This document shows, in pieces, positions 1-64,000 of a stretch of 64,000 nucleotides of DNA (positions are counted from its first letter, which is position 1; each line of letters opens with the position of its first letter). The notes beneath the pieces are model-generated. The model saw nothing but the letters and a program-made list of their open reading frames with translations. It ran no database searches and was not told the origin of the DNA. The stretch spans positions 1,906,796 to 1,970,795 of the forward strand of contig CP053450.1 of assembly GCA_013285505.1 (NCBI GenBank), written 5' to 3'. The position numbers and the translations under genes were made by a program. The stretch is from Planctomycetota bacterium (GTDB taxonomy: Bacteria > Planctomycetota > Phycisphaerae > Phycisphaerales > UBA1924).

Positions 1-884
1 ACGCCCCGCTCCACGAACCGCCGCTGCCGCGCCCGATCCGTCCCGAACGTGTACGCATACACCCCCAGCCCCCGCCCCAGCGCCCGCTCGATCAGCGTTG
101 GGTCCTCCCCCGCCCCGCCCTCTTCGGTCTCGATCAGCTTGAAACTCGGGCCGATCCCGTCAGCAAACGACGCGACCTCATCCAACACCCCGTCCGGAAC
201 CGGATCGCCGCACAGGTACACCAGCCGCAGCTCGCAGCCCAGTTCCTCCCGCATCCTCCGCAGCGCCGCAAGCTCAAAGCACTGCACCACCGCGCTGTCG
301 CCCCGGTGCACATAGCCCGCCCCCGACAACGCCGACACCAGCGACGCCGCCAGATCCATCCCCTGCTCCCGGTGCCACGCCGGCCGCTTCGGTTCGGGGA
401 TGACACCTACATCCCGCCCCGTCTTCGCATTCAACTCACCGACCAACGTCAGGCATTCCCCGAGCGTCGCGATCCGCAGCCCCGGCACACGCTCGCCGCC
501 GCGCCCCGGGCTCTCATCCAGCGACCGCAGCTCCTCGAGCGTGAAATCCATGTAGTACCACTCACCGTCCTCCCGCACTCTGCCCGGGAATACTCGCTCC
601 ATCACCGCCCGGTTCGAAACCGTCGTGTCGTGCGAACACACCAGCCGCCCGTCCGCCGTCATCACCACGTCCGGCTCGATAAAGTCCGCGCCCTGCCCAT
701 ACGCCAGGGCATACGCCGCCAGGGTGTGCTCCGGCAGATACGCACTCGCGCCCCGATGCGCAATCACCAGGCACGCCCGCTCCTCGGAGCCGCCCCCAAG
801 CGCCGCACCCATCCCCACACCCATCGCCACACTCACGCACAGCCCCAAAGCCGCGATCGTCCCGACAACCCGACGTGTCCGCAT
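1..884 (-). CDS. Glycerophosphodiester phosphodiesterase, exported (3' end cut by window)
   Basis: Hydrolyses glycerophosphodiesters to glycerol-3-phosphate plus an alcohol, probably outside the cytoplasm. Residues 1-32 form a signal peptide (MRTRR, then a hydrophobic stretch). The GDPD core is clear: AHRGAS with catalytic His43, EPD with metal ligands Glu70 and Asp72, and CSHD with second catalytic His85. A later VIPEPK supplies the usual Glu/Lys region. The start at 884 has a purine-rich GGAGGGAG upstream. The first 294 residues are visible; the family is usually 300-370 residues, so little is missing. Family assignment is firm; the natural substrate is not. Confidence 0.9.
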   Translation of the reverse strand, partial: MRTRRVVGTIAALGLCVSVAMGVGMGAALGGGSEERACLVIAHRGASAYLPEHTLAAYALAYGQGADFIEPDVVMTADGRLVCSHDTTVSNRAVMERVFPGRVREDGEWYYMDFTLEELRSLDESPGRGGERVPGLRIATLGECLTLVGELNAKTGRDVGVIPEPKRPAWHREQGMDLAASLVSALSGAGYVHRGDSAVVQCFELAALRRMREELGCELRLVYLCGDPVPDGVLDEVASFADGIGPSFKLIETEEGGAGEDPTLIERALGRGLGVYAYTFGTDRARQRRFVERG

Positions 885-1064
885 GCCGCCCTCTCCCTCC
901 GCCCCGGGCACTCCCGCCCCGGCAGCCCACCATAACTCCGCAGCCAACACCCCGACACCACCTGCCCCCACCCGACGACGGACTTCTTACGCCCTTAACC
1001 CAACCACGCGCCCGAACCACATGCCCAGGCCGTGACACCCAGGCACCCCGACCCGCCCACCCAC

Positions 1065-1097
1065 AAAAAAGCACAACCCGGCCTGAGGAGGCCGGGC
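1065..1097 (-). terminator. Rho-independent terminator of the Asn/Trp-rich protein gene
   Basis: On the minus strand a 7-bp stem (CCCGGCC / GGCCGGG, 1077-1083 with 1090-1096) with a 6-nt loop is followed within a few bases by six T (1065-1070). It lies about 40 bp past the stop at 1139. Confidence 0.85.
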
Positions 1098-1138
1098 TGC
1101 GAGGAGACATCACGATAAGGCAGAGGCCGCAAGCCCGA

Positions 1139-2083
1139 TCAGGCCGCGTCGCGCCCGTTGCAGTTCACGGGGTTCTGCGTGAAGGAGCCCGTGTTGCCGG
1201 CGTAGTTCTCAGGAGTGCCCGTGTACGACGGCATCGGCTGCTGCCAGTTGCCGCCGTTGGGGGTGTAGTTCGCACCGGAATTGGGCGTGAACCCGGGGTT
1301 GCCGTTCTGGTTGAAGTTCTGCGCGAAGTTGGGATGGAAGCTGGGAGCGAAACCGGCAGCGAAGTTCTGCCCGAAGTTCGAGTTGAAGCCGCTCGGCGAA
1401 TTCCAGCCAAAGCCGGTCGCGTTCCACGGAGTGCCGCTGAACGGTGTGGCGGTGGTGTTCTGGGTGGTCGGGGTGTTGAACCACGTCCCGAAGGGCTGCC
1501 AGCCCGTGCCGTTCCACGCCGTGTTCGAAGTCTGCGGCACGTTCGCACCCGCGTTCGAGAACCACGGCGTCGCGGAGTTCGAGAACCACGGCGTGGTCGC
1601 CGAGCCCCAGCCGTTGAAGCCGTTCTGGAAGAACGGCTGCGACTGGAAGTTGGAGTGCCCCGTGTTCCAGAACTGACCAAAGCCATTCCCGGCAAACGGC
1701 GTCCCGAACGTCGCAGCGTTACCGAACCACCAGCCGTTGGGGCCGTGGCCATACCCGTTGAAGGGCTGCCCGCCAAACGGCGACGGCTGGCTCCAGCCGG
1801 TCGCCGGGTTCCAACCGGTGGACTGGTTCCAACCGGTGTTCTGGTTCCACGGGCCGTTCTGGTTCCAGGAGCCCTGAGGCGCCGGGAACCCGCCCTGCCC
1901 GAACGAGTTGAACGGGCTCGGCGTAGAGCCGCCGAAGCCGTTCTGGTTCCAGCCCCCGTTCCAGCCCTGCGAGAAGTTCGGGTTCCAGCCCTGGTAGCCG
2001 AACGGCGTCCCGCCGTTGGCGTTCCACGAGGGCGCGGTGTTGAACGTCGAAGTGGGGGTCCAGTTGGCGAAGGGGGTGTTCAT
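1139..2083 (-). CDS. Low-complexity Asn/Gly/Phe/Trp-rich protein, almost uncharged
   Basis: No family recognised. The 314-residue protein (start MNTPFANW) is built almost wholly of N, G, F, W, S, T, P, Q and A. I find no Lys, one Arg, one Asp and one Glu, all in the C-terminal 40 residues. Short motifs recur: GWNQN, FGQ, FNS and TPWFSN (the last twice in tandem). There is no signal peptide or membrane segment. The composition resembles prion-like or FG-nucleoporin-like disordered proteins that self-associate. It has its own terminator and a modest ribosome site (AAGGA), so it is probably expressed. Function unknown; an upstream in-frame start at 2215 is possible but would add ordinary-looking residues that resemble leader DNA. 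Confidence 0.75.
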   Translation of the reverse strand: MNTPFANWTPTSTFNTAPSWNANGGTPFGYQGWNPNFSQGWNGGWNQNGFGGSTPSPFNSFGQGGFPAPQGSWNQNGPWNQNTGWNQSTGWNPATGWSQPSPFGGQPFNGYGHGPNGWWFGNAATFGTPFAGNGFGQFWNTGHSNFQSQPFFQNGFNGWGSATTPWFSNSATPWFSNAGANVPQTSNTAWNGTGWQPFGTWFNTPTTQNTTATPFSGTPWNATGFGWNSPSGFNSNFGQNFAAGFAPSFHPNFAQNFNQNGNPGFTPNSGANYTPNGGNWQQPMPSYTGTPENYAGNTGSFTQNPVNCNGRDAA

Positions 2084-2713
2084 GATCTTGTCCTTTTCTG
2101 ACAGCGGTGAACCGATACCCGGAGGCCGCCCCTCCCAACGCGGGAGCGCCGACCCGTTCCGGTTGTGTCCTCGGCCGTACAGGCACCGCAACCCGAGATA
2201 TGGACCCCCCGGCACGCCCCGCCGCCCAAAACGCGTCGTTTCTGCGCGTCGTCCGCCGGCCGCCCATCCTCGAAGCCAGCGGTGCCCGCCGGCCTTCCTG
2301 CCACAAACGTCGACAAGCCCCGTCCCCGCCCCGAGTCAAACCCTGCGGATTGTGACGAATGCACGATCTCCGGAACTCACCTGCATCCCGCACCGTCCAA
2401 CACCGGTACATCTCAGAGACCGGGACACACCCGGGCGCACAACCGCAGCCCGACAACCCCCACCCAGCCCAACCGGCCGGCGAGGGCCTCCCGAAACGGA
2501 TGTTTGGGAATTGAACGGAATCAAACCCCTTCCAATCCCCTCACCCGTCTGATACAGTAAAGACCGAGGCGGCAGCAGGCCGTCGCGGCCGACGACCGAT
2601 GTGTGACGATGTGTGACAAAGACGCGTGCGACTCCGCCAAAAGGCGAAAACACGCCCCGCACCCGCCGCGACCCAGCCGCACCGCCCCAGGCAACGCCCC
2701 AAGGAGGCCGCTC
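2084..2713. other. Divergent intergenic region, 630 bp
   Basis: No convincing gene. It holds the leaders of the two diverging genes. A 10-bp tandem direct repeat GATGTGTGAC occupies 2598-2607 and 2608-2617, just downstream of a weak promoter candidate, and could be an operator. AAGGAGG at 2701-2707 is the ribosome site of the next gene. Confidence 0.5.
2530..2558 (+). promoter_or_regulatory. Weak sigma-70-like promoter candidate
   Basis: TTCCAA (2530-2535), a 17-bp spacer, then TACAGT (2553-2558), about 155 bp before the exported-protein start at 2714. Both boxes are poor matches, so this is only a candidate. Confidence 0.3.
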
Positions 2714-3670
2714 ATGCAGGCAACAACCCGCCGCCAAAATCCCGCATTCCGCACCGGCCTGCTCATCGCCGCCGCCGGCGCCCTCTTCGTAGGCACCCTC
2801 CCCGCGGCCTCCGCCCAGACCCTCTCCAGCACCGCCGCCGTCGCCCCGAGCCCCAACCAGCTCAAGCGCGAAAACCTCATCAAAATGCAGCGGCAGATGC
2901 CAGACATCAACTTCGACGAATACCGCCTCGAAGACGTCATGAACTTCATCGGCGAGATCACCGGAGCCGACCTCGAACCCATGTGGATCGACGACTCCGC
3001 CATCGACGGCCTCGACCCCGACGCCCTCATCTCCCTCAAGGCCAAACGAGTCTCCGCCCTCCGCCTCCTCGAAATGGTCCTCGAAAAAGCCGAAGTCGGC
3101 TCCGCGGCATTCTCCGGCGGCTACACCTGGCAGATGACCGAATGGGGCACCATCGAGTGCGGCCCGAAGGAACTCCTCGCCCGCCGCGCACGACTCGAGA
3201 TCTACCCCATCACCGACCTCCTCTGGGAAATCCCCGACTACGCCGAAGCACCCGAGATCGACCTCCAGACCGTCCTCCAAAGCTCCCAAGGCGGCGGCGG
3301 CGGACAGAGCCCCTTCCAGGACGCCCAGGACGACGACCTCGACCGAACCACGCTCGAAGAACGCTCCGTCGAACTCATCGAAATCATCGAAGCACTCGTC
3401 GAGCCCGAGACATGGCTCTCCGGCGGCGGCACAGCCTCCATCCGCTACTTCCAGGGCAGCCTCCTCGTCCGCGGCCCCGACTACCTCCACCGCAACCTCG
3501 GCGGCTACTCCTGGTGGCCCAGCACCGACACCTCCTCCCAAGTCGTCAACGGCCGCCGCTACGTCAGCATCGGCGTCGACACCGGAATCTCCACCGTCGA
3601 AGGCTTCACCAACCAGCCCGTCACCGGCGTGGTCGGTGGCGGCGGCGGCAACCCCGGCGGCGGTGGGTGA
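2714..3670 (+). CDS. Exported protein with STN/secretin-N-like segment
   Basis: 318 residues. Residues 1-34 are a signal peptide ending ASA. Residues about 55-115 (FDEYRLEDVMNFIGEITGAD, then LLEMVLEKA) have the alternating pattern of the short STN/secretin N domain found in secretins and planctomycete exported proteins, which places it in the envelope. The middle is Gly/Gln/Asp-rich and the tail ends in a run of glycines. The start is chosen at the ATG preceded by AAGGAGG at 2701; the in-frame start 111 bp earlier has no such site. The stop overlaps the next gene by 4 bp, so the LuxR-type regulator downstream is probably co-translated. Function unknown. Confidence 0.75.
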   Translation: MQATTRRQNPAFRTGLLIAAAGALFVGTLPAASAQTLSSTAAVAPSPNQLKRENLIKMQRQMPDINFDEYRLEDVMNFIGEITGADLEPMWIDDSAIDGLDPDALISLKAKRVSALRLLEMVLEKAEVGSAAFSGGYTWQMTEWGTIECGPKELLARRARLEIYPITDLLWEIPDYAEAPEIDLQTVLQSSQGGGGGQSPFQDAQDDDLDRTTLEERSVELIEIIEALVEPETWLSGGGTASIRYFQGSLLVRGPDYLHRNLGGYSWWPSTDTSSQVVNGRRYVSIGVDTGISTVEGFTNQPVTGVVGGGGGNPGGGG

Positions 3671-4455
3671 GCAGGTCCGACAGACCAAGGGCAAAGGACA
3701 TCCGAGGCGCCTATCGACTCGTCAGTGACTGCCGAGATGTAGGTGCCGACCTCATCGCGTGGCAGGAACGCCTCCTCCGCGGCCTCTGCGACACCGTCCG
3801 CGCCCAGGTCGGCATCAGCGGCAACATGCGCAGCTTCGGCACCGGCGACGCCGAATCACTCGGCTCCGTCCGCATCGGATGGCGCGACAAACAGGCCGAG
3901 CAACTCTGGCTCGACTACGCCACCAACATCCCCGTAGAACGCACCCCCGAATACCCCGCCCTCATCGGCGCCGAAGACCGACTCGTCACCCGCACCCGCG
4001 ACCAGCTCTGGGGACGCGAGGCCTGGTACCGCTCCCGCACCTTCAACGAACGCCACAAACGCGTCGGCATCGACGACTACATCATCTCCATCCAGCGCCT
4101 CCCCTTCGCCGACCTCTGGCACTCACTCTGGATCCACCGCGCCGCCGACCAGCCACCCTTCACCCGCCGCGAGTGGTGGCTCGTCCGCTGCGTCCACGAA
4201 GAAATCGGCCGCCTCCTCGGAAACGCCCTCGCCTCCGCCGCCGAGCCAAAGCTCTCCGACCTCACCCCCAGGCAACGCGACGTCCTCGACGCCGTCCTCG
4301 AAGGCCTCGCCGAAAAAGACGCCGCGGCCGCCCTCGGCGTCGGCCGGGCCACAGTCCACGAGCACATCCTCGCCATCTACCGCCACTACGGCGTCTCCTC
4401 CCGGGCCGAACTCATGGCCCTCTTCGTCGGCCGCGAACCTCCAACCCGCGCCTGA
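3667..4455 (+). CDS. LuxR-type HTH transcriptional regulator
   Basis: 262 residues from a GTG that overlaps the previous stop (GTGA). The C-terminal 64 residues (from 199) are a LuxR/GerE helix-turn-helix: LTPRQRDVLD, then AAALGVGRATVHEHI. Residues 1-195 match no receiver or autoinducer domain that I recognise and may be a planctomycete-specific sensor. The 4-bp overlap couples it to the exported STN-like protein, so it may regulate or respond to that protein. An alternative is a later in-frame start, as no strong ribosome site precedes the GTG. Confidence 0.75.
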   Translation: MSRSDRPRAKDIRGAYRLVSDCRDVGADLIAWQERLLRGLCDTVRAQVGISGNMRSFGTGDAESLGSVRIGWRDKQAEQLWLDYATNIPVERTPEYPALIGAEDRLVTRTRDQLWGREAWYRSRTFNERHKRVGIDDYIISIQRLPFADLWHSLWIHRAADQPPFTRREWWLVRCVHEEIGRLLGNALASAAEPKLSDLTPRQRDVLDAVLEGLAEKDAAAALGVGRATVHEHILAIYRHYGVSSRAELMALFVGREPPTRA

Positions 4456-4608
4456 AGCCCCCCCGCACGCCCCCAGACCCCCATTCCTCGCCCAACCCAC
4501 CAATCAGTGGGCCCCCCCGCCCCCTCCACCGCGGATCATGTGTGCAGCAACCCCCGGGGTTCCGACCGACACCGGCCCCCCGCACGCACACCCAGCAAGG
4601 AGAACCAC

Positions 4609-5556
4609 ATGCACCGCTCACTCGCAAGGACCGCCCTCACCGCCCTCGCCCTCTCCGCCGTAGCCACAACCGCGGCCAGCGCCGACGACCTCTACCTCGC
4701 CGGAAACTTCGGCCAGATCTGGCACCTCGACACCGACACCGGCGTCGTCGACAACCCCGTCTCCTGCGGCGGCAACGTCGAGGGCCTCGTCCTCCAGGGG
4801 CGTGACGTCCTCGCCGCCAGCTCCGACGGCACCGTCTACCGCATCGACCTCGACACCGGCTTCTTCAAGAGCACCTTCCCCGTCGTCGGCAGCCCCCTCT
4901 CGATGACCCGCTGGGGCAACACCCTCTACATCACCGACGAGATCGGCGGCATCCAGTGGTACCAGGCCGACGACGGCTCCCTCATCGACACCTACTACAT
5001 CAACGATCCGCAGCAGGCCTCCGTCCTCTTCGGCGGCACCATCTTCACCGGCAGCTGGAGCACCTTCGTCTACAAGTCCCCCATCGGCGGCATGGACTTC
5101 CAGTTCTTCACCGCCTGCGGCGGCACCGTCAACTCCATGACCACCGACGGCACCGACCTGCTCATCGGCTCCCGCGAGGGCACCATCTACGTCTTCGACG
5201 CCGTCACCGGCGGCTACCGCGTCACCTACCCCGTCGCCTCCGACTGCGTCGGCATGGCCTACACCGACGGCAGCCTCTTCATCGCCGGCTCCGACGGCAT
5301 CGTCCACCGCATGAACCTCGCCAACGGCAACATCGAACGCACCTACGACACCGGACTCGACCTCACCGCCATGGCCGGAGCCGACGCCTGCGCCGCCGAC
5401 TTCAACACCGACGGCGAGATCTCCATCCTCGACTTCCTCGCCTTCCTCAACGCCTGGAACGACCAGGACAACACCGCCGACATGGACGGCAACGGCGTCA
5501 TCAACACCCAGGACTTCCTCGTCTTCCTCAACGCCTTCACCGCCGGCTGCGAATGA
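4609..5556 (+). CDS. Secreted beta-propeller-like protein with GC-type dockerin tail
   Basis: 315 residues. Signal peptide 1-24 (ends ASA). Residues 25-260 consist of repeats of the type LYLAGNFGQIWHLDTDTG and LLIGSREGTIYVFDAVTGG, as in PQQ/WD-like propellers. Residues 261-315 form two EF-hand-like calcium loops (DFNTDGEISILD, DMDGNGVINTQD), each followed by a helix FLAFLNAW or FLVFLNAF, and the protein ends AGCE. AAGGAG at 4598-4603 supports the start. The tail matches three other proteins in this window and is likely a surface-sorting or assembly tag. Ligand unknown. Confidence 0.8.
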   Translation: MHRSLARTALTALALSAVATTAASADDLYLAGNFGQIWHLDTDTGVVDNPVSCGGNVEGLVLQGRDVLAASSDGTVYRIDLDTGFFKSTFPVVGSPLSMTRWGNTLYITDEIGGIQWYQADDGSLIDTYYINDPQQASVLFGGTIFTGSWSTFVYKSPIGGMDFQFFTACGGTVNSMTTDGTDLLIGSREGTIYVFDAVTGGYRVTYPVASDCVGMAYTDGSLFIAGSDGIVHRMNLANGNIERTYDTGLDLTAMAGADACAADFNTDGEISILDFLAFLNAWNDQDNTADMDGNGVINTQDFLVFLNAFTAGCE

Positions 5557-5562
5557 GCCGGT

Positions 5563-5628
5563 AGCACAACGACTTCGATGCACCCAGCGCAGCCAACGGC
5601 GCCCCGGTTACCGGGGCGTCGTTGTGCT
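5563..5628. terminator. Nested inverted repeat between convergent genes
   Basis: An outer 11-bp perfect stem (AGCACAACGAC at 5563-5573 with GTCGTTGTGCT at 5618-5628) encloses an inner 8-bp stem (CGCCCCGG / CCGGGGCG, 5600-5618). It sits between the ends of the dockerin protein gene and the PAC2 gene. No clear T-run follows on either strand, so it could block readthrough or be a short palindromic repeat. Confidence 0.5.
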
Positions 5629-5658
5629 GGAGTCATGCAGAATGCGTCCCGCCCCGCG

Positions 5659-6658
5659 TCAGTCCGACGAGCGGAACAGATCAAGAAACCGGTCCTCATA
5701 CTCATCGAACACGCCGAGCCGATCCAGCTCACTCTTCAGGTCAAACGCCACGTCCCGGTCGGCAGCCGCGGCATGGAACCGCCGCTCGATCTCCGCCCGA
5801 ACCTCCGCGTCCAGCCCGTGGTCGTCCTCCTCGTCAGCCGTCGGACCACCCCCGCCCGAGTCCACATCGTCCGGGCCCAGATCCTCCGAGCCGTCATCCC
5901 CATCGGCATCGAACAGCTCGTCGCTCTCCGAGGCCGACTCCTGCGCCCGCCTCCACCTGCTCGAGCATCCGCAGCATCGCCTCCTCACCCGCGTCCACAC
6001 GCTGGTTCAGCTCCGTAAAGTCGATATCGATACCCGTGACATCGCCGAACGCCGACAACACCGACCGCGCCGCCCGGAAGTTCGGCACCCGGGCCGCGTA
6101 GAACGGGATCTCCGCAAGCAGGCACGCCCCGTCAAGCTCCCGCTCGCCGGCCGCGCCCAGCATCAGGCCGTTCAGCCCGCCGATCCGCCCGTCCGAAGCA
6201 GGGTTGATCCCAAACTCCGACAGCTCTTCCAGCAGGTTGCTCGTCGTCACCGCCGCAGTCACTCCCGGCTCCTCGCTCGGATGGATCGCCGACGCCAGCG
6301 AAGCAAACGTGAACACCCGATCGATCTGCTCATCGCGCAACTGATCGAGCAAGTCGTGCACGAACGCGTACCCGTTCCGCGACGGCTGCGCCTCCGCCAG
6401 AAACACAATCAGCGGCCGCCCGATATGGTCCTCGGGCGTGCGGAACAACAGCCCCCGCGGCAGGTGCGGACGCTCGACCACACCGGAGCGCACCCCGACG
6501 TGGGTCAGGTCAACATGGTTGATCAGCGGCACCACGCCCATCGGCTTGAGACCAAGCTTGCGGACGAGATAGCCCCCGGCGATCGCAGCCACATTGCCCA
6601 TGCCGGGCCACGCGGCGACAAGATACGGACGTTCTGCGTTTGGTGTACTTTCAGTCAT
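5659..6658 (-). CDS. PAC2-family protein (one frameshift)
   Basis: The PAC2 fold is shared with proteasome-assembly chaperones and with bacterial ATP-grasp-associated proteins of uncertain role. From MTESTPNAERPYLVAAWPGMGN the sequence reads as PAC2 for about 230 residues (GYLVRKLGLKPMG, RPLIVFLAEAQPS, LNGLMLGAAG). A one-base surplus near 5947 (GGCGGGCGC for GGCGGCGC) then moves the reading frame. The next frame continues smoothly as an acidic linker (SDELFDADGDD) and a C-terminal helix ending FRSSD. The span is 1000 bp, one more than a multiple of three. Repaired length is 332 residues. The break is most likely an artefact. Confidence 0.8.
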
Positions 6659-6802
6659 GATGCAGGGACAAGTGCGAGCCGCGTGCCAAACCACCGCACC
6701 GACCGCAAACCCTCGAAACGGCCGTAAACACCGCCTCCGACCGCCCTTGCACCGCCCGCCTGCCGGTTTGGCAGGCAGAGTCGCCCCGACGAACCCACGC
6801 CC

Positions 6803-9254
6803 CTAATCCCCCAGCAACGCCCGCCACCGATCACCGTTCTCGATATCGCCCCCGCGGTCGTACACCGCCACCAGCCACCGCACCACCTGCTGTGTCTGCG
6901 GATGATCGTTCCCGTACGTCCCATCGAGATGCCGGTACGACTCCAGCAGACGCGGCAGCGCCTCCGCGTCCCGGTCGTGCTCGGCCAGCGCAATCCCGTA
7001 CGACTTGATCACAGCCCCCGCCAGCGGGTGCGGGTCGGGCAACTGCCCGACAATCCGCGGCACCACATCCGCCCAGATCGGCTCGGCCTCCGGAAAGCGC
7101 CCCAACGCCGAATACGTCCGCGCCAGATTCTGCCGCGCCAGCAGCGCATTCAGGTGCCCCTCGCCGAGCACGCGCGCCGCCGATTCGGCGATCTCCCGCG
7201 TGATCGGCAACGCCGCCGCAAAGTCGCCCCGAGCCGCCAGCGTCGCACCCAGCGAGTTCAGCGACTTCATGTACGTCGGATGATCCGGGTCCATCGTCAG
7301 CTTCGCCTCGGCGATCGCTGACTGCAGCAGCGCGAGAGCGTCGTCGGCCCGCCCCGCCGCGTCGTACGCCTGCGAGAGCGCCGTGCGGTAGTCCAGCAGC
7401 GTTCCCGCGTCGGCCTCCGGCCAGCGCTCATACCGCGGCAGCGCCTCCTCAAACAACTCGATCGCCCGGTCGATCTCGTCAAACTCCATCGCCACCATCG
7501 CGTGGCTTATCATCACCCGAAGCGTCGCAGGGTGCGTCGGGCCCGCGTGCGTACGCAGCCCCGCGAGCGACCGCTCACGAAGCGCCGCCGCCTCCTCGTA
7601 CCGGGTGTCATCCAGCAGCAGCCGCGCATGGATGTTCATCATCTCGAGCGTCAACGGGTCCTCTTCACCCAGCGTCGCCTCGTACAACTCCAGAGACCGG
7701 GCGCTGTGATGCAGCGCACGAGACTGATCGTTCAGCCGCCGGTACACACTCCCCAACGCCCTGTGAATGAAAGCCGCCGCCTCCTGCTGCTCGGCCAACT
7801 CCGTGTCCACGCGCCCCGCCGCGTCGTCCAGCGCCTCGACGATCGTCACGTCACGCCCGAGAGATACCTCCGGTGCCGCCGCGAGAAGCAGGTGCGTGGT
7901 GTAGAACTCGTTGACCGCCTGCGCCGCCGCCGCCCGCGCCTGTGCCTCGGCGCGAGCCTCACCGGCCTCGGTGACGGCGTCTTGGAGCGAGGTGTTCGCC
8001 CCCGCCAGCCGCACCGCCAGCACCGTGGACACCACCGCGCCGCACACCAGCAACACCAGCGCCACCGACGACACCGCCACCAGCCCCCGGTGCCGCTTGG
8101 CAAACTTCCGCACCAGATACACCCGGCTCGGCGGCCGCGCCACGATCGGCTCGTCGGCAAGGAACCGCCGCACATCGCTCGCAAACTCCGCGATGCTCTG
8201 GTACCGGCGCTCCCGGTCCTTCTCGAGCGACTTGGCGATGATCGTCTCGACATCGCCGCGGCACTCCCGGTTGGTCGCGCTCAGCCGGCTCGGCTCCTCC
8301 TGCCTGATCACCCGCACCGCCTCCGGGATCAGCTTGTTCCGCAGGTCATACGGCAACGAGCCCGCGATCAGCTCATACGCCACCACACCCAGCGCGTACA
8401 CATCGCTCCGCGTGTCGAGCTGCCCCGGGTCGCCCTCCACCTGCTCGGGCGACATGTACGGCAGCGTCCCGATCAGCTGCCCGACCTCCGTCCGCATCGT
8501 CGTCATCTGCAGATCAGGATCGACCGCCCGCGCCACGCCGAAGTCCAGAATCTTCGGCTGTCCGTCCGGCGCGATCAGGATGTTCCCCGGCTTCAGGTCG
8601 CGGTGGATCACACCCTTCTGGTGCGCATGGTGCACCGCGTCGGCGATCCGCGCGATCAGCTCGAGCCGGCCCCGCAGGTCCAGCCCCGGGTCCTTGGCCA
8701 CCTCGTGCAGCGACCGCCCGTGCACCAGCTCCATCGCAAAGTACGGGATCGGACCGTCCGGCGAAGGCACGATCCCCGCGTCGAAGATCTGCGCGATCCC
8801 CGGGTGCTGCAGCCGCGCCAGCAGCTGGATCTCGTACTCAAACCGCCGCCGCATCGCCGGCTGCGTAAACGACGACCGCAACACCTTGAGCCGCCACCAG
8901 CCGACGGGGGTGCGCACGCTCGGCCTCGTACACGATCCCCATCCCGCCGCGTCCCAACTCCCGAACGATCCGGTATCCCGGCACGCTCGGCAGCGCCACC
9001 GCCCCCTCGGCCCTGCCCGCACTCCCTGCATCACCCGCCGGCCCGCTCGGCGGGAGCGTCTCATCCTCCGTCGATGTCGCGTACTCCAGCACGCTCTCGC
9101 TGCTGGCGTGGGCCGCGAGCAGCGCCTCGACCTCCCGCCGCAGCGGCCCGTTGCGCGCGCACGCACCGTCGAGGTACTCCCCGCGCTCATCCGGCGCCAG
9201 GCCCACCGCCTCGGTAAACACCCGCTGCAACTCATCCCACCGCGCATCATCCAT
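6803..9254 (-). CDS. Membrane Ser/Thr protein kinase with TPR region (one frameshift)
   Basis: Repaired length is 816 residues. N-terminal part MDDARWDELQRVF..., with a GRGGMGIVY glycine loop near 107, then a one-base surplus near 8891 (GTGGCGGCTC for GTGGCGCTC) exactly at VALK, which carries the ATP-binding Lys. After the shift: HRDLKPGN near 217, DFGVAR and GTLPYMSPEQ, so an intact Hanks-type kinase. A membrane helix follows at about 388-408, then roughly ten TPR-like repeats to the C-terminus, expected outside the cytoplasm. The start overlaps the ECF sigma gene by 8 bp. This sigma/kinase pairing is common in planctomycetes and suggests that the kinase controls that sigma factor or its regulon. 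Confidence 0.88.
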
Positions 9255-9873
9255 CGCCGCGCTCCCCCGCCGAACCCGGCTCTCCCGCGTCGCCGGGCTC
9301 CGAGGACATCTCGCGGAACAGCCACGCCCGGGCGAAGTTCCACTCGTTCTTGACCGTCGTCACCGAGAGATCGAGCACCCGCGCTGTCTGCGCGATGCTC
9401 AGCCCCGCGAAGTACCGCAGCATCACGATCTGCGCCTTCCGCCCATCGACACGCTCCAGCTTCTCGATCGCCTCGTGCAGGTCGAGCAGCCGCTCCGGAT
9501 CCGCGATCGGCGCCGGCACATCCCGACCCTCCAGCGAACGCGGCCGCACCCCGCCCCCGCGCTTCACCGCCCGCCGCGCACGGGCGTGATCGATCAGGAT
9601 CTGCCGCATCGCCCGCGCCGCCGCACCGAAGAAATGCGCCCGATTCTCCCACGCCATCTCCCGCCCGGCAAACAGCCGCAGGTACACCTCGTGCACCAGC
9701 ACCGTCGTCTGGAGCGTGCCCCGCACCTCGTGCCGCATCTCCTGCCGGGCCATCCGCCGCAACTCCTGGTAGACACGGGGGATCCAGTCGTCGGGCGACT
9801 GCTCGCGCACCGGTGTCGTGTCGGTCGCCATCGAGTTGTCGGGTCGGGCGTCGGCCAAGGCGTGCTCCATCAC
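9247..9873 (-). CDS. ECF-type RNA polymerase sigma factor (TIGR02999-like)
   Basis: 208 residues. Region 2 (VYQELRRMARQEMRHE, LVHEVYLRL, NRAHFFGAAARAMRQIL) and region 4 (RYFAGLSIAQTARVLDLS, TVKNEWNFARAWLFREM) match the planctomycete/acidobacterial ECF group whose region 2 contains HFFGAAARAMR. It is upstream of, and overlaps by 8 bp, the membrane kinase gene, so the two form an operon. A promoter candidate lies at 9901-9930. A second ATG 42 bp in (MATDTTPV) is an alternative start. No anti-sigma factor is adjacent; the kinase may fill that role. Confidence 0.9.
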   Translation of the reverse strand: MMEHALADARPDNSMATDTTPVREQSPDDWIPRVYQELRRMARQEMRHEVRGTLQTTVLVHEVYLRLFAGREMAWENRAHFFGAAARAMRQILIDHARARRAVKRGGGVRPRSLEGRDVPAPIADPERLLDLHEAIEKLERVDGRKAQIVMLRYFAGLSIAQTARVLDLSVTTVKNEWNFARAWLFREMSSEPGDAGEPGSAGERGDG

Positions 9874-9900
9874 AGTCGATCCCCCGGTGTGCAGAGTCGG

Positions 9901-9930
9901 AGTCTACTGACCGAGCCGCCAAGGAAACAA
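9901..9930 (-). promoter_or_regulatory. Promoter candidate for the sigma/kinase operon
   Basis: On the minus strand: TTGTTT (9925-9930), an 18-bp spacer and TAGACT (9901-9906), about 28 bp upstream of the sigma factor start. The same TAGACT -10 box recurs elsewhere in the window. Confidence 0.45.
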
Positions 9931-10077
9931 GACATTCTCGACCAATCACTGACCACCCCAACGCACTCTTCCGCATGTCACTCCAGAGAGAGACGAGCGA
10001 CCACCCACCGGTACGTCCGGCCCGCTATCGGAGCGCGCCGGCCGGGGGGTGTCACTCGCAATCGGGAGATCCGTTTC

Positions 10078-10818
10078 ATGAATGTGCAGACACCAAACGC
10101 CCTCGCCGTCCTGGCGTGCGCCGCGGCCGCCGCCTCGGCCGACATCATCCAGGTCAGCTACGGCTCGCTCACCGGCGACTACGTCGAGACCTTCGAGACC
10201 TTCGACGCCGGAGCCCCGTTCGTCGGCGCGCCAACTACGACGGCGTCGTCGCCAACCCCTTCGGCCTCTCGATCGCCGAACGCTTCGACGGCCAGTCCGT
10301 CTCCGACGGCACCAACCAGAGCGGCGGCGGCACCCACGATGTCATCAGCGGCTCGCCCGACGGCCCGCTCTCGCTCGCCCTCGGCCGCGACGCAGAACCT
10401 CGTCATCGGCGACACCACCCCCGTCGGTGGCACGGGCCACGCCATCAGCGGCCTCAGCTCGCCCGGCTGGCCCAACTTCCAGGCCATCGGCGAGGGTGCC
10501 GCCACGTTCCTCTTCGATGTCGGCCAGCCCGACGTCGGGTTCACGACCTTCGGCGCGCTCGACGGGGGCGATCTGCGGGCCGACTTCTACGACCGCGGCG
10601 GCGGGCTGCTGGGCTCGGTCACGATCGACGAGATCCGTGACGGCGGGTTCGGGTTTGCGACCTCGGACGGCTCGGCGTCGATTGCGGGGATGGTCATCAC
10701 CAACACCGAGGCCGAGGGCATCTCGTACGACAACGTCTGGTACCACACGGTGCCGACGCCGGGCTCGCTGGCCGTGCTGGCGTGCGGGGGTGCCGCGGCG
10801 ATTCGCCGCCGGCGCTGA
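10078..10818 (+). CDS. PEP-CTERM-type exported protein (two frameshifts)
   Basis: Signal peptide MNVQTPNALAVLACAAAAASA, then a beta-rich body. The frame moves near 10230 (one base short) and returns near 10392 (one base extra). Between them the frame reads NYDGVVANPFGLSIAERFDG, and after it NLVIGDTTPVGGTGHAISG. The C-terminus is a PEP-CTERM sorting signal: PTPGS, a hydrophobic helix (LAVLACGGAAAI) and RRRR. Such proteins are cleaved and attached or released by an exosortase, which is not in this window. A GGGAG lies upstream of the start. The GC-skew switch falls inside this gene. Body function unknown. Confidence 0.75.
   Translation: MNVQTPNALAVLACAAAAASADIIQVSYGSLTGDYVETFETFDAGAPFVGAPTTTASSPTPSASRSPNASTASPSPTAPTRAAAAPTMSSAARPTARSRSPSAATQNLVIGDTTPVGGTGHAISGLSSPGWPNFQAIGEGAATFLFDVGQPDVGFTTFGALDGGDLRADFYDRGGGLLGSVTIDEIRDGGFGFATSDGSASIAGMVITNTEAEGISYDNVWYHTVPTPGSLAVLACGGAAAIRRRR
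10500..10620. other. GC-skew sign change
   Basis: Left of about 10.56 kb the plus strand is C-rich under both plus-strand genes (3.2 kb: 27 C, 11 G in 60 bases) and minus-strand genes (9.6 kb: 29 C, 13 G). Right of it the plus strand is G-rich under both (16.0 kb: 32 G, 11 C; 18.3 kb: 26 G, 18 C). The line at 10501 has C over G (24 to 17) and the next has G over C (27 to 19). Confidence 0.7.
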
Positions 10819-10894
10819 CGCGCTCGGAGCGACACATCCGATCGGGACAGGGGAGAAGGGTCACGATCCGGCTGGCACTCCTGCCAGGTGAGTC

Positions 10895-11407
10895 TCAGCC
10901 CCCCGAGGAGCCGGCGTCTTCGCCGGCTTCTTGGTTTGCGCTGTCGGTGTCTGGCTGATTCTCCGCGTCGCGCTCGGCTTCCAGGTTGGCCTTCTCCTCC
11001 TTGTCGTCGCCGGAGATCTTGAGGAAGGGGATTGTCGAGTCGATGTTGTTGATGGTCGTGCGCAGGGAGGCGAGGTGCTTCTCGATCTGTGTCAGCGGGC
11101 CCTGCAGGGCCGTGACTGAGCCGTCGAGCTTGGTCAGCTTGCCGTCGATGGTGGCGAGCTGGGCGTTGACGCTCTCGAGGACCTCGAGCTTGGTGTTCAG
11201 TTCGACGAGCTGGCCCTCTACCGTCGTGAGTTGCGCGTCCACCTTGGTGAGCAGCGCGTTGGCCTTCTCGACCTTGGCGAAGCTGTCGTTGATCGAGGTC
11301 AGGTTGTCGTTGGCCAGCCCGATCCCGTCGTTGATGTCCTGGACGATGCACCCGGGCGCGAGGACGAGTATCGGGAGAATGAGCAGGGGCGTGACGAATC
11401 GATTCAT
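10895..11407 (-). CDS. Coiled-coil lipoprotein
   Basis: 170 residues. Lipobox LAPGC with lipidated Cys20 after a hydrophobic signal. Residues 30-140 are a long regular coiled coil with repeated segments such as LTKVDAQLTTVEGQLVELN and LATIDGKLTKLDG. The tail is acidic and ends in Gly-Gly. It is probably a membrane-anchored periplasmic rod or spacer protein. No family recognised. Convergent with the PEP-CTERM gene, which ends 76 bp before it. Confidence 0.75.
   Translation of the reverse strand: MNRFVTPLLILPILVLAPGCIVQDINDGIGLANDNLTSINDSFAKVEKANALLTKVDAQLTTVEGQLVELNTKLEVLESVNAQLATIDGKLTKLDGSVTALQGPLTQIEKHLASLRTTINNIDSTIPFLKISGDDKEEKANLEAERDAENQPDTDSANQEAGEDAGSSGG
10910..10935 (+). terminator. 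Terminator of the PEP-CTERM gene
   Basis: GCCGGCG (10910-10916) and CGCCGGC (10921-10927) form a 7-bp stem with a 4-nt loop, followed by TTCTTGGTTT. It lies within the 3' end of the convergent lipoprotein gene. Confidence 0.6.
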
Positions 11408-11674
11408 GGGGAAACCTCCGGCGCAAGCGTAGGTCCGCATCGCGAACGGGCGTGACGCGTGCGCGAGCGGGGCTCGGCGAGAACGTCGGGTGTGCGCCCG
11501 ATATTCGCGGTTTTCTCGGGCCCGGGCGGTGCGCGGCGGCTTGTGTGCGCCGTGACGACGCGGGCACGCGGTTTTCTTGAGAATCGGGTAGGACCGCTGG
11601 TTCTCTCCGGCTACCGTGAAACCTCGTGGGTCGGTAGAGACAAATACGCCCCATTTTCCCAGAGGAGAGTTTGC

Positions 11675-13069
11675 ATGCGTTACAAGACCGATCACCGGCT
11701 GTTTCTGCGCGCGCACGTCGCTGCGACGATGCTCGCGATGACCTCGATTGCGGCGGCGCAGAACGCGGGTGAGTGGACGCTGTTCTGCCCCATCGGCAGC
11801 ACAGAGACTCAGCTGGTCGATCTCGACAACACCGTCGTGCAGACGTGGGAGAGCGAGTTCACGCCGGGGGCCTCGGTGTATCTGGTCGAGGGCGGCGCGA
11901 TCCTGCGGCCGGCGAACGATCCGAGCGCGGGGGACTTTGGCGGTCCGGGGCTTGGTGGGAGGATCGAGCGGATCGCGTGGGACGGGACCGTCGAGTGGAG
12001 TTATCTCGCGGCGGGGCCGGACTATGTGCAGCACCACGATATCGAGCTGTTGCCCAACGGCAACGTGCTGGCGATCGTGTGGGAGCGGCACACGGCTGCG
12101 GACGCGATCGCGAATGGGCGTGACCCGGCGCGGGTGGGTGCGGAGGTCTGGTCGGAGACGGTGATCGAGATCGAGCCGTCCGGTCCGGACGGGGGCACGA
12201 TCGTGTGGCAGTGGCGGGTGTGGGACCATCTGGTGCAGGATTTCGATCCGAACCTGCCGAACTACGGGGTGATCTCGGAGAATCCGGGCCGGATCGACAT
12301 CAACGCCGGGCCGGAGGTGCCGGACTGGCTGCACTTCAACGCGCTGGATTACAACGCGGAGCTTGACCAGATCGTGCTCAGCTGTTTCACGCTCAGCGAG
12401 ATCTACATCATCTCGCACGACCCGAACGACAGCGGCGATCTGCTGTACCGCTGGGGCAATCCGCAGGTCTACGGGCGGGGCGGTCCGGATGATCAGAAGC
12501 TCTTCAATCAGCATGATCCGGAGTGGATTCCCGAGGGTCTTCCGGGTGCGGGCAACATCACGATCTTCAACAACGGCAACCCGCGCGGTTTTTCATCGAC
12601 CGAGGAGATCCGGCCGCCGGTCAGGGTTGACGGCACGTACAACATCAGCATGAGCGGCCCCTACGGGCCCGAGGGCTTCACGTCTTCGAGGGACGAGATC
12701 GACGGGGTGCCGTTCTTCTCGAGCTTCATGTCGGGTGTGCAGCGGATGGCCAACGGCAACTCGCTGGTGTGTGTCTCGCTGGAGAACCGCATCGTGGAGA
12801 TCGACCCGGGTGGCAACTCGGTGTGGAGCATCGCGACGGCCGGGCCCGCGTTCCGAGGGACGCGGTTTGCCAAGCGTGACGCGAGGCTGGAGGGTCTGCT
12901 GTGGTGCGTTGCGGACTTCAACGAGGACGACGTGGTGAACACGCAGGACGTGCTGGCGTTCCTCAACGCGTGGACGGCGGACGAGGGGTCGGCCGACTTC
13001 AACGGCGACGGCTCGGTGGACACGCTGGATGTGCTGGCGTTCCTGAACGCGTGGAGTAGTGGCTGCTGA
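11675..13069 (+). CDS. Arylsulfotransferase-like secreted propeller with GC-type dockerin tail
   Basis: 464 residues. AGAGGAGAG (11661-11669) supports the start. Signal peptide ends AAAQ. The body resembles the ASST family: HHDIELLPNGNVLAIV, WLHFNALDYNAELDQIVLS, LYRWGNPQVYG and MANGNSLVCVS, the repeated His-containing blades that hold the sulfuryl-transfer His in true enzymes. I cannot confirm every catalytic residue, so it may be a binding protein of that fold. Residues about 410-464 are two EF-hand-like loops (DFNEDDVVNTQD, DFNGDGSVDTLD), each followed by VLAFLNAW; the protein ends SSGC. Confidence 0.82.
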   Translation: MRYKTDHRLFLRAHVAATMLAMTSIAAAQNAGEWTLFCPIGSTETQLVDLDNTVVQTWESEFTPGASVYLVEGGAILRPANDPSAGDFGGPGLGGRIERIAWDGTVEWSYLAAGPDYVQHHDIELLPNGNVLAIVWERHTAADAIANGRDPARVGAEVWSETVIEIEPSGPDGGTIVWQWRVWDHLVQDFDPNLPNYGVISENPGRIDINAGPEVPDWLHFNALDYNAELDQIVLSCFTLSEIYIISHDPNDSGDLLYRWGNPQVYGRGGPDDQKLFNQHDPEWIPEGLPGAGNITIFNNGNPRGFSSTEEIRPPVRVDGTYNISMSGPYGPEGFTSSRDEIDGVPFFSSFMSGVQRMANGNSLVCVSLENRIVEIDPGGNSVWSIATAGPAFRGTRFAKRDARLEGLLWCVADFNEDDVVNTQDVLAFLNAWTADEGSADFNGDGSVDTLDVLAFLNAWSSGC

Positions 13070-13569
13070 GCGGTTTGGCCGGTGGAGCCGGCCGTTGGAC
13101 TTGTCCATTGACACCGCGGGGCGCCGGAACGCCCCGCGGTGTTGTTTTTGCTGTGGGCCAGGCGGGTGAGCTGGGCTGCGGCTTTGCGGGTGATCTCGCG
13201 GTGGCGGGCCTGGATCTGGGGTGGGAGCGGTCGGGCGTCGGCGGGGTCGTGGGCCATGAGGTGGCGGAGGGTCTGGATGGCGATCGGTGCTGCGGCGGTG
13301 GCGGCGCGTCGGGACTGCAGCTCGGCCTGCGCGGTGAGTCGGTCGAGGAGGAGGTTGAAGTCGGCGGACTCGAGGATGTCGAGGAGTTGTGAGAGCGAGA
13401 TGTCGTGGAGGGCTGCGAGATCGGTGAGCGGGAGGTCGGCGCGGAGGTAGTCGGGGATGAGGGCTTCGGGGGTGACGGTGGGTGTGCGCGTGGTGGTGGG
13501 AGTGATCGCGGGCGGCGGGTGCTCGTGATGCGGGCGCGGTGTGGTGGTCGGTGTGATTGTGTGCGGCAT
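12661..13569 (-). CDS. Hypothetical protein; C-terminal part doubtful
   Basis: Starts MPHTITPTTTPRP behind a good ribosome site (AGGAAGGGG). Residues 30-130 look like a real helical protein: LIPDYLRADLPLTDLAALHD, then SLSQLLDILESADFNLLLDR and ITRKAAAQLTRLAHSKNN; the first resembles a helix-turn-helix recognition region. From about residue 138 the frame runs through the terminator and then antisense to the dockerin end of the ASST-like gene, which is unlikely to be native. A lost stop or a frameshift near 13145 would explain this, but all three minus frames stay open there. No family recognised. Confidence 0.45.
   Translation of the reverse strand: MPHTITPTTTPRPHHEHPPPAITPTTTRTPTVTPEALIPDYLRADLPLTDLAALHDISLSQLLDILESADFNLLLDRLTAQAELQSRRAATAAAPIAIQTLRHLMAHDPADARPLPPQIQARHREITRKAAAQLTRLAHSKNNTAGRSGAPRCQWTSPTAGSTGQTAQQPLLHAFRNASTSSVSTEPSPLKSADPSSAVHALRNASTSCVFTTSSSLKSATHHSRPSSLASRLANRVPRNAGPAVAMLHTELPPGSISTMRFSSETHTSELPLAIRCTPDMKLEKNGTPSISSLEDVKPSGP
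13111..13149 (+). terminator. Strong rho-independent terminator
   Basis: A 13-bp perfect stem (ACACCGCGGGGCG / CGCCCCGCGGTGT) with a 6-nt loop (CCGGAA) is followed by TGTTTTTG. It ends the arylsulfotransferase-like gene. Confidence 0.92.
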
Positions 13570-13761
13570 CGGGGTCCCCTTCCTGCTCTATTTTGGGGTT
13601 GGGGTGGGGAGGAGGGAAGTGGCTTTTGGGGTAGGTGCATGAAGTTGCGCGCGCTGGTGGTGGATCGGGGGGAGATTTGTGGTTTTGGGGGCGGAGGGGG
13701 GCGCTCGGGCTTGCGGTGATCGGGGTGCTGTTTGCGTCGGTGGTGGGTGGTGTGGTGGGGA

Positions 13762-13782
13762 GCCCACGCTGGCGCGTTGGGC
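13762..13782. repeat. REP-like palindrome
   Basis: GCCCA-CGCTGGCGCGT-TGGGC: 5-bp complementary ends around a GCGC-containing core. Similar GCCCA...TGGGC intergenic elements are known to me from planctomycetes; membership here is inferred. Confidence 0.45.
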
Positions 13783-13819
13783 CTCTTTGTGGTTGGGATG
13801 GTGTCGGAGGGTGTGGAGG

Positions 13820-13842
13820 CACGGGTGGACGAGCCACCCGTG
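13820..13842. repeat. Perfect 9-bp inverted repeat, REP-like
   Basis: CACGGGTGG (13820-13828), loop ACGAG, CCACCCGTG (13834-13842), continuing into GGCAC on both sides. No T-run follows, so it is more likely a dispersed palindromic element than a terminator. Confidence 0.6.
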
Positions 13843-13889
13843 GCACGGGGTGTCGGGCTGTGGTGGTGTGTGGCTCCTAAACTGTGGGG

Positions 13890-15191
13890 ATGGACGTGCG
13901 TTCTGGACATGCTGGTGGTGGTGCGGGCTCGGGCCGGGGCAAGGTGCTTGTGGCGATGTCGGGCGGGGTGGACAGCTCGGTGGCTGCGGCGCTGTTGGTG
14001 CGTGAGGGGTACGAGGTGATCGGCTGCTTCATGCGGCTGGGGTCGGTGGGGGAGAGTCTCGGGGTGGTGGAGGAGGCGTGCGCGGTTGGAGAGCGCGGGG
14101 GCGCGGATAGCGCGGGGGAGGGGGACGGACCCGCTCCGGCCTCGAAGACTCGGCCACCTCTGCCGCGGGGCGCGGGGGAGGAGGGGCCGACGATCAGGCA
14201 TCGGGGGTGTTGCTCGGTGTCGGATGCTGCGGACGCGCGGCTGGTGGCGGCGGAGCTGGGGATCCCGTTTTATGTGTGCAACTTCAAGAAGGACTTCGGT
14301 CGGATCATCGACTACTTCGTGGATTCGTACGCGGTTGGGCAGACACCGAACCCGTGTGTGCGGTGCAACGACTGGCTGAAGTTCGGCAAGCTGCACGATT
14401 ATGCGCGGGAGTTCGGGTGTGACTTCGTCGCGTCGGGGCACTACGCGAGGATCGTGACGGGGGAGGACGGCGGTCCGGCGCTGGCGCGGGGCGTGGACTT
14501 TGAGAAGGATCAGAGCTACGTGTTGTTTGGTGTGGGGCGGGAGCAGCTGGGGTCGATGCTGCTGCCGATCGGGGAGATGCGCAAGGCGGATGTGCGGGCG
14601 TTGGCCGAAGAGCTGGGGCTGCCGGTCTTTGACAAGCCTGACTCGCAGGAGATCTGCTTTGTGCCGGACGATGACTATGCGGGGTTGGTGGAGCGGCGGC
14701 GTCCGGAGCTTGCGGAGGCGGCGCGCGGGCGCGGCGAGATCGTGGACACGGCGGGGAACGTGCTGGGCGAGCACGGGGGGCAGCACCGGTTCACGATCGG
14801 GCAGCGCCGGAAGATCGGGGTGGCGCTGGGGCATCCGATCTATGTGGTGGACCGCGATCCTGTGAAGAACCGGGTGACGGTGGGGGAGTCGGACGATCTG
14901 TTGGTGGGGTCGTGCGAGGTGGGGGAGGCGAACTGGCTTTCGTCGGTGGGGGCGGGGATCCCGGATGAAGGTGTGGCGGTGACGGTTCAGTACCGGGCGC
15001 ACGGGGAGCCGGTGGGGGCGCGGGTGACGGTGCTGCCTGATGCGGCGGAGCCGGGGCCGTCGGGGCGGCCCGGGCGGTTTGCGGTTCGGTTTGGCGAGGC
15101 GCAGCGGGCGGTGGCTCCGGGGCAGGCGCTGGTGGTGTATGACGGGTCGGGGCGTGTGCTTGGCGGTGGGTGGGTGGTGGGGACGGCGTAG
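13890..15191 (+). CDS. mnmA: tRNA-specific 2-thiouridylase
   Basis: Inserts sulfur at U34 of Lys, Glu and Gln tRNAs, using ATP and a persulfide relay. 433 residues. PP-loop SGGVDSS at 24-30; NPCVRCN with Cys156 and SQEICF carry the two catalytic cysteines; SGHYAR and DQSYVLF are also family motifs. Residues about 51-103 are a low-complexity Gly/Glu/Pro insert (contains PPLPRGAGEEGP) not seen in typical MnmA of 360-380 residues; the frame stays open through it. No Shine-Dalgarno is evident. TAAACT lies at 13878-13883, 6 nt before the ATG, so the mRNA may be leaderless. An in-frame GTG 6 bp upstream is the alternative start. Confidence 0.95.
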   Translation: MDVRSGHAGGGAGSGRGKVLVAMSGGVDSSVAAALLVREGYEVIGCFMRLGSVGESLGVVEEACAVGERGGADSAGEGDGPAPASKTRPPLPRGAGEEGPTIRHRGCCSVSDAADARLVAAELGIPFYVCNFKKDFGRIIDYFVDSYAVGQTPNPCVRCNDWLKFGKLHDYAREFGCDFVASGHYARIVTGEDGGPALARGVDFEKDQSYVLFGVGREQLGSMLLPIGEMRKADVRALAEELGLPVFDKPDSQEICFVPDDDYAGLVERRRPELAEAARGRGEIVDTAGNVLGEHGGQHRFTIGQRRKIGVALGHPIYVVDRDPVKNRVTVGESDDLLVGSCEVGEANWLSSVGAGIPDEGVAVTVQYRAHGEPVGARVTVLPDAAEPGPSGRPGRFAVRFGEAQRAVAPGQALVVYDGSGRVLGGGWVVGTA

Positions 15192-15251
15192 CGGTCGGGA
15201 CGCGGCTTGCGCGGGCGTAACGCGGGTTTCTCGCGGCGGTTCCCTCAAGGT

Positions 15252-15280
15252 TTGGAATTCTGAAGAGATTCTGGTATGCT
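15252..15280 (+). promoter_or_regulatory. Sigma-70-like promoter of the halogenase-like gene
   Basis: TTGGAA (15252-15257), a 17-bp spacer and TATGCT (15275-15280), about 97 bp before the GTG start. Confidence 0.6.
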
Positions 15281-15376
15281 GGCTGGGTCCGGGTCTTCCT
15301 GGCCGCAGCGGTGACACTCGTTTTCGGCGTCCTGCCGACCGCTGCTTGGCGTAGTTGCGTTTGAAGGGGTATCCAC

Positions 15377-17149
15377 GTGGGTGTTGGCGCGCGCGCATGC
15401 GACTATGACGTGGTGATCGTGGGAGGGGGCCCGGCGGGGACCACTATCGCGACGCTTTTGAAGAAGTACGACCCGGCGATCAGCGTGCTGATCATCGAGA
15501 AGGCGAAGTTTCCGAGGGAGCATGTCGGCGAGAGCCAGCTGCCGGGGATCGGCGCGGTGCTTGATGAGATGGGCGTGTGGGACAAGATGGAGGCTGCGGA
15601 GTTCCCGATCAAGATCGGGGCGACGTATCGGTGGGGGAACTCGCCGGAGTTGTGGGACTTTGAGTTCATCCCGTTGAGCATCTACAAGGACGAGGGGCGG
15701 CCGGGCAAGTTTGAGGGTCAGCGTCGGATGACGGCGTGGCAGGTGGACCGGGCGATCTACGACGACATCCTGCTGCGGCACGCCGAGTCGGTGGGCGTCG
15801 AGGTGTGGGAGGAGACGGCGGTGCGGGGGGCGGAGGTCGAGGGCGACCGGATCCGGTCGTTGACGCTGGACGACGGGCGGACGGTGACTGGTGAGTATGT
15901 GGTGGATGCATCGGGTCATGTGGGGGTGCTGCGGCGGGCGCTGGGTGTGGGGATCACCGAGCCGAGCCGTCTGCGCAACATGGCGGTGTGGGACTATTGG
16001 GACAACGCGGAGTGGGCGGTGGAGATCGGCACGGGGGCGACGCGGGTGCAGGTGTTGAGCCTTGCGGGGGGGTGGATCTGGTTCATCCCGCTGGGGCCGA
16101 CGCGGACGAGCATCGGGTTTGTGTGTCCGGTGGAGTATTACAAGCAGCGGAAACTGAGCCCGGCGGAGTTGTACGCGGAGGCGGTGAAGGCCGAGCCTCG
16201 GGTGGCGTCGCTGACGAGGAACGCCACACGGGACGGCGATGTGAAGACGACGAAGGACTGGTCGTTTGTCGCGGATCGGCTGGCGGGCGGGAACTGGTTC
16301 TTGGCGGGCGAGGCCGCGGGGTTTGCGGACCCGATCCTGGCGGGCGGGCTGACGCTTGCGCACACGGGCGGGCGTGAGGTGGCGTACACGATATTGGCGA
16401 TGCGGCGCAAGGAGCACGAGGAGGCGTGGCTTCGGGAGATGTACGCCGAGCGGCAGAAGAAGCGGATCGAGCAGTACATCCGGTTTGCGGACTACTGGTA
16501 TTGCGCGAACGGGCAGTTTACGGATCTGGAGGATCTGACGGCGGAGATCGCGAAGGAGGCGGGGCTGGACATGTCGCCGAAGCAGGCGTTCCGGTGGCTG
16601 AGCCTCGGGGGGTTTGCGCACGAGGATTTCTCGTTCCCGGGGCTTGGGGGGTTGGATCTGCTGGCGGTGAAGGAAGTGACGAAGGTGTTTTCTGGTGAGG
16701 GGGAGGACCGGAGCGGGTGGGAGATCAACAAGTACAACACGTTCCGGCTGGATCTTTCGGGGACGAAGAAGCAGCAGATGCCGGTGTATGCGCAGGGCAA
16801 GATCATGCAGGCCGAGTGCTATGTGCGTGACGGGCGGTGGCTGCCGAACGTGGGGTTGTACGGCGTGCTGGTGGGTCTGCTGCGGCGGCACAACGATCTG
16901 GGCTCGATCCGGAAGGGGCTGGAGGCCGCGGCGCGGAAGCAGTCGGCGCGGTCGGGCCAGGGGGCGGGTTTTTTCGTGACGCAGGGTGTTTCGACTCTGG
17001 AGACGATGCTCGTCGAGGGGTGGGTGAAGGGGTCGGTGGACTCGAAGCGGAAGACGATGGTCTACACGCCGATCGTGGAGTCGAACTTCCACAAGAACAG
17101 CGACGCGCTGCCGGGGGCGGAGCGGGCGGCGGATCATCCGGCGTTGTGA
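15377..17149 (+). CDS. FAD-dependent oxidoreductase, flavin-halogenase-like
   Basis: 590 residues from GTG with GAAGGGG upstream. N-terminal dinucleotide fold YDVVIVGGGPAG (GGGPAG 16-21), then EHVGESQLPGIG, the position where flavin-dependent halogenases have GES. WIWFIP at 233-238 matches the halogenase WxWxIP motif, and GEAAGFADPILAGGL is the second FAD-binding segment. The family chlorinates or brominates aromatic substrates; related members are plain monooxygenases or geranylgeranyl-reductase-like enzymes. The C-terminal 200 residues are a helical extension. No biosynthetic genes lie nearby, so the substrate cannot be inferred. The 3' end overlaps the convergent methyltransferase gene by 16 bp. 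Confidence 0.8.
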   Translation: MGVGARACDYDVVIVGGGPAGTTIATLLKKYDPAISVLIIEKAKFPREHVGESQLPGIGAVLDEMGVWDKMEAAEFPIKIGATYRWGNSPELWDFEFIPLSIYKDEGRPGKFEGQRRMTAWQVDRAIYDDILLRHAESVGVEVWEETAVRGAEVEGDRIRSLTLDDGRTVTGEYVVDASGHVGVLRRALGVGITEPSRLRNMAVWDYWDNAEWAVEIGTGATRVQVLSLAGGWIWFIPLGPTRTSIGFVCPVEYYKQRKLSPAELYAEAVKAEPRVASLTRNATRDGDVKTTKDWSFVADRLAGGNWFLAGEAAGFADPILAGGLTLAHTGGREVAYTILAMRRKEHEEAWLREMYAERQKKRIEQYIRFADYWYCANGQFTDLEDLTAEIAKEAGLDMSPKQAFRWLSLGGFAHEDFSFPGLGGLDLLAVKEVTKVFSGEGEDRSGWEINKYNTFRLDLSGTKKQQMPVYAQGKIMQAECYVRDGRWLPNVGLYGVLVGLLRRHNDLGSIRKGLEAAARKQSARSGQGAGFFVTQGVSTLETMLVEGWVKGSVDSKRKTMVYTPIVESNFHKNSDALPGAERAADHPAL

Positions 17150-18099
17150 GCGTGGGGGGGGGTTAGCGGGCTTGGGGGGTGCTCGGGCGGCGCTTGGGCG
17201 GGGTGGGGCTGCGCTTTGGCGTCGGGCTTTTGCATGATGAAGAGGTAGTTGAAGCCGCGCTCGAAGGTGTTGGCCTGGAGCGACTGTTGCTGACGGTTGG
17301 GCTGCGCGAGTTTGGCGTTGCGTCGGACGACGGCGATGATGTCGATGGGTTTGAAGTGGCGTCGGAGGATGGCGAAGAGTTCGAAGCCGATGGGCATGAA
17401 CTCGGAGTGGTCGTCTGCGCGGGGTGTGCCGCGGGTGGTGCGGGCGCGGGGGTTGGCTTCGTGGCGTGAGTCGCTGACGTAGAGGCCGAGGTGGCGTCCG
17501 GGTTTGAGGACGCGGGCGAGTTCGGTGATGACCTGGGCCATGGCGCGGTAGTAGGCCTGTCCGCCGTCGCGGCCGCCGGCGTCGAGCTTGCCGATGCAGG
17601 CGGGGTCGTCGGAGTAGTTGACGTGTGTGGAGTAGGGCGGGTCGATGAAGACGAGGTCGCAGGAGTTGTTGTCGAGGGGGAGTTTGCGGGCGTCGGCGGG
17701 TTTGATGTCTTTGCGGGAGGGGTTGAGGTCGAAGCCGATGCCTGTGCGGCGGAGGTCGGTGCAGACGTCGAGGGTGGTGCCGCTGCCGCACATGGGATCG
17801 AGGACGGTGTCGTTGGGTGCGGTGTAGCGCTGGAGGAGCTGCCAGATGATCCAGCTCGGGGTTGCGCCGATGTAGTTGGGGTTGCCCTGGACGGTGGGGG
17901 CGTTGGGGTTGGTGGGGAGGTAGTGCTGGCTTGGGTATTCCCAGAGTGTGGAGGTGAAGAGCTCGAGGGCGGGCTTTTTGAAGGTGGTGCCCTTGGGGGT
18001 GTTGGGGCGGAACTTGGGGCGGTTGGAGCTGCCGCGGTCTCCGGAGGGTTGGGGTTGGCGCGGGGGGCGGGGGTCGTTGTGGTTTGGTTGGCGGGGCAT
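17134..18099 (-). CDS. Orphan DNA methyltransferase (N4-cytosine/N6-adenine type)
   Basis: 321 residues. SAM motif I DPMCGSGTT at 101-109 and catalytic motif IV DPPY at 153-156, with GIGFDLNPSRKDI between them; VLKPGRHLGLYVSD and a final RGFNYLFIMQK strand complete the fold. DPPY indicates exocyclic amino methylation (N6-A or N4-C). It starts 5 bp after the nrnA stop, so it is the third gene of a ribF-nrnA-methyltransferase operon. No restriction endonuclease is adjacent. An RNA rather than DNA substrate remains possible for this fold. Sequence specificity cannot be read from the protein. Confidence 0.8.
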   Translation of the reverse strand: MPRQPNHNDPRPPRQPQPSGDRGSSNRPKFRPNTPKGTTFKKPALELFTSTLWEYPSQHYLPTNPNAPTVQGNPNYIGATPSWIIWQLLQRYTAPNDTVLDPMCGSGTTLDVCTDLRRTGIGFDLNPSRKDIKPADARKLPLDNNSCDLVFIDPPYSTHVNYSDDPACIGKLDAGGRDGGQAYYRAMAQVITELARVLKPGRHLGLYVSDSRHEANPRARTTRGTPRADDHSEFMPIGFELFAILRRHFKPIDIIAVVRRNAKLAQPNRQQQSLQANTFERGFNYLFIMQKPDAKAQPHPAQAPPEHPPSPLTPPHAHNAG

Positions 18100-18104
18100 G
18101 GTGG

Positions 18105-19150
18105 TTAGTTGGCGGCGAGTGCGGCGAGGACGGCGTCGCGGGTCTCGGTGAGTGATTTGGGGAGGCGGGGCGCCGGCGGCGCGGGCGTGGCCTCCGCCGC
18201 CGAGGGTGCCGGCGACGCGGTTGACGTCGATCTCGTCGGGGCCGGGTTTGGAGCGGAAGCTGATTTTGGTGACGGGTGCGCCGGTGTGGTCTTTGGACTC
18301 GGTGAGGACGACGGCGACCTGGACGGACTCGACGGCGAGCATGCGGTCGGCGAAGCCGCCGGTGTCGCCGGAGGTGCCGTTGGTGTCTTTGAAGTCCTGC
18401 TCGTCGAGCATGACGAGGGCGATGGAGTTGTTGGTGTGCATCTCGAGTTTGGAGAGGGCGCGGCCGAAGAGGCGGAGGCGGCTGACGCGGTCGCGTTGTT
18501 CGATGAGTCGGTAGAGGTCGGTGCTGGTGACGCCGGCTTCGAGGAGGTCGGCGACGAGGCGGAACATGGTGGGGGTGGTGTTGGAGTGGCGGAACCAGCC
18601 GGTGTCGGTGGCGATGCCGAGGTAGAGGGGGGTGGCGATCTCGACGGGGAGTTTGTTGGGGGGGAGGTCGAGGAGCTGGCAGCAGAGGTGGGCGATGATC
18701 TGGGCTGCAGCGGGGGCGGTGGTGTCGACGATTCGTCGGTCGGCGATGGCGGCGTCGCCCCGGAGGTGGTGGTCGATGATGAGCGTGCGGTCGCTGCGGC
18801 CGGTGACGGCGTCGCGGACGAACTCGAGCTGGGACCAGGAGCCGGTGTCGACGATGACGAGGGTGTCGGGGTGGTCGGCCTCGGTGGGTGGGTTGGTGTC
18901 GAGGTGGCGGGTGGGGGTGTCGCCGGCGATCTCGGCGAGGAAGTCGGGGAGTGCGCGCGGCGTACCAGAGCTCGACGGGGCGGGCGGGGTCGAGGCGGGT
19001 GAGTGTGCGGGCGAGGGCGAGGCTGGAGCCGACGGCGTCGCCGTCGGGTTTGAAGTGGGTGGTGATGGCGACGGGGCCGGTGCCGGTGAGCCACTTTGCG
19101 GCTTGGGCGATGGAGGTGTTGGAGGCGTAGTCGGACTGGAGGTCGGTCAT
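18105..19150 (-). CDS. nrnA: DHH/DHHA1 phosphoesterase, NrnA-like (two frameshifts)
   Basis: Degrades short oligoribonucleotides and/or dephosphorylates pAp. Repaired length 347 residues. Frame one gives THFKPDGDAVGSS (metal-binding Asp pair). A surplus base near 18957 shifts to LPDFLAEIAGD, VDTGSW and IDHH, then GGGGHARAAGA of the DHHA1 domain. A second surplus C near 18169 (GCGCCCC for GCGCCC) shifts to PKSLTETRDAVLAALAAN and stop. The span is 1046 bp, two more than a multiple of three. The ATG overlaps the ribF stop (ATGA). Confidence 0.88.
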
Positions 19151-20142
19151 GCGGTCGCCTCGTGGGGTTGAGTGGAGTTGGTGTTGCGGGTGGGTGGGGT
19201 GGTGAGGTCGTTGAGGATGTTGGCGACGCGGGTGCAGTCGCGTTCGATCTGGTCGAGGAGGCCCTGCAGGGTGGGGAAGGTCATCTGCTCGCGGACCCAG
19301 CCGACGAGGTCGAGTGTGATGGGCCAGCCGTATTCGGGGAGGCCGGGGAGGTTGGGGGTGTCGGGCTGGGGCTTGTGGCCGAGGAGGTAGACCTCGGCGG
19401 TGCGGGCGTGCTCGCCGAACTGGGGTTTGGTGCCGACGGAGAGCGCGCCGGTGGTGGTGGAGCCGTCGGGGAGTGTGGCGAGGGTGGCGTAGACGCCGTC
19501 GGCGGGGATGAGGTTTGGGGTGTCGATGTTGGCGGTGGGGTAGCCGATGGTGCGGCCTCGGCGGTCGCCCTGGACGACGGTGCCGGAGATGCGGTGTGGG
19601 CGTGTGAGGACGGCCCAGGCGTCGCGGGCGCGGCCGCGGTGGAGGAGCCAGCGGGCGATGGTGCTCGAGGCGGTGACTGTGGTGTTGTCTGAGAGTCCGA
19701 CGGCGACGGGTGGGACGGTGTGGACCTCGATGCCTCGGGGCTGGCAGAGGTCGCGGAGGGTATCGATGGTGCCGGCGCGGTCTTTGCCGAAGCGGAAGTC
19801 GGCGCCCTCGACGATGGCGCGGGGGTTGTGCTTGGCGATGACGCGTTCGAGGAAGGTCTCGGGGGTGAGGGCGAGGAGGTCGGCGGTGGGCTGGAGGCGC
19901 TCGATGGTGGTTGCACCGGCCTGGGTGAGCAGGTGGATTCGTTGCTCGAAGGTGGTGAGGCGGGCGGGGGTGCGGTCGGGCTCGAGGCGTGTGAGGGGGT
20001 GCGGATCGAAGGCGAGGACGGTGGTGCCGCCGACGGCGGCGAGGCTCCCGGCGAGCTGTCCGGCTCGGCGGAGGATGGCGGCGTGGCCGGCGTGGACGCC
20101 GTCGAAATTGCCTATGGAGACGATGGTGGGCGGTGGCCTCAT
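19147..20142 (-). CDS. ribF: Bifunctional riboflavin kinase / FAD synthetase
   Basis: Makes FMN and then FAD from riboflavin. 331 residues with no frameshift. N-terminal nucleotidyltransferase: SIGNFDGVHAGHAAIL, FDPHP, GADFRFGKDRAG. C-terminal riboflavin kinase: GYPTANI, DGVYA, VGTKPQFG and a Pro-rich tail. The start lacks a Shine-Dalgarno; TACCCT lies 8 nt upstream, so it may be leaderless. First gene of the ribF-nrnA-methyltransferase operon. Confidence 0.95.
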   Translation of the reverse strand: MRPPPTIVSIGNFDGVHAGHAAILRRAGQLAGSLAAVGGTTVLAFDPHPLTRLEPDRTPARLTTFEQRIHLLTQAGATTIERLQPTADLLALTPETFLERVIAKHNPRAIVEGADFRFGKDRAGTIDTLRDLCQPRGIEVHTVPPVAVGLSDNTTVTASSTIARWLLHRGRARDAWAVLTRPHRISGTVVQGDRRGRTIGYPTANIDTPNLIPADGVYATLATLPDGSTTTGALSVGTKPQFGEHARTAEVYLLGHKPQPDTPNLPGLPEYGWPITLDLVGWVREQMTFPTLQGLLDQIERDCTRVANILNDLTTPPTRNTNSTQPHEATA

Positions 20143-20270
20143 ACGGGTGGAGGGTAGTGCGGCCGGGGCTGTTGAGCGGCTGGGATGAATCCTATAGTCG
20201 CGGCCCTGCCGGACGCGGCCGGATGAGACTCTGGTGCGGCGGTGTCCCGCTCGTTTGGAAGGACTATGCG

Positions 20271-23200
20271 ATGGCGATTTTTTCCCGGAAAGCACGGCCC
20301 TCGATCGCTTCGACCCCGACGCCCCCGGCGGGGGGGCTCGAGGAGCGGACGCTGGCGATCGGGTCGGACCTTCTGAAGCAGGCGCAGGGGCACAAGGCGG
20401 GGCTGCTGAGCGCGAAGTTCTACTCCGACAAGCTGATGGACTGGTCGATGAAGGACCAGGGCTTCAAGGTGCAGTTGTTCCGGTTTGTGGACGCGTTCCC
20501 GATGTTGCGGTCGGCGGAGGCGGTGCACGATCATCTGGTGGACTATCTGACGCAGCCGGATGTGCGGCTTCCTCCGGGGATGGACATCGGACTGAAGGCC
20601 GGGGGGATGGCCAAGGGGCTGATGACCTCGACGATCAGCGGCCAGATCAAGAGCATGGCGGCGAAGTTCATCGCCGGGACGGACGCGGAGAGCGCGCTGC
20701 CGGGGCTGCGGGATCTGTGGAAGGAGGGGATCGCGTTCAGCGTGGACCTCCTGGGCGAGGCGTGTGTTTCGGACGCGGAGGCGGATGAGTATCGGGACAA
20801 GTATCTCGACCTGGTGCGGAACCTGCCGGAGCGTGTGTCGGAGTGGCCGGTGCAACCGCGGTTGGAGTCGGACCATCTGGGTTCGATCCCGCGGACGAAC
20901 GTGTCGATCAAGATCTCTTCGCTGAGCGCCAAGTGCAACCCGATCGACACGGAGGGCGCGATCGCGGATCTGATGACTCGGATCGTGCCGATCCTGGAGG
21001 AGGCGCGGGCGCGGGATGTGTTCATCAACTTCGACATGGAGCAGTTCTCGCTGAAGGACCTGACGCTCGAGCTGTTTATGCGGTGTTGCGAGGCGGTTGA
21101 CTTCCGGGCGGGTCTGGCGATGCAGGCGTATCTGAAGAGCGGCGTGGAGGACGCCAAACGGATCGCGGACTGGGCGAAGCGGACGGGTCGTGTGGTGACG
21201 GTGCGGCTTGTGAAGGGTGCGTACTGGGACTACGAGACGATCCACGCGGAGGAGATGGGGTGGCTGTGCCCGGTGTGGAACGAGAAGTGGCAGAGCGACA
21301 AGTGCTTTGAGGACATGACGGATGTGTTCCTGGACTCGTGCCCGCGGGCGCTGGGCGGGCAGGCGGACGCGACCGCGGAGGGTCCGACGCGGATGTCGCC
21401 GGGTTCGGGCGGGGTGAAGCTGGCGCTCCGGGTCGCACAACGTGCGGTCGATTGCGCACGCGGTGGCGGCGGCTGGATCAGCGGGGCCTGCCGCGGAACG
21501 CGCTCGAGCTGCAGATGCTGCACGGGATGGCGGACCAGCTCAAGCACGCGGCGAGCGATCTGGACCTGCGGGTGCGCGAGTATGTGCCGGTGGGGGAGAT
21601 GATCCCGGGGATGGCGTATCTGGTTCGGCGACTGCTGGAGAACACGTCGAACGAGTCTTGGCTGCGGTCGGGCTTTTTGGACAAGGCGGACCCTTCGGCG
21701 TTGCTCGCGGTTCCGGCGCGGAAGCCGGGAGCGGAGGAGAAGCTGGACCTTGCGATGAGTTCCTCGGAGCGGCACAGCCTGTCGCGGGCCGAGCCGGGCG
21801 TTGGGGACGGGCGGGCGTTTGTGAACGAGGCGCTGCGAGATTTCTCGAGGGTGCAGGTGCGGGACACCTTCGCGGGTGCGGTGCATGGTGCGCAGGTGCC
21901 GGAGGTGGCCAGCGACACGACGCCGGAAGCGGCGGACGCGATGGTCGAGCGGGCGCTGAGTGCGTTCAACGGGCGCTGGAAGGACGGGACGCGGCACAAG
22001 GGCTGGCGTGACATCGAGGTCGAGCGTCGGGCGCGGGTGCTGGTGAACGCGGCCGCGGCGATGCGGGCGCGGCGGGACGAGCTCTCGGGCATCATCATCA
22101 AGGAGAACGGCAAGTGCTGGGTGGACGCGGATGCGGATGTGGCCGAGGCGATCGACTTCTGTGAGTTTTACGCGCGGGAGGCGGTGCACCTGTTCCGCAG
22201 AGAGCGGATCGGGCGGTTCATCGGCGAGCTGGACGAGCAGTTCTACCAGCCGCGGGGGGTGGCGGTGGTGATCTCGCCTTGGAACTTCCCGCTGGCAATT
22301 GCGGTCGGCATGACGGGGGCGGCGCTGGTGACGGGGAACACGGTGATCCTGAAGCCGGCGGAGCAGACGGCGGGGATCGCGAAGGTGGCCTGGGAGATCC
22401 TGTCTGCGTGCATCGTGCAGGAGGTGAGCATGGCGGAGGGGGCGAACGTGCTGCAGTTCTGCCCTGCGCCGGGTGAGACGACGGGGGCGGCGCTGGTGCG
22501 CGACCCGCGGGTGAGTCTGCTGGCGTTTACGGGGTCGAAGGCGGTGGGGCTGGACATCATCAAGGCCGCGGGCGTGACGGGCGAGGAGCAGACGCAGGTC
22601 AAGAAGGTTGTGTGCGAGATGGGCGGGAAGAACGCGATCATCATCGACACTTCGGCGGATCTTGACGAGGCGGTGCTGGGCGTGCGGCACTCGACGTTCG
22701 GGTTTCAGGGGCAGAAGTGCTCGGCGTGCTCGCGGTGCATCGTGGTGGACCCCGACGGGCCGGATGGCGAGGCGACGACGCTGTTTATCAAGCGGCTGGT
22801 TGAGTCGACACGGTCGCTGGTGGTGGGGGACCCGACGCGGTCGGGGACGGATGTCGGGCCGATCATCGACAAGGCGGCGGCGGACATGATCCGGGGGATG
22901 ATCGAGACTGCGCGCGCAGAGGGTTGCCGCGAGGAGCTGGCGATGGATGCCCCGGCGGCGGATGCTTCGACGGGGACGATGCCGACGGAGTATGTGGGGC
23001 CGCACATCTTCAGCCGCGTGGAGCCGCATCACACGATCGCGCGGCAGGAGATCTTCGGGCCGGTGCTGGCGGTGATGCACGCCAAGAGCTTTGAGGAGGC
23101 GGTGGCGATCGCGAACGACCACCCGTACAAGCTGACGGGCGGGGTGTTCAGCCGCAAGCCGGCGCACCTGGAGCGGGCCAAGCGGGAGTTCCGCGTGGGG

Positions 23201-23377
23201 AACCTGTACCTGAACCGTGGGTGTACGGGGGCGCTGGTGGCGCGGCAGCCGTTTGGCGGGTTTGGTATGAGCGGGGTGGGGAGCAAGGCGGGCGGGAAGG
23301 ATTATCTGTTGCAGTTTGTGGAGCCGCGGGCGATCTGTGAGAACACGATGCGGCGGGGGTTTGCGCCGGAGTTGTAG
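20271..23377 (+). CDS. putA: Bifunctional proline dehydrogenase / P5C dehydrogenase (two frameshifts)
   Basis: Oxidises proline to glutamate in two steps. GGAAGGA precedes the ATG. Residues 20-480 are the FAD proline dehydrogenase barrel (SIKISSLSAKCNP, FINFDMEQFSLKD, VRLVKGAYWDYE). Two surplus G, near 21431 and 21475, displace RSHNVRSIAHAVAAA and then DQRGLPRNALELQML, both conserved in PRODH. After 560 comes the aldehyde dehydrogenase: SPWNFPLAIAVGM, FTGSKAVG, EMGGKNAI and GFQGQKCSACSR with the catalytic Cys. Repaired length 1034 residues, within the usual range for PutA without DNA-binding domain. The span is two over a multiple of three. TATAGT at 20193 is a possible -10 box. Confidence 0.93.
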
Positions 23378-23407
23378 ACTTCACACCGGGGGGTACCTTT
23401 CGAGCCT

Positions 23408-23896
23408 ATGCCGACGCTCGTTTTCCAGACCACGATTCAAGCCCCGATCGATCGGTGCTTCGATCTTGCACGTTCGATCGACTTTCATGTGCACTCGATG
23501 GCCCGTACCGGAGAGGTCGCGATCGCGGGAACGACGAGCGGGCTGATCGGTGAGGGCGAAGAGGTCACGTGGCGGGCGCGGCACTTTGGCGTGACGCAGC
23601 GACTGACGAGCCGGGTGGTGGAGTGTCGGCGGCCCGAGGTCTTTGTCGATGAGCAGGTGCGTGGGGCGTTTCATTCGTTTCGGCATGAGCACCGGTTCGT
23701 GGCGATCGATGCAGGAGCAACGTCGCTGACCGATACGTTCACGTTCCGTGTGCCGTGTGGTGTGCTGGGGCGGGTGGTCGAGGTCTTGGTGTTGCGGCGG
23801 TACATGCACCGTGTGCTGACCTTGCACCTGGCCAATCTCAAGCGGGCGTTGGAGTCTGACGGGTGGCGGCGGTTTCTTGAAGCGGGCGAAGCTTGA
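23408..23896 (+). CDS. SRPBCC-fold protein (polyketide cyclase/START-like)
   Basis: 162 residues. The pattern FQTTIQAPIDRCFDLARSI, EVTWRARHFGV, VDEQVRGAFHSFRHEHRF and LTDTFTFRVP is typical of small ligand-binding SRPBCC proteins, often annotated as cyclase/dehydrase. Catalytic role unknown. It has no Shine-Dalgarno; TACCTT lies 8 nt before the ATG. Confidence 0.8.
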   Translation: MPTLVFQTTIQAPIDRCFDLARSIDFHVHSMARTGEVAIAGTTSGLIGEGEEVTWRARHFGVTQRLTSRVVECRRPEVFVDEQVRGAFHSFRHEHRFVAIDAGATSLTDTFTFRVPCGVLGRVVEVLVLRRYMHRVLTLHLANLKRALESDGWRRFLEAGEA

Positions 23897-23933
23897 TCAC
23901 CGGGCCGGGTGTGCACACGTTCCTTCCGCGTGC

Positions 23934-26026
23934 TTACGCCCGCGGCTCTGTGAGGGTGGTGAGCCACTTGCACCAGATGCTCAGGACCACCAGCATGTAG
24001 AGCCTCTGTGAGTGGTCGCGACCGTGCCATGGGTTGATGGACCGCTCGCCGGCGGCGTCGTGCTCGCGGAGCATCCGGCGGACGAAGTCCATGTTGATCT
24101 CGACGCCGGCGTCGGCGAGGCCGGGGAAGGGGTCGGCGGATTCGAGATGGTCGTAGAGGAGTTGGCGCATGCCGCCGTAGTCGGTGCGGAACCACTCGCC
24201 GATGGGGATGGCGAAGCCCATTTTGGGTCGGTCGACGATTTCGGGGGGGAGGTGGCGTCGGGCGAGGGCTCGGAGGAGGCCTTTGCGTTGGCCGTTAGGC
24301 ATGAGGGTCGAGAGCGGCGTACAGAGGCACGCGCTGACCATCCGTCGTGACAGCAGCGGCGCTCGCACCTCGAGAGGGACTGACATCGAGGCCGTGTCCG
24401 TCTTGCGCAGAATGTCCGACGGAAGGTACCGGCCGAAGTCGCGCCGCAGCGGATCATCCTGCGGCCAGAATCGATCCTCGGGTGGCAGCGGGCCATCACA
24501 CGCCACAACTAGGTGTCGCAGGTCGGCCTGCGGAAAGAGGGAGAGAAGATCGTCGTATCCTTCGCATCGAGCAGCATCCGTCAGTCTCCGCAGCTTGCTG
24601 AACCGGCTTCGAGGGTCCCGTGACGGCAGCAACATCCTCGGAATCCAGGACAGCAGCGACCGATGGGCCGCCAGAACGCGGCTGATCTCGTGCCGCTGAT
24701 AACCACCGAACAGCTCGTCGCCTCCGTCGCCGCTCAGCGCGACCCGAATCTCCTTGCTCGCGGACTTGCTCACCCAGTAGGTCGGTAGCAGCGAGCTGTC
24801 TCCGAATGGGAGACCGAGCTGTTCGATGAGCGCCACAAGGTCACTCGCCGGCGACGGATCACAGTCGAGCACGATGTGGCGGCAGCCGATCGCGGCGGCG
24901 CTCCGTTCAGCCGAGGCCGACTCGTCGAAAGCCGCTTCCGGCATCCGCACCGTATACGCTCGGATGTCCGGTCGGTGCTTCCTCGCGATCGCGGTGATGA
25001 GCGCCGAGTCGAGTCCGCCAGAGAGGAAGGTGCCGAGCGGCACATCCGCGTCCAGCCTCGACTCCACGGCCGACTCCAGGAGCGATGAGAAGCCAGACTC
25101 ATCCATCACTGTTGCACCATGCCGCGACGGCAGAACACGGTCCTTCACCGAGTAGCGACCCCGCGCCACGCCACCCCGGAGCGGCTCGGCCGGCGCCCAT
25201 GCGCCAAGTGCCAGGCTCGCCCTCGCACGCGACAGTGACCGGCTCGGCGGCCCAGCCAAACCGGATCCAGTCGTCGAGGAGTAGCGGACAGATTGGGGAC
25301 GCACCCGGATCTTGAAGCCGGTACAAGCGGCTTAGCGCGGCCGACGAGCTGCACCAGACCGCGCCGTTGCCGAGACCAAGGCCATAGAGCGGCTTCTCGC
25401 CTGCCAAGTCTCGCCCAGCCAGAAACTGCCCGATTGCCCCGTCCCACGCGAGCACGGTTGCCATGCCATCAATGCGATCACCAATACCCAGACCCCAGTG
25501 CTTCCAGCCGTGCAGCAACACCTCCGTATCGCTGTGGTTGCTACGAAACACATGCCCCGCGGCCTCCAGCTCCCGCCGCAGCTCGCGGTGGTTGTAGATG
25601 CAGCCGTTGAAGACGACGGCGACCACGCCGTCGCCGCACTTGGGGCAGGTGTGATGGTCGGCGGCGGTGGGGAGCTGGGCGTAGGGGGCGCCCTCGCGGG
25701 AGATCAGCGGCCCATGGACGGTGGCACGGCTCTCCGAGTCGTGCGGACTCTGGCTCACGGCTCGGAGGGCCGTGCCAACTATGAGCATGGGCTGGGCGCC
25801 CGTCGGCGTGGTCGATGATGCTCAGGCGGCGGTGGACGAGGGCGACGTCGACGGTGGTGCCGTCGGGGCGGGTGGTGCGTTGGCGGAAGCGGCCCTGGCC
25901 GTCGGGGCCGCGGTGCTTGATGGAGTCGTCGAGGATGTCGAGCCAGGCCTCGGGGATGGCGTCGAGGTGGGAGGGCGGGGCCTCGCCGGGTTGCCAGGTA
26001 CGCAGGATGCCGGCGATGCCGCACAT
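23934..26026 (-). CDS. asnB: Asparagine synthetase, glutamine-hydrolysing (two frameshifts)
   Basis: Amidates aspartate with glutamine-derived ammonia. Repaired length 696 residues. Cys2 (MCGIAGIL) is the glutaminase nucleophile; KHRGPDGQG and HRRLSIIDHADG follow. A surplus G near 25800 breaks the frame before AQPMLIVG. About 50 residues are then inserted, part of them encoded by a palindromic repeat, with CPKC near the end; VVFNGCIYNHREL follows, with Cys where NGEIYN usually has Glu. A second surplus base near 25160 precedes RYSVKDRVLP. The synthetase domain has FLSGGLDSALI and LSGDGGDELFGGY. No Shine-Dalgarno; TACCCT lies 7 nt before the ATG. Such long AsnB variants also act in cell-surface glycan pathways. 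Confidence 0.87.
25722..25777. repeat. REP-like palindrome inside asnB
   Basis: TGGCACGGCTCTCCGAGTCG (25722-25741) and CGGCTCGGAGGGCCGTGCCA (25758-25777) are near-perfect inverted arms with a 16-bp middle. The element is read in frame within the glutaminase domain of asnB. Confidence 0.75.
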
Positions 26027-26077
26027 GGGGGAGAGGGTAGTTGAAGCGGGCGGGGTTCGTCGGCGGGTCGGGTGGGG

Positions 26078-26377
26078 TTACCAGCTGCGGCGGGAGTTGT
26101 CGTCGCCGGAGAAGGTGCCGAAGCTGCTGTTGGCGCCGCCGGCTTCGTGGAGGGCGTTGAGGCCGACGGCGCCGCCGAGGGCTGCGCCGATGCCGAGGAT
26201 GCCGTCGCCGATGTCGCTGAGGGAGACGGGGTCTTGGATGCCCCAGTCTGTGGTGCTGCAGCCGGAGGTGAGGCAGGCGGCGACGGAGAGGAGGGACAGC
26301 ACTGCGCGCGCAGCCCGGCGTCGTGCCGGGGAGTGGGGCTGGTTGTGGGGAGCGGGCCGCGGCATGGGTGGCAGCAT
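26078..26377 (-). CDS. Small lipoprotein, hypothetical
   Basis: 99 residues from the first ATG, or 95 from MPRPAPHN at 26365. Arg-rich n-region, hydrophobic stretch AVLSLLSVAACL and lipobox LTSGC. The mature part is short and Gly/Ala-rich (GDGILGIGAALGGAVGLN). No family recognised. Start choice is uncertain because neither ATG has a ribosome site. Confidence 0.6.
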   Translation of the reverse strand: MLPPMPRPAPHNQPHSPARRRAARAVLSLLSVAACLTSGCSTTDWGIQDPVSLSDIGDGILGIGAALGGAVGLNALHEAGGANSSFGTFSGDDNSRRSW

Positions 26378-26460
26378 ACCGGAAGGTGTGGGGGAGCGGT
26401 CTGCTGTGCCCTGGCGGATGCGGCCGGCGGGCTGCGGGCCTGTGCTGCTAGGCTGTGGCC

Positions 26461-27324
26461 ATGGACGAGCACGCGACGTTGCCCTCCCGTCAGCACCGGT
26501 ATGACGGGCTGCCCGAGTTGAGTGAGGCGAGGCTGTATGCGCGGCGGGAGACGTTGTTTCTGGTGTTCGCGGGGTTGTTTCTGGGGACGCTGGCGATGCT
26601 CAACATTCTGGGCATCACGCGGTTTATCAAGCTGTTCGAGATCGACTTTGACGCGGCGACGCCGGAAGCGACGGCGTTTGCGGTGGCGGTGGGGGTGTTG
26701 CCGTATCCGATCACGTTTTTGTGTACCGACTTCATCAGCGAGCTGTACGGGCGGAAGCGGGCGAACCGGGTTGTGTGGGTGGGGTTTCTGCTGAACGCGT
26801 GGGTGATCGGGATTTTGTGGGTGGGGGGTGTGTTGCCGGGGTGGGAGCAGTATGACGCGGCGACGGGGGAGATGGTGCGGGATGCCGCGGGGCGGGTGCC
26901 TGTGTTTTATGAGGTGCGGGCGCTGGCGTTCGGGGCGGTGGCGGCGAGCATGATCGCGTATCTGGTGGCGCAGCTGGTGGATGTACACGTGTTCCACTTC
27001 TGGAAGAAGCTGACCAACGGGAAGTACCTGTGGATCCGCAACAACGGGTCGACACTGGTGAGCCAGCTGGTGGACACGACGGCGGTGATCTTGATTACGC
27101 ACTTCTACGCGAAGGCGTTGCCGATCAGCGATGGGGCGTCGGTGTGGCCGCAGCTGTTGGTGTTTATCGTGACGGGGTATGTCTTCAAGGCGGCGATGGC
27201 GATGATCGATACGGTGCCGTTTTACTTTGGGGCGTTCCGGCTGGCGCGGTATCTGCGGTTGCCGCCGCCGGATGCGGTGCCGCATCCGCCAGCGGCGGCA
27301 TCGGTGGAGGCTGGGGTGGGGTAA
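26461..27324 (+). CDS. yhhQ: Queuosine precursor transporter
   Basis: Imports preQ0/preQ1 for queuosine synthesis. 287 residues with about six membrane segments. Family signatures: PYPITFLCTDFISELYGR, ANRVVWVGF, HFWKKLTNGKYLWIRNNGST and SQLVDTTAVI. No queuosine biosynthesis gene is adjacent. The start lacks a Shine-Dalgarno and has TAGGCT 6 nt upstream; a GTG 6 bp earlier is in frame. I looked for a preQ1-type riboswitch and see none. Confidence 0.9.
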   Translation: MDEHATLPSRQHRYDGLPELSEARLYARRETLFLVFAGLFLGTLAMLNILGITRFIKLFEIDFDAATPEATAFAVAVGVLPYPITFLCTDFISELYGRKRANRVVWVGFLLNAWVIGILWVGGVLPGWEQYDAATGEMVRDAAGRVPVFYEVRALAFGAVAASMIAYLVAQLVDVHVFHFWKKLTNGKYLWIRNNGSTLVSQLVDTTAVILITHFYAKALPISDGASVWPQLLVFIVTGYVFKAAMAMIDTVPFYFGAFRLARYLRLPPPDAVPHPPAAASVEAGVG

Positions 27325-27353
27325 AGAAACACCGAGCCCTTTCGGGATCGGTG
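27323..27353 (-). terminator. Terminator of the Vgb-like gene
   Basis: On the minus strand CACCGA and TCGGTG flank a 12-nt loop region and are followed by TTTCTTT. It sits between the convergent yhhQ and Vgb-like genes, overlapping the yhhQ stop. Confidence 0.7.
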
Positions 27354-27440
27354 CTGCGGAGGTGTCGAATGTCGGTGCCTCGTGGCCACGCGGTGCCGCG
27401 GGCATGCCGCGGGCTGCTCGGGGGTGGTTCGCCCTCGGCG

Positions 27441-29195
27441 TTAGCAGCCGGCTCCCCAGAGGTTGAGGAAGGCGAGGACGTCGAGGGTGTTGACGGTGCC
27501 GTCTTCGTTGATGTCGGCCTCGGGGTCGCCGGCGGACCAGGCGTTGAGGAAGGCAAGGACGTCGAGCGTGTTGACCTCGCCGTCGCCGTTGAAGTCGGCG
27601 GGGCAGGAGTTGAGGCAGAACTCGAGCTTGGCGATCTTGCGGACACCGGTCTCGGTGAACCAGATGATGTCGTCTGCGCCGACGGTCATGCCGTCCTTAA
27701 GGCCGGCGAAGCTGGTGGGGATGGGGAGGGCGGAGAAGGCCTCGGTGTCGACGTGGAAGACCATGACGTAGCCCTGGTTGCGGGTGCCGACGACGACGTC
27801 GCCGGAGGGGCGGATCCAGAGCGGGCCGCCGGGCTCGTTGTTGACGGGGAACTGGTACTCGGTGATGACGCCTGAGGGGATGTCGAGGACACCGATACCG
27901 GACTCGCTCCAGCGGGAGTAGTAGACCTTGTCGTTGGAGTAGACGCAGAAGGCCGGGCCGCCGCCGGGGGTGATGATGTCGGTGACGGTGCTGTTGGCCA
28001 GCGAGAGTCGGCCGAGGCGGTTGGCGTTGTATTCGGTGAAGTAGACCTCGCCGCGGGTGGTGTCCTCGTGGCCCTGGACGACCCAGCAGTTGGGTGTTGG
28101 CATGATGATGGTCTGGAGAAAGACCTCGTTGACGGGGTCGAACTCGCTGATGCGGTTGTTGGCGTGGTCGGTGACCCAGATGGAGCCGTTGGAGGTCTCG
28201 ACGGGGATGGCCATGGCCGAGGGGCTGTAGGGGGAGGGGTAGTTGGTGAAGGTGCCGGTGCTGCCGTCCACGACGCCGAGGCCGCCGGAGTAGTACATGC
28301 CGGTCCAGACCTTGTTGGACGAGCCGACGATCATGCCGTCGGGGCCCGAGGCGCCCGTGGTGTTGTGGGAGGTGAACTGTTCGAGGAGGGGGTCGAACTC
28401 GACGAGCTGGTTGTTGTTGGGCTCGCTGTACCAGACCATGCCGTCTTCGGCGACGGAGATCTGGTCGGGGAAGCTGCCGGAGACGTTGTACTCGGTGAAG
28501 ACGGGGGTGTCGTCACGCTGGATCATGACGGGGTCGGGCGAGACCTCGGACTCGAGGACCCGGCCGTCGGGGGCGATGATGTCGAGGGTGGAGCGGTCGG
28601 AGTAGCGCCGCTGGTCGGCGCGGACCGCCATGGCCCGGTAGTCGCCGGCCGGCGCGGGGACGAGGTAGTAGGCACGCTCGGCCTCGGCGACGGCGGAGTT
28701 GACGGGGTCGATCGCGGCTACGCGGCCGTCGATCTGGTTGACGATGCCGAGGAGGCCGGACTCGTCTCGGTGGACGAGGATGCGGGCGTCGTGGAGGGGG
28801 GTGCCGGCGTGGACGAGCTCGTACGCGAAGACCTCGTGGTCCTTCCAGGCGAAGCGTTCGGTGAATCGGGGGGTGAAGCCGGCGTAGCCGAGTTCGCCAG
28901 CGGCGAGCGCGAGCCAGGTGCCGACGGACTGGGGGTCGGTGGCGATCGGGCCCGGCTGCGAGGTGGCGGGGGCGGGCGTGATAGGCCAGAGCAGGTAGGG
29001 CAGGTCGGAGAAGACAGTGACCGAATCGAAGGCGATGCCGTTGAGTGTGACGCGGGTGACGACGCGTTTGCTGCCGCTGTAGACGATGCCGTTGAGCGGC
29101 TCGGGGATGTCGGCCGCGGCGACGGCGGGTGCGCCGGCGAAGAGGATGCAGGCGAGCGCGGTGAGGGTGGAGGTGCGGCGGTGGTGGATGGGCAT
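27441..29195 (-). CDS. Secreted Vgb/SMP30-like beta-propeller with GC-type dockerin tail
   Basis: 584 residues. Signal peptide ends AVAAAD. Residues 60-200 form an N-terminal domain with no family I recognise. Residues 240-530 are blades of the virginiamycin-B-lyase type (FPDQISVAEDGMVWYSEPN, GSIWVTDHANNRISEFDP, GDVVVGTRNQGYVMVF). Residues about 532-584 hold two calcium loops (DFNGDGEVNTLD, DINEDGTVNTLD), each followed by VLAFLN, and the protein ends GAGC. Family members that inactivate streptogramins are smaller, so this is more likely a binding protein. CTCCAG-GGAG sequences lie upstream of the ATG. Confidence 0.82.
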   Translation of the reverse strand: MPIHHRRTSTLTALACILFAGAPAVAAADIPEPLNGIVYSGSKRVVTRVTLNGIAFDSVTVFSDLPYLLWPITPAPATSQPGPIATDPQSVGTWLALAAGELGYAGFTPRFTERFAWKDHEVFAYELVHAGTPLHDARILVHRDESGLLGIVNQIDGRVAAIDPVNSAVAEAERAYYLVPAPAGDYRAMAVRADQRRYSDRSTLDIIAPDGRVLESEVSPDPVMIQRDDTPVFTEYNVSGSFPDQISVAEDGMVWYSEPNNNQLVEFDPLLEQFTSHNTTGASGPDGMIVGSSNKVWTGMYYSGGLGVVDGSTGTFTNYPSPYSPSAMAIPVETSNGSIWVTDHANNRISEFDPVNEVFLQTIIMPTPNCWVVQGHEDTTRGEVYFTEYNANRLGRLSLANSTVTDIITPGGGPAFCVYSNDKVYYSRWSESGIGVLDIPSGVITEYQFPVNNEPGGPLWIRPSGDVVVGTRNQGYVMVFHVDTEAFSALPIPTSFAGLKDGMTVGADDIIWFTETGVRKIAKLEFCLNSCPADFNGDGEVNTLDVLAFLNAWSAGDPEADINEDGTVNTLDVLAFLNLWGAGC

Positions 29196-29306
29196 GGGCG
29201 TGCTCCGATCTGGAGGTCGATGAGTGTTGACGCTCCCCGGAGTCTACATGACAACCCGGGTGCCCGAAAGCGGAAATTGTGGTGTGCGCACGGGGCTGGA
29301 GAGGGC

Positions 29307-29664
29307 TTAGTTGCCGTTGGCTCTGATGACGTTGCCCCATTCGGTCGCGGCTGAGCGTGTTGTCAACGCGGAGCAGCGCCCAGCCGGGGATGCCGGCGAC
29401 GGAGCCGTGGGCGAAATCGACGATCAGGTACTCGATCTCGCCGGTGTCGTGGATCCGGTAGAGGCGGTTGTCCCCCGCGAGGTACTGCACGGGCGCAGTC
29501 CCGGATGCGTGCGGGATCGTTTCCGGGGCCGGGCGGGGGGCTTCGCTTCCGATGCCGAGGCCGACGAGGAGGCCGAGAGCCCCGGCCAGGGCGGTGATGA
29601 CGACGCGCTGGCGAGCGATGGTGCGGGCGGCGGGCGTGTCTGGTATCGAAGTAAGAAATTGCAT
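29307..29664 (-). CDS. Small membrane-anchored hypothetical protein (one frameshift)
   Basis: Repaired length 118 residues. One membrane helix at about 20-42 (VVITALAGALGLLVGLGIG), then a small exposed domain: YLAGDNRLYRIHDTGEIEYL, VDFAHGSVAGIPGWALLRVD. A surplus base near 29349 (CAGCCGCGACC for CAGCGCGACC) moves the frame; the other frame ends ATEWGNVIRANGN. The 358-bp span is one over a multiple of three. Not recognised. Confidence 0.6.
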
Positions 29665-29777
29665 GTTGCCTCCGGTGTTTGGTGTTGGGGTCGAGCCTGG
29701 CTGTTGGTACTCTACCGGAGGGACCGAGCGGGGTTGCTCGGGGACATTGTTCGATATGTTGACAGGAGGAGATTGTC

Positions 29778-30374
29778 ATGGTCAGGGACAGACTCGTGTT
29801 GGTCGGTCTGCTCGTCGGGAGCGCCGGGGCGGCGATGGCGCAGGGGACGGTCGCGTATGCCTGGAGCATCAACGACTCGGGCGGGAGCGACTTTCTGTAC
29901 AGCGGCGAACCGGTGCTGAACTTCAAGCTGTACGCGATCATGGATCCGGAGCGGGTCGGCTTTGCAGGGTCGATCTTCGAGATTCGTGGCGGGCACGAGT
30001 TTGACACCGCTGGGACGATCACGCGTCATGAGAACCTGTTGGGCGATCTATCGGGTGACGGGCAGTTGCAGGGCAACAACGACATCCTGGGGATCGAAGC
30101 GTTCCAGCTGCCGCCGCTGTTCAATTCGGGCTTCATCGACGACAACCCGGTAGTGATTTACGAGTTCGACTGGGAGGTGACTCACAACTTCACGAGAATC
30201 AGTGTGTCGTCGGCGAATCACCAGAGCAGCAATGTGTACACGAGCGACAGCGGCATGAGCGTGGAGTATGACTCGGTGACGACGACCGCGCGGGTGTTCA
30301 TTCCCGCGCCGGCGACGTGGATGCTGGGGCTTGCGGGTCTGGGCTGGGGTGCCCGTCGCCGCCGCGCGGAGTAG
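29778..30374 (+). CDS. PEP-CTERM exported protein
   Basis: 198 residues, intact. AGGAGGAGA (29763-29771) gives a strong start. Signal peptide ends AMAQ. The body is beta-rich, with no recognised domain; GDLSGDGQLQGNND resembles a calcium loop. The C-terminus is a clear sorting signal: PAPATW, hydrophobic MLGLAGLGWGA, RRRR. Likely processed by an exosortase and exposed on the cell surface. Confidence 0.82.
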   Translation: MVRDRLVLVGLLVGSAGAAMAQGTVAYAWSINDSGGSDFLYSGEPVLNFKLYAIMDPERVGFAGSIFEIRGGHEFDTAGTITRHENLLGDLSGDGQLQGNNDILGIEAFQLPPLFNSGFIDDNPVVIYEFDWEVTHNFTRISVSSANHQSSNVYTSDSGMSVEYDSVTTTARVFIPAPATWMLGLAGLGWGARRRRAE

Positions 30375-30485
30375 CCGCGGGGCGGATTTCGGTGTGCTGC
30401 CTGTGCGGGACCGCCCGGCTACGCTTCCCTCGGAGCGTGGTTCTGCGGGGTGTGTACCCGGCGGGAACGAGCATCGGAGGCGTAC

Positions 30486-31928
30486 GTGCAGGCAGGATCG
30501 AGAGACGGAAGCGGGCCGGTTTGGCATCGGGAGGACGGCGCGGCGGGTGCCGTCGTCGACGGTGATGTGCTGGAGCTGGCGTCCGAGCTGGCCCGGCGGT
30601 TGATGGCGCGGGACGACGAGCCCACGCGGCTGCCGGAGCCGGCGGAACTGGAGGCTGCGCTTGACCTGCGGCCGCCGACCGAGCCGAGGCCGCTGGGCGA
30701 GGTGGCCGATCGGCTGGGGCGGTTGCTGGAGTTCACGCCGAGCACGTCGGGGCGTCGGTTCTTCAACCAGTTGTTTGCGGGTCGGGACGAGGCGGCGCTG
30801 CTGGGGGAGCTGGTCGCGGTGATCGCGAACACCTCGCCGTACACCTACAAGGCGGCGGGGGCGCAGGTGCTGGCCGAGCGGGCGTTGATCGCGCACATGG
30901 GGCGCAAGGTGGGCTGGGAGCCCTGCGGCGGGTTGTTTACGCCCGGGGGTTCGCTGTCCAATTTCGCGGCGATGGTCGTGGCGCGGAACGAGCGGCTCGA
31001 GGGTGTGCGGGAGACGGGGCTGGACGGTCGTCCGGCGGCGATGTACATCTCGGCCGAGGCGCACTACTCACTGCCTAAGAACGCGGGCATGCTGGGCATC
31101 GGTCGGCGGAACGTGCGGTCGGTGAAGACCGACGGCGAGGGGAGGATGCTGGCTTCTGCGCTCCAGGAAGCGATACGGCGGGACATCGACGCGGGGGTGG
31201 TCCCGCTGATGGTGGTCGCGACGTCGGGCACGACGGTGCAGGGGGCGTTTGACCCGCTCGATGCGCTGGCGGAAGTGACGCGGGCGCATGGGGTGTGGCT
31301 GCACGTGGACGGGGCGTACGGCGGGACGCTGCTGCTGTCGGAGGAGCACCGTCATCTGCTGCGCGGGGCCGAGCTGGCCGATTCGTTCACGTGGGATGCG
31401 CACAAGATGATGGGTGTGCCGCTGACGTGTTCGGTGGCGTTGTTCCGCGACCCGGAGATGCCGCACAAGCACTTTGACGAGACGGCGACGTATCTGTTCC
31501 AGCGGGACGACGCGACGTACAACCCCGGTCGGAGTTCGTTGCAGTGCGGCCGGCGGAATGACGCGTTGAAGCTGTGGACGGCGTGGCAGCGTCACGGGGA
31601 CGCCGGGTATGCGCGGCGGATCGAGCGGCAGTTTGCGTTGGCGGCCTACGCCCGGTCGGTGATTGAGGCGGAGCCCCGGTTTACGCTGGTGAAGCGGCCG
31701 CAGTCGATAAACCTGTGCTTTACGATCGATGGGGTGGACGCCAAGGAGGTCTGCCACGTGATGGACCGGGCGGGGCGGGCCCGGGTCAGCCACGGGACGG
31801 TGGACGGGGTCTCGACGGTGCGGCTGGTGTGCCTGAATCCGGATCTGCGTGAGGCGGATTTCGACGAGTTCTTCGACCATGTGCGGTGGGCGGCGGACCG
31901 GCTGTTGGCGGGCTCGCCCGAGGGCTAG
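30486..31928 (+). CDS. PLP-dependent group II decarboxylase
   Basis: 480 residues. Decarboxylates an amino acid; the family includes glutamate, aspartate, diaminobutyrate, sulfinoalanine and aromatic L-amino acid decarboxylases. TPGGSLSNFAAM binds the cofactor phosphate, HVDGAYGG holds the cofactor Asp, and WDAHKMMGVPL carries the Schiff-base Lys307; SLQCGRRNDALKLW is typical of glutamate/cysteine-sulfinate types. The GTG is chosen because CGGAGG lies 5 nt upstream; another GTG 36 bp earlier lacks this. Substrate not assignable. Confidence 0.88.
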   Translation: MQAGSRDGSGPVWHREDGAAGAVVDGDVLELASELARRLMARDDEPTRLPEPAELEAALDLRPPTEPRPLGEVADRLGRLLEFTPSTSGRRFFNQLFAGRDEAALLGELVAVIANTSPYTYKAAGAQVLAERALIAHMGRKVGWEPCGGLFTPGGSLSNFAAMVVARNERLEGVRETGLDGRPAAMYISAEAHYSLPKNAGMLGIGRRNVRSVKTDGEGRMLASALQEAIRRDIDAGVVPLMVVATSGTTVQGAFDPLDALAEVTRAHGVWLHVDGAYGGTLLLSEEHRHLLRGAELADSFTWDAHKMMGVPLTCSVALFRDPEMPHKHFDETATYLFQRDDATYNPGRSSLQCGRRNDALKLWTAWQRHGDAGYARRIERQFALAAYARSVIEAEPRFTLVKRPQSINLCFTIDGVDAKEVCHVMDRAGRARVSHGTVDGVSTVRLVCLNPDLREADFDEFFDHVRWAADRLLAGSPEG

Positions 31929-32109
31929 GGCGCTGGTCGCGTGGTCTGGACAGGGGCCGCGGTTGGGGGGCGGGTTGGGTCCGAGCCTGTGCCCGGGGCC
32001 GGCGTTGTTGGGGGCGTGAATCGGCGGAGCGTGGAATCCGAATAGTCTGTCGGGGCCGGGTTGTACACTGCGCGGGCGGCGGCATTTCGCCCCGGGGAGG
32101 GATCCACCG

Positions 32110-33054
32110 ATGACGGAACAGGCTGCGGGGAGTTCGGGCAAGAGCTTTTTGATCTTTCTTGCCAGTCTGGTGGTGCTTGTGGGGACGGGGATCGGGCTGG
32201 GTTCGGTGCTCTTTGGCCCCAAGGCCGCGAGGGCGTACGACCGCTCGACGCCCGATGCGGTGCTCGAGGCGGCCAAGCAGATGGTGCTCAACAACGAGGC
32301 GGAGCGGCTGACCGAACTGCTGTACGTGGATGTGCCGGAGATGGAGGGTGTGTACCAGCGGCTCGGCTCGGTGCTCGGGCACCTGCAAGACCTGGCGGTC
32401 GCGATCAACGAGCGGTTCCCGGAAGAGGTCGCGGCGATGCGGGCCAAGGCGGAGGAGGAGGCCAAGGCCGGGCGAGGTGTAGGGCTGTTGCAGCAGCTGG
32501 GCTCGACGGTGTCGTCTGGTCGTTCGCGGCGCGGGCCGCCCGCGGCGGACGATGAGAACCGCTGGAACGGCGTGCTGCAGACGATCGCTTCGGATCCGTA
32601 TTCGTGGCTGACGGAGGCGGAGGGCCGCCTGAGTTATGCGTGGATCGACGACGAGCGGGTGGCGGTGTTGTGGGATGAGAAGCCGGTGTTCCCGCCGTTC
32701 GGGCTGGTGATGCAGCAGGACCGGGGGCAGTGGACGGTGGTGCTGCCGCTGAAGAGCATCCCGATGGCGTCGCGGTTCTTGCCGCAGACTCCGGACGAGC
32801 ACGCGATCTGGGGCGCGGTGTTTCAGGCCGTCGACAACGTGGTGATCGATCTGGAGCGGGACGTGCGTGAGGGGCGGCTGACGTCTCTGGAATCGCTGAG
32901 CCGGGCGACGGGGCAGAAGGCTGCGCCGGTGATGGCGGGGGTGATGATCGCGTACGGCAAGGCGTTGGAGGAGCGTCGGCGTCGGGAGCGTGCGGCGCGG
33001 GAGGCCGCGACGAAGCCGGAGTCGGACGCGCCGGAGGACTCGGGCGGGGGGTAG
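32110..33054 (+). CDS. Membrane-anchored hypothetical protein
   Basis: 314 residues. GGGGAGGG lies just upstream of the start. One N-terminal membrane helix (FLIFLASLVVLVGTGIGLGS), so an N-in anchored protein. The rest is a helical domain (STPDAVLEAAKQMVLNNEAE, HLQDLAVAINERFPEEV) and a compact alpha/beta region (WTVVLPLKSIP), with a charged Arg/Glu-rich end. It ends 24 bp before the lptD stop on the other strand. Not recognised. Confidence 0.65.
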   Translation: MTEQAAGSSGKSFLIFLASLVVLVGTGIGLGSVLFGPKAARAYDRSTPDAVLEAAKQMVLNNEAERLTELLYVDVPEMEGVYQRLGSVLGHLQDLAVAINERFPEEVAAMRAKAEEEAKAGRGVGLLQQLGSTVSSGRSRRGPPAADDENRWNGVLQTIASDPYSWLTEAEGRLSYAWIDDERVAVLWDEKPVFPPFGLVMQQDRGQWTVVLPLKSIPMASRFLPQTPDEHAIWGAVFQAVDNVVIDLERDVREGRLTSLESLSRATGQKAAPVMAGVMIAYGKALEERRRRERAAREAATKPESDAPEDSGGG

Positions 33055-33078
33055 GTTTCTGCGGGTGCGGGGTTGCGT

Positions 33079-36000
33079 TCAGCCGCCGAAGGACGCGCCC
33101 CGGTCGCTGGAGCCGCGTCCGGAGCGGATGCCCAGGCCGCCGCCGAGGCCTCGGGGCGAGAGGATGAACCCGAATGAGGTCTCGTCGTTGATGTTGTTGA
33201 AGCTGAAGGCGAGTCCGACGGTGAGGTTCGGGTAAGAGCGGGTGAGCGTGGCGTTGATCCGTTCGAAATCGTCGAGCGCGGTGTCGTAGTTCGTCGCGAA
33301 CGTGACGCGGTATTTGTCGGTGACGTCGTACTGCAGGTTGTAGAACACGATGGTGGAGTCGAGAGCGTTGACGAAGCGCTGACCGACGCTGGAGCGCAGG
33401 CCGTAGCCGTGGTCGACGAGCAGGCCGACGGCGGAGTAGGCGGGCTGGTGTGTCTCCTCGACGTCGTAGATGACGCGTCCGGTGAGGCCGACGGGTCCGG
33501 AGACCTGCCAGAGCATCTCGGCGTCGATGAACTCGCCAACGCTGGAGAGCTCGGGTCGGTCGTCGAAGTAGCGTCCGATGGGGCTGTCGCGGTCGGCGTC
33601 GCCGGAGGCCCAGACGTATTCGGTGCGGAGCTTGAGCACGTCGACGTTGGTCCAGCGGCCGGGGCCGCCGCGTTTGGTCTGCCAGGTCTGGTCGATGCCG
33701 ACGCGGACGATCGAGCCCTCGGCGATCGATTCGACGGCCTCGTCGTAGACGGGCAGGTCGATGCGGTCGACGGTGGTGCCGGCGTGCCAGAGGGTGACGC
33801 CGGGCTCGATGATGTGGCGGACGCGGTGGAGGTCGAAGAACGCGCTGTCGATGGAGTTGTTGACGTGCTGCAGGGTGGTGGACAGCCTGACGCCCGCGGC
33901 ACCCCAGAGGCGGGCGCTGTCGGACTCTTCGGGAGAGAACTCCTCGAAGTCGGTGTCGTAGGCGGTGGCGCGGCCGACGAGGAAGGGGTTGATCCGGACA
34001 GGCCCGGCGTCGAGCACCGCCGAGAGCTCCTGCCGCGTGTCGAAGCGGGAGATCGTGTCTTCGGAGAGGCCCTGGGCGCGGAGGGCGTCGGCGATGGACT
34101 CGGTGGGATCGATGCCGAACGCGGCCTGCGAGAGGCGTTGGTTGCGGAAGCCGAGCTCGCGGGCGGCGGGGTCGTGGAAGTTGAAGGCGAGCTGGCCGGC
34201 GCGGTATTCGCTGTTGAGTGTGATGGCACCGGGGGAGATGTTGGCGGTGAGGTCGTCGAGGGTGCGGACGTAGGAGAGCTCGGGGAGCTTGTCGACCGAG
34301 TAGCCGCGGCTCTCGAGCAGGTAGTAGTTGGCGATGAAGTCGTTGAGGTCGGCCTTGGCTTCGAGGGCGAGCTGGGAGTTGGCGTCGGTGCGTTCGAGAC
34401 GGGCGCGGGTGGTGAATTCGCGGTATTCCTCGGCGAGGTCGGGGAAGAGGGCGGAGATGAGCCGAGGGTCGGAGGCGTAGGAGAGCTCGGTGGTGAGCGA
34501 CCAGAGCTCGTTGAGTTGCCAGCGGTTGTCGGCGAGGAGGAGGCTTCTTGTCTCGCCGTCGACCTCGATCTTGCGGCTGCCGGGGGTGAGGTCGGTGCCG
34601 GTGTCGTTGAACATCAGGTAGGCGAAGACGCCGCCGCGCATGCGGTCGGTCTTCCAGGACGTGTCGGTGCCGATGGCCCAGCCTCGGACGTTGTAGTAGT
34701 CGAGGAGGAAGGCGCTGTCGAGGCCCTCGGGGCGTTCCATGCCGAGCAGCGTGTAGACGTCCCAGGAGGACTTCCAGACCTGCCCGGTGCGGGACCCGCC
34801 GCCATACTCAAAGTCGCGGAGCGGGAAGCGGTCCGGGTCTCCGTCCCATCGGGGGAAGTAAAAGAAGGGGACGGAACCGGCTCGCAGCGTCATGTCGTGC
34901 GCGTCGACGTTGTTCCCCGTGCTTCCGTCGCTGCGTGTGTAGCGGTCGATGGTGACCGACTGTGCGCCGATGGAGAGGTGCGGGCGTGCGAAGCGGGTGT
35001 TGGCGACGGTGGCCTGCTCGGCGACGAACTGGCGGTTGGATTCCTGCCGCAGGGCTTTGGCGCGGACGTAGAGCGGCATTTTCATGCGCTGGTCGTAGGT
35101 CCAGAAGACCGCGTCCACGACCATGGCGCGGTCGTTCTGGACGTCGTAGTAGATGCGCGGGCCGCGGACGGTGTAGTCGCCGTCGCTGGCGCTGACATCG
35201 CCCTCGAGGTAGATGCCGCGGATGTCCTCTGACTTAAAATTGGAGAGTTCGGCGATGGTGCCGTCGGAGAGGAAGACGACAGCGCGCTGGGCGGACATCT
35301 GGAGGCGGCGTTTGGATTTGGTGTCACGATAGAGGACGCCCACGCCGTCGGTGAGCAGGAGCGAGCGGCCGGACTCGCCGGTGACAATCGCGATCTGGCC
35401 GGCGTCGAAGGTGATGACCCCGTCTCGGGCGAAGATGTCGTCGCCGGGGTCGGCGAGCGTGGGAGGGCGTTCGAGGAGGGTGCTCTCGGGCTGGGGGAGC
35501 CGCGTAGCGGCCGGGGGGTGCCGGCACCGGTCTCCGGCGGGAGGGCCGCGGGCTCGACATCGTCGAGAGCGACGGGAGCACCGAGCAGCAGTTCGCGGAG
35601 GTAGCGGGTGAACTCGCGTTCGCTCTCGCGGAGGAAGGCGTCGCGCGGGCGGCCCTGTTCTGTGAGGTCGGCGGAGAGCTGGACGGGGCGGGCGGACATC
35701 ACGACGCCATCGACGCTGAGGCGGCGGGCCTGGAGTGAGGAACCGGCGTCGGCGGCGATGGAGCCGACCGAGTCGAAATAGGCATAAACCTGGTAGGTCT
35801 GGGCGTCGCCGGGGTTGCCGGGGAGCTTCTCGAGCCAGACGACGGCGCGGTCGGCTTGGAGACGCGTGCCGCCGAGGGTGACGGCGACGTCGCCGTCGAG
35901 CATGAGGCGCTGGGTGACCGAGTCGCCGTCCTGCTCGATCCAGACGCGGGCCTTGTTGGCGGCGAACTCGACGACGCCGGCGACCGGGGCCAGTGGAAGC

Positions 36001-36214
36001 CTCAGGCCAGCGAAGGTGCGTCCGGTGATGTCGAGCGGGTCGAGGGTGTCGGCGGGTTGGGCGAGGGCGGCGGCGGTGAGTGCTTGGGCGAGTGCGGGGG
36101 CGTCGGGCTGTGCGGCGGCGGTGCCCGCAAAGAGGGCCAGCCCGGCCGCGGAGCGGGCCGCGTTGCGGGCCCAGCGGGCAAGGTGGCGGGTTTGGGGGGC
36201 TGGCGCGGCGGCAT
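33079..36214 (-). CDS. lptD: LptD/OstA-like outer membrane assembly protein (two frameshifts)
   Basis: Repaired length 1045 residues. Signal peptide (RHLARWARNAARSAAGLAL, cleaved near TAAAQ) is reached from ATG 36214 only if one C is restored in the C6 run near 36197. A second missing C near 35515 separates VEPAALPPETG from TRLPQPES. The N-terminal half contains OstA-type beta repeats (MLDGDVAVTLGGTRLQADRA, YLEGDVSASDGDYTVRG). The C-terminal 700 residues form an outer membrane barrel (FPRWDGDPDRFPLRD, IEPGVTLWHAG). In other bacteria LptD inserts lipopolysaccharide. It may do the same here or handle another glycolipid. Confidence 0.8.
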
Positions 36215-36256
36215 GGAGCGGCAGTGTACCGCTTCGGTCCCGCGGTGTCGGCGTGA

Positions 36257-37531
36257 TCAGGTCCAGGTGTTGACGGTGTCGTCCTGATTGCCGGCGGCTT
36301 TGACCTCGCCGGGCGCGTGGTGGTCGGTGCGCCAGCTCTCGGGGTAGTGCGGGTCGTCGATATCGAGGGCGAATTTGGTAGGGAAGAGGGGGCGGAAGGT
36401 GTCGCACATGACGGCGAGTTCGTCGGTCTTCTCTTTGCCGAGGGAGGCCTCGACCGTGCCGGGGTGCGGGCCGTGGGCGATGCCCTGGGGGTGGAGGCTG
36501 ATGGAGCCGGAGACGATGCCGCGGCGGGCCTTGTAGTTGCCCTCGACGTAGTAGAGGACCTCGTCGGAGTCGAGGTTTGAGTGGTTGTAGGGAACGGGGA
36601 TGGCGAGGGGGTGGAAGTCGAGGAGGCGGGGGCAGAAGGAGCAGATGACGAAGTTGTGGGCCTCAAAGGTCTGGTGGATGGGCGGCGGCATGTGGGTCTT
36701 GCCGACGATCGGGGCGAAGCTGTCGATGTTGAAGCAGTAGGGGTAGTAGCAGCCGTCCCAGCCGACGACGTCGAGCGGGTGGTAGGGGTAGATGTAGCTG
36801 TGGACGCTGTCGCGGGCCTTGATCCGGACCTCGTAGTCGCCCTTCTCGTCGAAGACGAGCGGCATCTGCGGGATGCGGAAGTCGCGTTCGCAGTAGGGGG
36901 CGTGCTCGAGGAACTGGCCGTTGGCCTTGGAGACGTACCGCGGCGGGGGCCCGTAGTGGGAGGTGTTCATCGTCTCGAAGCAGAGGAACTTGCCGAGGGG
37001 CATCTGCTCGCGGGTGACACCCTCGGGGCGGTCTGCGTCGGCGAGTTCGTTGAAGACGATCTTGTAGATGATGCCCTTGGGCAGGACGACGTAGTCCTTC
37101 TTGCCGAAGGTGAGCGTGCCGAACTGGGTGTGGATGGTGCCGGAGCCGTAGTGGAAGAAGAGCAGGTCGTCACCCTGGCCGTTTTTGTAGTGGTAGAGCA
37201 TCTGCTCGGCGGGCTGGCAGATGGACATCTCGACGTCGTTGTTGCCGAGGATGACCTTGCGGCCGGTGACGGCGTCGCCCTCGGCGTGCAGGGGGTTGGT
37301 GTTGAGGTGGCGCATGCGCATCACGCTCTGCTCGACGTACTCGACCTTGGTGGAGTAGAGGTTCTTCCAGCCAGAGACCTGGGTCGGCGGGTGGATGTGG
37401 TAGAGCGTGCTGGTGGGGCCGACGAAGCCTTCGGTGCCGAAGACTTCTTCGGAATAGAGCGCCCCGTCGGGCCGGCGGAACTGGATGTGGCGGGTGGGAG
37501 GGATCTCGCCAAGCGTGGTGTAGTACGGCAT
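36257..37531 (-). CDS. hmgA: Homogentisate 1,2-dioxygenase family protein
   Basis: Opens the ring of homogentisate with Fe(II) and O2 in tyrosine and phenylalanine breakdown. 424 residues, intact. Cupin landmarks: LYHYKNGQGDDLLFFHYGSG, YIYPYHPLDVVGWDGCYYPY, YNHSNLDSDEVLYYVEGNY and the metal-site motif HGPHPGTVEASLG. A GAGGACC ribosome site precedes the ATG. No maleylacetoacetate isomerase or fumarylacetoacetase is adjacent, so the pathway is split or the substrate differs. Confidence 0.88.
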   Translation of the reverse strand: MPYYTTLGEIPPTRHIQFRRPDGALYSEEVFGTEGFVGPTSTLYHIHPPTQVSGWKNLYSTKVEYVEQSVMRMRHLNTNPLHAEGDAVTGRKVILGNNDVEMSICQPAEQMLYHYKNGQGDDLLFFHYGSGTIHTQFGTLTFGKKDYVVLPKGIIYKIVFNELADADRPEGVTREQMPLGKFLCFETMNTSHYGPPPRYVSKANGQFLEHAPYCERDFRIPQMPLVFDEKGDYEVRIKARDSVHSYIYPYHPLDVVGWDGCYYPYCFNIDSFAPIVGKTHMPPPIHQTFEAHNFVICSFCPRLLDFHPLAIPVPYNHSNLDSDEVLYYVEGNYKARRGIVSGSISLHPQGIAHGPHPGTVEASLGKEKTDELAVMCDTFRPLFPTKFALDIDDPHYPESWRTDHHAPGEVKAAGNQDDTVNTWT

Positions 37532-37686
37532 CGGTCGCGGTCCTCGTTCTTCCCCCGCTCGCGGGCTCGCGGGCCGCGATCGCGGCCGCGGCGGGTGGCG
37601 GGGGAGGGGGTTCAACGTAGTGTATGGGGTCGGGAACCGGCGGGGTGCGTCGCCGCCGGGCCACGGTCGGCTGCTACGCTCGCGGC

Positions 37687-38233
37687 ATGGCAAGTCTGTC
37701 CCACATCGCCCCCCTCCGCGGCATCAACGTCGGTGGCAAGAACCGCCTCGCGATGGAAGACCTGCGCGGCCTGGTCGAGGAGGCCGGCGGGAAGTCACCG
37801 CGGACGTATATCCAGAGCGGGAATGTCGTCTTCGGGGCGTCCGCGGCCGCGGCCAAGCGGGTGCCCGGCGTGCTGCAGGGCGCTCCTGGCCGAGCGGTTC
37901 GGCATCGCGTCACCGGTGGTGGTGCGTTCGGCGAAGGAGATGGCGGCGGTGGCGGGTGGCGTGCCGTTTTCGGGGAAGCGGGCGGACCCGGCGTCGCTGC
38001 ACGTGATGTTCCTCGCGGACAAGCCCGGCAAGGCCGCGGCCGGTGCGCTCGATCCTGACCGCTCGCCGGGTGATGCGTTCGCGCTGGTCGGGCGCGAGGT
38101 CTATCTGCACCTCCCCAACGGCGTGGCGCGGACGAAGCTGACGAACGCCTATTTCGACTCGACGCTGGGGACGGTGAGCACCGGGCGGAACTGGCGGACC
38201 GTGCAGAAGCTGCTGGACATGTTCGAGGGATAA
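37687..38233 (+). CDS. DUF1697 family protein (one frameshift)
   Basis: Repaired length 181 residues. IAPLRGINVGGKNRLAMEDL and YIQSGNVVF are diagnostic of DUF1697, a small family of unknown function. A surplus G near 37879 (CAGGGCGCTC for CAGGCGCTC) shifts to LLAERFGIASPVVVRS and continues to TKLTNAYFDSTLG and WRTVQKLLDM. The span is one over a multiple of three. No Shine-Dalgarno; TACGCT lies 6 nt before the ATG. Confidence 0.82.
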
Positions 38234-38403
38234 GGCGTGTCGGCGGCCCGCTCGTCGGCGACGCGGTGCGTTCGGGAAGGGTTTGTGGGGAGGTCGCGGT
38301 AGGGGCTGCGAGGGCCGATTTTGTGCTTGATTCCCGGGAATTCTCGGGTCTATTGGATGAAACTGGACCGCTCGGTGGTACTCTGGGGAAGAGGAGGTGC
38401 ATC

Positions 38404-38914
38404 ATGACGAATGTCGCACAGAGCTTCTCCGCCCGTAGCACTCCGTCGCCGGTTGAGTCCCCCGTCTATCAAGAGCTGGAAAGCCACGACCCCGAGGGTC
38501 ACGGCGTCGATATCGGCAACAGCCGGGCGATGTTCGTGGCCGTGCCGCTGATCGGCGCCACGCTCGTCGCGGCCGCGCTGGTGGTGATCTGGATTGTCAA
38601 CGGCGTGCCGAACGCGATGGCGATGCTGCTGATGTTCCTGGGCCTGGCGTTGCTGGGCGCGATGCCGGTGTGGGGCGCGAGCATCATCCGCGAGCGCGAG
38701 CACGTGAAGCTCATCCACCAGGCGGAGCAGCGCGAGCGTGCCGCGAAGCGCGGCCCGATCCAGGAAGAGCTGGGGCGGGTGTGGTCAGAACTCGAGGACA
38801 TCCGCGCCCGTGCAGACCGAGGACGCCGAGGGCGGGCACGGTCCCGAGGGCGTCGGCCGCCGACAGGACGAGCTGCTGCGGCGGGCGCGGGAGCTGAGCG
38901 AGCCGCCTGGCTGA
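38404..38914 (+). CDS. Small two-helix membrane protein (one frameshift)
   Basis: Repaired length 169 residues. GAGGAGG precedes the ATG closely. Two membrane helices (LIGATLVAAALVVIWIV and AMLLMFLGLALLGAM) are followed by a cytoplasmic coiled-coil region. A surplus C near 38808 (GCGCCCGTG for GCGCCGTG) hides the native end, which reads VQTEDAEGGHGPEGVG and ELLRRARELSEPPG before stop. Not recognised. Confidence 0.65.
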
Positions 38915-38948
38915 GTGATGCACCGGTAGTCAGGGAAATGGACAAATA

Positions 38949-38976
38949 GGACAAGCCCGCGGATGCGGGCTTGTCC
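38949..38976 (+). terminator. Bidirectional hairpin
   Basis: Perfect 12-bp stem GGACAAGCCCGC / GCGGGCTTGTCC with a GGAT loop, 35 bp after the membrane protein stop. No strong T-run, so termination is inferred from position and stability. Confidence 0.7.
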
Positions 38977-39071
38977 TGCTGCTGGAGTACGCCGGGCGGG
39001 GTTTGATCCTGCCCGGTGATCTGGTGCGGGCTGGTGCGATAGGGCGCCGCAGCGTCGGGCGCGGACCGTGC

Positions 39072-39722
39072 TCAGGACGCGTTCGGCGACTTGCCCGCGC
39101 CCTGCCCGTCAGCGGCCTCCGCGGCCGCGTGCATCTGCCTGGAGATCGACTGGGCGACGCCGGCGAGCATGACGCCCTTGGAGAGCAGCCGGAGCGACCG
39201 CACCGGGCCGATCAGCCCGAGCACGGCGACCGCGCCGCCGGCGATCTCCGCCGGGTGGTCGGTGATGAACCTGGTCACCCTGGCGGTGAGGTCCGGGTCG
39301 TCGGTGTCTGGGGTAGCCGGCGACTCGGGTCGCCCCGCAGAGTCCCCGTCCGAGTCGGTGCCGGGGAGGGCGTCGGTGATCTCCTGTTTGGCGATCACGG
39401 AGGCGGTGCGGGGCTCGAGGGGCATCTCGGATCTCCGGAGTTGCTGCGTCATGGCGCGCCTGATGTACAGGAGCGCGGCGATAGAGAAGCAGAGCGCGAG
39501 GGTGCTGGCGATCGCCAGGGCGGGGATCCAGCCGATCTCGGCCGCGAGCGCCGCGGTCGCGGCGACACTCAGCGCCAGCGCCGCCGCGACAAGCACGAGG
39601 GCGGCGAGCGCAAAGAGCCCGCTCCAGAGGGCGACCCGGCGGAATCGTTCCAGCAGGATCGTGCCCTCGGAGCGGAACAGGTCACCGCCTGCACTCACGA
39701 TGGTGCGGAGGTTGGCGAACAT
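39072..39722 (-). CDS. Membrane protein, holin-superfamily/Actinobacterial-type phage-holin-like
   Basis: 216 residues from ATG (a GTG 6 bp upstream would overlap the previous stop). An N-terminal helical segment (LRTIVSAGGDLFRSEGTILL) is followed by two membrane helices (LFALAALVLVAAALALSVA, IPALAIASTLALCFSIAAL) in the pattern of the DUF1469/phage-holin-like family that often accompanies YqjD-type genes. The C-terminal half has a third hydrophobic stretch. It is translated with the DUF883-like gene just upstream. Likely envelope or stress related. Confidence 0.6.
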   Translation of the reverse strand: MFANLRTIVSAGGDLFRSEGTILLERFRRVALWSGLFALAALVLVAAALALSVAATAALAAEIGWIPALAIASTLALCFSIAALLYIRRAMTQQLRRSEMPLEPRTASVIAKQEITDALPGTDSDGDSAGRPESPATPDTDDPDLTARVTRFITDHPAEIAGGAVAVLGLIGPVRSLRLLSKGVMLAGVAQSISRQMHAAAEAADGQGAGKSPNAS

Positions 39723-39724
39723 GC

Positions 39725-40051
39725 TCACCGCCCGCCGATCGCCCGGCCGACGAGGAGCCCCGCGCCGAGCGCGAGCAGCACCGAGGCGGTGGGGTGCTTG
39801 GAGACGGTCTTGCAGACCTTCTCGTGGGCGTCTTTGGCGCGATCGCTCCCGCTCTTGGCCACGTCGAGCGCCTGCTGTGCCTTCTGATGCGCGACCTGCG
39901 TCGCGTCCGCTGCCGCGTCAGACAGGTCGGACTTGAGCGTGCTGACATCATCCTTGAGGTGCTGGATGTGCCCGGCGGCCCGCGAAGTCGTCGAGGCCTC
40001 GTTGGTCGAGGTGTTGTGTTTGGGCTCGGTAGTGTGGGTCGCGGTCGTCAT
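39725..40051 (-). CDS. DUF883/YqjD-ElaB-like membrane-anchored protein
   Basis: 108 residues. A long amphipathic helix (HLKDDVSTLKSDLSDAAADA, ALDVAKSGSDRAKDAHEKV) is followed by a C-terminal membrane helix (SVLLALGAGLLVGRAIGGR), as in YqjD/ElaB, inner-membrane proteins that bind ribosomes in stationary phase in E. coli. It is the first gene of a two-gene operon with the holin-like membrane gene. Confidence 0.75.
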   Translation of the reverse strand: MTTATHTTEPKHNTSTNEASTTSRAAGHIQHLKDDVSTLKSDLSDAAADATQVAHQKAQQALDVAKSGSDRAKDAHEKVCKTVSKHPTASVLLALGAGLLVGRAIGGR

Positions 40052-40170
40052 GGTCTGTCTCCATCAATCGGGTTGCAGGGTGCGGCGGGCACACGCTCGC
40101 CGTCTGCAGAGATATTGGGGCTGCGAGTTGAGGAGGCGGTGATCTGCGACTGAAACGGATTTCATTTGTG

Positions 40171-40284
40171 CCCGGTGCCACGATGCAGCTTGCTGCGTCG
40201 TGCCGGGCGGGTGTGGGGGTGGTTGGGCGGTGTCGGGGGGATGATGCCTGCGGCACGACGCACTTCGTGCATCGTGGCACCGGG
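40171..40284. repeat. Palindromic doublet, copy A
   Basis: Hairpin A1 (40171-40206: GGTGCCACGATGCAGC, TT, GCTGCGTCGTGCC) and hairpin A2 (40252-40284: GGCACGACGCAC, TTC, GTGCATCGTGGCACC), 45 bp apart. The outer arms of A1 and A2 are complementary to each other as well, so the unit can fold as one long cruciform. A third partial copy (GTCGTGCATCGTGACACC) follows at about 40288. Confidence 0.8.
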
Positions 40285-40443
40285 CATGTCGTGCATCGTG
40301 ACACCGGGTACCGGGGGAGAACGCGGCACGTTCGCGGCGGTAGCCGGCGCGTTCGGCGTGAGAAGCCGGAAGCGGACGTTGGCCGCGGGCGGCGGGTGGG
40401 GGCCGGCGGCGTCGATATCGGACGAGCGGAGACGATGTTCTTG

Positions 40444-40633
40444 GCCGCTGATGCTCTTTCAGCAGCCGCTGACGCTCTTTCCGCGGCTGCTGCACCTCTT
40501 GTCTCGGCCGCCGGCGCTGTTGCCGCGGTTGCTGATGCTCTTGCCGCGGCCGCCACCATCGCTCCAGCGGCCGGGAAGACGACCTCCGCGTCCGTCGAGA
40601 TCGCCTCGGCAGCCGGGGAGATGGCGGCCGGGT
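40444..40633 (+). repeat. 21-bp degenerate tandem repeat, Ala-rich heptads
   Basis: Nine units of exactly 21 bp from 40444. In the plus frame they read AADALSA, AADALSA, AAAPLVS, AAGAVAA, VADALAA, AATIAPA, AGKTTSA, SVEIASA, AGEMAAG. Units 1 and 2 differ only at third positions, and hydrophobic residues are kept near position 5, which suggests past or present coding on the plus strand. An open frame runs from ATG 40435 to 40755 but ends inside palindrome copy B and has no ribosome site. Likely a degraded or minimal helical-repeat gene. Confidence 0.6.
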
Positions 40634-40644
40634 GCGGGCTCCGG

Positions 40645-40743
40645 ACCGGTGCCACGATGCAGCTTTGCTGCGTCGTGCCGACTGGGTGCGGGCGGGGTGA
40701 GGATGTCTACGGCACGACGCACTTCGTGCATCGTGGCACCGGG
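40645..40743. repeat. Palindromic doublet, copy B
   Basis: Same architecture as copy A: hairpin B1 (40645-40680) and hairpin B2 (40711-40743), 30 bp apart, nearly identical in the arms but with an unrelated spacer. The two copies flank the Ala-rich tandem repeat. The whole 865-bp gap 40052-40916 has no other feature except the promoter at 40826. Confidence 0.8.
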
Positions 40744-40825
40744 CGGAGAGCATGATCTCGGCGGCCTCGGGTGGAGCTTCCGCCGGCTGTTCACTCGCGC
40801 GAGGGAGACCGTCGCCGGTTTGGGC

Positions 40826-40855
40826 TTGAATCCGCGCGGACCGATCAGGTAGACT
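40826..40855 (+). promoter_or_regulatory. Promoter of the LVIVD propeller gene
   Basis: TTGAAT (40826-40831), an 18-bp spacer and TAGACT (40850-40855), 61 bp before the ATG. Confidence 0.6.
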
Positions 40856-40916
40856 CCCGGCTGGGCGTGTGTTGCGCCATGAGTGTCGAGTCGCGGGGGC
40901 GGCGGGGGGATTCGTG

Positions 40917-42974
40917 ATGTCCAGGTCTTTGAGGCAGGTCGGTTGGTGCTTCCTGGCGGCGGTGCTGCTTGGCTCGGCGGGTGTGCGGGGGCAGGGCATC
41001 CTGTGCACGCCCGAATTGCTCGGGACGTACTCGACCGAAACAGCCAACATTCGGTACGTTGAAGTCATCGGCGATGTCGCATACTTGACAGTGAACGGCG
41101 CAGCCATCCAGTCGGTCGATATTTCCGATCCTGCCAACCCGTTCTCGCTCGATACGACCACCCTCACGAACTATCCGAACGGGCTTGTCCGGGTCAGCGA
41201 CGACATGCTGTGTGTGTGGAACTACGACGAAGGACTCGAGTTCTTGGATGTGTCCAATCCGGAGCGCATCACCCGGGTCGGTGCCTTCTCGAGGTTCGGG
41301 GTGTACGACGCGGTCTTCGCAGACGGGGTGGGGTATATCGCGGAAGGGCCGCTGACGATTGTGCGTGTGGACGCGTCGGGTGACGCGGAACTGCTCGGCC
41401 TCGTTGGCAGCAATACCTCGGATGTTGCACTGATGGGCCAGTTCGCGATCGTCGCGACCCACGCAGACGAGATCATCGTGTTCGATGTGTCGGAACCCTC
41501 AGCGATCGTGGAAATGTCACGGCTGAGTCTTGACGTCAACGTACTCGCGCTGGCGGCGTCCGGGACTGCGCTCTACGTGCTCTCTGACGAGAATAACTTC
41601 CTTGTCGTCGATGTGGCCAACCCCGCCTCTCCGACCGTTGTCGGCGAGTGTTCGATGCCCGGCTCGTCGGGGAGGGCGAGGGTCGTGGATGATCGGCTGT
41701 ACGCGTCTCTATCCCACGGCGGGCTCGCGGTCTTCGATCTCACTGATCCTCTCTTGCCGGAGATCGACGGCTGGATTGACACCCTGAGCGGGGTTGCGAT
41801 GGGGATCGGTGATGGGCTCGTCATTGTTCCATCGCATCGGGGGTATGGATATGAAGTTGATTTGTACGACTCGCGTGAGTGGCCGCCGCCAGTTCACCGT
41901 GCGGTCACCGAGATCGCCGAGGAGTGCACGGGGCTTGTTCTTGATGGCGACAGAGCAGTGTTGTCATTTTCAACCGTGCCTGTTGCGATGCAGGTGATAG
42001 ATATCGCTGACCCCGCTCGCCCGCGAGTAGTGGGCGAGTACTTACCGGCCGATGGCTATCCGGGATATGACGTCGCTGTGCGTGGCGAGTACGCGTACTT
42101 GGCCAAAGCGAGAGAACCTGCTGAGCTGATCAGTATCGAGGAGCCAGACGCGCCAGCATCGGTTGGCATCGTCGGTGACGCGGACTCGTACTTCTTCGAC
42201 TTTGAAGTGCATGAGGGTCTGCTGTATGGGGCTAGCGAGCGTCACGGGTTGGTGATCTTCGATCTTGCCAACCCAGCGGCACCGGTCGAGTTGTCTCGTC
42301 TCCGCCCGTCGTTCGGAAATATCCGGTACATCGCGGTCGGTTCTGGTGTTGCGTACCTTGCCAGTGCCAGCAGATTTGGGGTAATAGATGTATCGAACCC
42401 AGCGGATCCGTTCATCGTTCAAGAAGTGCCTGGGCCGTTCTGGATCGAACGCGTTCGTGTTGACGGAGACCGACTGCTGGTCGTTGGGTCCGGCATCGCA
42501 GTATATGATATTCAAGATCCGCTCAGCCCGTTGCTGCGGGGCAGCGTTGCCGTTTCGCCGAAACTCAGGGATGTGTTCTTGGTGGGTGATGTGGCGTACT
42601 GTGCTGGAGACATCCCGTTGAGCGTCTTCGATCTGTCCGATCACGGCGATCCATCTCTGATCAGACGGCTCTCTCCGACCAACTCGCGGCTCGGAGCGGG
42701 AGCAATGCGGGACGGCTTGGGCTACTTTGGCGCATCGTCCAACGGTGATGACTTCGTTGTGCTCGGGGTTGAACCCTGCGATCGGTGCGTCGCCGACTGG
42801 AACGGTGACGGGACGACGGATTCGATCGATCTGATCGGCTTTCTCAACGCCTGGGCCGCAGAACGTGGATCGGATTGCGCACAGAGTGGCTGCGCCGCGG
42901 ACATCGACGAGAATGACATGGTCGATTCACGCGACTTCATCGCGTTTCTCAATGCATGGAACGCCGGTTGTTGA
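40917..42974 (+). CDS. Secreted LVIVD-repeat propeller with GC-type dockerin tail
   Basis: 685 residues. Signal peptide ends GVRGQ. More than ten repeats of the LVIVD type (VQSVDISDPANPF, LEFLDVSNPERIT, IIVFDVSEPSAIV, FGVIDVSNPADPF) build one or two beta-propellers, expected outside the cell. Residues about 625-685 form two calcium loops (DWNGDGTTDSID, DIDENDMVDSRD), followed by GFLNAW and AFLNAW; ends NAGC. GC content and codon use look less extreme than in the neighbours (more A/T at third positions from 41.8 to 42.7 kb), which could reflect later acquisition. No enzymatic motif seen. Confidence 0.85.
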   Translation: MSRSLRQVGWCFLAAVLLGSAGVRGQGILCTPELLGTYSTETANIRYVEVIGDVAYLTVNGAAIQSVDISDPANPFSLDTTTLTNYPNGLVRVSDDMLCVWNYDEGLEFLDVSNPERITRVGAFSRFGVYDAVFADGVGYIAEGPLTIVRVDASGDAELLGLVGSNTSDVALMGQFAIVATHADEIIVFDVSEPSAIVEMSRLSLDVNVLALAASGTALYVLSDENNFLVVDVANPASPTVVGECSMPGSSGRARVVDDRLYASLSHGGLAVFDLTDPLLPEIDGWIDTLSGVAMGIGDGLVIVPSHRGYGYEVDLYDSREWPPPVHRAVTEIAEECTGLVLDGDRAVLSFSTVPVAMQVIDIADPARPRVVGEYLPADGYPGYDVAVRGEYAYLAKAREPAELISIEEPDAPASVGIVGDADSYFFDFEVHEGLLYGASERHGLVIFDLANPAAPVELSRLRPSFGNIRYIAVGSGVAYLASASRFGVIDVSNPADPFIVQEVPGPFWIERVRVDGDRLLVVGSGIAVYDIQDPLSPLLRGSVAVSPKLRDVFLVGDVAYCAGDIPLSVFDLSDHGDPSLIRRLSPTNSRLGAGAMRDGLGYFGASSNGDDFVVLGVEPCDRCVADWNGDGTTDSIDLIGFLNAWAAERGSDCAQSGCAADIDENDMVDSRDFIAFLNAWNAGC

Positions 42975-42980
42975 GCGACG

Positions 42981-44829
42981 TCACGTCTGCAACACGCCCG
43001 TCCTAAACTCCCTCGAATAGTCCCACCCGCTCGTCGCCACCAACGCCGCGGCCAGTTCCTCCCGCGTCCGGTGGGGTTCGATGATGCGGTCCACCCAGCC
43101 TCTCGCGGCCCCGTGGCGGATGTCCTGCTGCTCGTTGTAGCCGGCGCGGACGGCGTCGAGGATGGCCTTCTGGGTGTCGGGGTCGATCGTCTCCCCCTTG
43201 CGTTCGCGGCTGCGGGCCTCGATCATCGCCAGCACGCCGCTGGCCTGGGCGGCGCCCATGACGGCGCACTTGCTGCCGGGCCACGCGAAGCTGATGGTCT
43301 GCTCGAACGCGCGGCCGCACATGGCGTAGTTGCCGGCCCCGTAGCTGCCGCCCATGATGACGACGAGCTTGGGCACGACGCAGTTGCTCATGGCGTTGAC
43401 GAGCTTGGCGCCGGCGCGGATGATGCCGCCCTGCTCGCTGTCGCGGCCGACCATGAAGCCGGTGGTGTCGTGCAGGAAGACGATCGGGATCTTCCGCTGG
43501 TTGCAGTCCATGATGAAGCGGGCGGCCTTGTCGGCCGAGTCGTCGTAGATCACACGGGGCATGTTGGCCGATTTGCTCGGGCCGGCCTTGCCGCCGGGCA
43601 GGGAGCGCTCGGTGAGCTTGCCCTGGTTGGCGACGATGCCGACAGCGCGGCCCTCGATTCGGGCGTAGCCGCAGACGAGGGATTGGCCGAACTCGGCCTT
43701 GTATTCGTCAAAATCCGGAGCGAGGGACTCGTGGCCCTCGCTGTTCGGCATGGTCCGGGCATCCACGATGCAGGCGATGATGTCCTTGACGTCGTACTGC
43801 TGGCCGGGTTTGTCGGTGAAGAGGGAGTAGATATCGGCGGGATCGCGGAACGGCCGCAGGCCGAGGTGCGCAAGCTCCGCGTGGTAGCGCACTTCGCTCT
43901 CGAAGACTTCTTCACCGGCTTCGATCGCTCGCTGATGCAGACGCTCCTGATACCGTTCGACCCGCTCGACAAGCTCAGGGCTCTCGCGGAGCTTCTGGAG
44001 CATTCCCTCGGGCGTAAACCGGCGCGAGGCCCCGTCCTTGGCCACAAGATCGCGCAGCCGACGGAGGCACGCCTCGTCGTCCGGCTCCTTGAAGTCAATG
44101 GTGCCCGAGATGCTGGCGTGCATCTGGGCCCCGCCGAGCTCCTCATCGCTCACCTCCTGCCCGATCGCGGCCTTGACCAGCGCTTGCCCGGCGAGGTACA
44201 GCCCCGAGCCCTCGGTCATGAGCAGCGTGTCGCAGAGGACGGGCAGGTAGCCCCCGCCGGCGACGCAGAAGCCCATGATCGCGGCCGTCTGCGGGATGCC
44301 CTCGGCCGAGATCACGCTGTTGAGATAGAAGATGCGCCCGAAGTCGTCGGTGTCGGGGAAGACGTCCTCCTGCAGCGGCAGGAAGACGCCCGCCGAGTCC
44401 ACGAGGTAGACCAGGGGCAACCGGCATGCGCGCGCAATGTGCTGGGCGCGGATGATCTTCTTGCAGGTCATCGGGAAGAATGCGCCTGCCTTCACGGTGG
44501 CGTCGTTGGCGATGATCATGTGCGGGCGGCCGTGGATGAGCCCGACGCCGGTGACGACGCCGGCCGCGGGGGGCACCGCCGTGCTCGGCGTACATGTCGT
44601 GGGCGGCCCAGAGGGCGAACTCCTGGAAGTTGGGGATCTCGGAGGCGTGGGGGTCGAGGTCACTCGATGCCGGTCCCGGGTCCACCAGCCGCGCGATGCG
44701 CTCGCGGGCGGTGAGGCGGTCCTTGGCGTGCTGGCGTTCGATCGCCTTGGGGCCGCCGCCCTGGCGGATGGCCGCCTCAGCGGCGCGGAAGGCCTCGGTT
44801 GTGGTCTGGAGTGTGGTCTCGGTGGTCAT
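42981..44829 (-). CDS. Acyl-CoA carboxylase beta (carboxyltransferase) subunit (one frameshift)
   Basis: Transfers CO2 from biotin to an acyl-CoA. Repaired length 615 residues. [20 protein letters not shown] opens the N domain; a surplus C near 44570 (C6 for C5) separates AEHGGAP from [30 protein letters not shown] and [11 protein letters not shown], with [16 protein letters not shown], form the two oxyanion sites. [19 protein letters not shown] resembles methylcrotonyl-CoA carboxylase more than propionyl-CoA carboxylase. About 80 extra residues between the two halves make it longer than the usual 535. The biotin-carrying alpha subunit is not adjacent. Confidence 0.88.
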
Positions 44830-44918
44830 GCCTTTGGTCTCCGGATCTGGGGGCGATGATACGAAGATGGGCCGCGGCACCCCTGGAAAAGAAAAATGCA
44901 GATGTTCGGTATCTGGCC

Positions 44919-44947
44919 TTGACAGCCTGTTTGGGCTCTGGTACCGT
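44919..44947 (+). promoter_or_regulatory. recA promoter candidate
   Basis: Consensus TTGACA (44919-44924), a 17-bp spacer, then TACCGT (44942-44947), about 143 bp upstream of the recA start. I see no obvious LexA-type palindrome overlapping it. Confidence 0.55.
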
Positions 44948-45089
44948 CCGATCACGTCGGGCCCGCGACCAGCACCGCCCCCGACCTGATCAACCACAAG
45001 GGGTGGGGGATCAGTCCCGTGCTGGGACCGGCGTTCTCGTCGGCCGGCTAGCTCCCGGCGTCGTGACGCAGCAGAAAGGATGGCCACCC

Positions 45090-46208
45090 ATGGCCCGCGC
45101 GAAGAATACGTCTCGTACCGTTGTCACCGACCGCATCGCTCCCAAGGCCGAGGTCAAGGTCGCCAACAAAGAGAAGAACCAGGCCCTGACCAACACGCTC
45201 GGCCAGATCGAGCGTGCCTTTGGCAAGGGTTCGATCATGCGCCTGGACGAAGAGGCCTACCTCGCGGTGCCCGGCATCTCGACCGGCGCGCTCTCGCTGG
45301 ACCTGGCCCTCGGCGGGCGGGGCATTCCGAGGGGCCGCATCGTCGAGATCTTCGGGCCGGAGTCCAGCGGCAAGACCACGCTGGCCCTGACTGTCATCTC
45401 GCACGCCCAGAAGGCCGGCGGCGTCGCGGCGTTCATCGACGCCGAGCACGCGCTCGACCCCTCCTGGGCCAAGCGCATCGGCGTCAACATCGACGAACTC
45501 CTGGTCAGCCAGCCCGACACGGGCGAGCAGGCGCTGGAGATCTGCGAGCTGCTGGTCCGCTCCAACGCGGTGGATGTGATCGTGGTCGACTCGGTCGCGG
45601 CCCTCATCCCCAGGGCTGAGATCGAGGGCGAGATGGGCGATTCGCACGTCGGCCTCCAGGCACGCCTGATGAGCCAGGCGATGCGCAAGCTCACCGGCAT
45701 CATCGCCCGCTCCAACTGCACGGTGATCTTCATCAACCAGATCCGCGAGAAGATCGGCGTGATGTTCGGCAGCCCGGAGACCACGCCCGGCGGGCGCGCG
45801 CTCAAGTTCTACTGCTCGGTGCGTATCGACATCCGCCGGATCAGCTCGATCAAGGAGGGCGACACGAACGTGGGAAACCGCGTCCGGGCCCGCGTCGTCA
45901 AGAACAAGGTCGCGCCGCCCTTCCGCGACACCGAGTTCGACATCATGTTCGACGAGGGCATCTCGGTCTCGGGCGATCTGGTGGACATGGCGGTGGACGA
46001 CGGGGTCGTGCAGAAAAGCGGCTCGTGGTTCAGCTACGGCGATGTGCGGGTCGGTCAGGGACGCGAGAACGCCAAGCAGTTCCTGCGGGACAACCCGGAC
46101 CTGGCGGTCGAGATCCGCGAGAAGATCCTGGATATCCGTATCCCCGGGCGGAAGAAGCTCGAAGCGGCGGCCGCCGCCGAGGCCGAGCCGGAGACCGTGG
46201 AGGCCTAG
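45090..46208 (+). CDS. recA: Recombinase A
   Basis: Homologous recombination ATPase and SOS co-protease. 372 residues, intact. Walker A GPESSGKT at 89-96, [19 protein letters not shown], the DNA-binding L1/L2 loops ([31 protein letters not shown]) and an acidic Ala/Glu-rich tail. AGAAAGGA at about 45073-45080 is the ribosome site. Residues 1-30 are a longer, basic N-terminus than in E. coli RecA. Codon use is more C-ending than in the neighbours, as expected for higher expression. Confidence 0.98.
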
Positions 46209-46316
46209 CGACCGGCCGCACGGTTCCGTGCGGGGCCGTGCGGCGACTCCGGCGTTTGTCTGCCGCTCCGGGTTGGCCGGGCGAGTCGGGGGGGGTATTC
46301 TTCTCCTGATGACGCT

Positions 46317-46402
46317 GCGGACGTGGCGGAATTGGCAGACGCGCTAGGTTCAGGTCCTAGTGGGAGTAAAATCCCGTGGAGGTTCGATTCCTCTCGTCCG
46401 CA
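46317..46402 (+). tRNA. tRNA-Leu (anticodon CAG)
   Basis: Acceptor stem GCGGACG (46317-46323) pairs with CGTCCGC (46395-46401); A46402 is the discriminator. Anticodon stem CTAGG/CCTAG with loop TTCAGGT places CAG at 46351-46353. A long variable arm (GGGAGTAAAATCCC) and the GGTTCGATTCC T-arm are class II features. CCA is not encoded. Confidence 0.97.
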
Positions 46403-46508
46403 CTTTGAGCCGGCCCGGGCCCTGCCCGGGCCGGCGTTGTTTTGGCGGCCGCATTTGGCCGGGCGGCCCCGGGAGCCCGCGTCCGGCGGCCGAGTATCCT
46501 TTTGGCCC

Positions 46509-47580
46509 ATGGGCGCTGATCTACTGCGGAATCGACGAGGCGGGATACGGCCCCATGCTGGGGCCGCTCTGCGTGGGGTTCAGCGCGTTCCGGGTGGAGG
46601 ACTGGACGCCGGACGAGGGTGCGCCGGACCTGTGGAAACTGCTCGACAAGGCGGTGTGCCGAAAGGGCAGGGACAGCCGGGGCCGGATCGCCGTCGCGGA
46701 TTCCAAGAAGCTGAAACTGTCCAACCAGTCCAAGACGCGGCACCCGCTGACGCACCTGGAGCGCGGGGTGTTGGCGTTCGGGGGGTTGCTCGGCGGCGGG
46801 TCCGAGACCGGCGAGCCGCGGTCCGGTGAGCCGGTCGGGGCATCCGGCGGGGCCGAGGTGCCGGGACAGGACCTCACGACCGACGAGCTGCTGTTTGGAG
46901 CGCTCGGAGTGCATCTGGAATCGCACCCCCTGGTATGCGCGGGGAGGCGACGGCGCTGCCGCTGGAGGGCACGGCGTCGTCGCACGCGATCACGCGGAAC
47001 ATGCTGGCGCTGGCGTGCGAGGGGGCGGGTGTGGAGCCGCTGGGCGCTGGCGTGCATCGCGGTGGGGGAGAGCGAATTCAACGAGGCGGTGCGGACGGGG
47101 GGCAGCAAGGCCCACCTGACGACGCGGTGCTTTGCGCGGTACCTGCGGCGGGTGGTCGAGCGGTGGGGCGATGGGAGTGACGAAGTGCGGGTGGTCTGCG
47201 ACCGGCACGGCGGGCGGACGAGCTACGCGTCCATGATTGGGACGGCAGTGCGGGGGCTCGGGTGCGGGGTGGAGACGCTGGAGGAGACCGAGCGGTGCAG
47301 CCGGTACGTCATCAGCGGTGGAGCATCGCCGGAGGAGCAGGGCGTGCACGTGCAGTTTCGCCCCGAGGCCGAGGAGGCACACCTGCCGGTGGCGCTGGCA
47401 TCGATGACGGCGAAAATGGTGCGTGAGCTGTCGATGGCACGGTTCAACCGCTACTGGTGCGCGCGCATGCCGGAACTCAAACCGACGGCCGGGTATGTGC
47501 AGGACGCCCGGCGGTGGCTTGAGGACCTCGACGGGGTGATGTACGACGATGAGCGTGAGGCGATGGTGAGGCAGGCATGA
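46509..47580 (+). CDS. RNase HII-like protein, long variant (three frameshifts)
   Basis: Repaired length 356 residues, longer than the roughly 200 of classical RNase HII. Starts MALIYCGIDEAGYGPMLGPL once the surplus G at 46511-46513 is removed; GIDEAG holds the first catalytic acids and AVADSKKLK follows. A missing C near 46928 and a surplus G near 47043 bracket MRGEATALPLEG and HAITRNMLALACEG. Later VRVVCDRHGGRTSY may hold another acidic residue. The RNase H fold is likely, but activity on RNA/DNA hybrids is unproven. It begins 107 bp after tRNA-Leu and its stop overlaps ribD (ATGA). Confidence 0.72.
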
Positions 47581-48619
47581 GCGAGCCGGCGCGGATACTG
47601 GACGCGGCGGCACGGCTGGCGATGCGTGCCGCCGGCGATGTCGAGCCGAACCCAATGGTCGGGGCGGTGCTCGTGCGCGACGGAGTGGTGTTGGGGGTTG
47701 GTCATCACCGTCGGTACGGGGGGCTGCACGCAGAGCGGGAGGCGCTGGCCGACTGTCTGCGGCGGGGGAACGAGGCTCGGGGGGCAACGGCGTATGTCAC
47801 GCTCGAGCCGTGCTGCCACCACGGCAAGCAGCCGCCGTGCACCGACGCGCTGATCGAGGCCGGCATCGCCCGGGTGGTTTACGCCCGGCCCGATCCGCAC
47901 GCCGCGAGCGGGGGCGGTGCGGAGGTGCTGCGGCGGGCGGGGATCGCGTGCGAGCTGAGCGGCGCGAGTGTGCTGGCGACCCGGCTGAGCGATCCCTTTG
48001 TCAAGCGGGTGACGACGGGGTTGCCGTGGGTGATCGCCAAGTGGGCGCAGACGGCGGACGGCTTCATGACGACGCCGGCGGGGGAGAGCCCGTGGATCTC
48101 GAATGCATATTCGGTGGGTCGGGTGCATCGGTTGCGCGCGCGCGTGGACGCGATCGTGACCGGGATGGGGACGGTGGTGGAGGACGATCCTCTGCTGACG
48201 GCGCGGGGTGTGGGTCGGGTGCGGCGGGGTGCGTTGCGAGTGGTGCTCGCGGGTACACGCACGCTGCCGGCGGGGAGTCGGCTGGCGGCGGCGCAGCGGT
48301 CGGGGGTGAGGTGCTCATCCTGCGGGACTCGGGCGGGCGGGTCGATCTGGAGGGGGTGCTCCGGTCGCTCGTCGAGCAGCGAGGCGTGACGAACGTGATG
48401 CTCGAGTGCGGCCCGATACTGCTCGGATCGTTCTTCGGTGCCGGGCTCGTGGACGAGGCGATCGTGTATGTGGCGCCCCCGCGGGACGTGGCGTCCCGGT
48501 CGGGCCTACGGCCGGATGCACCGTCCGCGGCTGTGTTGGCCGGTTTCGACCTTGTTCGGGCCAAGTTGCTGGCTGGCGACACGGAGCAGTGGTACCGGCG
48601 CGCGCGCGCTTCGGTGTAG
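47577..48619 (+). CDS. ribD: Riboflavin biosynthesis deaminase/reductase (one frameshift)
   Basis: Deaminates and then reduces the pyrimidine intermediate of riboflavin synthesis. Repaired length 347 residues. Zn-deaminase ligands: His51 (HAE) and Cys79/Cys88 (PCCHHGKQPPC). Reductase half: WAQTADGFMTTP, RVDAIVTGMGTVVEDDP, LECGPILLGSFFGAGLVDE. One G is missing in the G5 run near 48304. The start overlaps the RNase HII-like stop by 4 bp. ribF lies far away at 19-20 kb, so riboflavin genes are dispersed. Confidence 0.93.
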
Positions 48620-48675
48620 ACTGACGTGGTGCAAGCTCAGGTGTATCGATCGGCGCAGGCCGAGAGGAGGCCCCC

Positions 48676-49932
48676 ATGAAGTGGTGGACGTGGATCGTGG
48701 CGGCGAGTTGCCTGGTGACCGCGGCCGAGGCCCAATCGGTTGACGATGTGCTCCGCAAGAGCTTCACCGGTGAGATCGGCAACGGCACGCTCGACTCGGC
48801 GAGTGGTGCGATCGAGGCCATGCTGCTGGCTGATCCGGAAGACGACTCGGCGTTGGCGGCGTTGGGCGTCGTGCGGTTTTTGCAGTCGGGTGAGCTGCTG
48901 TTCCAGAACACGTACCGGTACGGCGGATTCAACCTGCCCGTGCAGGCGTCGATGCTGGTGGGCGCGGGTGGCGTTGGGCAGAATGTCGGGTTCAATCCCG
49001 AGCCGGAGGCGATTGACTACGAGGGCTTCCGTCGGGTCGTTGAGGAGTGGATCGCGGCGGTGGCTCTGGCCGAGGAGGCTCTGGCGCGGGTCGGTGACGA
49101 GGAGGTCAAGGTCCGCCTGCCGGTTGGGCTGGCGCGGTTTGATCTGAACGGCAACGGTGAGGGCGAGGAGCGCGAGCAGTTGTGGCGGTTCTTCGTCGCG
49201 GTGCAGCGCCGGTTCGCGCCCAGGCAGGCCGACGCTGACGCGTTCGAGATCGCGTTCGATCGCGGCGACGTCGCGTGGCTGCGAGGCTACTGCCACATCT
49301 GCATGGCGTTGGGAGAGTTTCTGCTCGCTCACGACACCCAGGACGCGTTCGAGCGGACGGGGCATGTGTTGTTCGCGGCCAACGAGACGCCGTTTGAGTT
49401 TCTCAAGGGCGATCGCAAGTCGTTCGACTTCGGGACCGGCGTGGACGCGGCGGATCTGATCGCGATGGTGCACCTGCTGAACTTCGAGGTCGTGGAGGCC
49501 GAGCGGATGGCGCGCGCGCGGCACCACCTGCTCGAGACCCTGCGTCTCGGGAACGAGATGTGGCGGTGGTACGACGCGGAGACCGACGACGACCGGGAGT
49601 GGATTCCCAATATTCACCAGCGGGAGACCGCCCTGCCGAACGCCCTGATCACGCCGGAGATGCGGGACACGTGGCTCCGGGCGTTGGGCGAGGGAGAAGA
49701 TCTGCTGCGGGGCAGGCGTGTCGCCCGGTTCTGGCGTGGCGACGGCGAGCGGGGGATCGACGTTGAGGCGTGCTTTCTGGAGCCCCGCCGGTTTGATCTT
49801 GTGCTGTGGATCCAGGGGTCGGCGGCGGCACCGTACCTGCGGGAGGGTGAGTTCACCTCAGACCGGCTCTGGAGGGATCTGCAGTCCGCGTTTGACGGCG
49901 GGTTCTTCCGGTACGCGTTCTGGATGAACTAG
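48676..49932 (+). CDS. Exported hypothetical protein
   Basis: 418 residues. GAGAGGAGG lies just upstream; TAGACT at 48617-48622 is a possible -10 box. Signal peptide ends AEAQ. The mature protein is mostly helical (DSASGAIEAMLLADPEDDSA, RRVVEEWIAAVALAEEAL), with one DLNGNGEGEE loop that may bind calcium and a motif GYCHICMALGEFLLAHDTQ in the middle. No family recognised. Confidence 0.72.
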   Translation: MKWWTWIVAASCLVTAAEAQSVDDVLRKSFTGEIGNGTLDSASGAIEAMLLADPEDDSALAALGVVRFLQSGELLFQNTYRYGGFNLPVQASMLVGAGGVGQNVGFNPEPEAIDYEGFRRVVEEWIAAVALAEEALARVGDEEVKVRLPVGLARFDLNGNGEGEEREQLWRFFVAVQRRFAPRQADADAFEIAFDRGDVAWLRGYCHICMALGEFLLAHDTQDAFERTGHVLFAANETPFEFLKGDRKSFDFGTGVDAADLIAMVHLLNFEVVEAERMARARHHLLETLRLGNEMWRWYDAETDDDREWIPNIHQRETALPNALITPEMRDTWLRALGEGEDLLRGRRVARFWRGDGERGIDVEACFLEPRRFDLVLWIQGSAAAPYLREGEFTSDRLWRDLQSAFDGGFFRYAFWMN

Positions 49933-49979
49933 CGGGCGGGGGTGGCGGTGGCCTGTGTGTCAGACGCGAACCTCGAGGT

Positions 49980-51177
49980 TCAGCCGCGTTTCCAGAACGT
50001 GAGGTCCGGCTGCACGGTTGCGGGCACCAGATGTCCGTCGGCGGGGATGTGCAGCACGGTTCCGGCGGCGGCGTGCGCCTGCCTGACCATGGCCAGGCCG
50101 ATCGAGGCCATGCCGAGCATGGGGCTCAGGGTGGAACTGGTGACCCTGCCGATGGGCTTGGCCTGGCCGGGGGTGGCGTCGGGCTCGGCGAAGATTTCTG
50201 CGCCGGCGATGGGGAGCGGGGCGTCGGGCCCTCCGGGGCGGTCGATGCGGAGGCCGACGAGGCGCTGCTTGGCCTGGCCTCGCGCTTCCATGCGGGCGAC
50301 GACTTCCTGCCCGAGGTAGCAGCCCTTGGTGAAACTCACGCGGTCGCGGAGGACGCCGGTCTCGTGCGGGAGGGTGTTCTCGTCGAAGTCGAGGAAGTAG
50401 AGGGGGGTGCCGGACTCGATGCGGGCGATGTTGCAGGCGTGCCAGCCGGCAGGACGGAGGCGGGCGCGTTCGGCGAGTTCAGACTCGCCGGTCCCGGCGG
50501 CCTCGATTGCGTTGAAGACGACGGGCGCGGCTGCGGACTCGCAGGTGAGTTCCAGACCGATCTCACCGAGGGTGTCGCGGCGGCTCGATGAGCACCTCGT
50601 GGTCGGCGATGCGGACGAGGCAGGCCAGGCCGGGCAGGAGGCTGTCGGTTGGCGGGCCGTCGGTGTGGGTCGAGATCGCGGCCAGGAGCATGATGGCGGT
50701 GGGGCCGTGGAGGCCGAGGCGGTGGTGGGTCTCGCTGGCGTCGGTGAGGGTGACGTCTTCGGCGAAGAGGTAGCTGCCGAGGGTCTCGGCGGTGTGGGCG
50801 GCGCGGTGGATGTCCAGGTCGAAGTGGAGGGCATCGGGCAGGGCGGTGACGCGGATGTCGGCGTCGACGCGGCCCTTGCGGCTGAGCCAGAAGCTCTGGC
50901 GGCTGTGCCAGGGGTCGAGGCCCTTGAGTTCCTGCGTGAGCATGCGGTTGAGGAACTCGGTGCGGTCATCGCCGCGGACGAGGATGGTGCCGCGGTGGGG
51001 CTGGTCGAGGAGCACGCAGCCCTTGCGGAGGGCGGCGTATTCGATCTCGAGGGGGCCGAATGCCTCGACAAGATCGGCGGCCTTGGCGGGGTCGGAGGGG
51101 GCGGCGGGGTCTGAATAGGCGGCCAGTCGTGCGTCGCGTTCGACGTGCTGGGTCGTGAGGGGGCTTCGGCGTGTCAT
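49980..51177 (-). CDS. Folate-binding YgfZ/GcvT-like protein (one frameshift)
   Basis: Repaired length 398 residues. In other bacteria YgfZ uses tetrahydrofolate to help repair or assemble Fe-S enzymes. FLNRMLTQELKGL and KGRVDADIRV match the N-terminal GcvT fold; the diagnostic KGCYLGQEVVARMEARG is present after the break. A surplus base near 50580 (GAGCCGCCGCGAC for GAGCCGCGCGAC) separates EVLIEPP from DTLGEIGLEL. Start without Shine-Dalgarno; TACACT lies 5 nt before the ATG. Confidence 0.86.
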
Positions 51178-51274
51178 GGCGGAGTGTAGAGGGGTCCGCT
51201 ACCCTTTCCGGTCGCCACGGTTGGCGGCGGTGGGGCGGGGATCCGAGTTTTTGCACCGACACGGGAGAGTCACT

Positions 51275-52426
51275 TTGGCGAAGCGAAGCACCAAGAAAGC
51301 CGCGAAGAAGAAGTCCTCGAAGGCGTCCGCCAAGCGTGGGAGCGGGCGGGGATCGAAGGCCTCCGGCGGCGGGGGACTGAATCTGGACCTGCTGACGCGG
51401 TTGTGTGAGACTCCCGGGGTGCCGGGCCGCGAGGAGCGGGTGCGGGCGTTGATCGAGGGCGAGATCGAGGGGCTTTTCGACTCGGTGGAGACCGACGCGA
51501 TGGGCTCGCTGATCTGCACGCGGAAGGCCCGCGGCCGGGGGTCGAACCCGAAGAAGGTCATGCTGCTCTGCCATATGGACGAGATTGGGTTCTACGTCTC
51601 GCACATCGACGACAAGGGCTTCATCTGGATCAACCCCGCGGGCGGGTTCGATCCGCGGAACCTGTTCAGTCGCCGGGTGCTGGTGTGCACGAAGAACGGT
51701 GACTTCCACGGCGTGATGAACCCGGGCGGCCGGCCCATTCACATCTCGGCACCGGAGGAACGCACGAAGGTGCCGGCGGTGAAGGAGTTCTTCGTCGATC
51801 TCGGGATGCCCGTTGACCAGGTGAACAAGAAGGTCAAGATCGGGGACTTCATCGTGATGGACGAGCCGGCGCGGGAGATGGGGGACAAGTTCGTCTCCAA
51901 GGCGTTGGACAACCGCGTGGCGTGCTGGCTGGGGATCGAAGCGATCCGCGAGTTGGAGCGGCTGGGCGGCTCGAACAGCTGCGAAGTGGTCGTGGCGTTT
52001 ACCACGCAGGAAGAGGTCGGGCTTCGGGGTGCGAAGACCGCGAGCTACGCGGTCCGCCCGGATGTCGGTTTCGGCATCGACGTGACGCTCTCGTGCGACA
52101 CGCCGGGGGTGCCGTCCACCGAGGCGGTGACGCAGCAGGGCAAGGGCTTCGGGCTGCACGTCAAGGACGGGTCGTTCATCGCCGACCACGAGTTGCTCGA
52201 TCAGGTCGAGGCGTTGGCGATCAAGCGGCACATCGCGTACCAGCGGACGATCCTGGCTGCGGGCGGGCAGGACGGCGCGGCGGCGCAGCAGGCGGCGGCC
52301 GGCGCCAAGGCGATCGGGATCACGGTGGGTACCCGGTACATCCACACGGTGACGGAGATGATCGACAAGGGTGACCTGGGCGCGGCGCGGGACATCCTCG
52401 CTCGGTATCTCTCCGAGGTGAAGTAG
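51275..52426 (+). CDS. M42-family metallo-aminopeptidase
   Basis: 383 residues from TTG, with GGGAGAG upstream; no ATG or GTG fits better. Residues 1-35 are a Lys/Ser/Ala-rich basic tail unusual for the family. Then the di-zinc sites: LLCHMDEIGF (His, Asp), KALDNRVACW (Asp), TTQEEVGLRGAK (catalytic and ligand Glu), GIDVTLSCD and TRYIHTVTEM (His). M42 enzymes form large tetrahedral aminopeptidases (or cellulase-like relatives). The basic tail could bind nucleic acid or acidic surfaces. Confidence 0.87.
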   Translation: MAKRSTKKAAKKKSSKASAKRGSGRGSKASGGGGLNLDLLTRLCETPGVPGREERVRALIEGEIEGLFDSVETDAMGSLICTRKARGRGSNPKKVMLLCHMDEIGFYVSHIDDKGFIWINPAGGFDPRNLFSRRVLVCTKNGDFHGVMNPGGRPIHISAPEERTKVPAVKEFFVDLGMPVDQVNKKVKIGDFIVMDEPAREMGDKFVSKALDNRVACWLGIEAIRELERLGGSNSCEVVVAFTTQEEVGLRGAKTASYAVRPDVGFGIDVTLSCDTPGVPSTEAVTQQGKGFGLHVKDGSFIADHELLDQVEALAIKRHIAYQRTILAAGGQDGAAAQQAAAGAKAIGITVGTRYIHTVTEMIDKGDLGAARDILARYLSEVK

Positions 52427-52463
52427 CGCCCCGGCTAGGCAGCAAGCGAAGGTGAAAAACGCA

Positions 52464-52498
52464 CAGCCCCGGGCGAGGTCGCCCGGGGCTGTTGTGCG
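52464..52498 (+). terminator. Strong hairpin terminator
   Basis: Perfect 12-bp stem CAGCCCCGGGCG / CGCCCGGGGCTG with AGGT loop, followed by TTGTG. AAAAAC on the other side gives a short T-run for the convergent gene, so it may work in both directions. Confidence 0.8.
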
Positions 52499-52527
52499 CG
52501 TCTGATTCCCGGCAACCGGGTGAAGGG

Positions 52528-53106
52528 TCAGTGGACGAGGTTGGTGGCGGCTTCGATGGCCTCCACGACCTGACGGACCTGGAAGGGCTTGCGGAGGAAT
52601 CCTTCGAAGCCCTGGGAGCGCAGGCCGTGGGCCTGACTGTCGGTGAGCTTGCCGCTCATGGCGATGATCCTGGTCATCTGGAGCGAGTCGGAGTGCTGGA
52701 CGAGGCGGGCGACCTTCTGGGCTTCGTCTTCGCCGAGGTGGACGTCGAGGAGGAGGACGTGGGGCTTGGAGCGTTCGCACTCGAGCCCGGCCTCGAAGGC
52801 GCTGTGGGCGGTGGTGATCTCGTAATTGGTCTGTTCGGTGAGGACCTTGCGGAGGATGTCAACGACCTCGGCATCGTCATCGACGATGAGGACCCGGGTG
52901 CGTCCGCTGCTGAGGCCGTCGAGCGGGATCCCGTGGGACCTCATGAACTTGACGAGTTCGGCCAGAGGGATGCGTCGGTCCTTGGATCCGGGGATCCTGT
53001 ACCCCTTGAGGGAGCCGGAATCGAACCATTTGGAGACGGTGCGGGGCGCGACATTGCAGATCTTCGCGACTTCGCCGGTTGTCAGGACATCCTTCTCGAT
53101 GGGCAT
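52528..53106 (-). CDS. Response regulator with N-terminal MerR/excisionase-type HTH
   Basis: 192 residues. Residues 7-60 are a helix-turn-helix (LTTGEVAKICNVAPRTVSKW, then GSKDRRIPLAELVKFM). Residues 70-190 are a CheY-like receiver: acidic triad DDD 76-78, phosphoacceptor Asp121 (LLLDVHLG), AMSGK near 150-153 and Lys173 (RKPF). The DNA-binding domain precedes the receiver, the reverse of OmpR or NarL types. GGAGAGG precedes the ATG. No histidine kinase is adjacent. Confidence 0.9.
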   Translation of the reverse strand: MPIEKDVLTTGEVAKICNVAPRTVSKWFDSGSLKGYRIPGSKDRRIPLAELVKFMRSHGIPLDGLSSGRTRVLIVDDDAEVVDILRKVLTEQTNYEITTAHSAFEAGLECERSKPHVLLLDVHLGEDEAQKVARLVQHSDSLQMTRIIAMSGKLTDSQAHGLRSQGFEGFLRKPFQVRQVVEAIEAATNLVH

Positions 53107-53513
53107 CTTCTCACCTCTCCGAACGTCTTGAGTGGGTCTGCCGATCCGAAAGCCGGCTCTCATGGCGATCGGCTTGGATCGGTGCTGGCTTGACCGTTCA
53201 GGACGTTCCGGGCGTATTTGGGGGTTCCCGGACCCGGAATCGCGCGTTCGGGCGTGGGGGCGGAAGCCGGGGTATTGCCCGGTGGTGGGCTCCGGGGAAA
53301 TGCCCCGTCGATTGACAGGCGGGAGTGAACAGGTGTAGATTGCCGCCCCTGCCCTAGGGCAGGAGGCATCTTCTTGCGACCTTCGGGCGTACCGTTGGTC
53401 GCAACCGGGGTTGTGGCCCAGTGGGTCCGGCTCTGCGGAAGCGGTGGTGCAGCGAACAGGATCCTGCCAACTCGGGACGCCAAGCGTCCTTTCCCTGCCT
53501 TGAGGAGTCAACC
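53107..53513. other. Divergent intergenic region, 407 bp
   Basis: Separates the HTH-receiver gene from the large exported helical-repeat gene and contains the plus-strand promoter at 53312-53341 and TGAGGAG (53501-53507). No further gene seen. Confidence 0.5.
53312..53341 (+). promoter_or_regulatory. Promoter of the secretion/pilus cluster's first gene
   Basis: Consensus TTGACA (53312-53317), an 18-bp spacer and TAGATT (53336-53341). It leaves a leader of about 165 nt before the GTG at 53514. Confidence 0.6.
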
Positions 53514-55688
53514 GTGCGTCGAACGCCGAGTGGTCGTGTTCTCTCTGTCGTGGCTTCCACGCTCACGCTTCTGGCCGCCTCTGGTGCGGCGATGGCGCAG
53601 GCGGATGATCCCGCCTCGCCGGAGCAGAAGCTGCGGGACTTCATTCACTATGTGCTGATCGACCGCCCCGACGCGGCTGAGCTGATCGGGCAGCAGTTGC
53701 TCAACGGCGATATGCCGCCGCAGGCGTTCGCCGATCTGGTCGAGAGCAGCGGCGAGCTGCAGCGGTTCCGGCAGGCGATCGGCGAGGCGATGCGTCGCGA
53801 TGTCGGCGGCTCGCTGGAATCGACGGCGGCGGACCTCGAGGGGCTGTTTGAGAGCGGCAAACTGGAGCGGGCTCGCTCGCCGCAGGAGATCGAACGGAAC
53901 ATCGACCTGCTGACCGGGCAGCTGCAGGGACGCTATCTGGCGACCCAGCGGCTTCTGACGGCGGGTGAGTACTCGGTGCCGCAGCTGTTCGAGGCGCTGG
54001 TCGATCCGACGAACTCGGAGCTGCAGGCGATCGCGCAGCAGATTCTGGTGCAGATGGGCTCGCAGTCGGTGATGCCGCTGTGTGTGGCGTTGCGGTCGGA
54101 GACCGGGCCGCGGCAGCAGCTCATCGCCGAGGTGCTGGGGATCAAGGGGTACAAGACGGCGCTGCCGTTCCTGGCCGATGTGGCCGAGAGCACTGCCGAG
54201 TCGGAGGTCCGCGAGGCCTGCACCCGGGCGATCTCGAACCTTGGCGGGACGGAAGGGGCGTCGGTTTCGGCGCTCTACCTGTCGCTGGGTGAGATCTTCT
54301 ACGCCGAGCGTCCGGAGGTCACCAGCTTCCCGGGCGAGGAGCACCAGTTGACCTGGTCGTATCTTCCCGGGGCTCCGGCGGTGGCGCTGACGGCGACGCC
54401 GGTGCTGACCGAGGTGTACCACGAGGGCATGGCGATGCGCATGGCCGAGCACGCGTTGCGACGCGATGGCCGGAACCTGGACGCCGCGTCCCTGTGGGTG
54501 TCGGCGAACATCAAGCGAGAGGTCGAGCAGCCGACGGACTACGAGAACCCGATGTACGGCTCGGACCGGCGTGACGCGAGCTACTTCGCGGTCGCGGCGG
54601 GGATGCCGGTGGACCAGCGTGTGCTCGCGCGGGGCATTGACACCCGGAACACACCCCTGGCCCGTGCCGCGATCAGCGCGATCGAAGAAATCGCCGGCGG
54701 ATCGCAGCTCTGGGCGGGCACGAGCGACCGCCGCCCTCTGGTCGAGGCGTTGGGCTACGCCAACCGCCGCGTGCAGTACGAGGCGGCGTTGGCGTTTGGT
54801 TCGGCGCAGCCGAACGAGTCGTTCACGGGCTCGGACCGCGTGGTGCCCTTGCTCGCCAGCGCTATCCGCGACGCGTCGGAGCGGTACGCGATGGTGCTGA
54901 CCGACGATATTGAGGCGTACCAGCAGATTCGTGGGATCCTCTCGGGTCAGGGCTACACGGTCCTGCCGCGGGGCGGCTCGGCGGGTGAGCTGGAGTCGGC
55001 GATCGCCGAGGCGGCCGGGATCGATGTGATCGTGACGATGCTCCCGACCGATCGGTCGCTGGCGTCGATCGAGCAGGTCCGGTACAGCGCGAAGCTGGCG
55101 GTGACCCCGGTCTTGGCGATGCTCGAGCCGGACGAGGCGGCGGCGATGTCGCCGAGGTTCGAGCGGGATCCGATGGTGATGGTCCGGCGGGTCGGCCTGC
55201 CGGCAGAGGCGGTTTCCGGTGCCGTGGAGGCGCTGGTGAACGACGCGTCGGGTGGCCCGATTTCTTCGGCCGAGGCCCGGGAGTACTCCGAGCGCGCGAT
55301 CGTCGTGCTGCGGGACCTGGCGATCAGCGGCAACAGCGTGCTGGACGTGCGGGATGCGACGTCGTCGCTGGTCGGTGCGGTCGCTGACGCGGCGGGTGCC
55401 CGTCGCCTGGCGATTGCCGAGGTGCTCTCGCTGATCGATGATGAGCGTGGGCAGCGGGCTGTGACGGACGTGGCACTGTCCTCAAGCGGGGCGGAGCGGG
55501 CGGCGCTGCTCCGGCTGGCGGCCGACTCGGCCAAGCGATTCGGCAACCGCCTCGAGGAGCGTCAGCTCAACGGTGTGATCAAGATCGCCAGGAGCGATTC
55601 GGCGACCGAATCGCTCGCTGCGGCCGCCCTGCTCGGGGCGCTGGGCGTGCCCAACGAGGACTTCCTGCCGCAGCTGCTCGGGCAGTAG
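53514..55688 (+). CDS. Exported helical-repeat (HEAT-like) protein
   Basis: 724 residues from GTG behind TGAGGAG. Signal peptide ends AMAQ. The mature protein is a long succession of helical pairs (YSVPQLFEALVDPTNSELQA, PRQQLIAEVLGIKGYKTALP, PLARAAISAIEEIAGGS), consistent with HEAT-type repeats in the periplasm. A central part (RYAMVLTDDIEAYQQIRGIL, IDVIVTMLPTDRS) has the look of a Rossmann/receiver-like fold without the phosphorylation site. It precedes the pilin genes in the same direction, but a terminator follows it. Role unknown. Confidence 0.72.
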   Translation: MRRTPSGRVLSVVASTLTLLAASGAAMAQADDPASPEQKLRDFIHYVLIDRPDAAELIGQQLLNGDMPPQAFADLVESSGELQRFRQAIGEAMRRDVGGSLESTAADLEGLFESGKLERARSPQEIERNIDLLTGQLQGRYLATQRLLTAGEYSVPQLFEALVDPTNSELQAIAQQILVQMGSQSVMPLCVALRSETGPRQQLIAEVLGIKGYKTALPFLADVAESTAESEVREACTRAISNLGGTEGASVSALYLSLGEIFYAERPEVTSFPGEEHQLTWSYLPGAPAVALTATPVLTEVYHEGMAMRMAEHALRRDGRNLDAASLWVSANIKREVEQPTDYENPMYGSDRRDASYFAVAAGMPVDQRVLARGIDTRNTPLARAAISAIEEIAGGSQLWAGTSDRRPLVEALGYANRRVQYEAALAFGSAQPNESFTGSDRVVPLLASAIRDASERYAMVLTDDIEAYQQIRGILSGQGYTVLPRGGSAGELESAIAEAAGIDVIVTMLPTDRSLASIEQVRYSAKLAVTPVLAMLEPDEAAAMSPRFERDPMVMVRRVGLPAEAVSGAVEALVNDASGGPISSAEAREYSERAIVVLRDLAISGNSVLDVRDATSSLVGAVADAAGARRLAIAEVLSLIDDERGQRAVTDVALSSSGAERAALLRLAADSAKRFGNRLEERQLNGVIKIARSDSATESLAAAALLGALGVPNEDFLPQLLGQ

Positions 55689-55725
55689 ACGGCCGGGCCC
55701 CAACATCCTGTAGATACTCCGGTGC

Positions 55726-55757
55726 GCGACGGGCTCCTGCCCGTCGCGTGCTTCTTT
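55726..55757 (+). terminator. Rho-independent terminator
   Basis: 9-bp stem GCGACGGGC / GCCCGTCGC with TCCT loop, followed by GTGCTTCTTT, 37 bp after the helical-repeat gene stop. Confidence 0.82.
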
Positions 55758-56082
55758 GTGCGCGGTCCCGGACGCGCCGGGGCGGGATATCCGGACGGTG
55801 GAAGGCCGGCACGGTTGCGTCCGTGCGCGGTTTGGCGGGCCGCGTGGTCGGTGCGGCTCGCACAGGCGATACACACCAACCTCTGGCGGCGTCGCGGGAG
55901 GAGACCGGCCCAAGCACCGAAGGCGGATTGTCGATGGCACTGCGGGAACGTTGGCCGTGCGGAGGAGCACGGCTCTCGGTTTCCCGACGGCCGCGTCGTG
56001 TGCGGCCGCCCTCCAATCCGTAGACGGTCACCAGGCGGTGAGCCGTGCGCAAGTGTGTCCCGTGTGTGAAGGAGTGCTCGTT
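55758..56082 (+). other. Leader region of the first pseudopilin gene
   Basis: 325 bp with no convincing gene. It must hold the promoter of the pilin cluster, but I see no clear -35/-10 pair. AAGGAG at 56069-56074 is the ribosome site. Confidence 0.4.
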
Positions 56083-56553
56083 ATGCAAGTTCGGAACCGT
56101 GGTCGGAATCGTGCGTTTACGCTGGTTGAAATCCTCATCGTTGTGGTCATCCTCGGTATTCTCGCGGCGATCGTCGTCCCGCAGTTTACGAACGCGGCCA
56201 ACGACGCTCGTGGCGGCAACGTGACGACGCAGCTGCAGACGCTGAACAACCAGACGGAGCTCTTCGCCGCCCGCAACAACGGCGAGTACCCCGACTTTGA
56301 CGCCGACGGCTGGGGTGACGACGCCACCGCCGGCACCATGATCGGTGATGACTACCTGAAGACCGCCCCGAGCAACCCGGCGTGGAATCCCGACGACAAC
56401 GGTGGCGCGCTGGCGACCACGGTCGAGACGGTCGGCGCCGGCGTGTTCGGCTCGGTGACGTCCGCTTGGGTCTTCAACACCGACACCAACACGCTCTACG
56501 CCTCCTACTACGACGAAGTGAACGGCGTGATCACCACGACCGCGACCGACTGA
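56083..56553 (+). CDS. Type IV pilin / type II secretion major pseudopilin-like
   Basis: 156 residues. Class III signal RGRNRA-FTLVEILIVVV, with Glu5 of the mature protein and a long hydrophobic helix (GILAAIVVPQF). The residue before the cleavage site is Ala, where Gly is usual. The C-terminal domain (DDYLKTAPSNPAWNP, then SAWVFNTDTNTLY) has the GspG-type layout. Followed by a hairpin, so this first gene may be made in excess over those downstream, as expected for a major subunit. Confidence 0.88.
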   Translation: MQVRNRGRNRAFTLVEILIVVVILGILAAIVVPQFTNAANDARGGNVTTQLQTLNNQTELFAARNNGEYPDFDADGWGDDATAGTMIGDDYLKTAPSNPAWNPDDNGGALATTVETVGAGVFGSVTSAWVFNTDTNTLYASYYDEVNGVITTTATD

Positions 56554-56582
56554 TAGCCCTCGGGCGACAGTGAACTCAAGAC

Positions 56583-56616
56583 CGGCCCGACGCCCGAGAG
56601 GGTGCCGGGCCGTTTG
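56583..56616 (+). terminator. Hairpin after the first pilin gene (attenuator?)
   Basis: CGGCCCG (56583-56589) and CGGGCCG (56606-56612) pair around a 16-nt loop and are followed by TTTGC. Position between the first and second pilin genes suggests partial termination. Confidence 0.6.
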
Positions 56617-56660
56617 CTGAAGTACGGCCCTGGGTAAACGGCAGGGTGAGGGAGGAACCG

Positions 56661-57095
56661 ATGCGGCGACGAACAGCGAATCCGGGATTCACGCTCGTGG
56701 AGATCCTGATCGTGGTGGTGATTCTCGGCATCCTCGCGGCGATCGTGGTGCCGCAGTACGCCGGTGCCACCGGCGACGCATCGGAGAAAACGGCCTACCA
56801 CGAGGTGCAGCGGCTCCGCAAGGCCGTCGAGGTCTACCTGATCCGCCACGGCAACGGGCTGCCCGATGTCGAGGAGGGCGACCAGACCTGGGGCAGCCTG
56901 ATCACGGCGGGCGATTACCTCAAGACCGCCCCGATGAACCCGTACGTCGGGGGCGAGAACGCCGGCTACATCGTGCTCGGGGACGCGCCCGACGACGCCT
57001 ACCAGACCGACTACGGCTGGATCTTCGACCCGATCACCGGTGACATCTGGGCCGGCGGGTTCGACGCGGATGACAACCCGCTTCCCAAGGAATGA
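56661..57095 (+). CDS. Second GspG-like pseudopilin
   Basis: 144 residues. GAGGGAGGA (56649-56656) favours this ATG over the GTG at 56646. Prepilin signal NPG-FTLVEILIVVV with the standard Gly; the helix is almost identical to that of the first pilin, but the globular part differs (EVYLIRHGNGLPDVEEGDQT, YLKTAPMNPYVGG, GWIFDPITGDIWAG). The pair probably arose by duplication. Confidence 0.88.
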   Translation: MRRRTANPGFTLVEILIVVVILGILAAIVVPQYAGATGDASEKTAYHEVQRLRKAVEVYLIRHGNGLPDVEEGDQTWGSLITAGDYLKTAPMNPYVGGENAGYIVLGDAPDDAYQTDYGWIFDPITGDIWAGGFDADDNPLPKE

Positions 57096-57124
57096 GCACC
57101 CGGGAGCGGCGGGGTGAAGGAGCC

Positions 57125-57707
57125 ATGATGCGGCAGCGGAACAGTCACAACTCGGTTGGCACACGCGGGGCGTACACGCTCGTGGAGCTGCTCCTGGTCA
57201 TCCTGATCATGGGCATCGCCGGGGCGCTGGTCATCCCGCAGACCAGCCAGGCGCACGTGCTCCGCATCCACGCGGCGGTGCGGACGCTGGTCGCGGACAT
57301 CAGCTACGCCCAGACCGACGCGGCTGGCCTACCAGCAGCGCCGGGCGGTGATCTTTGACACCGACGAGAACACCTACACCGTCGCCGAGGTCACGGTGTC
57401 GTCCGGGGGCGACGTGACGTACACGCCGCTGTTCCTGGCGGGCGGGCCGGACGGCGATCACACCGTGGACTTCGACGGGCGGTCGTTCGACGGGGCCTCG
57501 CTGCGCGCGGCGGACTTCGACGGCAACGCGATCCTGATCTTCGACGAGATCGGCGCTCCGGTGCTGGACGCGGCGACCGACGTCAGCGCCGGCCTCGGCA
57601 CGATTTACATCGAGGGCTCGATGTCGGTGTTCCGGATCGAGGTGTTGCCGTACACCGGCCAGGTCCGTGTGACCGAGGTTGACGAGGTTCCGGTCGAGGA
57701 CGAGTAG
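57125..57707 (+). CDS. GspH-like minor pseudopilin (one frameshift)
   Basis: Repaired length 193 residues. GAAGGAG precedes ATGATG; an earlier ATG at 57092 overlaps the previous stop and is the alternative. Signal RGA-YTLVELLLVILIMG. A surplus G near 57322 (GCGGCTGG for GCGCTGG) separates ISYAQTDA from LAYQQRRAVIFDTDENTY. The long beta-rich C-terminal domain (FRIEVLPYTGQVRV) is like GspH/FimT minor pseudopilins, which prime the pilus tip. Confidence 0.82.
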
Positions 57708-57740
57708 GTCCCGCCGCGGGAACGCGGGGAAGGGGTGGGC

Positions 57741-58025
57741 ATGGGCCAGTCGCAACGCGGATCGCAATCGCTTCGCCGCCGGTCGTTCCGGGCCGCGGGG
57801 GTCACACTGGCGTCGGTGTTCAGCCTGCTGCTCTGGTCGAGGCTGAAGATGGTGACCGACACGCCCCGGATGGTGTACGCCGATCCGAAATCGGCCGAGG
57901 CGACGGGGGCAGAGCCCCTGCCGGGGCCGGGGGCGGCGTCCGGGCTCGAGCCATCGCGTCACGATGCGCCGGCGGTGGATTCCTCGGAAGAGCCGGCGGA
58001 TCCCCCCGAGACGATCGACCGATAA
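57741..58025 (+). CDS. Small membrane protein of the pilus cluster
   Basis: 94 residues with one membrane helix (GVTLASVFSLLLW) after a basic N-terminus, then a Pro/Glu/Ala-rich tail. A purine-rich GGGGAAGGGG lies upstream. Its place between pseudopilin and secretin suggests a GspC- or pilotin-like accessory role, but there is no sequence match. Confidence 0.6.
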   Translation: MGQSQRGSQSLRRRSFRAAGVTLASVFSLLLWSRLKMVTDTPRMVYADPKSAEATGAEPLPGPGAASGLEPSRHDAPAVDSSEEPADPPETIDR

Positions 58026-58247
58026 CTCCTGCGTCGGCGCGGTTCTGCTCGTGCCGATGACGCGGGGCTGTCGGGTTGTGCCGCGGCCGGGTTCCGGTTG
58101 TGACGGCGCCCAACGGGTACAAACCGAAGAGTGCCCCCAAGTCCTCCCCATAACCGGACGACAAGACCAGAGCAATCCGCGCGCTCGGGCCGACACGGTG
58201 TCGGTTGGCCTCTCGATCGCGACACATAACGGCGGGGAAGACGAGCA

Positions 58248-60929
58248 ATGAATATGAAGAACGATCGTCAGAACATCCGGGGTTCACGTCCGACAAGAAT
58301 CGCCCTGACCGCGGCGGCACTGGCCTGCATGGCCGGCGCCCCCGCCGGCCTGGCCCAGTCGAGCGTCGACGCGGAGGACAGCGCGGGCGGCCTCGGCTCG
58401 CTCATGTCGTTCCTTTCCGGCGGCGGCCAGGACGCCAACGGGCAGCCGGGCGCAGTGCAGGAGGGTTCGGCCGACGACTTCCGCACCGACGGGCTCTACT
58501 ACGACGAGAACATGACCGTCGAGCTGCACGTGCAGGACGAAGAGCTGACCAACGTGCTCCAGATGCTGTCGCTGCAGAGCGAGCGGAACATCGTGGCCAG
58601 CAACGACGTCTCGGCGCGGGTGACCGCCAACCTCTACGGCGTGACGTTCCACGAGGCCCTTGACGCCATCCTGCACGTCAACGGCTACGGCTACATCGAG
58701 AAGGGCAACTTCATCTACGTCTACCCGGCCGAGGTGCTCGAGCAGATCGAGCAGGCCTCGCGTCAGGTGGAGGGGCGGGTGTTCAACCTGAACTTCATCA
58801 GCTCCGTTGACGCCGCGGACTTCGTCACACCGCTCCTGAGTGAGTCGGGCGAGATCAAGACCAACGGCGAGACCGCGGCCTGGTCCGACCCGACCTCGCC
58901 GACCGGCAACGAGGAGTTCGCCTCGCTCTCGACGCTGATCGTCTACGACTACCCCGAGAACATCGAGGCCGTGTCGCGCATGCTCACCTCGCTCGACACG
59001 CGCCCTGCGCAGATCCTCGTCGAGGCGACGATCGTGCAGACGACGCTGACCGAGGCCAACGCGTTCGGCGTGGATTTCTCGATCATCGCCGACTTTGACT
59101 ACGCCGACTTCGCCAATCCCCTCGGTGCGGTTGACGCGCTGCTCGACGGGAACGACGGGTCGTCCCGCGTGCCCGCCGACGGGGGCGCGTCCGCGATCGT
59201 CGGCACGCCCGGCAACACCACCGGCCCCGGCACGTTCAAGGCCGGCATCGTCAGCAACGACGTGAGCGTGTTCCTCAAGCTGCTCAACGAGATCACCAGC
59301 ACGACCATCATCTCGAACCCGAAGGTCGTGACGCTGAACCGTCAGCCCGGCCGGGTGCTTGTCGGGCGCAAGGTCGGCTATCTCCAGACCACCTCGACCC
59401 AGACCTCAAGCACCCAGAGCGTGGAGTTCCTCGATACCGGTACCCAGCTCAACTTCCGCCCCTTTGTCACCGGCGAGGGCATCATCCGGATGGAGCTCAA
59501 GCCGCAGGTTTCGGAGGCGGCGCTCCGCTCGACGACCGACGTCGTCGGCTCGGTGGTGACCATCCCCGACGAGATCACCAACGAGCTGGTGGCCAACGTG
59601 ATGGTGCCCGACGGCCACACGATCGTGCTCGGCGGCCTGTTCCGCGAGGCGACCACGACCACCCGCCGTCAGGTGCCCGTGCTCGGTGACATCCCGATCC
59701 TTGGGTCCGCCTTCCGCGGCCACGACGACGATATTGACCGCCAGGAGATTATCTTCATGATCACGCCCTCGATCGTCAGCGATCAGGTGCTGGTCGATCA
59801 GGGCCTCCGTGGCGAGGACAGCGTCGAGCGCGTCCGCGCCGGTGCTCGCGAGGGCACGCTGCCCTTCTCGCAGACCCGCCAGGCGGCGCAGCTCGTCGTC
59901 GAGGCCGAACACCTCGCGGCCGCGGGCAAGACCGACGCGGCGCTGCACTCAGTCCGCCGGGCCCTGCACTTGGTGCCCGCCAACACCGACGCCATCGCAC
60001 TCCGCGAGAAGCTGGTGAACGAGCGGGACATCTGGCCCAGCGCGAGTGTGCTCGAGAACATCATCGAGGGTGATGCCGAGGAGACCCGGCACAACATCCT
60101 CCAGCACGGCTGGCGCGGCGACATCTCCCAGCGAGAGGTCGAGGCCGAAGAGACCTTCGCCGAGGTTGAGAACCAGAACCACAACACCTCCGGCGCGCAG
60201 AACAGCAACCGGGCGGCCAACATCAACCGAAACCGCGCCTCCAAGGCCGGGCAGTTTGGCGGAGAAGCCGCCGCCCGCTCCAACAGCACCCAGAGCCAGG
60301 ACCGCAACCACTTCGGGGACGCGCCCGCGTTCGCGGCGGCCCCCGACCTGGGGACGTGGTGGACGAGCCCCGAGTTTGACGTCTTCATGACCAACTGGGC
60401 GGTCGCCGAGGCCATCGAAGAGAACCGCGAGTTTGAGGCCAAGGACCGTTGGTGGGTCGAGCCCCAGTTCATCGGATTCGCCCAGGCGATCGACACGGAC
60501 ATCGAGTCGGGCAGCGACACGTCCTGGATCGGCAGCCCCGAGTTCGACGCCTTCATGACCGCGTGGGCGGTCGGGATCGCCGAGGAGAACGGGGAGTCGG
60601 CCGGCTCGATCAACACCTGGTGGACGAGCGACCACTTCCAGAGCTTCGCGGTGGCGTTCTCCTCGCCGAAGGGCGTCGAGAGCGACAACGAGTGGTGGGC
60701 GAGCGCCGAGTTCAAGGAGTTCATGCGGGTCTGGTCGATCGAGTCCGCCCGCGAGCAGGGGCGCGAGCCGGCCGACTTCGACGAGTGGTTCCAGAGCGCC
60801 GAGTTCAAGGCCTTCATGCAGGGCTACGAATCGGCGGTGGACCAGGCTGTCGCGAGCGGAGAGTTGGAAAACGGGCGTTCCACGTCCGGGACGACTTACA
60901 CACAAGTTCCGACCGATATCGAAGACTGA
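58248..60929 (+). CDS. Secretin (GspD/PilQ family) with novel C-terminal repeats
   Basis: 893 residues. Signal peptide 1-36. ELHVQDEELTNVLQMLSLQS (about 92-150) is the STN/N0-like domain; then an N1-like domain and the secretin channel from about 270, with the signature VPVLGDIPILGSAF near 476-490 and EIIFMITPSIV. Residues 540-590 are TPR-like helices; 640-690 are Asn/Gln/Ser-rich. Residues 704-871 are three repeats of exactly 56 residues. The channel should form the outer membrane pore for the pseudopilus encoded upstream. ATPase, platform protein and prepilin peptidase are not in the window. Confidence 0.93.
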   Translation: MNMKNDRQNIRGSRPTRIALTAAALACMAGAPAGLAQSSVDAEDSAGGLGSLMSFLSGGGQDANGQPGAVQEGSADDFRTDGLYYDENMTVELHVQDEELTNVLQMLSLQSERNIVASNDVSARVTANLYGVTFHEALDAILHVNGYGYIEKGNFIYVYPAEVLEQIEQASRQVEGRVFNLNFISSVDAADFVTPLLSESGEIKTNGETAAWSDPTSPTGNEEFASLSTLIVYDYPENIEAVSRMLTSLDTRPAQILVEATIVQTTLTEANAFGVDFSIIADFDYADFANPLGAVDALLDGNDGSSRVPADGGASAIVGTPGNTTGPGTFKAGIVSNDVSVFLKLLNEITSTTIISNPKVVTLNRQPGRVLVGRKVGYLQTTSTQTSSTQSVEFLDTGTQLNFRPFVTGEGIIRMELKPQVSEAALRSTTDVVGSVVTIPDEITNELVANVMVPDGHTIVLGGLFREATTTTRRQVPVLGDIPILGSAFRGHDDDIDRQEIIFMITPSIVSDQVLVDQGLRGEDSVERVRAGAREGTLPFSQTRQAAQLVVEAEHLAAAGKTDAALHSVRRALHLVPANTDAIALREKLVNERDIWPSASVLENIIEGDAEETRHNILQHGWRGDISQREVEAEETFAEVENQNHNTSGAQNSNRAANINRNRASKAGQFGGEAAARSNSTQSQDRNHFGDAPAFAAAPDLGTWWTSPEFDVFMTNWAVAEAIEENREFEAKDRWWVEPQFIGFAQAIDTDIESGSDTSWIGSPEFDAFMTAWAVGIAEENGESAGSINTWWTSDHFQSFAVAFSSPKGVESDNEWWASAEFKEFMRVWSIESAREQGREPADFDEWFQSAEFKAFMQGYESAVDQAVASGELENGRSTSGTTYTQVPTDIED
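60357..60860 (+). repeat. Three 56-residue repeats at the secretin C-terminus
   Basis: Trp-led half-repeats start at residues 704, 735, 760, 791, 816 and 847: spacing 31, 25, 31, 25, 31. First halves: TWWTSPEFDVFMTNWA, SWIGSPEFDAFMTAWA, EWWASAEFKEFMRVWS. Second halves: RWWVEPQFIGFAQAI, TWWTSDHFQSFAVAF, EWFQSAEFKAFMQGY. Consensus xWWxSxEFxxFMxxW. Confidence 0.92.
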
Positions 60930-60967
60930 GTTCAACCCGGACTCTGACACGCCGATAAGTGGGCCAC

Positions 60968-61001
60968 GGGCCCGCCCGTTTGACGGGCGGGCCCGCTTTC
61001 C
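60968..61001 (+). terminator. Terminator of the secretin gene
   Basis: Perfect 11-bp stem GGGCCCGCCCG / CGGGCGGGCCC with TTTGA loop, followed by GCTTTCCTT. Confidence 0.85.
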
Positions 61002-61033
61002 TTGGTTCACACGCGATGCACAGGAGCACCACC

Positions 61034-62260
61034 ATGCACGGTCCCACCCCGGTTCGACGCCTTGTGTTCTCGGTCTTTGCGGTCGGTCTCGCGGTCGGTT
61101 CTCTCGCGGGCTGCGGCGGCGGCGGGGCGTACACCAGACAGACGTCCCTCGATCACCAGTCCAAGATGGACATCATGAAGAGCGCGACCGAGTACGACAT
61201 GTCCCGGCAGGCGTACTACGCCGGCGACCTGAAAAAGGCATTGGACGGCGTGGAGCGCTCGATCGCCATCAACGACCAGGTCGCCAAGACGCACGTGCTG
61301 CGCGGCCGGATCCTGCTGGAGCTGAGCGAGCTCGACGGGGCGCTCGACGCGCTGCACACCGCCGAAGCGCTCGACCCCGAGAGCGTCGATGCGCAGTACT
61401 ACCTCGGCATGGCCTACGAGCGTCTCAACGAGTACGAGACGTCGATCGAGCACTACCAGGCCGCGGCCGAGATGAAGCCGGAGAAGGCGCAGTACATCGT
61501 GGCGGTCGCCGAGGTCATGATCGACGCGGGCCGGGTAGACGAGGCCGAGAGCTACCTCAGCAGCCGCCGCGCGAGGTTCGACCACAACGCGGGGGTGCGG
61601 CAGACGCTGGGCCACATCGCGTTGATGCAGGGCAACCCGACCAAGGCGCTGACCATGTTCTCCGAGGCGCGGATCCTCGCGCCCGAGGACATGGAGATCC
61701 TCGAAGACCTCGTGCAGACGCAGATCGCGCTCGGCCGGTACGGCGACGCATCGGGCGGCCTCGCAAAGCTGTTGAGCGACGAAGACTTTGCCGAGCAGCG
61801 GCGCGACCTCCGTCATGTGTACGGGCGTTGCCTGATCGAACTCGGCCGCTACATCGAGGCCCGGAACGTGTATCTCGCCCTGACCGAGGACGAGGAGGGC
61901 GGCTCGGATGTTGACGCCTGGATCGGGCTCGGGAACGTGTCGTGCATCATCAAGGACCCCTACCGGCTCCGGACCGCGGCAGGCCGGGTGATGGCCCTCG
62001 AGCCCAACCGTGAGGAGGGGTACCTGCTCCGGTCGATCTGGCACCGCCGCCGGGGCGAGAGCAACGACGCCCTGCGGTGGCTCGAGATCGCGGCCGAGCG
62101 TGCGGGCGAATCGCAGGCGATCTACACGATGGCCGGGCTCGTGCTGGCCGACCTCGGGCGCGACGACGACGCGCGGAAGGTCTTCTCCTCGGTGTTCCCC
62201 GCCGGCGAGAGCGACGAGTTCGCGGGCGTCTCCGAGAGCGATCTGATCACAGAAAACTGA
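61034..62260 (+). CDS. TPR lipoprotein (PilF-like)
   Basis: 408 residues. AGGAG at 61022-61026 favours this ATG over the one at 61016. Lipobox LAGC with Cys27. About nine TPRs follow (AYYAGDLKKALDGVERSIAI, AQYYLGMAYERLNEYETSIE, DALRWLEIAAERAGESQAIY). PilF/PilW-type TPR lipoproteins help assemble secretins, so the position behind the secretin gene suggests a pilotin role; it is longer than typical PilF (about 250). Separated from the secretin by a terminator. Confidence 0.85.
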   Translation: MHGPTPVRRLVFSVFAVGLAVGSLAGCGGGGAYTRQTSLDHQSKMDIMKSATEYDMSRQAYYAGDLKKALDGVERSIAINDQVAKTHVLRGRILLELSELDGALDALHTAEALDPESVDAQYYLGMAYERLNEYETSIEHYQAAAEMKPEKAQYIVAVAEVMIDAGRVDEAESYLSSRRARFDHNAGVRQTLGHIALMQGNPTKALTMFSEARILAPEDMEILEDLVQTQIALGRYGDASGGLAKLLSDEDFAEQRRDLRHVYGRCLIELGRYIEARNVYLALTEDEEGGSDVDAWIGLGNVSCIIKDPYRLRTAAGRVMALEPNREEGYLLRSIWHRRRGESNDALRWLEIAAERAGESQAIYTMAGLVLADLGRDDDARKVFSSVFPAGESDEFAGVSESDLITEN

Positions 62261-62317
62261 CCGGCGCGGAAACGCCGGTAGCCCCGCTGGGTCTGAGAGA
62301 GACGATATGTGTGTCGG

Positions 62318-62342
62318 CAGCCCACCCTACGCGGTGGGCTGC
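62318..62342 (-). terminator. Hairpin at the recJ end
   Basis: CAGCCCACC / GGTGGGCTG (9 bp) with a 7-nt loop overlaps the recJ stop codon. No T-run follows on the minus strand, so its function as terminator is inferred from position. A second hairpin ACCGGCG/CGCCGGT at 62260-62279 ends the TPR gene. Confidence 0.5.
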
Positions 62343-64000
62343 TGCACGCGCAGGTCCTGCAGTTCGAGTTCGACCGTGGTCGAGCCGCCCCAATGGGAGA
62401 GCGTGGGTTTGGCGAGTACATCGACGGGCATGCCCGCGGCGAGGTTGGCCGAGTGCTCGCCCCAACGCCAGGCGATGCTCTTGATGTACCGTCCGTGCCC
62501 GCGGAACCGGAGCTGAAGGTGCTTGCCCTCGCGCCCGACCTGGCGGGGGGTCTCGGCGATGGTAAGGCCGTCCAGGCGCAAGCGGATCGAGGGGTTGCCG
62601 GCGCCGAAGGGCCCCATCGCGGCGAGTTCCTCGACCGCCCCGACGGTCAGTTCATCGAGTGTCGCGACGCAGTCGTAGCGCAGCGTGCGGACGAGGTCCG
62701 CCGCGGGATGGACGGCGTTGATCTCCTCGGTGAGCGCCCGGGTGAACTCGTCGAGGGCGTCGCGGTGCAGGGTCAGCCCCGCAGCCATGTCGTGCCCGCC
62801 CCAGCGGTCGAGGTGGTGGGCACAGCGCTGCATCGCCGCGTGCAGACTGACCCCGACGACCGAACGTCCCGAGCCGTGGCAGTGGGCGCCCGTCGTCGTC
62901 GAGCAGGATCGTCGGGCGGCAGAACCTCTCGGCCAGCCGCGAACAGGCGATGCCCACGACGCCGGGGTGCCAGCCGGGGTTAGCCAGAACGATGACACGA
63001 CGGTCGTCGCCCGTCATCCCCGCGGCCTCGGCCATCTCGATCGCCTCTTTGACGATGGCGTCCTCGATCTTGCGGCGGGCGGTGTTCTGGCTGTTGAGCT
63101 CGTCGGCGATCGCGTACGCCTCCTCGTAGGAGGCCTCGGTGAACATGCGCACCGCGTCGCTGGCGTGGCCGAGCCGGCCGCAGGCGTTGAGGCGGGGGGC
63201 GAGGGTAAACGCGACGCGGCTCGGCGTCGATGTCGTCGCCGCCGAGGCCGGAGGCATCGACGAGGGCTCGCAGCCCGGCGAACGGCGAGCGTTTGATCCG
63301 GGCGAGGCCGAACCGCGCGATGACGCGGTTCTCATCCTCCAGCGGGACGACATCGGCGATAGAGCCGAGTGCCGCGAACGCGAGCATGTGCAGGAGCATC
63401 TCGCGGAGCCTCGGCGAGACCCGGTCGGACCCCTCCGAGAGCGTGACGACGCGCCCAGGCGAGCTTGTACGCCACGCCGGCCCCGCACAGCTCGCCGAAC
63501 GGGTAGCGGCTGCCGGGGGCGCGGGGGTGGACCGCGGCATACGCGTCGGGCATGTCGGCGTCGGTGGCGGGCGGGTTGTGGTGGTCGGTGATGACGAGAT
63601 CGACACCGAGGTCTTTGGCGACTCGGGCGGGCTCGCAGGCGGTGATGCCGCAGTCCACGCTGACGATGACGGCCGCCCCTGCGCGCGCAAGCGTGGCGAT
63701 GGCGTCCGCGTTCAGCCCGTATCCCTCGTCGAGGCGGTGGGGGACATAGGTCCGGATATCACCGTCGGGCGCCAGAGCCTTGCAGGTGTGCCAGAGGATC
63801 GCGGTCGCGGTGATGCCGTCCACGTCGTAGTCGCCGTAGATGACGATCTGTTCGCCGGCCCGCAGGGCGGGAGACGATGCGGCTCGGCGGCGTGGTCGGC
63901 GTCCGGCAGGAGAGAGGGGTCGTGGAGCTCGCGGAGCGTCGGGTGCAGGAACGCCTCGGCCTGTGACTGGTTTTCCAGCCCTCTCGACGCAAGGATGCGG
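62327..64000 (-). CDS. recJ: Single-strand exonuclease RecJ (5' end outside window; five frameshifts)
   Basis: 5'-3' single-strand exonuclease of recombination and mismatch repair. In order: LENQSQAEAFLHPTLRELHD, GDYDVDGITATA (motif I), SVDCGITA, DHHNPP (DHH motif), the long central region VVTLSEGSDRVSPRLREML, AFTLAPRLNACGRLG, then DHHA1 (HPGVVGIACSRLAERF, GGHDMAAG) and the OB domain. Surplus bases near 62890, 63219, 63455, 63870 and 63881 each shift the frame; all restored joins match the family. Five breaks in 1.7 kb is the densest cluster in the window. The N-terminus lies beyond 64000. Confidence 0.88.

Follow-up and report, generated by a model that had tools for sequence, protein, structure and literature searches.

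The GC skew of the plus strand changes abruptly from C-rich to G-rich at about 10.5 kb of the window, i.e. the whole stretch of 64,000 nucleotides that was analysed (G000:C1:1906796-1970795; genome G000 is a MAG with an estimated completeness of 86%, present as a single contig of 4,123,950 bases), and we have found that this flip belongs to a series of flips along the chromosome, each of which lies next to a gene of one family, assigned on homology to the terminase small subunit (TerS). Since at least 11 such flips exist, the window flip is one among equivalents and not the chromosome's single origin. The reading that we propose, and to which we give about even credence, is that the flip is one of 12-14 TerS-marked sites of short-range outward replication, where local replication resembling that of a gene transfer agent (GTA) would feed packaging or cutting of DNA by the terminase large subunit (TerL).

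Across the flip, which is located at 1917.3 kb of the chromosome, GC skew rises from about -0.2 to +0.3/+0.4, while AT skew flips in the opposite direction; the maximum-likelihood (ML) changepoint is 382 lnL units better than no change, and the cumulative GC-skew minimum of the window is found at 10551. The original prediction had placed a sign flip near 10.56 kb, with a cumulative-skew minimum at this point and a PEP-CTERM gene spanning it, and the analysis agrees on all three (Table 1). It had also seen no DnaA boxes nearby; indeed, no DnaA box (TTATCCACA, with up to one mismatch) occurs within 3 kb of the flip. The PEP-CTERM-type open reading frame (ORF) had no match in Pfam; 64 bases of its C-terminal region are 78% identical to G000:C1:321595-321658, near the flip at 317 kb. 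A large ORF on the minus strand (13002-15398) was rejected as a spurious antisense frame.

Table 1. Coordinates, within the window, of the GC-skew flip and of the features that surround it.
Feature	Position	Strand	Basis or remark
GC-skew flip point, C-rich to G-rich	10530..11020 (2-lnL interval), best 10560	.	ML changepoint and cumulative minimum
C-rich left arm	1..10550	.	extends about 37 kb leftward of the flip, past the window edge
G-rich right arm	10560..62000	.	fades to zero about 51 kb from the flip
Ser/Thr protein kinase with TPR repeats	6803..9976	-	left of the flip; bystander
PEP-CTERM-type secreted protein ORF	10082..10891	+	spans the flip; bystander
Arylsulfotransferase with C-terminal dockerin	11459..13069	+	between the TerS-like gene and the flip; bystander
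Orphan terminase-small-subunit-like gene (HTH and helical hairpin)	13141..13569	-	profile match G000:1919936-1920364, translation, structure model
Conserved box of about 20 bp, GCGYAANNTYRTSSAMCT, upstream of the TerS-like gene	13633..13650	-	putative promoter/operator or recognition box

Along the chromosome, skew was surveyed over 2.24 Mb, sampled and then tiled, i.e. 54% of the 4.12 Mb. The examined DNA contains 11 strong C-to-G flips (at 316.9, 1258.6, 1582.8, 1657.4, 1917.3, 2479.8, 2586.1, 2870.1, 3247.3, 3364.9 and 3750.7-3754.6 kb), with upward jumps of 0.31-0.58 between 8-kb flanks, and no comparable G-to-C flip: the largest downward jump is -0.22, and downward changes are gradual, which gives the profile the shape of a sawtooth. 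As to the case, named beforehand, in which the flip is a local fluctuation and the global minimum is located at another place, the skew over this 54% of the chromosome has no single global minimum, which agrees with it in part, but the flip is no mere fluctuation. Averaged over the 11 sites in the orientation of the associated gene, skew is -0.28 just before the flip and +0.2 just after it, and reaches about zero at 40-48 kb on both sides. The extent per side is mostly 35-66 kb where the side is well covered, with shorter extents of 11-22 kb on three measured sides; the next site is 74-562 kb away, and one gap of 295 kb between sites has a mean skew of 0.001 (sd 0.035). Weaker upward jumps (0.19-0.24), at about 628, 2715, 2806 and 3822 kb, where a TerS gene was not detected, may represent former sites that have decayed, or noise. 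Shared k-mers at the flip points did not exceed chance, and no sequence motif was found there; there is likewise no AT-rich dip and no enrichment of DnaA boxes at the flips.

The origin of the asymmetry is indicated by four-fold-degenerate sites: within 10 kb of the flips, their coding-strand GC skew is +0.53 in genes that are co-directional with outward-moving forks and -0.67 in opposed genes, the asymmetry falling toward baseline past 45 kb, with T-A skew moving alongside. Because these sites show the asymmetry on both gene strands, the skew is attributed to strand-specific mutation and not to gene direction; the earlier observation that skew persists under genes of either strand is extended to the surveyed sites of this genome. 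The leading strand is G+T-rich, the usual sign for replication, which fits the signature of outward DNA synthesis, and the flips possess the asymmetry that characterises a bidirectional replication origin, i.e. a leading/lagging asymmetry that switches sign independently of gene strand.

Bacteria are taught to have one origin per chromosome, and a lone flip of such sign is normally read as a single oriC, an inversion endpoint or an assembly mis-join. We give next to no credence to these readings at 10.56 kb, where the site lies inside one 4.12-Mb contig and is one of eleven equivalent flips, which have the same direction throughout, are associated with a single gene family and recur in another genus. 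The original prediction had offered three options: two of them, an inversion endpoint and a mis-join, find no support in flips that are all C-to-G when strong, decay over about 45 kb, and share a gene family and its orientation in two genera; the third, an origin without dnaA, comes closest and is partly supported: it agrees with the sign, with a G+T-rich leading strand and with a skew that does not depend on gene strand, but the site is not the sole chromosomal origin, given at least 11 equivalent flips. The elements of a canonical DnaA-dependent oriC (DnaA boxes, an AT-rich element and a nearby dnaA) were not found at the window flip. DnaA-domain genes are located at 368 and 1741 kb: the 368-kb dnaA locus has five near-consensus DnaA boxes within 6 kb and no skew flip, and a weak jump of 0.16 occurs at 1744.6 kb, near the 1741-kb gene. 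If the ordinary origin is at 368 kb, it leaves little asymmetry. Our literature search found no paper on GC skew and replication origins in Phycisphaerae.

The gene that accompanies the flips was found by comparing the first six flip regions, where the copies share a core of about 110 residues; no other conserved gene stood out at the sites, many of the other shared matches being antisense frames of this gene or low-complexity sequence. At all 11 strong flips, a TerS paralogue is located 0.9-4.4 kb away, with the flip always on the 3' side of the gene. In the window, the gene begins with an ATG at 13569 and its frame is open to a stop at 12661, the 3' end being directed toward the flip; the frame overlaps the opposing arylsulfotransferase ORF, and the true C-terminus is uncertain. 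The link is predictive, as gene position has foretold unseen flips: the copies at 2867, 3244, 3367 and 3755 kb were located in DNA still unread when they served as predictions, and each of the four proved to have a flip. The flip at 1258.6 kb was seen before the profile search revealed its copy at 1257 kb; this search added the copies at 1257 and 315 kb, both adjoining known flips, and another at 741 kb, where a flip begins at the edge of the sampled DNA. For six copies in a contiguous stretch, the mean jump is 0.476, which random placement reached in 0 of 100000 trials; circular shifting matched it in 38 of 100000, an expected result, given that the smallest shifts do not leave the sites. The first six associations, which came from a search in the vicinity of flips, are not independent; the independent tests are the four predicted sites, the test in a second genus (G017) and the sign test over several genomes.

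In G017, 18 of the 19 TerS copies lie at upward flips, 17 of these 18 with the flip on the 3' side (the exceptions are one copy without an upward flip and one with the flip on the 5' side), and the control region has none. In further genomes, orphan TerS loci are C-rich in gene orientation in 23 of 23 cases, and TerS loci within the operon described below in 0 of 10. In a draft genome of the same genus as G000 (G003), many TerS copies are located at contig ends (C10, C28, C54, C56, C15, C53, C59, C71), as if the breaks at TerS genes reflected repeat copies or coverage changes.

The box upstream of the window gene is shared by the copies of this genome: GCGYAANNTYRTSSAMCT is matched exactly at 13 places in 4.12 Mb, of which 12 precede TerS copies and one belongs to a truncated copy. 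At the truncated copy (G000:C1:1249450, L308), the box and the first 25 or so codons resemble the 1257-kb copy, and no skew flip occurs there, as would be expected if an intact TerS gene matters. The box was not found in relatives and is specific to this species; by inspection, the G017 copies have a different upstream sequence. A further copy (G000:C1:1107129-1107515) appears frame-shifted and degenerate, being matched by the profile in three overlapping pieces, with a box at 1107791 that has one mismatch.

The genes next to the TerS sites are ordinary cellular genes that differ from site to site, and no phage or plasmid replication genes, as would mark an integrated prophage or plasmid, were found among them; by eye, the neighbours of o1659 are like a DinB-family protein and a flavin oxidoreductase. 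Short tandem repeats (PEAQAR/RASEG) follow or flank many TerS genes of this genome and are possibly dispersed planctomycete repeats. Neighbours that are not conserved between sites are also what would be seen if the TerS-like gene were a mobile or homing single gene, which inserts beside pre-existing replication starts without being their cause; in G017, the copies have in common the TerS gene alone (about 460 bp), with 83-97% DNA identity among most copies and unrelated flanks. This account is quite unlikely in our judgement, because the copies have a species-specific upstream box and a constant orientation, the truncated copy with the box lacks a flip, and the identity in G017 could be explained by gene conversion; moreover, the copies of this genome, with 27-64% identity to the window copy, are old.

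The identity of the gene is suggested by its context in relatives. In other families of the order, a single homologue is located in a conserved operon that consists of an HTH regulator, a GNAT-like gene, a ParB-like gene, the TerS-like gene and, as its last gene, the terminase large subunit (PHROG, E 9e-12). When a profile was made from the orphan copies alone, it selected the gene that immediately precedes terL in 30 of the 80 listed loci (8202 ORFs). Because of this homology and operon context, we assign the gene family to the terminase small subunit, the window copy itself being an orphan. The structure model of the TerS-like protein (mean pLDDT 89.8) has three short helices (34-66), followed by helices 69-106 and 117-140; its VIA-align scores against small terminases are middling (2ao9 Z 6.3, 4xvn 5.1, 6v1i 5.0) and its Foldseek fold matches fall below significance, a comparison of predicted structure that is compatible with the assignment and not decisive. 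No curated TerS family of Pfam or PHROG matched at usable E-values; TerS families diverge strongly, and a match in a library is not in itself what defines a TerS.

The large subunit has a different distribution. We have found 209 terL loci, and the 80 listed are almost all from Phycisphaerae/Planctomycetota by title; terL is single-copy in 49 of 61 relatives' genomes, its flanking genes are conserved, and the terminase is complete, with both catalytic regions kept. In about 45 terL loci (REARRANGEMENT), the GNAT-like gene is close to terL, and ParB and TerS are gone; other states also occur, two with TerS and no ParB and one with ParB and no detected TerS. In G000, terL is located at 3937 kb, and the profile search found no TerS copy there. 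The terL loci were considered as flip sites and rejected, since most of them have no flip; the flips therefore follow TerS and not TerL. A terminase that is present, single-copy and vertically inherited is a GTA trait, but the accompanying capsid, portal and tail genes were not found: portal (PF04860) and HK97 capsid (PF05065) have no match in G000, and no capsid, portal or tail genes were recognised near terL. The system is not classed here as a GTA, and we treat packaging as a hypothesis because of the missing portal and HK97 capsid genes.

The mechanism that we propose would begin with a vertically inherited, phage-derived terminase operon as the source of TerS; in the lineage with orphan TerS (derived Phycisphaerae), the operon would have kept TerL and lost TerS and ParB, and TerS would have left the operon and multiplied round the chromosome. 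From each of 12-14 sites, marked by an orphan TerS gene located 1-4 kb off and pointing toward the site, DNA synthesis would proceed outward to either side for about 45 kb each, frequently enough, and in DNA that is inherited, to imprint the leading/lagging mutational asymmetry; most likely as part of a GTA-like system, this local (run-off) replication would provide the DNA for cutting or packaging by the single TerL under the direction of the local TerS. The flips, their fixed range, their one-to-one link with TerS genes in two genera, the two states of the operon in relatives and the shared upstream box are observed, whereas we infer replication as the cause of the asymmetry, a role for TerS at the site and the packaging of DNA; taken together, the analysis suggests that a domesticated packaging or gene-transfer system is probably behind the TerS sites. 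Passages of PMC7947584 describe TerS as normally determining the packaging start, so dispersed TerS genes could disperse packaging starts. Our opinion is evenly balanced on the wider claim that TerS has been dispersed to a dozen or more sites, each a fixed-range bidirectional replication start, and that these form an amplification-and-transfer or multi-origin system across the whole chromosome for which no counterpart has been described in bacteria.

A limited-range process, i.e. run-off replication, fits better than full multi-origin replication because the asymmetry stops short of the next site. In the latter case, each site would be a full origin with its own initiator-like HTH protein, and the sites together would replicate the whole chromosome; an origin would have this sign, a G+T-rich leading strand and this bidirectionality, each site has one dedicated DNA-binding gene, and the dnaA locus at 368 kb, despite its boxes, lacks a flip. 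DnaA-independent multi-origin chromosomes are known in some cyanobacteria, with skew profiles described as irregular (PMC7198777); there too, no single V-shaped skew is seen and the dnaA locus is not the main flip, whereas the flips found here are discrete, each with a member of one gene family as its mark, and of limited range. We regard full multi-origin replication as unlikely: forks that reached their neighbours would skew the whole gap and flip in mid-gap, but the asymmetry mostly ends 35-66 kb from a site, be the gap 74 or 562 kb long, and the 295-kb gap has almost no mean skew, which only dispersed initiation in the gaps could reconcile; in addition, operon context points to a terminase subunit and not to a known initiator.

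The retention of a complete terminase without recognised capsid genes nearby, or PF04860 and PF05065 matches in G000, together with the fixed range per site, would also suit a process in which TerS and TerL direct cutting at the sites and recombinational repair then entails strand-asymmetric mutagenesis, with no dedicated replication or packaging. The strand logic of 5'-to-3' resection with cytosine deamination is established: the other strand is exposed, which by our reasoning should produce the opposite sign, and we consider this explanation very improbable.

Many discrete origin-type sites in one bacterial chromosome, each with a dedicated phage-derived DNA-binding gene, are evident here from sequence alone. 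If the sites are amplification and packaging starts, gene transfer would be distributed over the chromosome, with many of its regions open to horizontal exchange; if the sites serve as replication origins, the chromosome would be a marked bacterial multi-origin chromosome. In both cases, the strand asymmetry serves as a readable map, and the question can be tested by ordinary sequencing depth.

Among known systems, the run-off replication of the Bartonella GTA (BaGTA) is bidirectional, starts from a phage-derived site and is coupled to a gene transfer agent (PMC2697382). The likeness is that local bidirectional replication at a phage-derived chromosomal site feeds a vertically inherited, phage-derived packaging machine, both steps being proposed in the present case; the differences are that Bartonella has one amplification origin, in contrast to 12-14 sites here, each with its own TerS gene and a fixed range of about 45 kb, that no capsid genes were found here (PF04860, PF05065; surroundings of terL), and that amplification is here a proposal. 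In pac phages, pac is often located in or near terS. Lateral transduction by such phages with in situ replication (S. aureus phages, P22; PMC8575938, PMC8575950) is similar in its TerS-defined start in the chromosome and in an effect that fades with distance; here, in contrast, there is no prophage at the sites, the sites are many and the effect extends to both sides. The Rhodobacter GTA (RcGTA) is likewise a domesticated TerS-TerL pair in a cellular lineage, but passages of PMC7947584 report no discrete packaging start sites and a TerS gene that adjoins terL, and those passages, on GTAs and terminases, do not describe dispersed TerS-marked sites; the TerS genes considered here are scattered, in association with discrete sites. 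Discrete upward jumps of this kind have parallels outside bacteria. The multiple origins of archaea lie beside orc1/cdc6 genes, i.e. a DNA-binding gene beside the origin, and mammalian genomes have N-shaped skew domains of sawtooth shape; the differences here are that the host is a bacterium, the gene is a terminase subunit and not Orc1/Cdc6, and the asymmetry stops at about 45 kb and does not span to the next origin.

Some minor observations concern the terL loci of relatives. A search for TerL in viral contigs found nothing, a weak test with patterns from one protein. The terL loci L248, L269, L280 and L251, all from named genomes, have strong upward jumps (0.33-0.45) with no orphan TerS found nearby, and a divergent TerS may have been missed. 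One Cyanobacteria-labelled contig (L245) carries a terL locus of Phycisphaerae type and probably stems from a MAG that was mis-binned or mislabelled. The terminase operon begins, in most terL loci, with a gene upstream of the GNAT-like one, whose product is a conserved HTH protein resembling sigma region 4 and may regulate the operon.

Follow-up and report, generated by a model that had tools for sequence, protein, structure and literature searches.

Within the window, the whole 64,000-nucleotide stretch of planctomycete DNA analysed here, a forward-strand gene (58248–60929; translation of 58248–60926, 893 residues) encodes a protein that by its sequence is a PilQ/GspD-like secretin, predicted to form a multimeric outer-membrane pore. 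The domains, the repeats, the lipoprotein gene and the GspG-like pseudopilin gene described below lie on the same strand. The channel domain (residues 347–510, 59286–59777) matches the Pfam family Secretin (PF00263, 5.5e-39) and clears its curated cut-off (133.9 vs. 27.5 bits). Two N-terminal domains score slightly below theirs, in the order and position expected for a secretin: a putative N0/STN domain (residues 95–161, 58530–58730; PF07660, 8e-06, score 26.0 vs. a cut-off of 28.4; PF21305, 0.013) and a putative N1-type Secretin_N domain (residues 177–255, 58776–59012; PF03958, 2.8e-05, score 24.7 vs. 28.2). The N-domains and the channel thus follow the canonical order in Pfam, and the Trp-rich tail reported in an earlier note on this DNA does lie C-terminal to them, its repeats starting at residue 704. 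Against NCBIfam, the secretin reaches 215.3 bits with PilQ (TIGR02515, curated cut-off 284.35) and 191.6 bits with GspD (TIGR02517, curated cut-off 351.35), below the threshold in both cases.

Between the channel and the repeats, three elements can be distinguished. The first is a family-conserved TPR-like helical segment (residues 539–592, 59862–60023), delineated by AlphaFold2 helices, a weak PF13429 match to residues 544–584 and its presence in all orthologues inspected; its pLDDT block means of 71–88 are better than those of the repeat array. It is followed by a WPxRSxLExI helix (residues 596–610, 60033–60077), which recurs at this position in most of the family, and by a low-complexity linker (residues 611–703, 60078–60356) with low identity to the nearest species and pLDDT below 50. 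Beyond the repeats, the protein ends in the peptide TYTQVPTDIED (residues 883–893, 60894–60926), a candidate lipoprotein-docking tip. The next gene (60959–62260, likely start 61016) encodes a lipoprotein with the lipobox SLAGC and matches to several TPR families of Pfam (TPR_2, 7.1e-23), a candidate pilotin.

Upstream of the secretin lies a gene for a GspG-like pseudopilin (56646–57095; NCBIfam GspG, 54 bits, below the cut-off), the globular domain of which is copied into the secretin tails of other genera. A third, GspH-like pseudopilin (57120–57707) is split near 57330, its prepilin signal being encoded in one frame and its C-terminal part in another, which may reflect a real frameshift or an assembly error; in the congener L002 this gene is a single open frame (4819–5421). 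The genome of the window (G000:C1) contains 9 secretin-domain matches and 19 matches to the T2SSE ATPase family, pointing to several secretion or pilus systems, and a run of pseudopilin-like ORFs is located about 15 kb past the window end (L193:13336–19539).

The tail itself contains six Trp-rich half-repeats, delimited by their spacing and by profile matches: R1 (31 aa, 60357–60449, 2.1e-10), R2 (25 aa, 60450–60524, 1.5e-7), R3 (31 aa, 60525–60617, 5.4e-11), R4 (25 aa, 60618–60692, 5.4e-9), R5 (31 aa, 60693–60785, 9.1e-11) and the last copy, R6 (60786–60860, 1.4e-7). They begin at residues 704, 735, 760, 791, 816 and 847, and the resulting steps of 31/25/31/25/31 bear out the alternation of 31 and 25 residues described before. 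The three exact 56-residue repeats of the same note are exact in spacing but not in sequence: pairwise comparison of the units gives 22, 17 and 15 identities (27–39%), summing to 54, while 20,000 shuffles of these residues never gave more than 29. Self-similarity of the tail is highest at lag 56 and next at 112, of which only two full 56-residue periods are measurable, the third unit having no following repeat to close it. Since the strict 31/25 alternation fails in two congeners, the actual unit is a single half-repeat, some 25–31 residues long. DNA identity among the 56-residue units is 52–54%, and Tandem Repeats Finder reported nothing for the repeat DNA; the duplications are hence old rather than a fresh DNA duplication.

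Tryptophan makes up 7.7% of the repeat stretch vs. 0.4% of the remaining secretin. Each half-repeat is laid out as a Trp-Trp turn, an S/T-P-E N-cap and then an F..F(M)..W face. The proposed pattern xWWxSxEFxxFMxxW describes the odd copies well and the even ones loosely. AlphaFold2, run with few sequences, predicts one helix per half-repeat, each following a short turn around the Trp pair, in line with the helical nature suggested earlier, albeit at low model confidence (pLDDT about 40–69, mostly 50–69, in the array; pTM 0.46 for the tail alone), because of which the packing of the repeats cannot be read from the model.

By sequence comparison, the half-repeat is a new family that finds no match in the searched libraries, while the protein bearing it is still a secretin. 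The Trp-rich tail has no Pfam match above cut-off; a sequence search of the PDB gave a best hit of 0.047, which is chance-like, and a Foldseek search of PDB folds with the low-confidence tail model returned nothing better than E 2.3, i.e., no match. Neither Pfam nor the sequences of solved structures supply a described family to which the tail could convincingly be assigned. Among the open-licence papers searched, none was found to describe this repeat family.

The repeat is also confined to a single genus. A half-repeat profile built from 25 rows recovered only the secretin in its own genome (next match E 0.7, an unrelated protein). Samples covering 151 genomes from the order and 294 from the phylum yielded no match at E ≤ 0.001 beyond the genus; among 150 family genomes the sole extra-generic matches, at E 0.03, were unrelated proteins, and plasmid records gave no match. 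The order, phylum and family samples overlap. Three marginal candidates (L139, L143, L144) were dismissed as chance hits in unrelated-looking proteins, which we take to be an aromatic hydroxylase, a glucanotransferase and a subtilisin-like protease with a dockerin-like end. A possible single-copy ancestor in a segment of another genome (G028/L004, GGFFWSTPVFRQYL) was likewise rejected, scoring 3.7 bits, below the 9.0 of the best shuffled tails.

Inside the genus, the array is present in all four genomes examined, with six copies in three species and seven in G003. The spacing 31/25/31/25/31 is limited to the window species and one sister species; G002 has steps of 31, 25, 56, 32 and 32, the 56-residue one possibly harbouring a degenerate copy, and G003 has steps of 31, 25, 38, 33, 31 and 30. 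All four species agree in the first two steps, and in each the last copy lies 46–48 residues from the stop. For the earlier note, a repeat missing from homologous secretins as a sign of recent local expansion would have spoken against its reading: the repeat is indeed absent from orthologues outside the genus, but a recent expansion is not supported, because the copies are strongly diverged and common to four species.

Across the family, the secretin core was found in 119 of 120 genomes, and the tail was surveyed at the 71 loci where the whole secretin gene could be read. The order there is channel, TPR-like segment, usually the WPxRSxLExI helix, and then a hypervariable tail whose length varies between 21 and 606 residues, with a median of 239. 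For 45 of the 71 tails no relative is detectable among the other tails at 1e-5; tail content differs between genera, and Trp repeats fill it in one genus only. Long low-complexity secretin tails occur in other families of the order as well. A further module, FFPMHGGLVWIAIPRGMF, is common to the tails of G026, G035, G094 and G135 (L123, L124, L109 and L104, respectively), and the tail of G017 (L127:3461–4534) contains a second N0/STN-like domain (PF21305, 29.6 bits vs. a cut-off of 27). Separately, open frames of about 3,600–4,800 residues in family genomes such as G035, G064, G083 and G111 match the secretin core (query residues 132–416, E 1e-24 to 1e-28), suggesting giant secretin-like proteins.

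In some genera the tail is occupied by part of a pseudopilin. Matches to the GspG-like pseudopilin of the window at E ≤ 1e-4 were obtained with seven tails, of which six reach 1e-19 to 5e-25 with 37–46% identity and that of G062 is weaker, and the tail of G030 has two pseudopilin domains matching its own pseudopilin (4e-13 and 5e-12). A GspG-like globular domain without the membrane helix was seen in the tails L078, L087, L107, L127, L121, L130, L100 and L097 (genomes G062, G021, G008, G017, G073, G030, G076 and G032, in this order). By homology search, the free pseudopilin gene is retained in all eight genomes with a tail copy, so that the copy is an addition; replacement of the free pseudopilin was rejected on the same ground.

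The lipoprotein gene is linked to the secretin at most of the loci surveyed. It directly adjoins the secretin in 68 of the 71 loci; the other three comprise one truncated region and two loci without a match. The lipobox cysteine is present in 68/68 aligned proteins, and residues R98, E102, E135 and R136, near-invariant among them, presumably occupy groove-facing TPR positions. PilW and Tgl are among the NCBIfam matches of the lipoprotein, all below cut-off (PilW, TIGR02521: 58.3 bits vs. 154). The TPR protein of the window has a net charge of −22 and offers no obvious fit to an acidic ligand.

As to the other possible partner in docking, 37 of the 71 family C-termini carry the motif [FYLIV][STA]x[VAFM][PD] roughly 10 residues ahead of the stop, against a mean of 3.8 and a maximum of 12 in shuffles. 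This enrichment is only suggestive, as the pattern was picked after the sequences had been seen and the genomes are related, and about half of the family either lacks the motif or has a weak form of it. Similar C-termini are found in two other families (AVTEVPTGTE and YAEVPTDDESNDPIK). A link between the tip and the C-terminus VPVEDE of the third pseudopilin was considered and rejected, the congener L002 ending in VDGLPGA.

Known secretins continue beyond the channel with an S-domain that is periplasmic and lies outside the barrel, and the GspD tail exits the barrel near the membrane. We propose, with a probability of about 0.4, that this genus has filled a fast-evolving periplasmic secretin tail with Trp repeats, the tip of the tail binding the lipoprotein and the helices forming a collar. 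By analogy with other secretins, the tail would leave the barrel at the S-domain position and hang in the periplasm round the channel, where its tip, or else the WP helix, could be bound by the TPR lipoprotein much as the RcpA tip is by TadD. For pilotin binding, the conserved WPxRSxLE helix is just as good a candidate. Six Trp helices per subunit in a ring of some 12–15 subunits might pack against one another, against adjacent subunits or against the TPR segments, and the resulting helical collar would stabilise the assembled pore and multiply docking sites. Since other genera do without the repeats, the basic machine does not require them. The pilotin docking suggested in the earlier note fits the adjoining TPR lipoprotein gene, the binding being postulated from related systems.

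According to the main rival, the tail would be under loose constraint and serve to space the docking tip from the channel; lineages would fill it with anything that happens to arise, the Trp repeats being mild structural filler with no specific partner. We consider this rather unlikely, although the variation of tail length and content between genera, with most tails lacking a relative, agrees with it. So do substitution rates: in comparison with the nearest species (G001), identity is 90% in the core, 60% in the repeats and 57% in the linker, with dN/dS of 0.105, 0.37 and 0.38, so that the repeats evolve like the low-complexity linker. A dN/dS of 0.37 in this nearest pair nevertheless means that the repeats are constrained, though fast; towards the more distant congeners it amounts to 0.73–0.99, where the copy-to-copy alignment is uncertain. 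What argues against a mere spacer is that tryptophan and phenylalanine positions are nearly all kept while other residues drift: 28 of 29 are still aromatic in G001 vs. 76 of 140 other positions identical (Fisher 4e-6), and 28 of 29 vs. 51 of 139 in G003 (Fisher 6e-10), a slightly generous comparison that scores aromatic exchange as retention and demands identity elsewhere. At least six copies and a nearly constant distance from the last repeat to the stop, preserved in four species, point in the same direction.

Less probable again is a membrane role, in which the Trp helices, placed at the inner face of the outer membrane, would anchor or brace the ring of secretin subunits in the bilayer and take over some of the anchoring normally provided by the S-domain or a lipoprotein. 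Helices at membrane interfaces typically show WW turns and aromatic faces, and an exit near the membrane, as in GspD, would bring the tail to the right place. However, the helices carry a net charge of 0 to −4 and are thus neutral to acidic; only about a quarter of the copies have a hydrophobic moment above that of shuffles (p < 0.05), and with such a minority we rejected strongly amphipathic membrane helices.

We also regard it as improbable, and slightly more so, that the repeats control traffic into the channel by docking, on the periplasmic side, secretion substrates or components of the pilus or pseudopilus. The presence of a GspG-like domain at the same tail position in seven or eight other genera suggests that this site may meet pseudopilin partners, but no sequence similarity is seen between the repeats and pseudopilins. 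Substrates, in turn, pass inside the channel, whereas the tail of known secretins is outside it; as known secretins have a periplasmic S-domain at this position, the surface structure or substrate-docking array envisaged earlier is unlikely. A planctomycete sorting or cell-surface element, for which one could cite that no known domain family matches the repeats, is very improbable and largely refuted by their restriction to one protein of one genus, no other protein of the same genome being hit by the profile.

Our preferred reading, a genus-specific filling of the periplasmic tail, may be an instance of a broader pattern, which we advance more tentatively and think doubtful in its full extent: the family tail could be a docking platform rebuilt in each genus, sometimes from parts of its own machine (pseudopilin and N0 domains) and here as a collar of single Trp helices with its tip tied to a TPR lipoprotein. 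The usual view of a secretin is that of a conservative pore ending in a short C-terminal anchor. In this one family, the universal pore has a long tail largely swapped from genus to genus, the Trp repeats and captured pseudopilin domains included, while the pore proper and the adjoining lipoprotein gene show little change. This offers a natural series for probing the role of the S-domain end of secretins and the tolerance of pilotin docking to change.

Among known systems, PilQ of type IVa pili, with its partners PilF/PilW/Tgl, is the best-scoring secretin family for the protein described here, and PilW/Tgl appear among the matches of its lipoprotein, yet both remain below cut-off; to our knowledge, no Trp-rich tail exists in PilQ. 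In type II secretins, the S-domain following the channel binds the pilotin and touches the neighbouring subunit (PMC6532946). GspD/EpsD with PulS/AspS resemble our case in having a stretch after the channel domain, the C-terminal helix of which binds a lipoprotein; their S-domain, though, is short (~60 residues), with an Ala-Phe motif and no repeats (PMC6532946), and PulS/AspS pilotins are not TPR proteins, unlike the lipoprotein here. The Tad secretin RcpA binds, through its last residues, to the groove of the TPR lipoprotein TadD, and loss of these residues abolishes secretin assembly (PMC10499894). The likeness lies in the combination of a secretin having a disordered C-terminal tail with a TPR lipoprotein partner (PMC10499894), and the docking site at the extreme C-terminus of RcpA finds a parallel in the recurring short C-terminal peptide. 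The difference is one of scale and content: the RcpA S-domain comprises about 35 residues without repeats, whereas more than 280 residues follow the WP helix here and include six Trp-rich helices.
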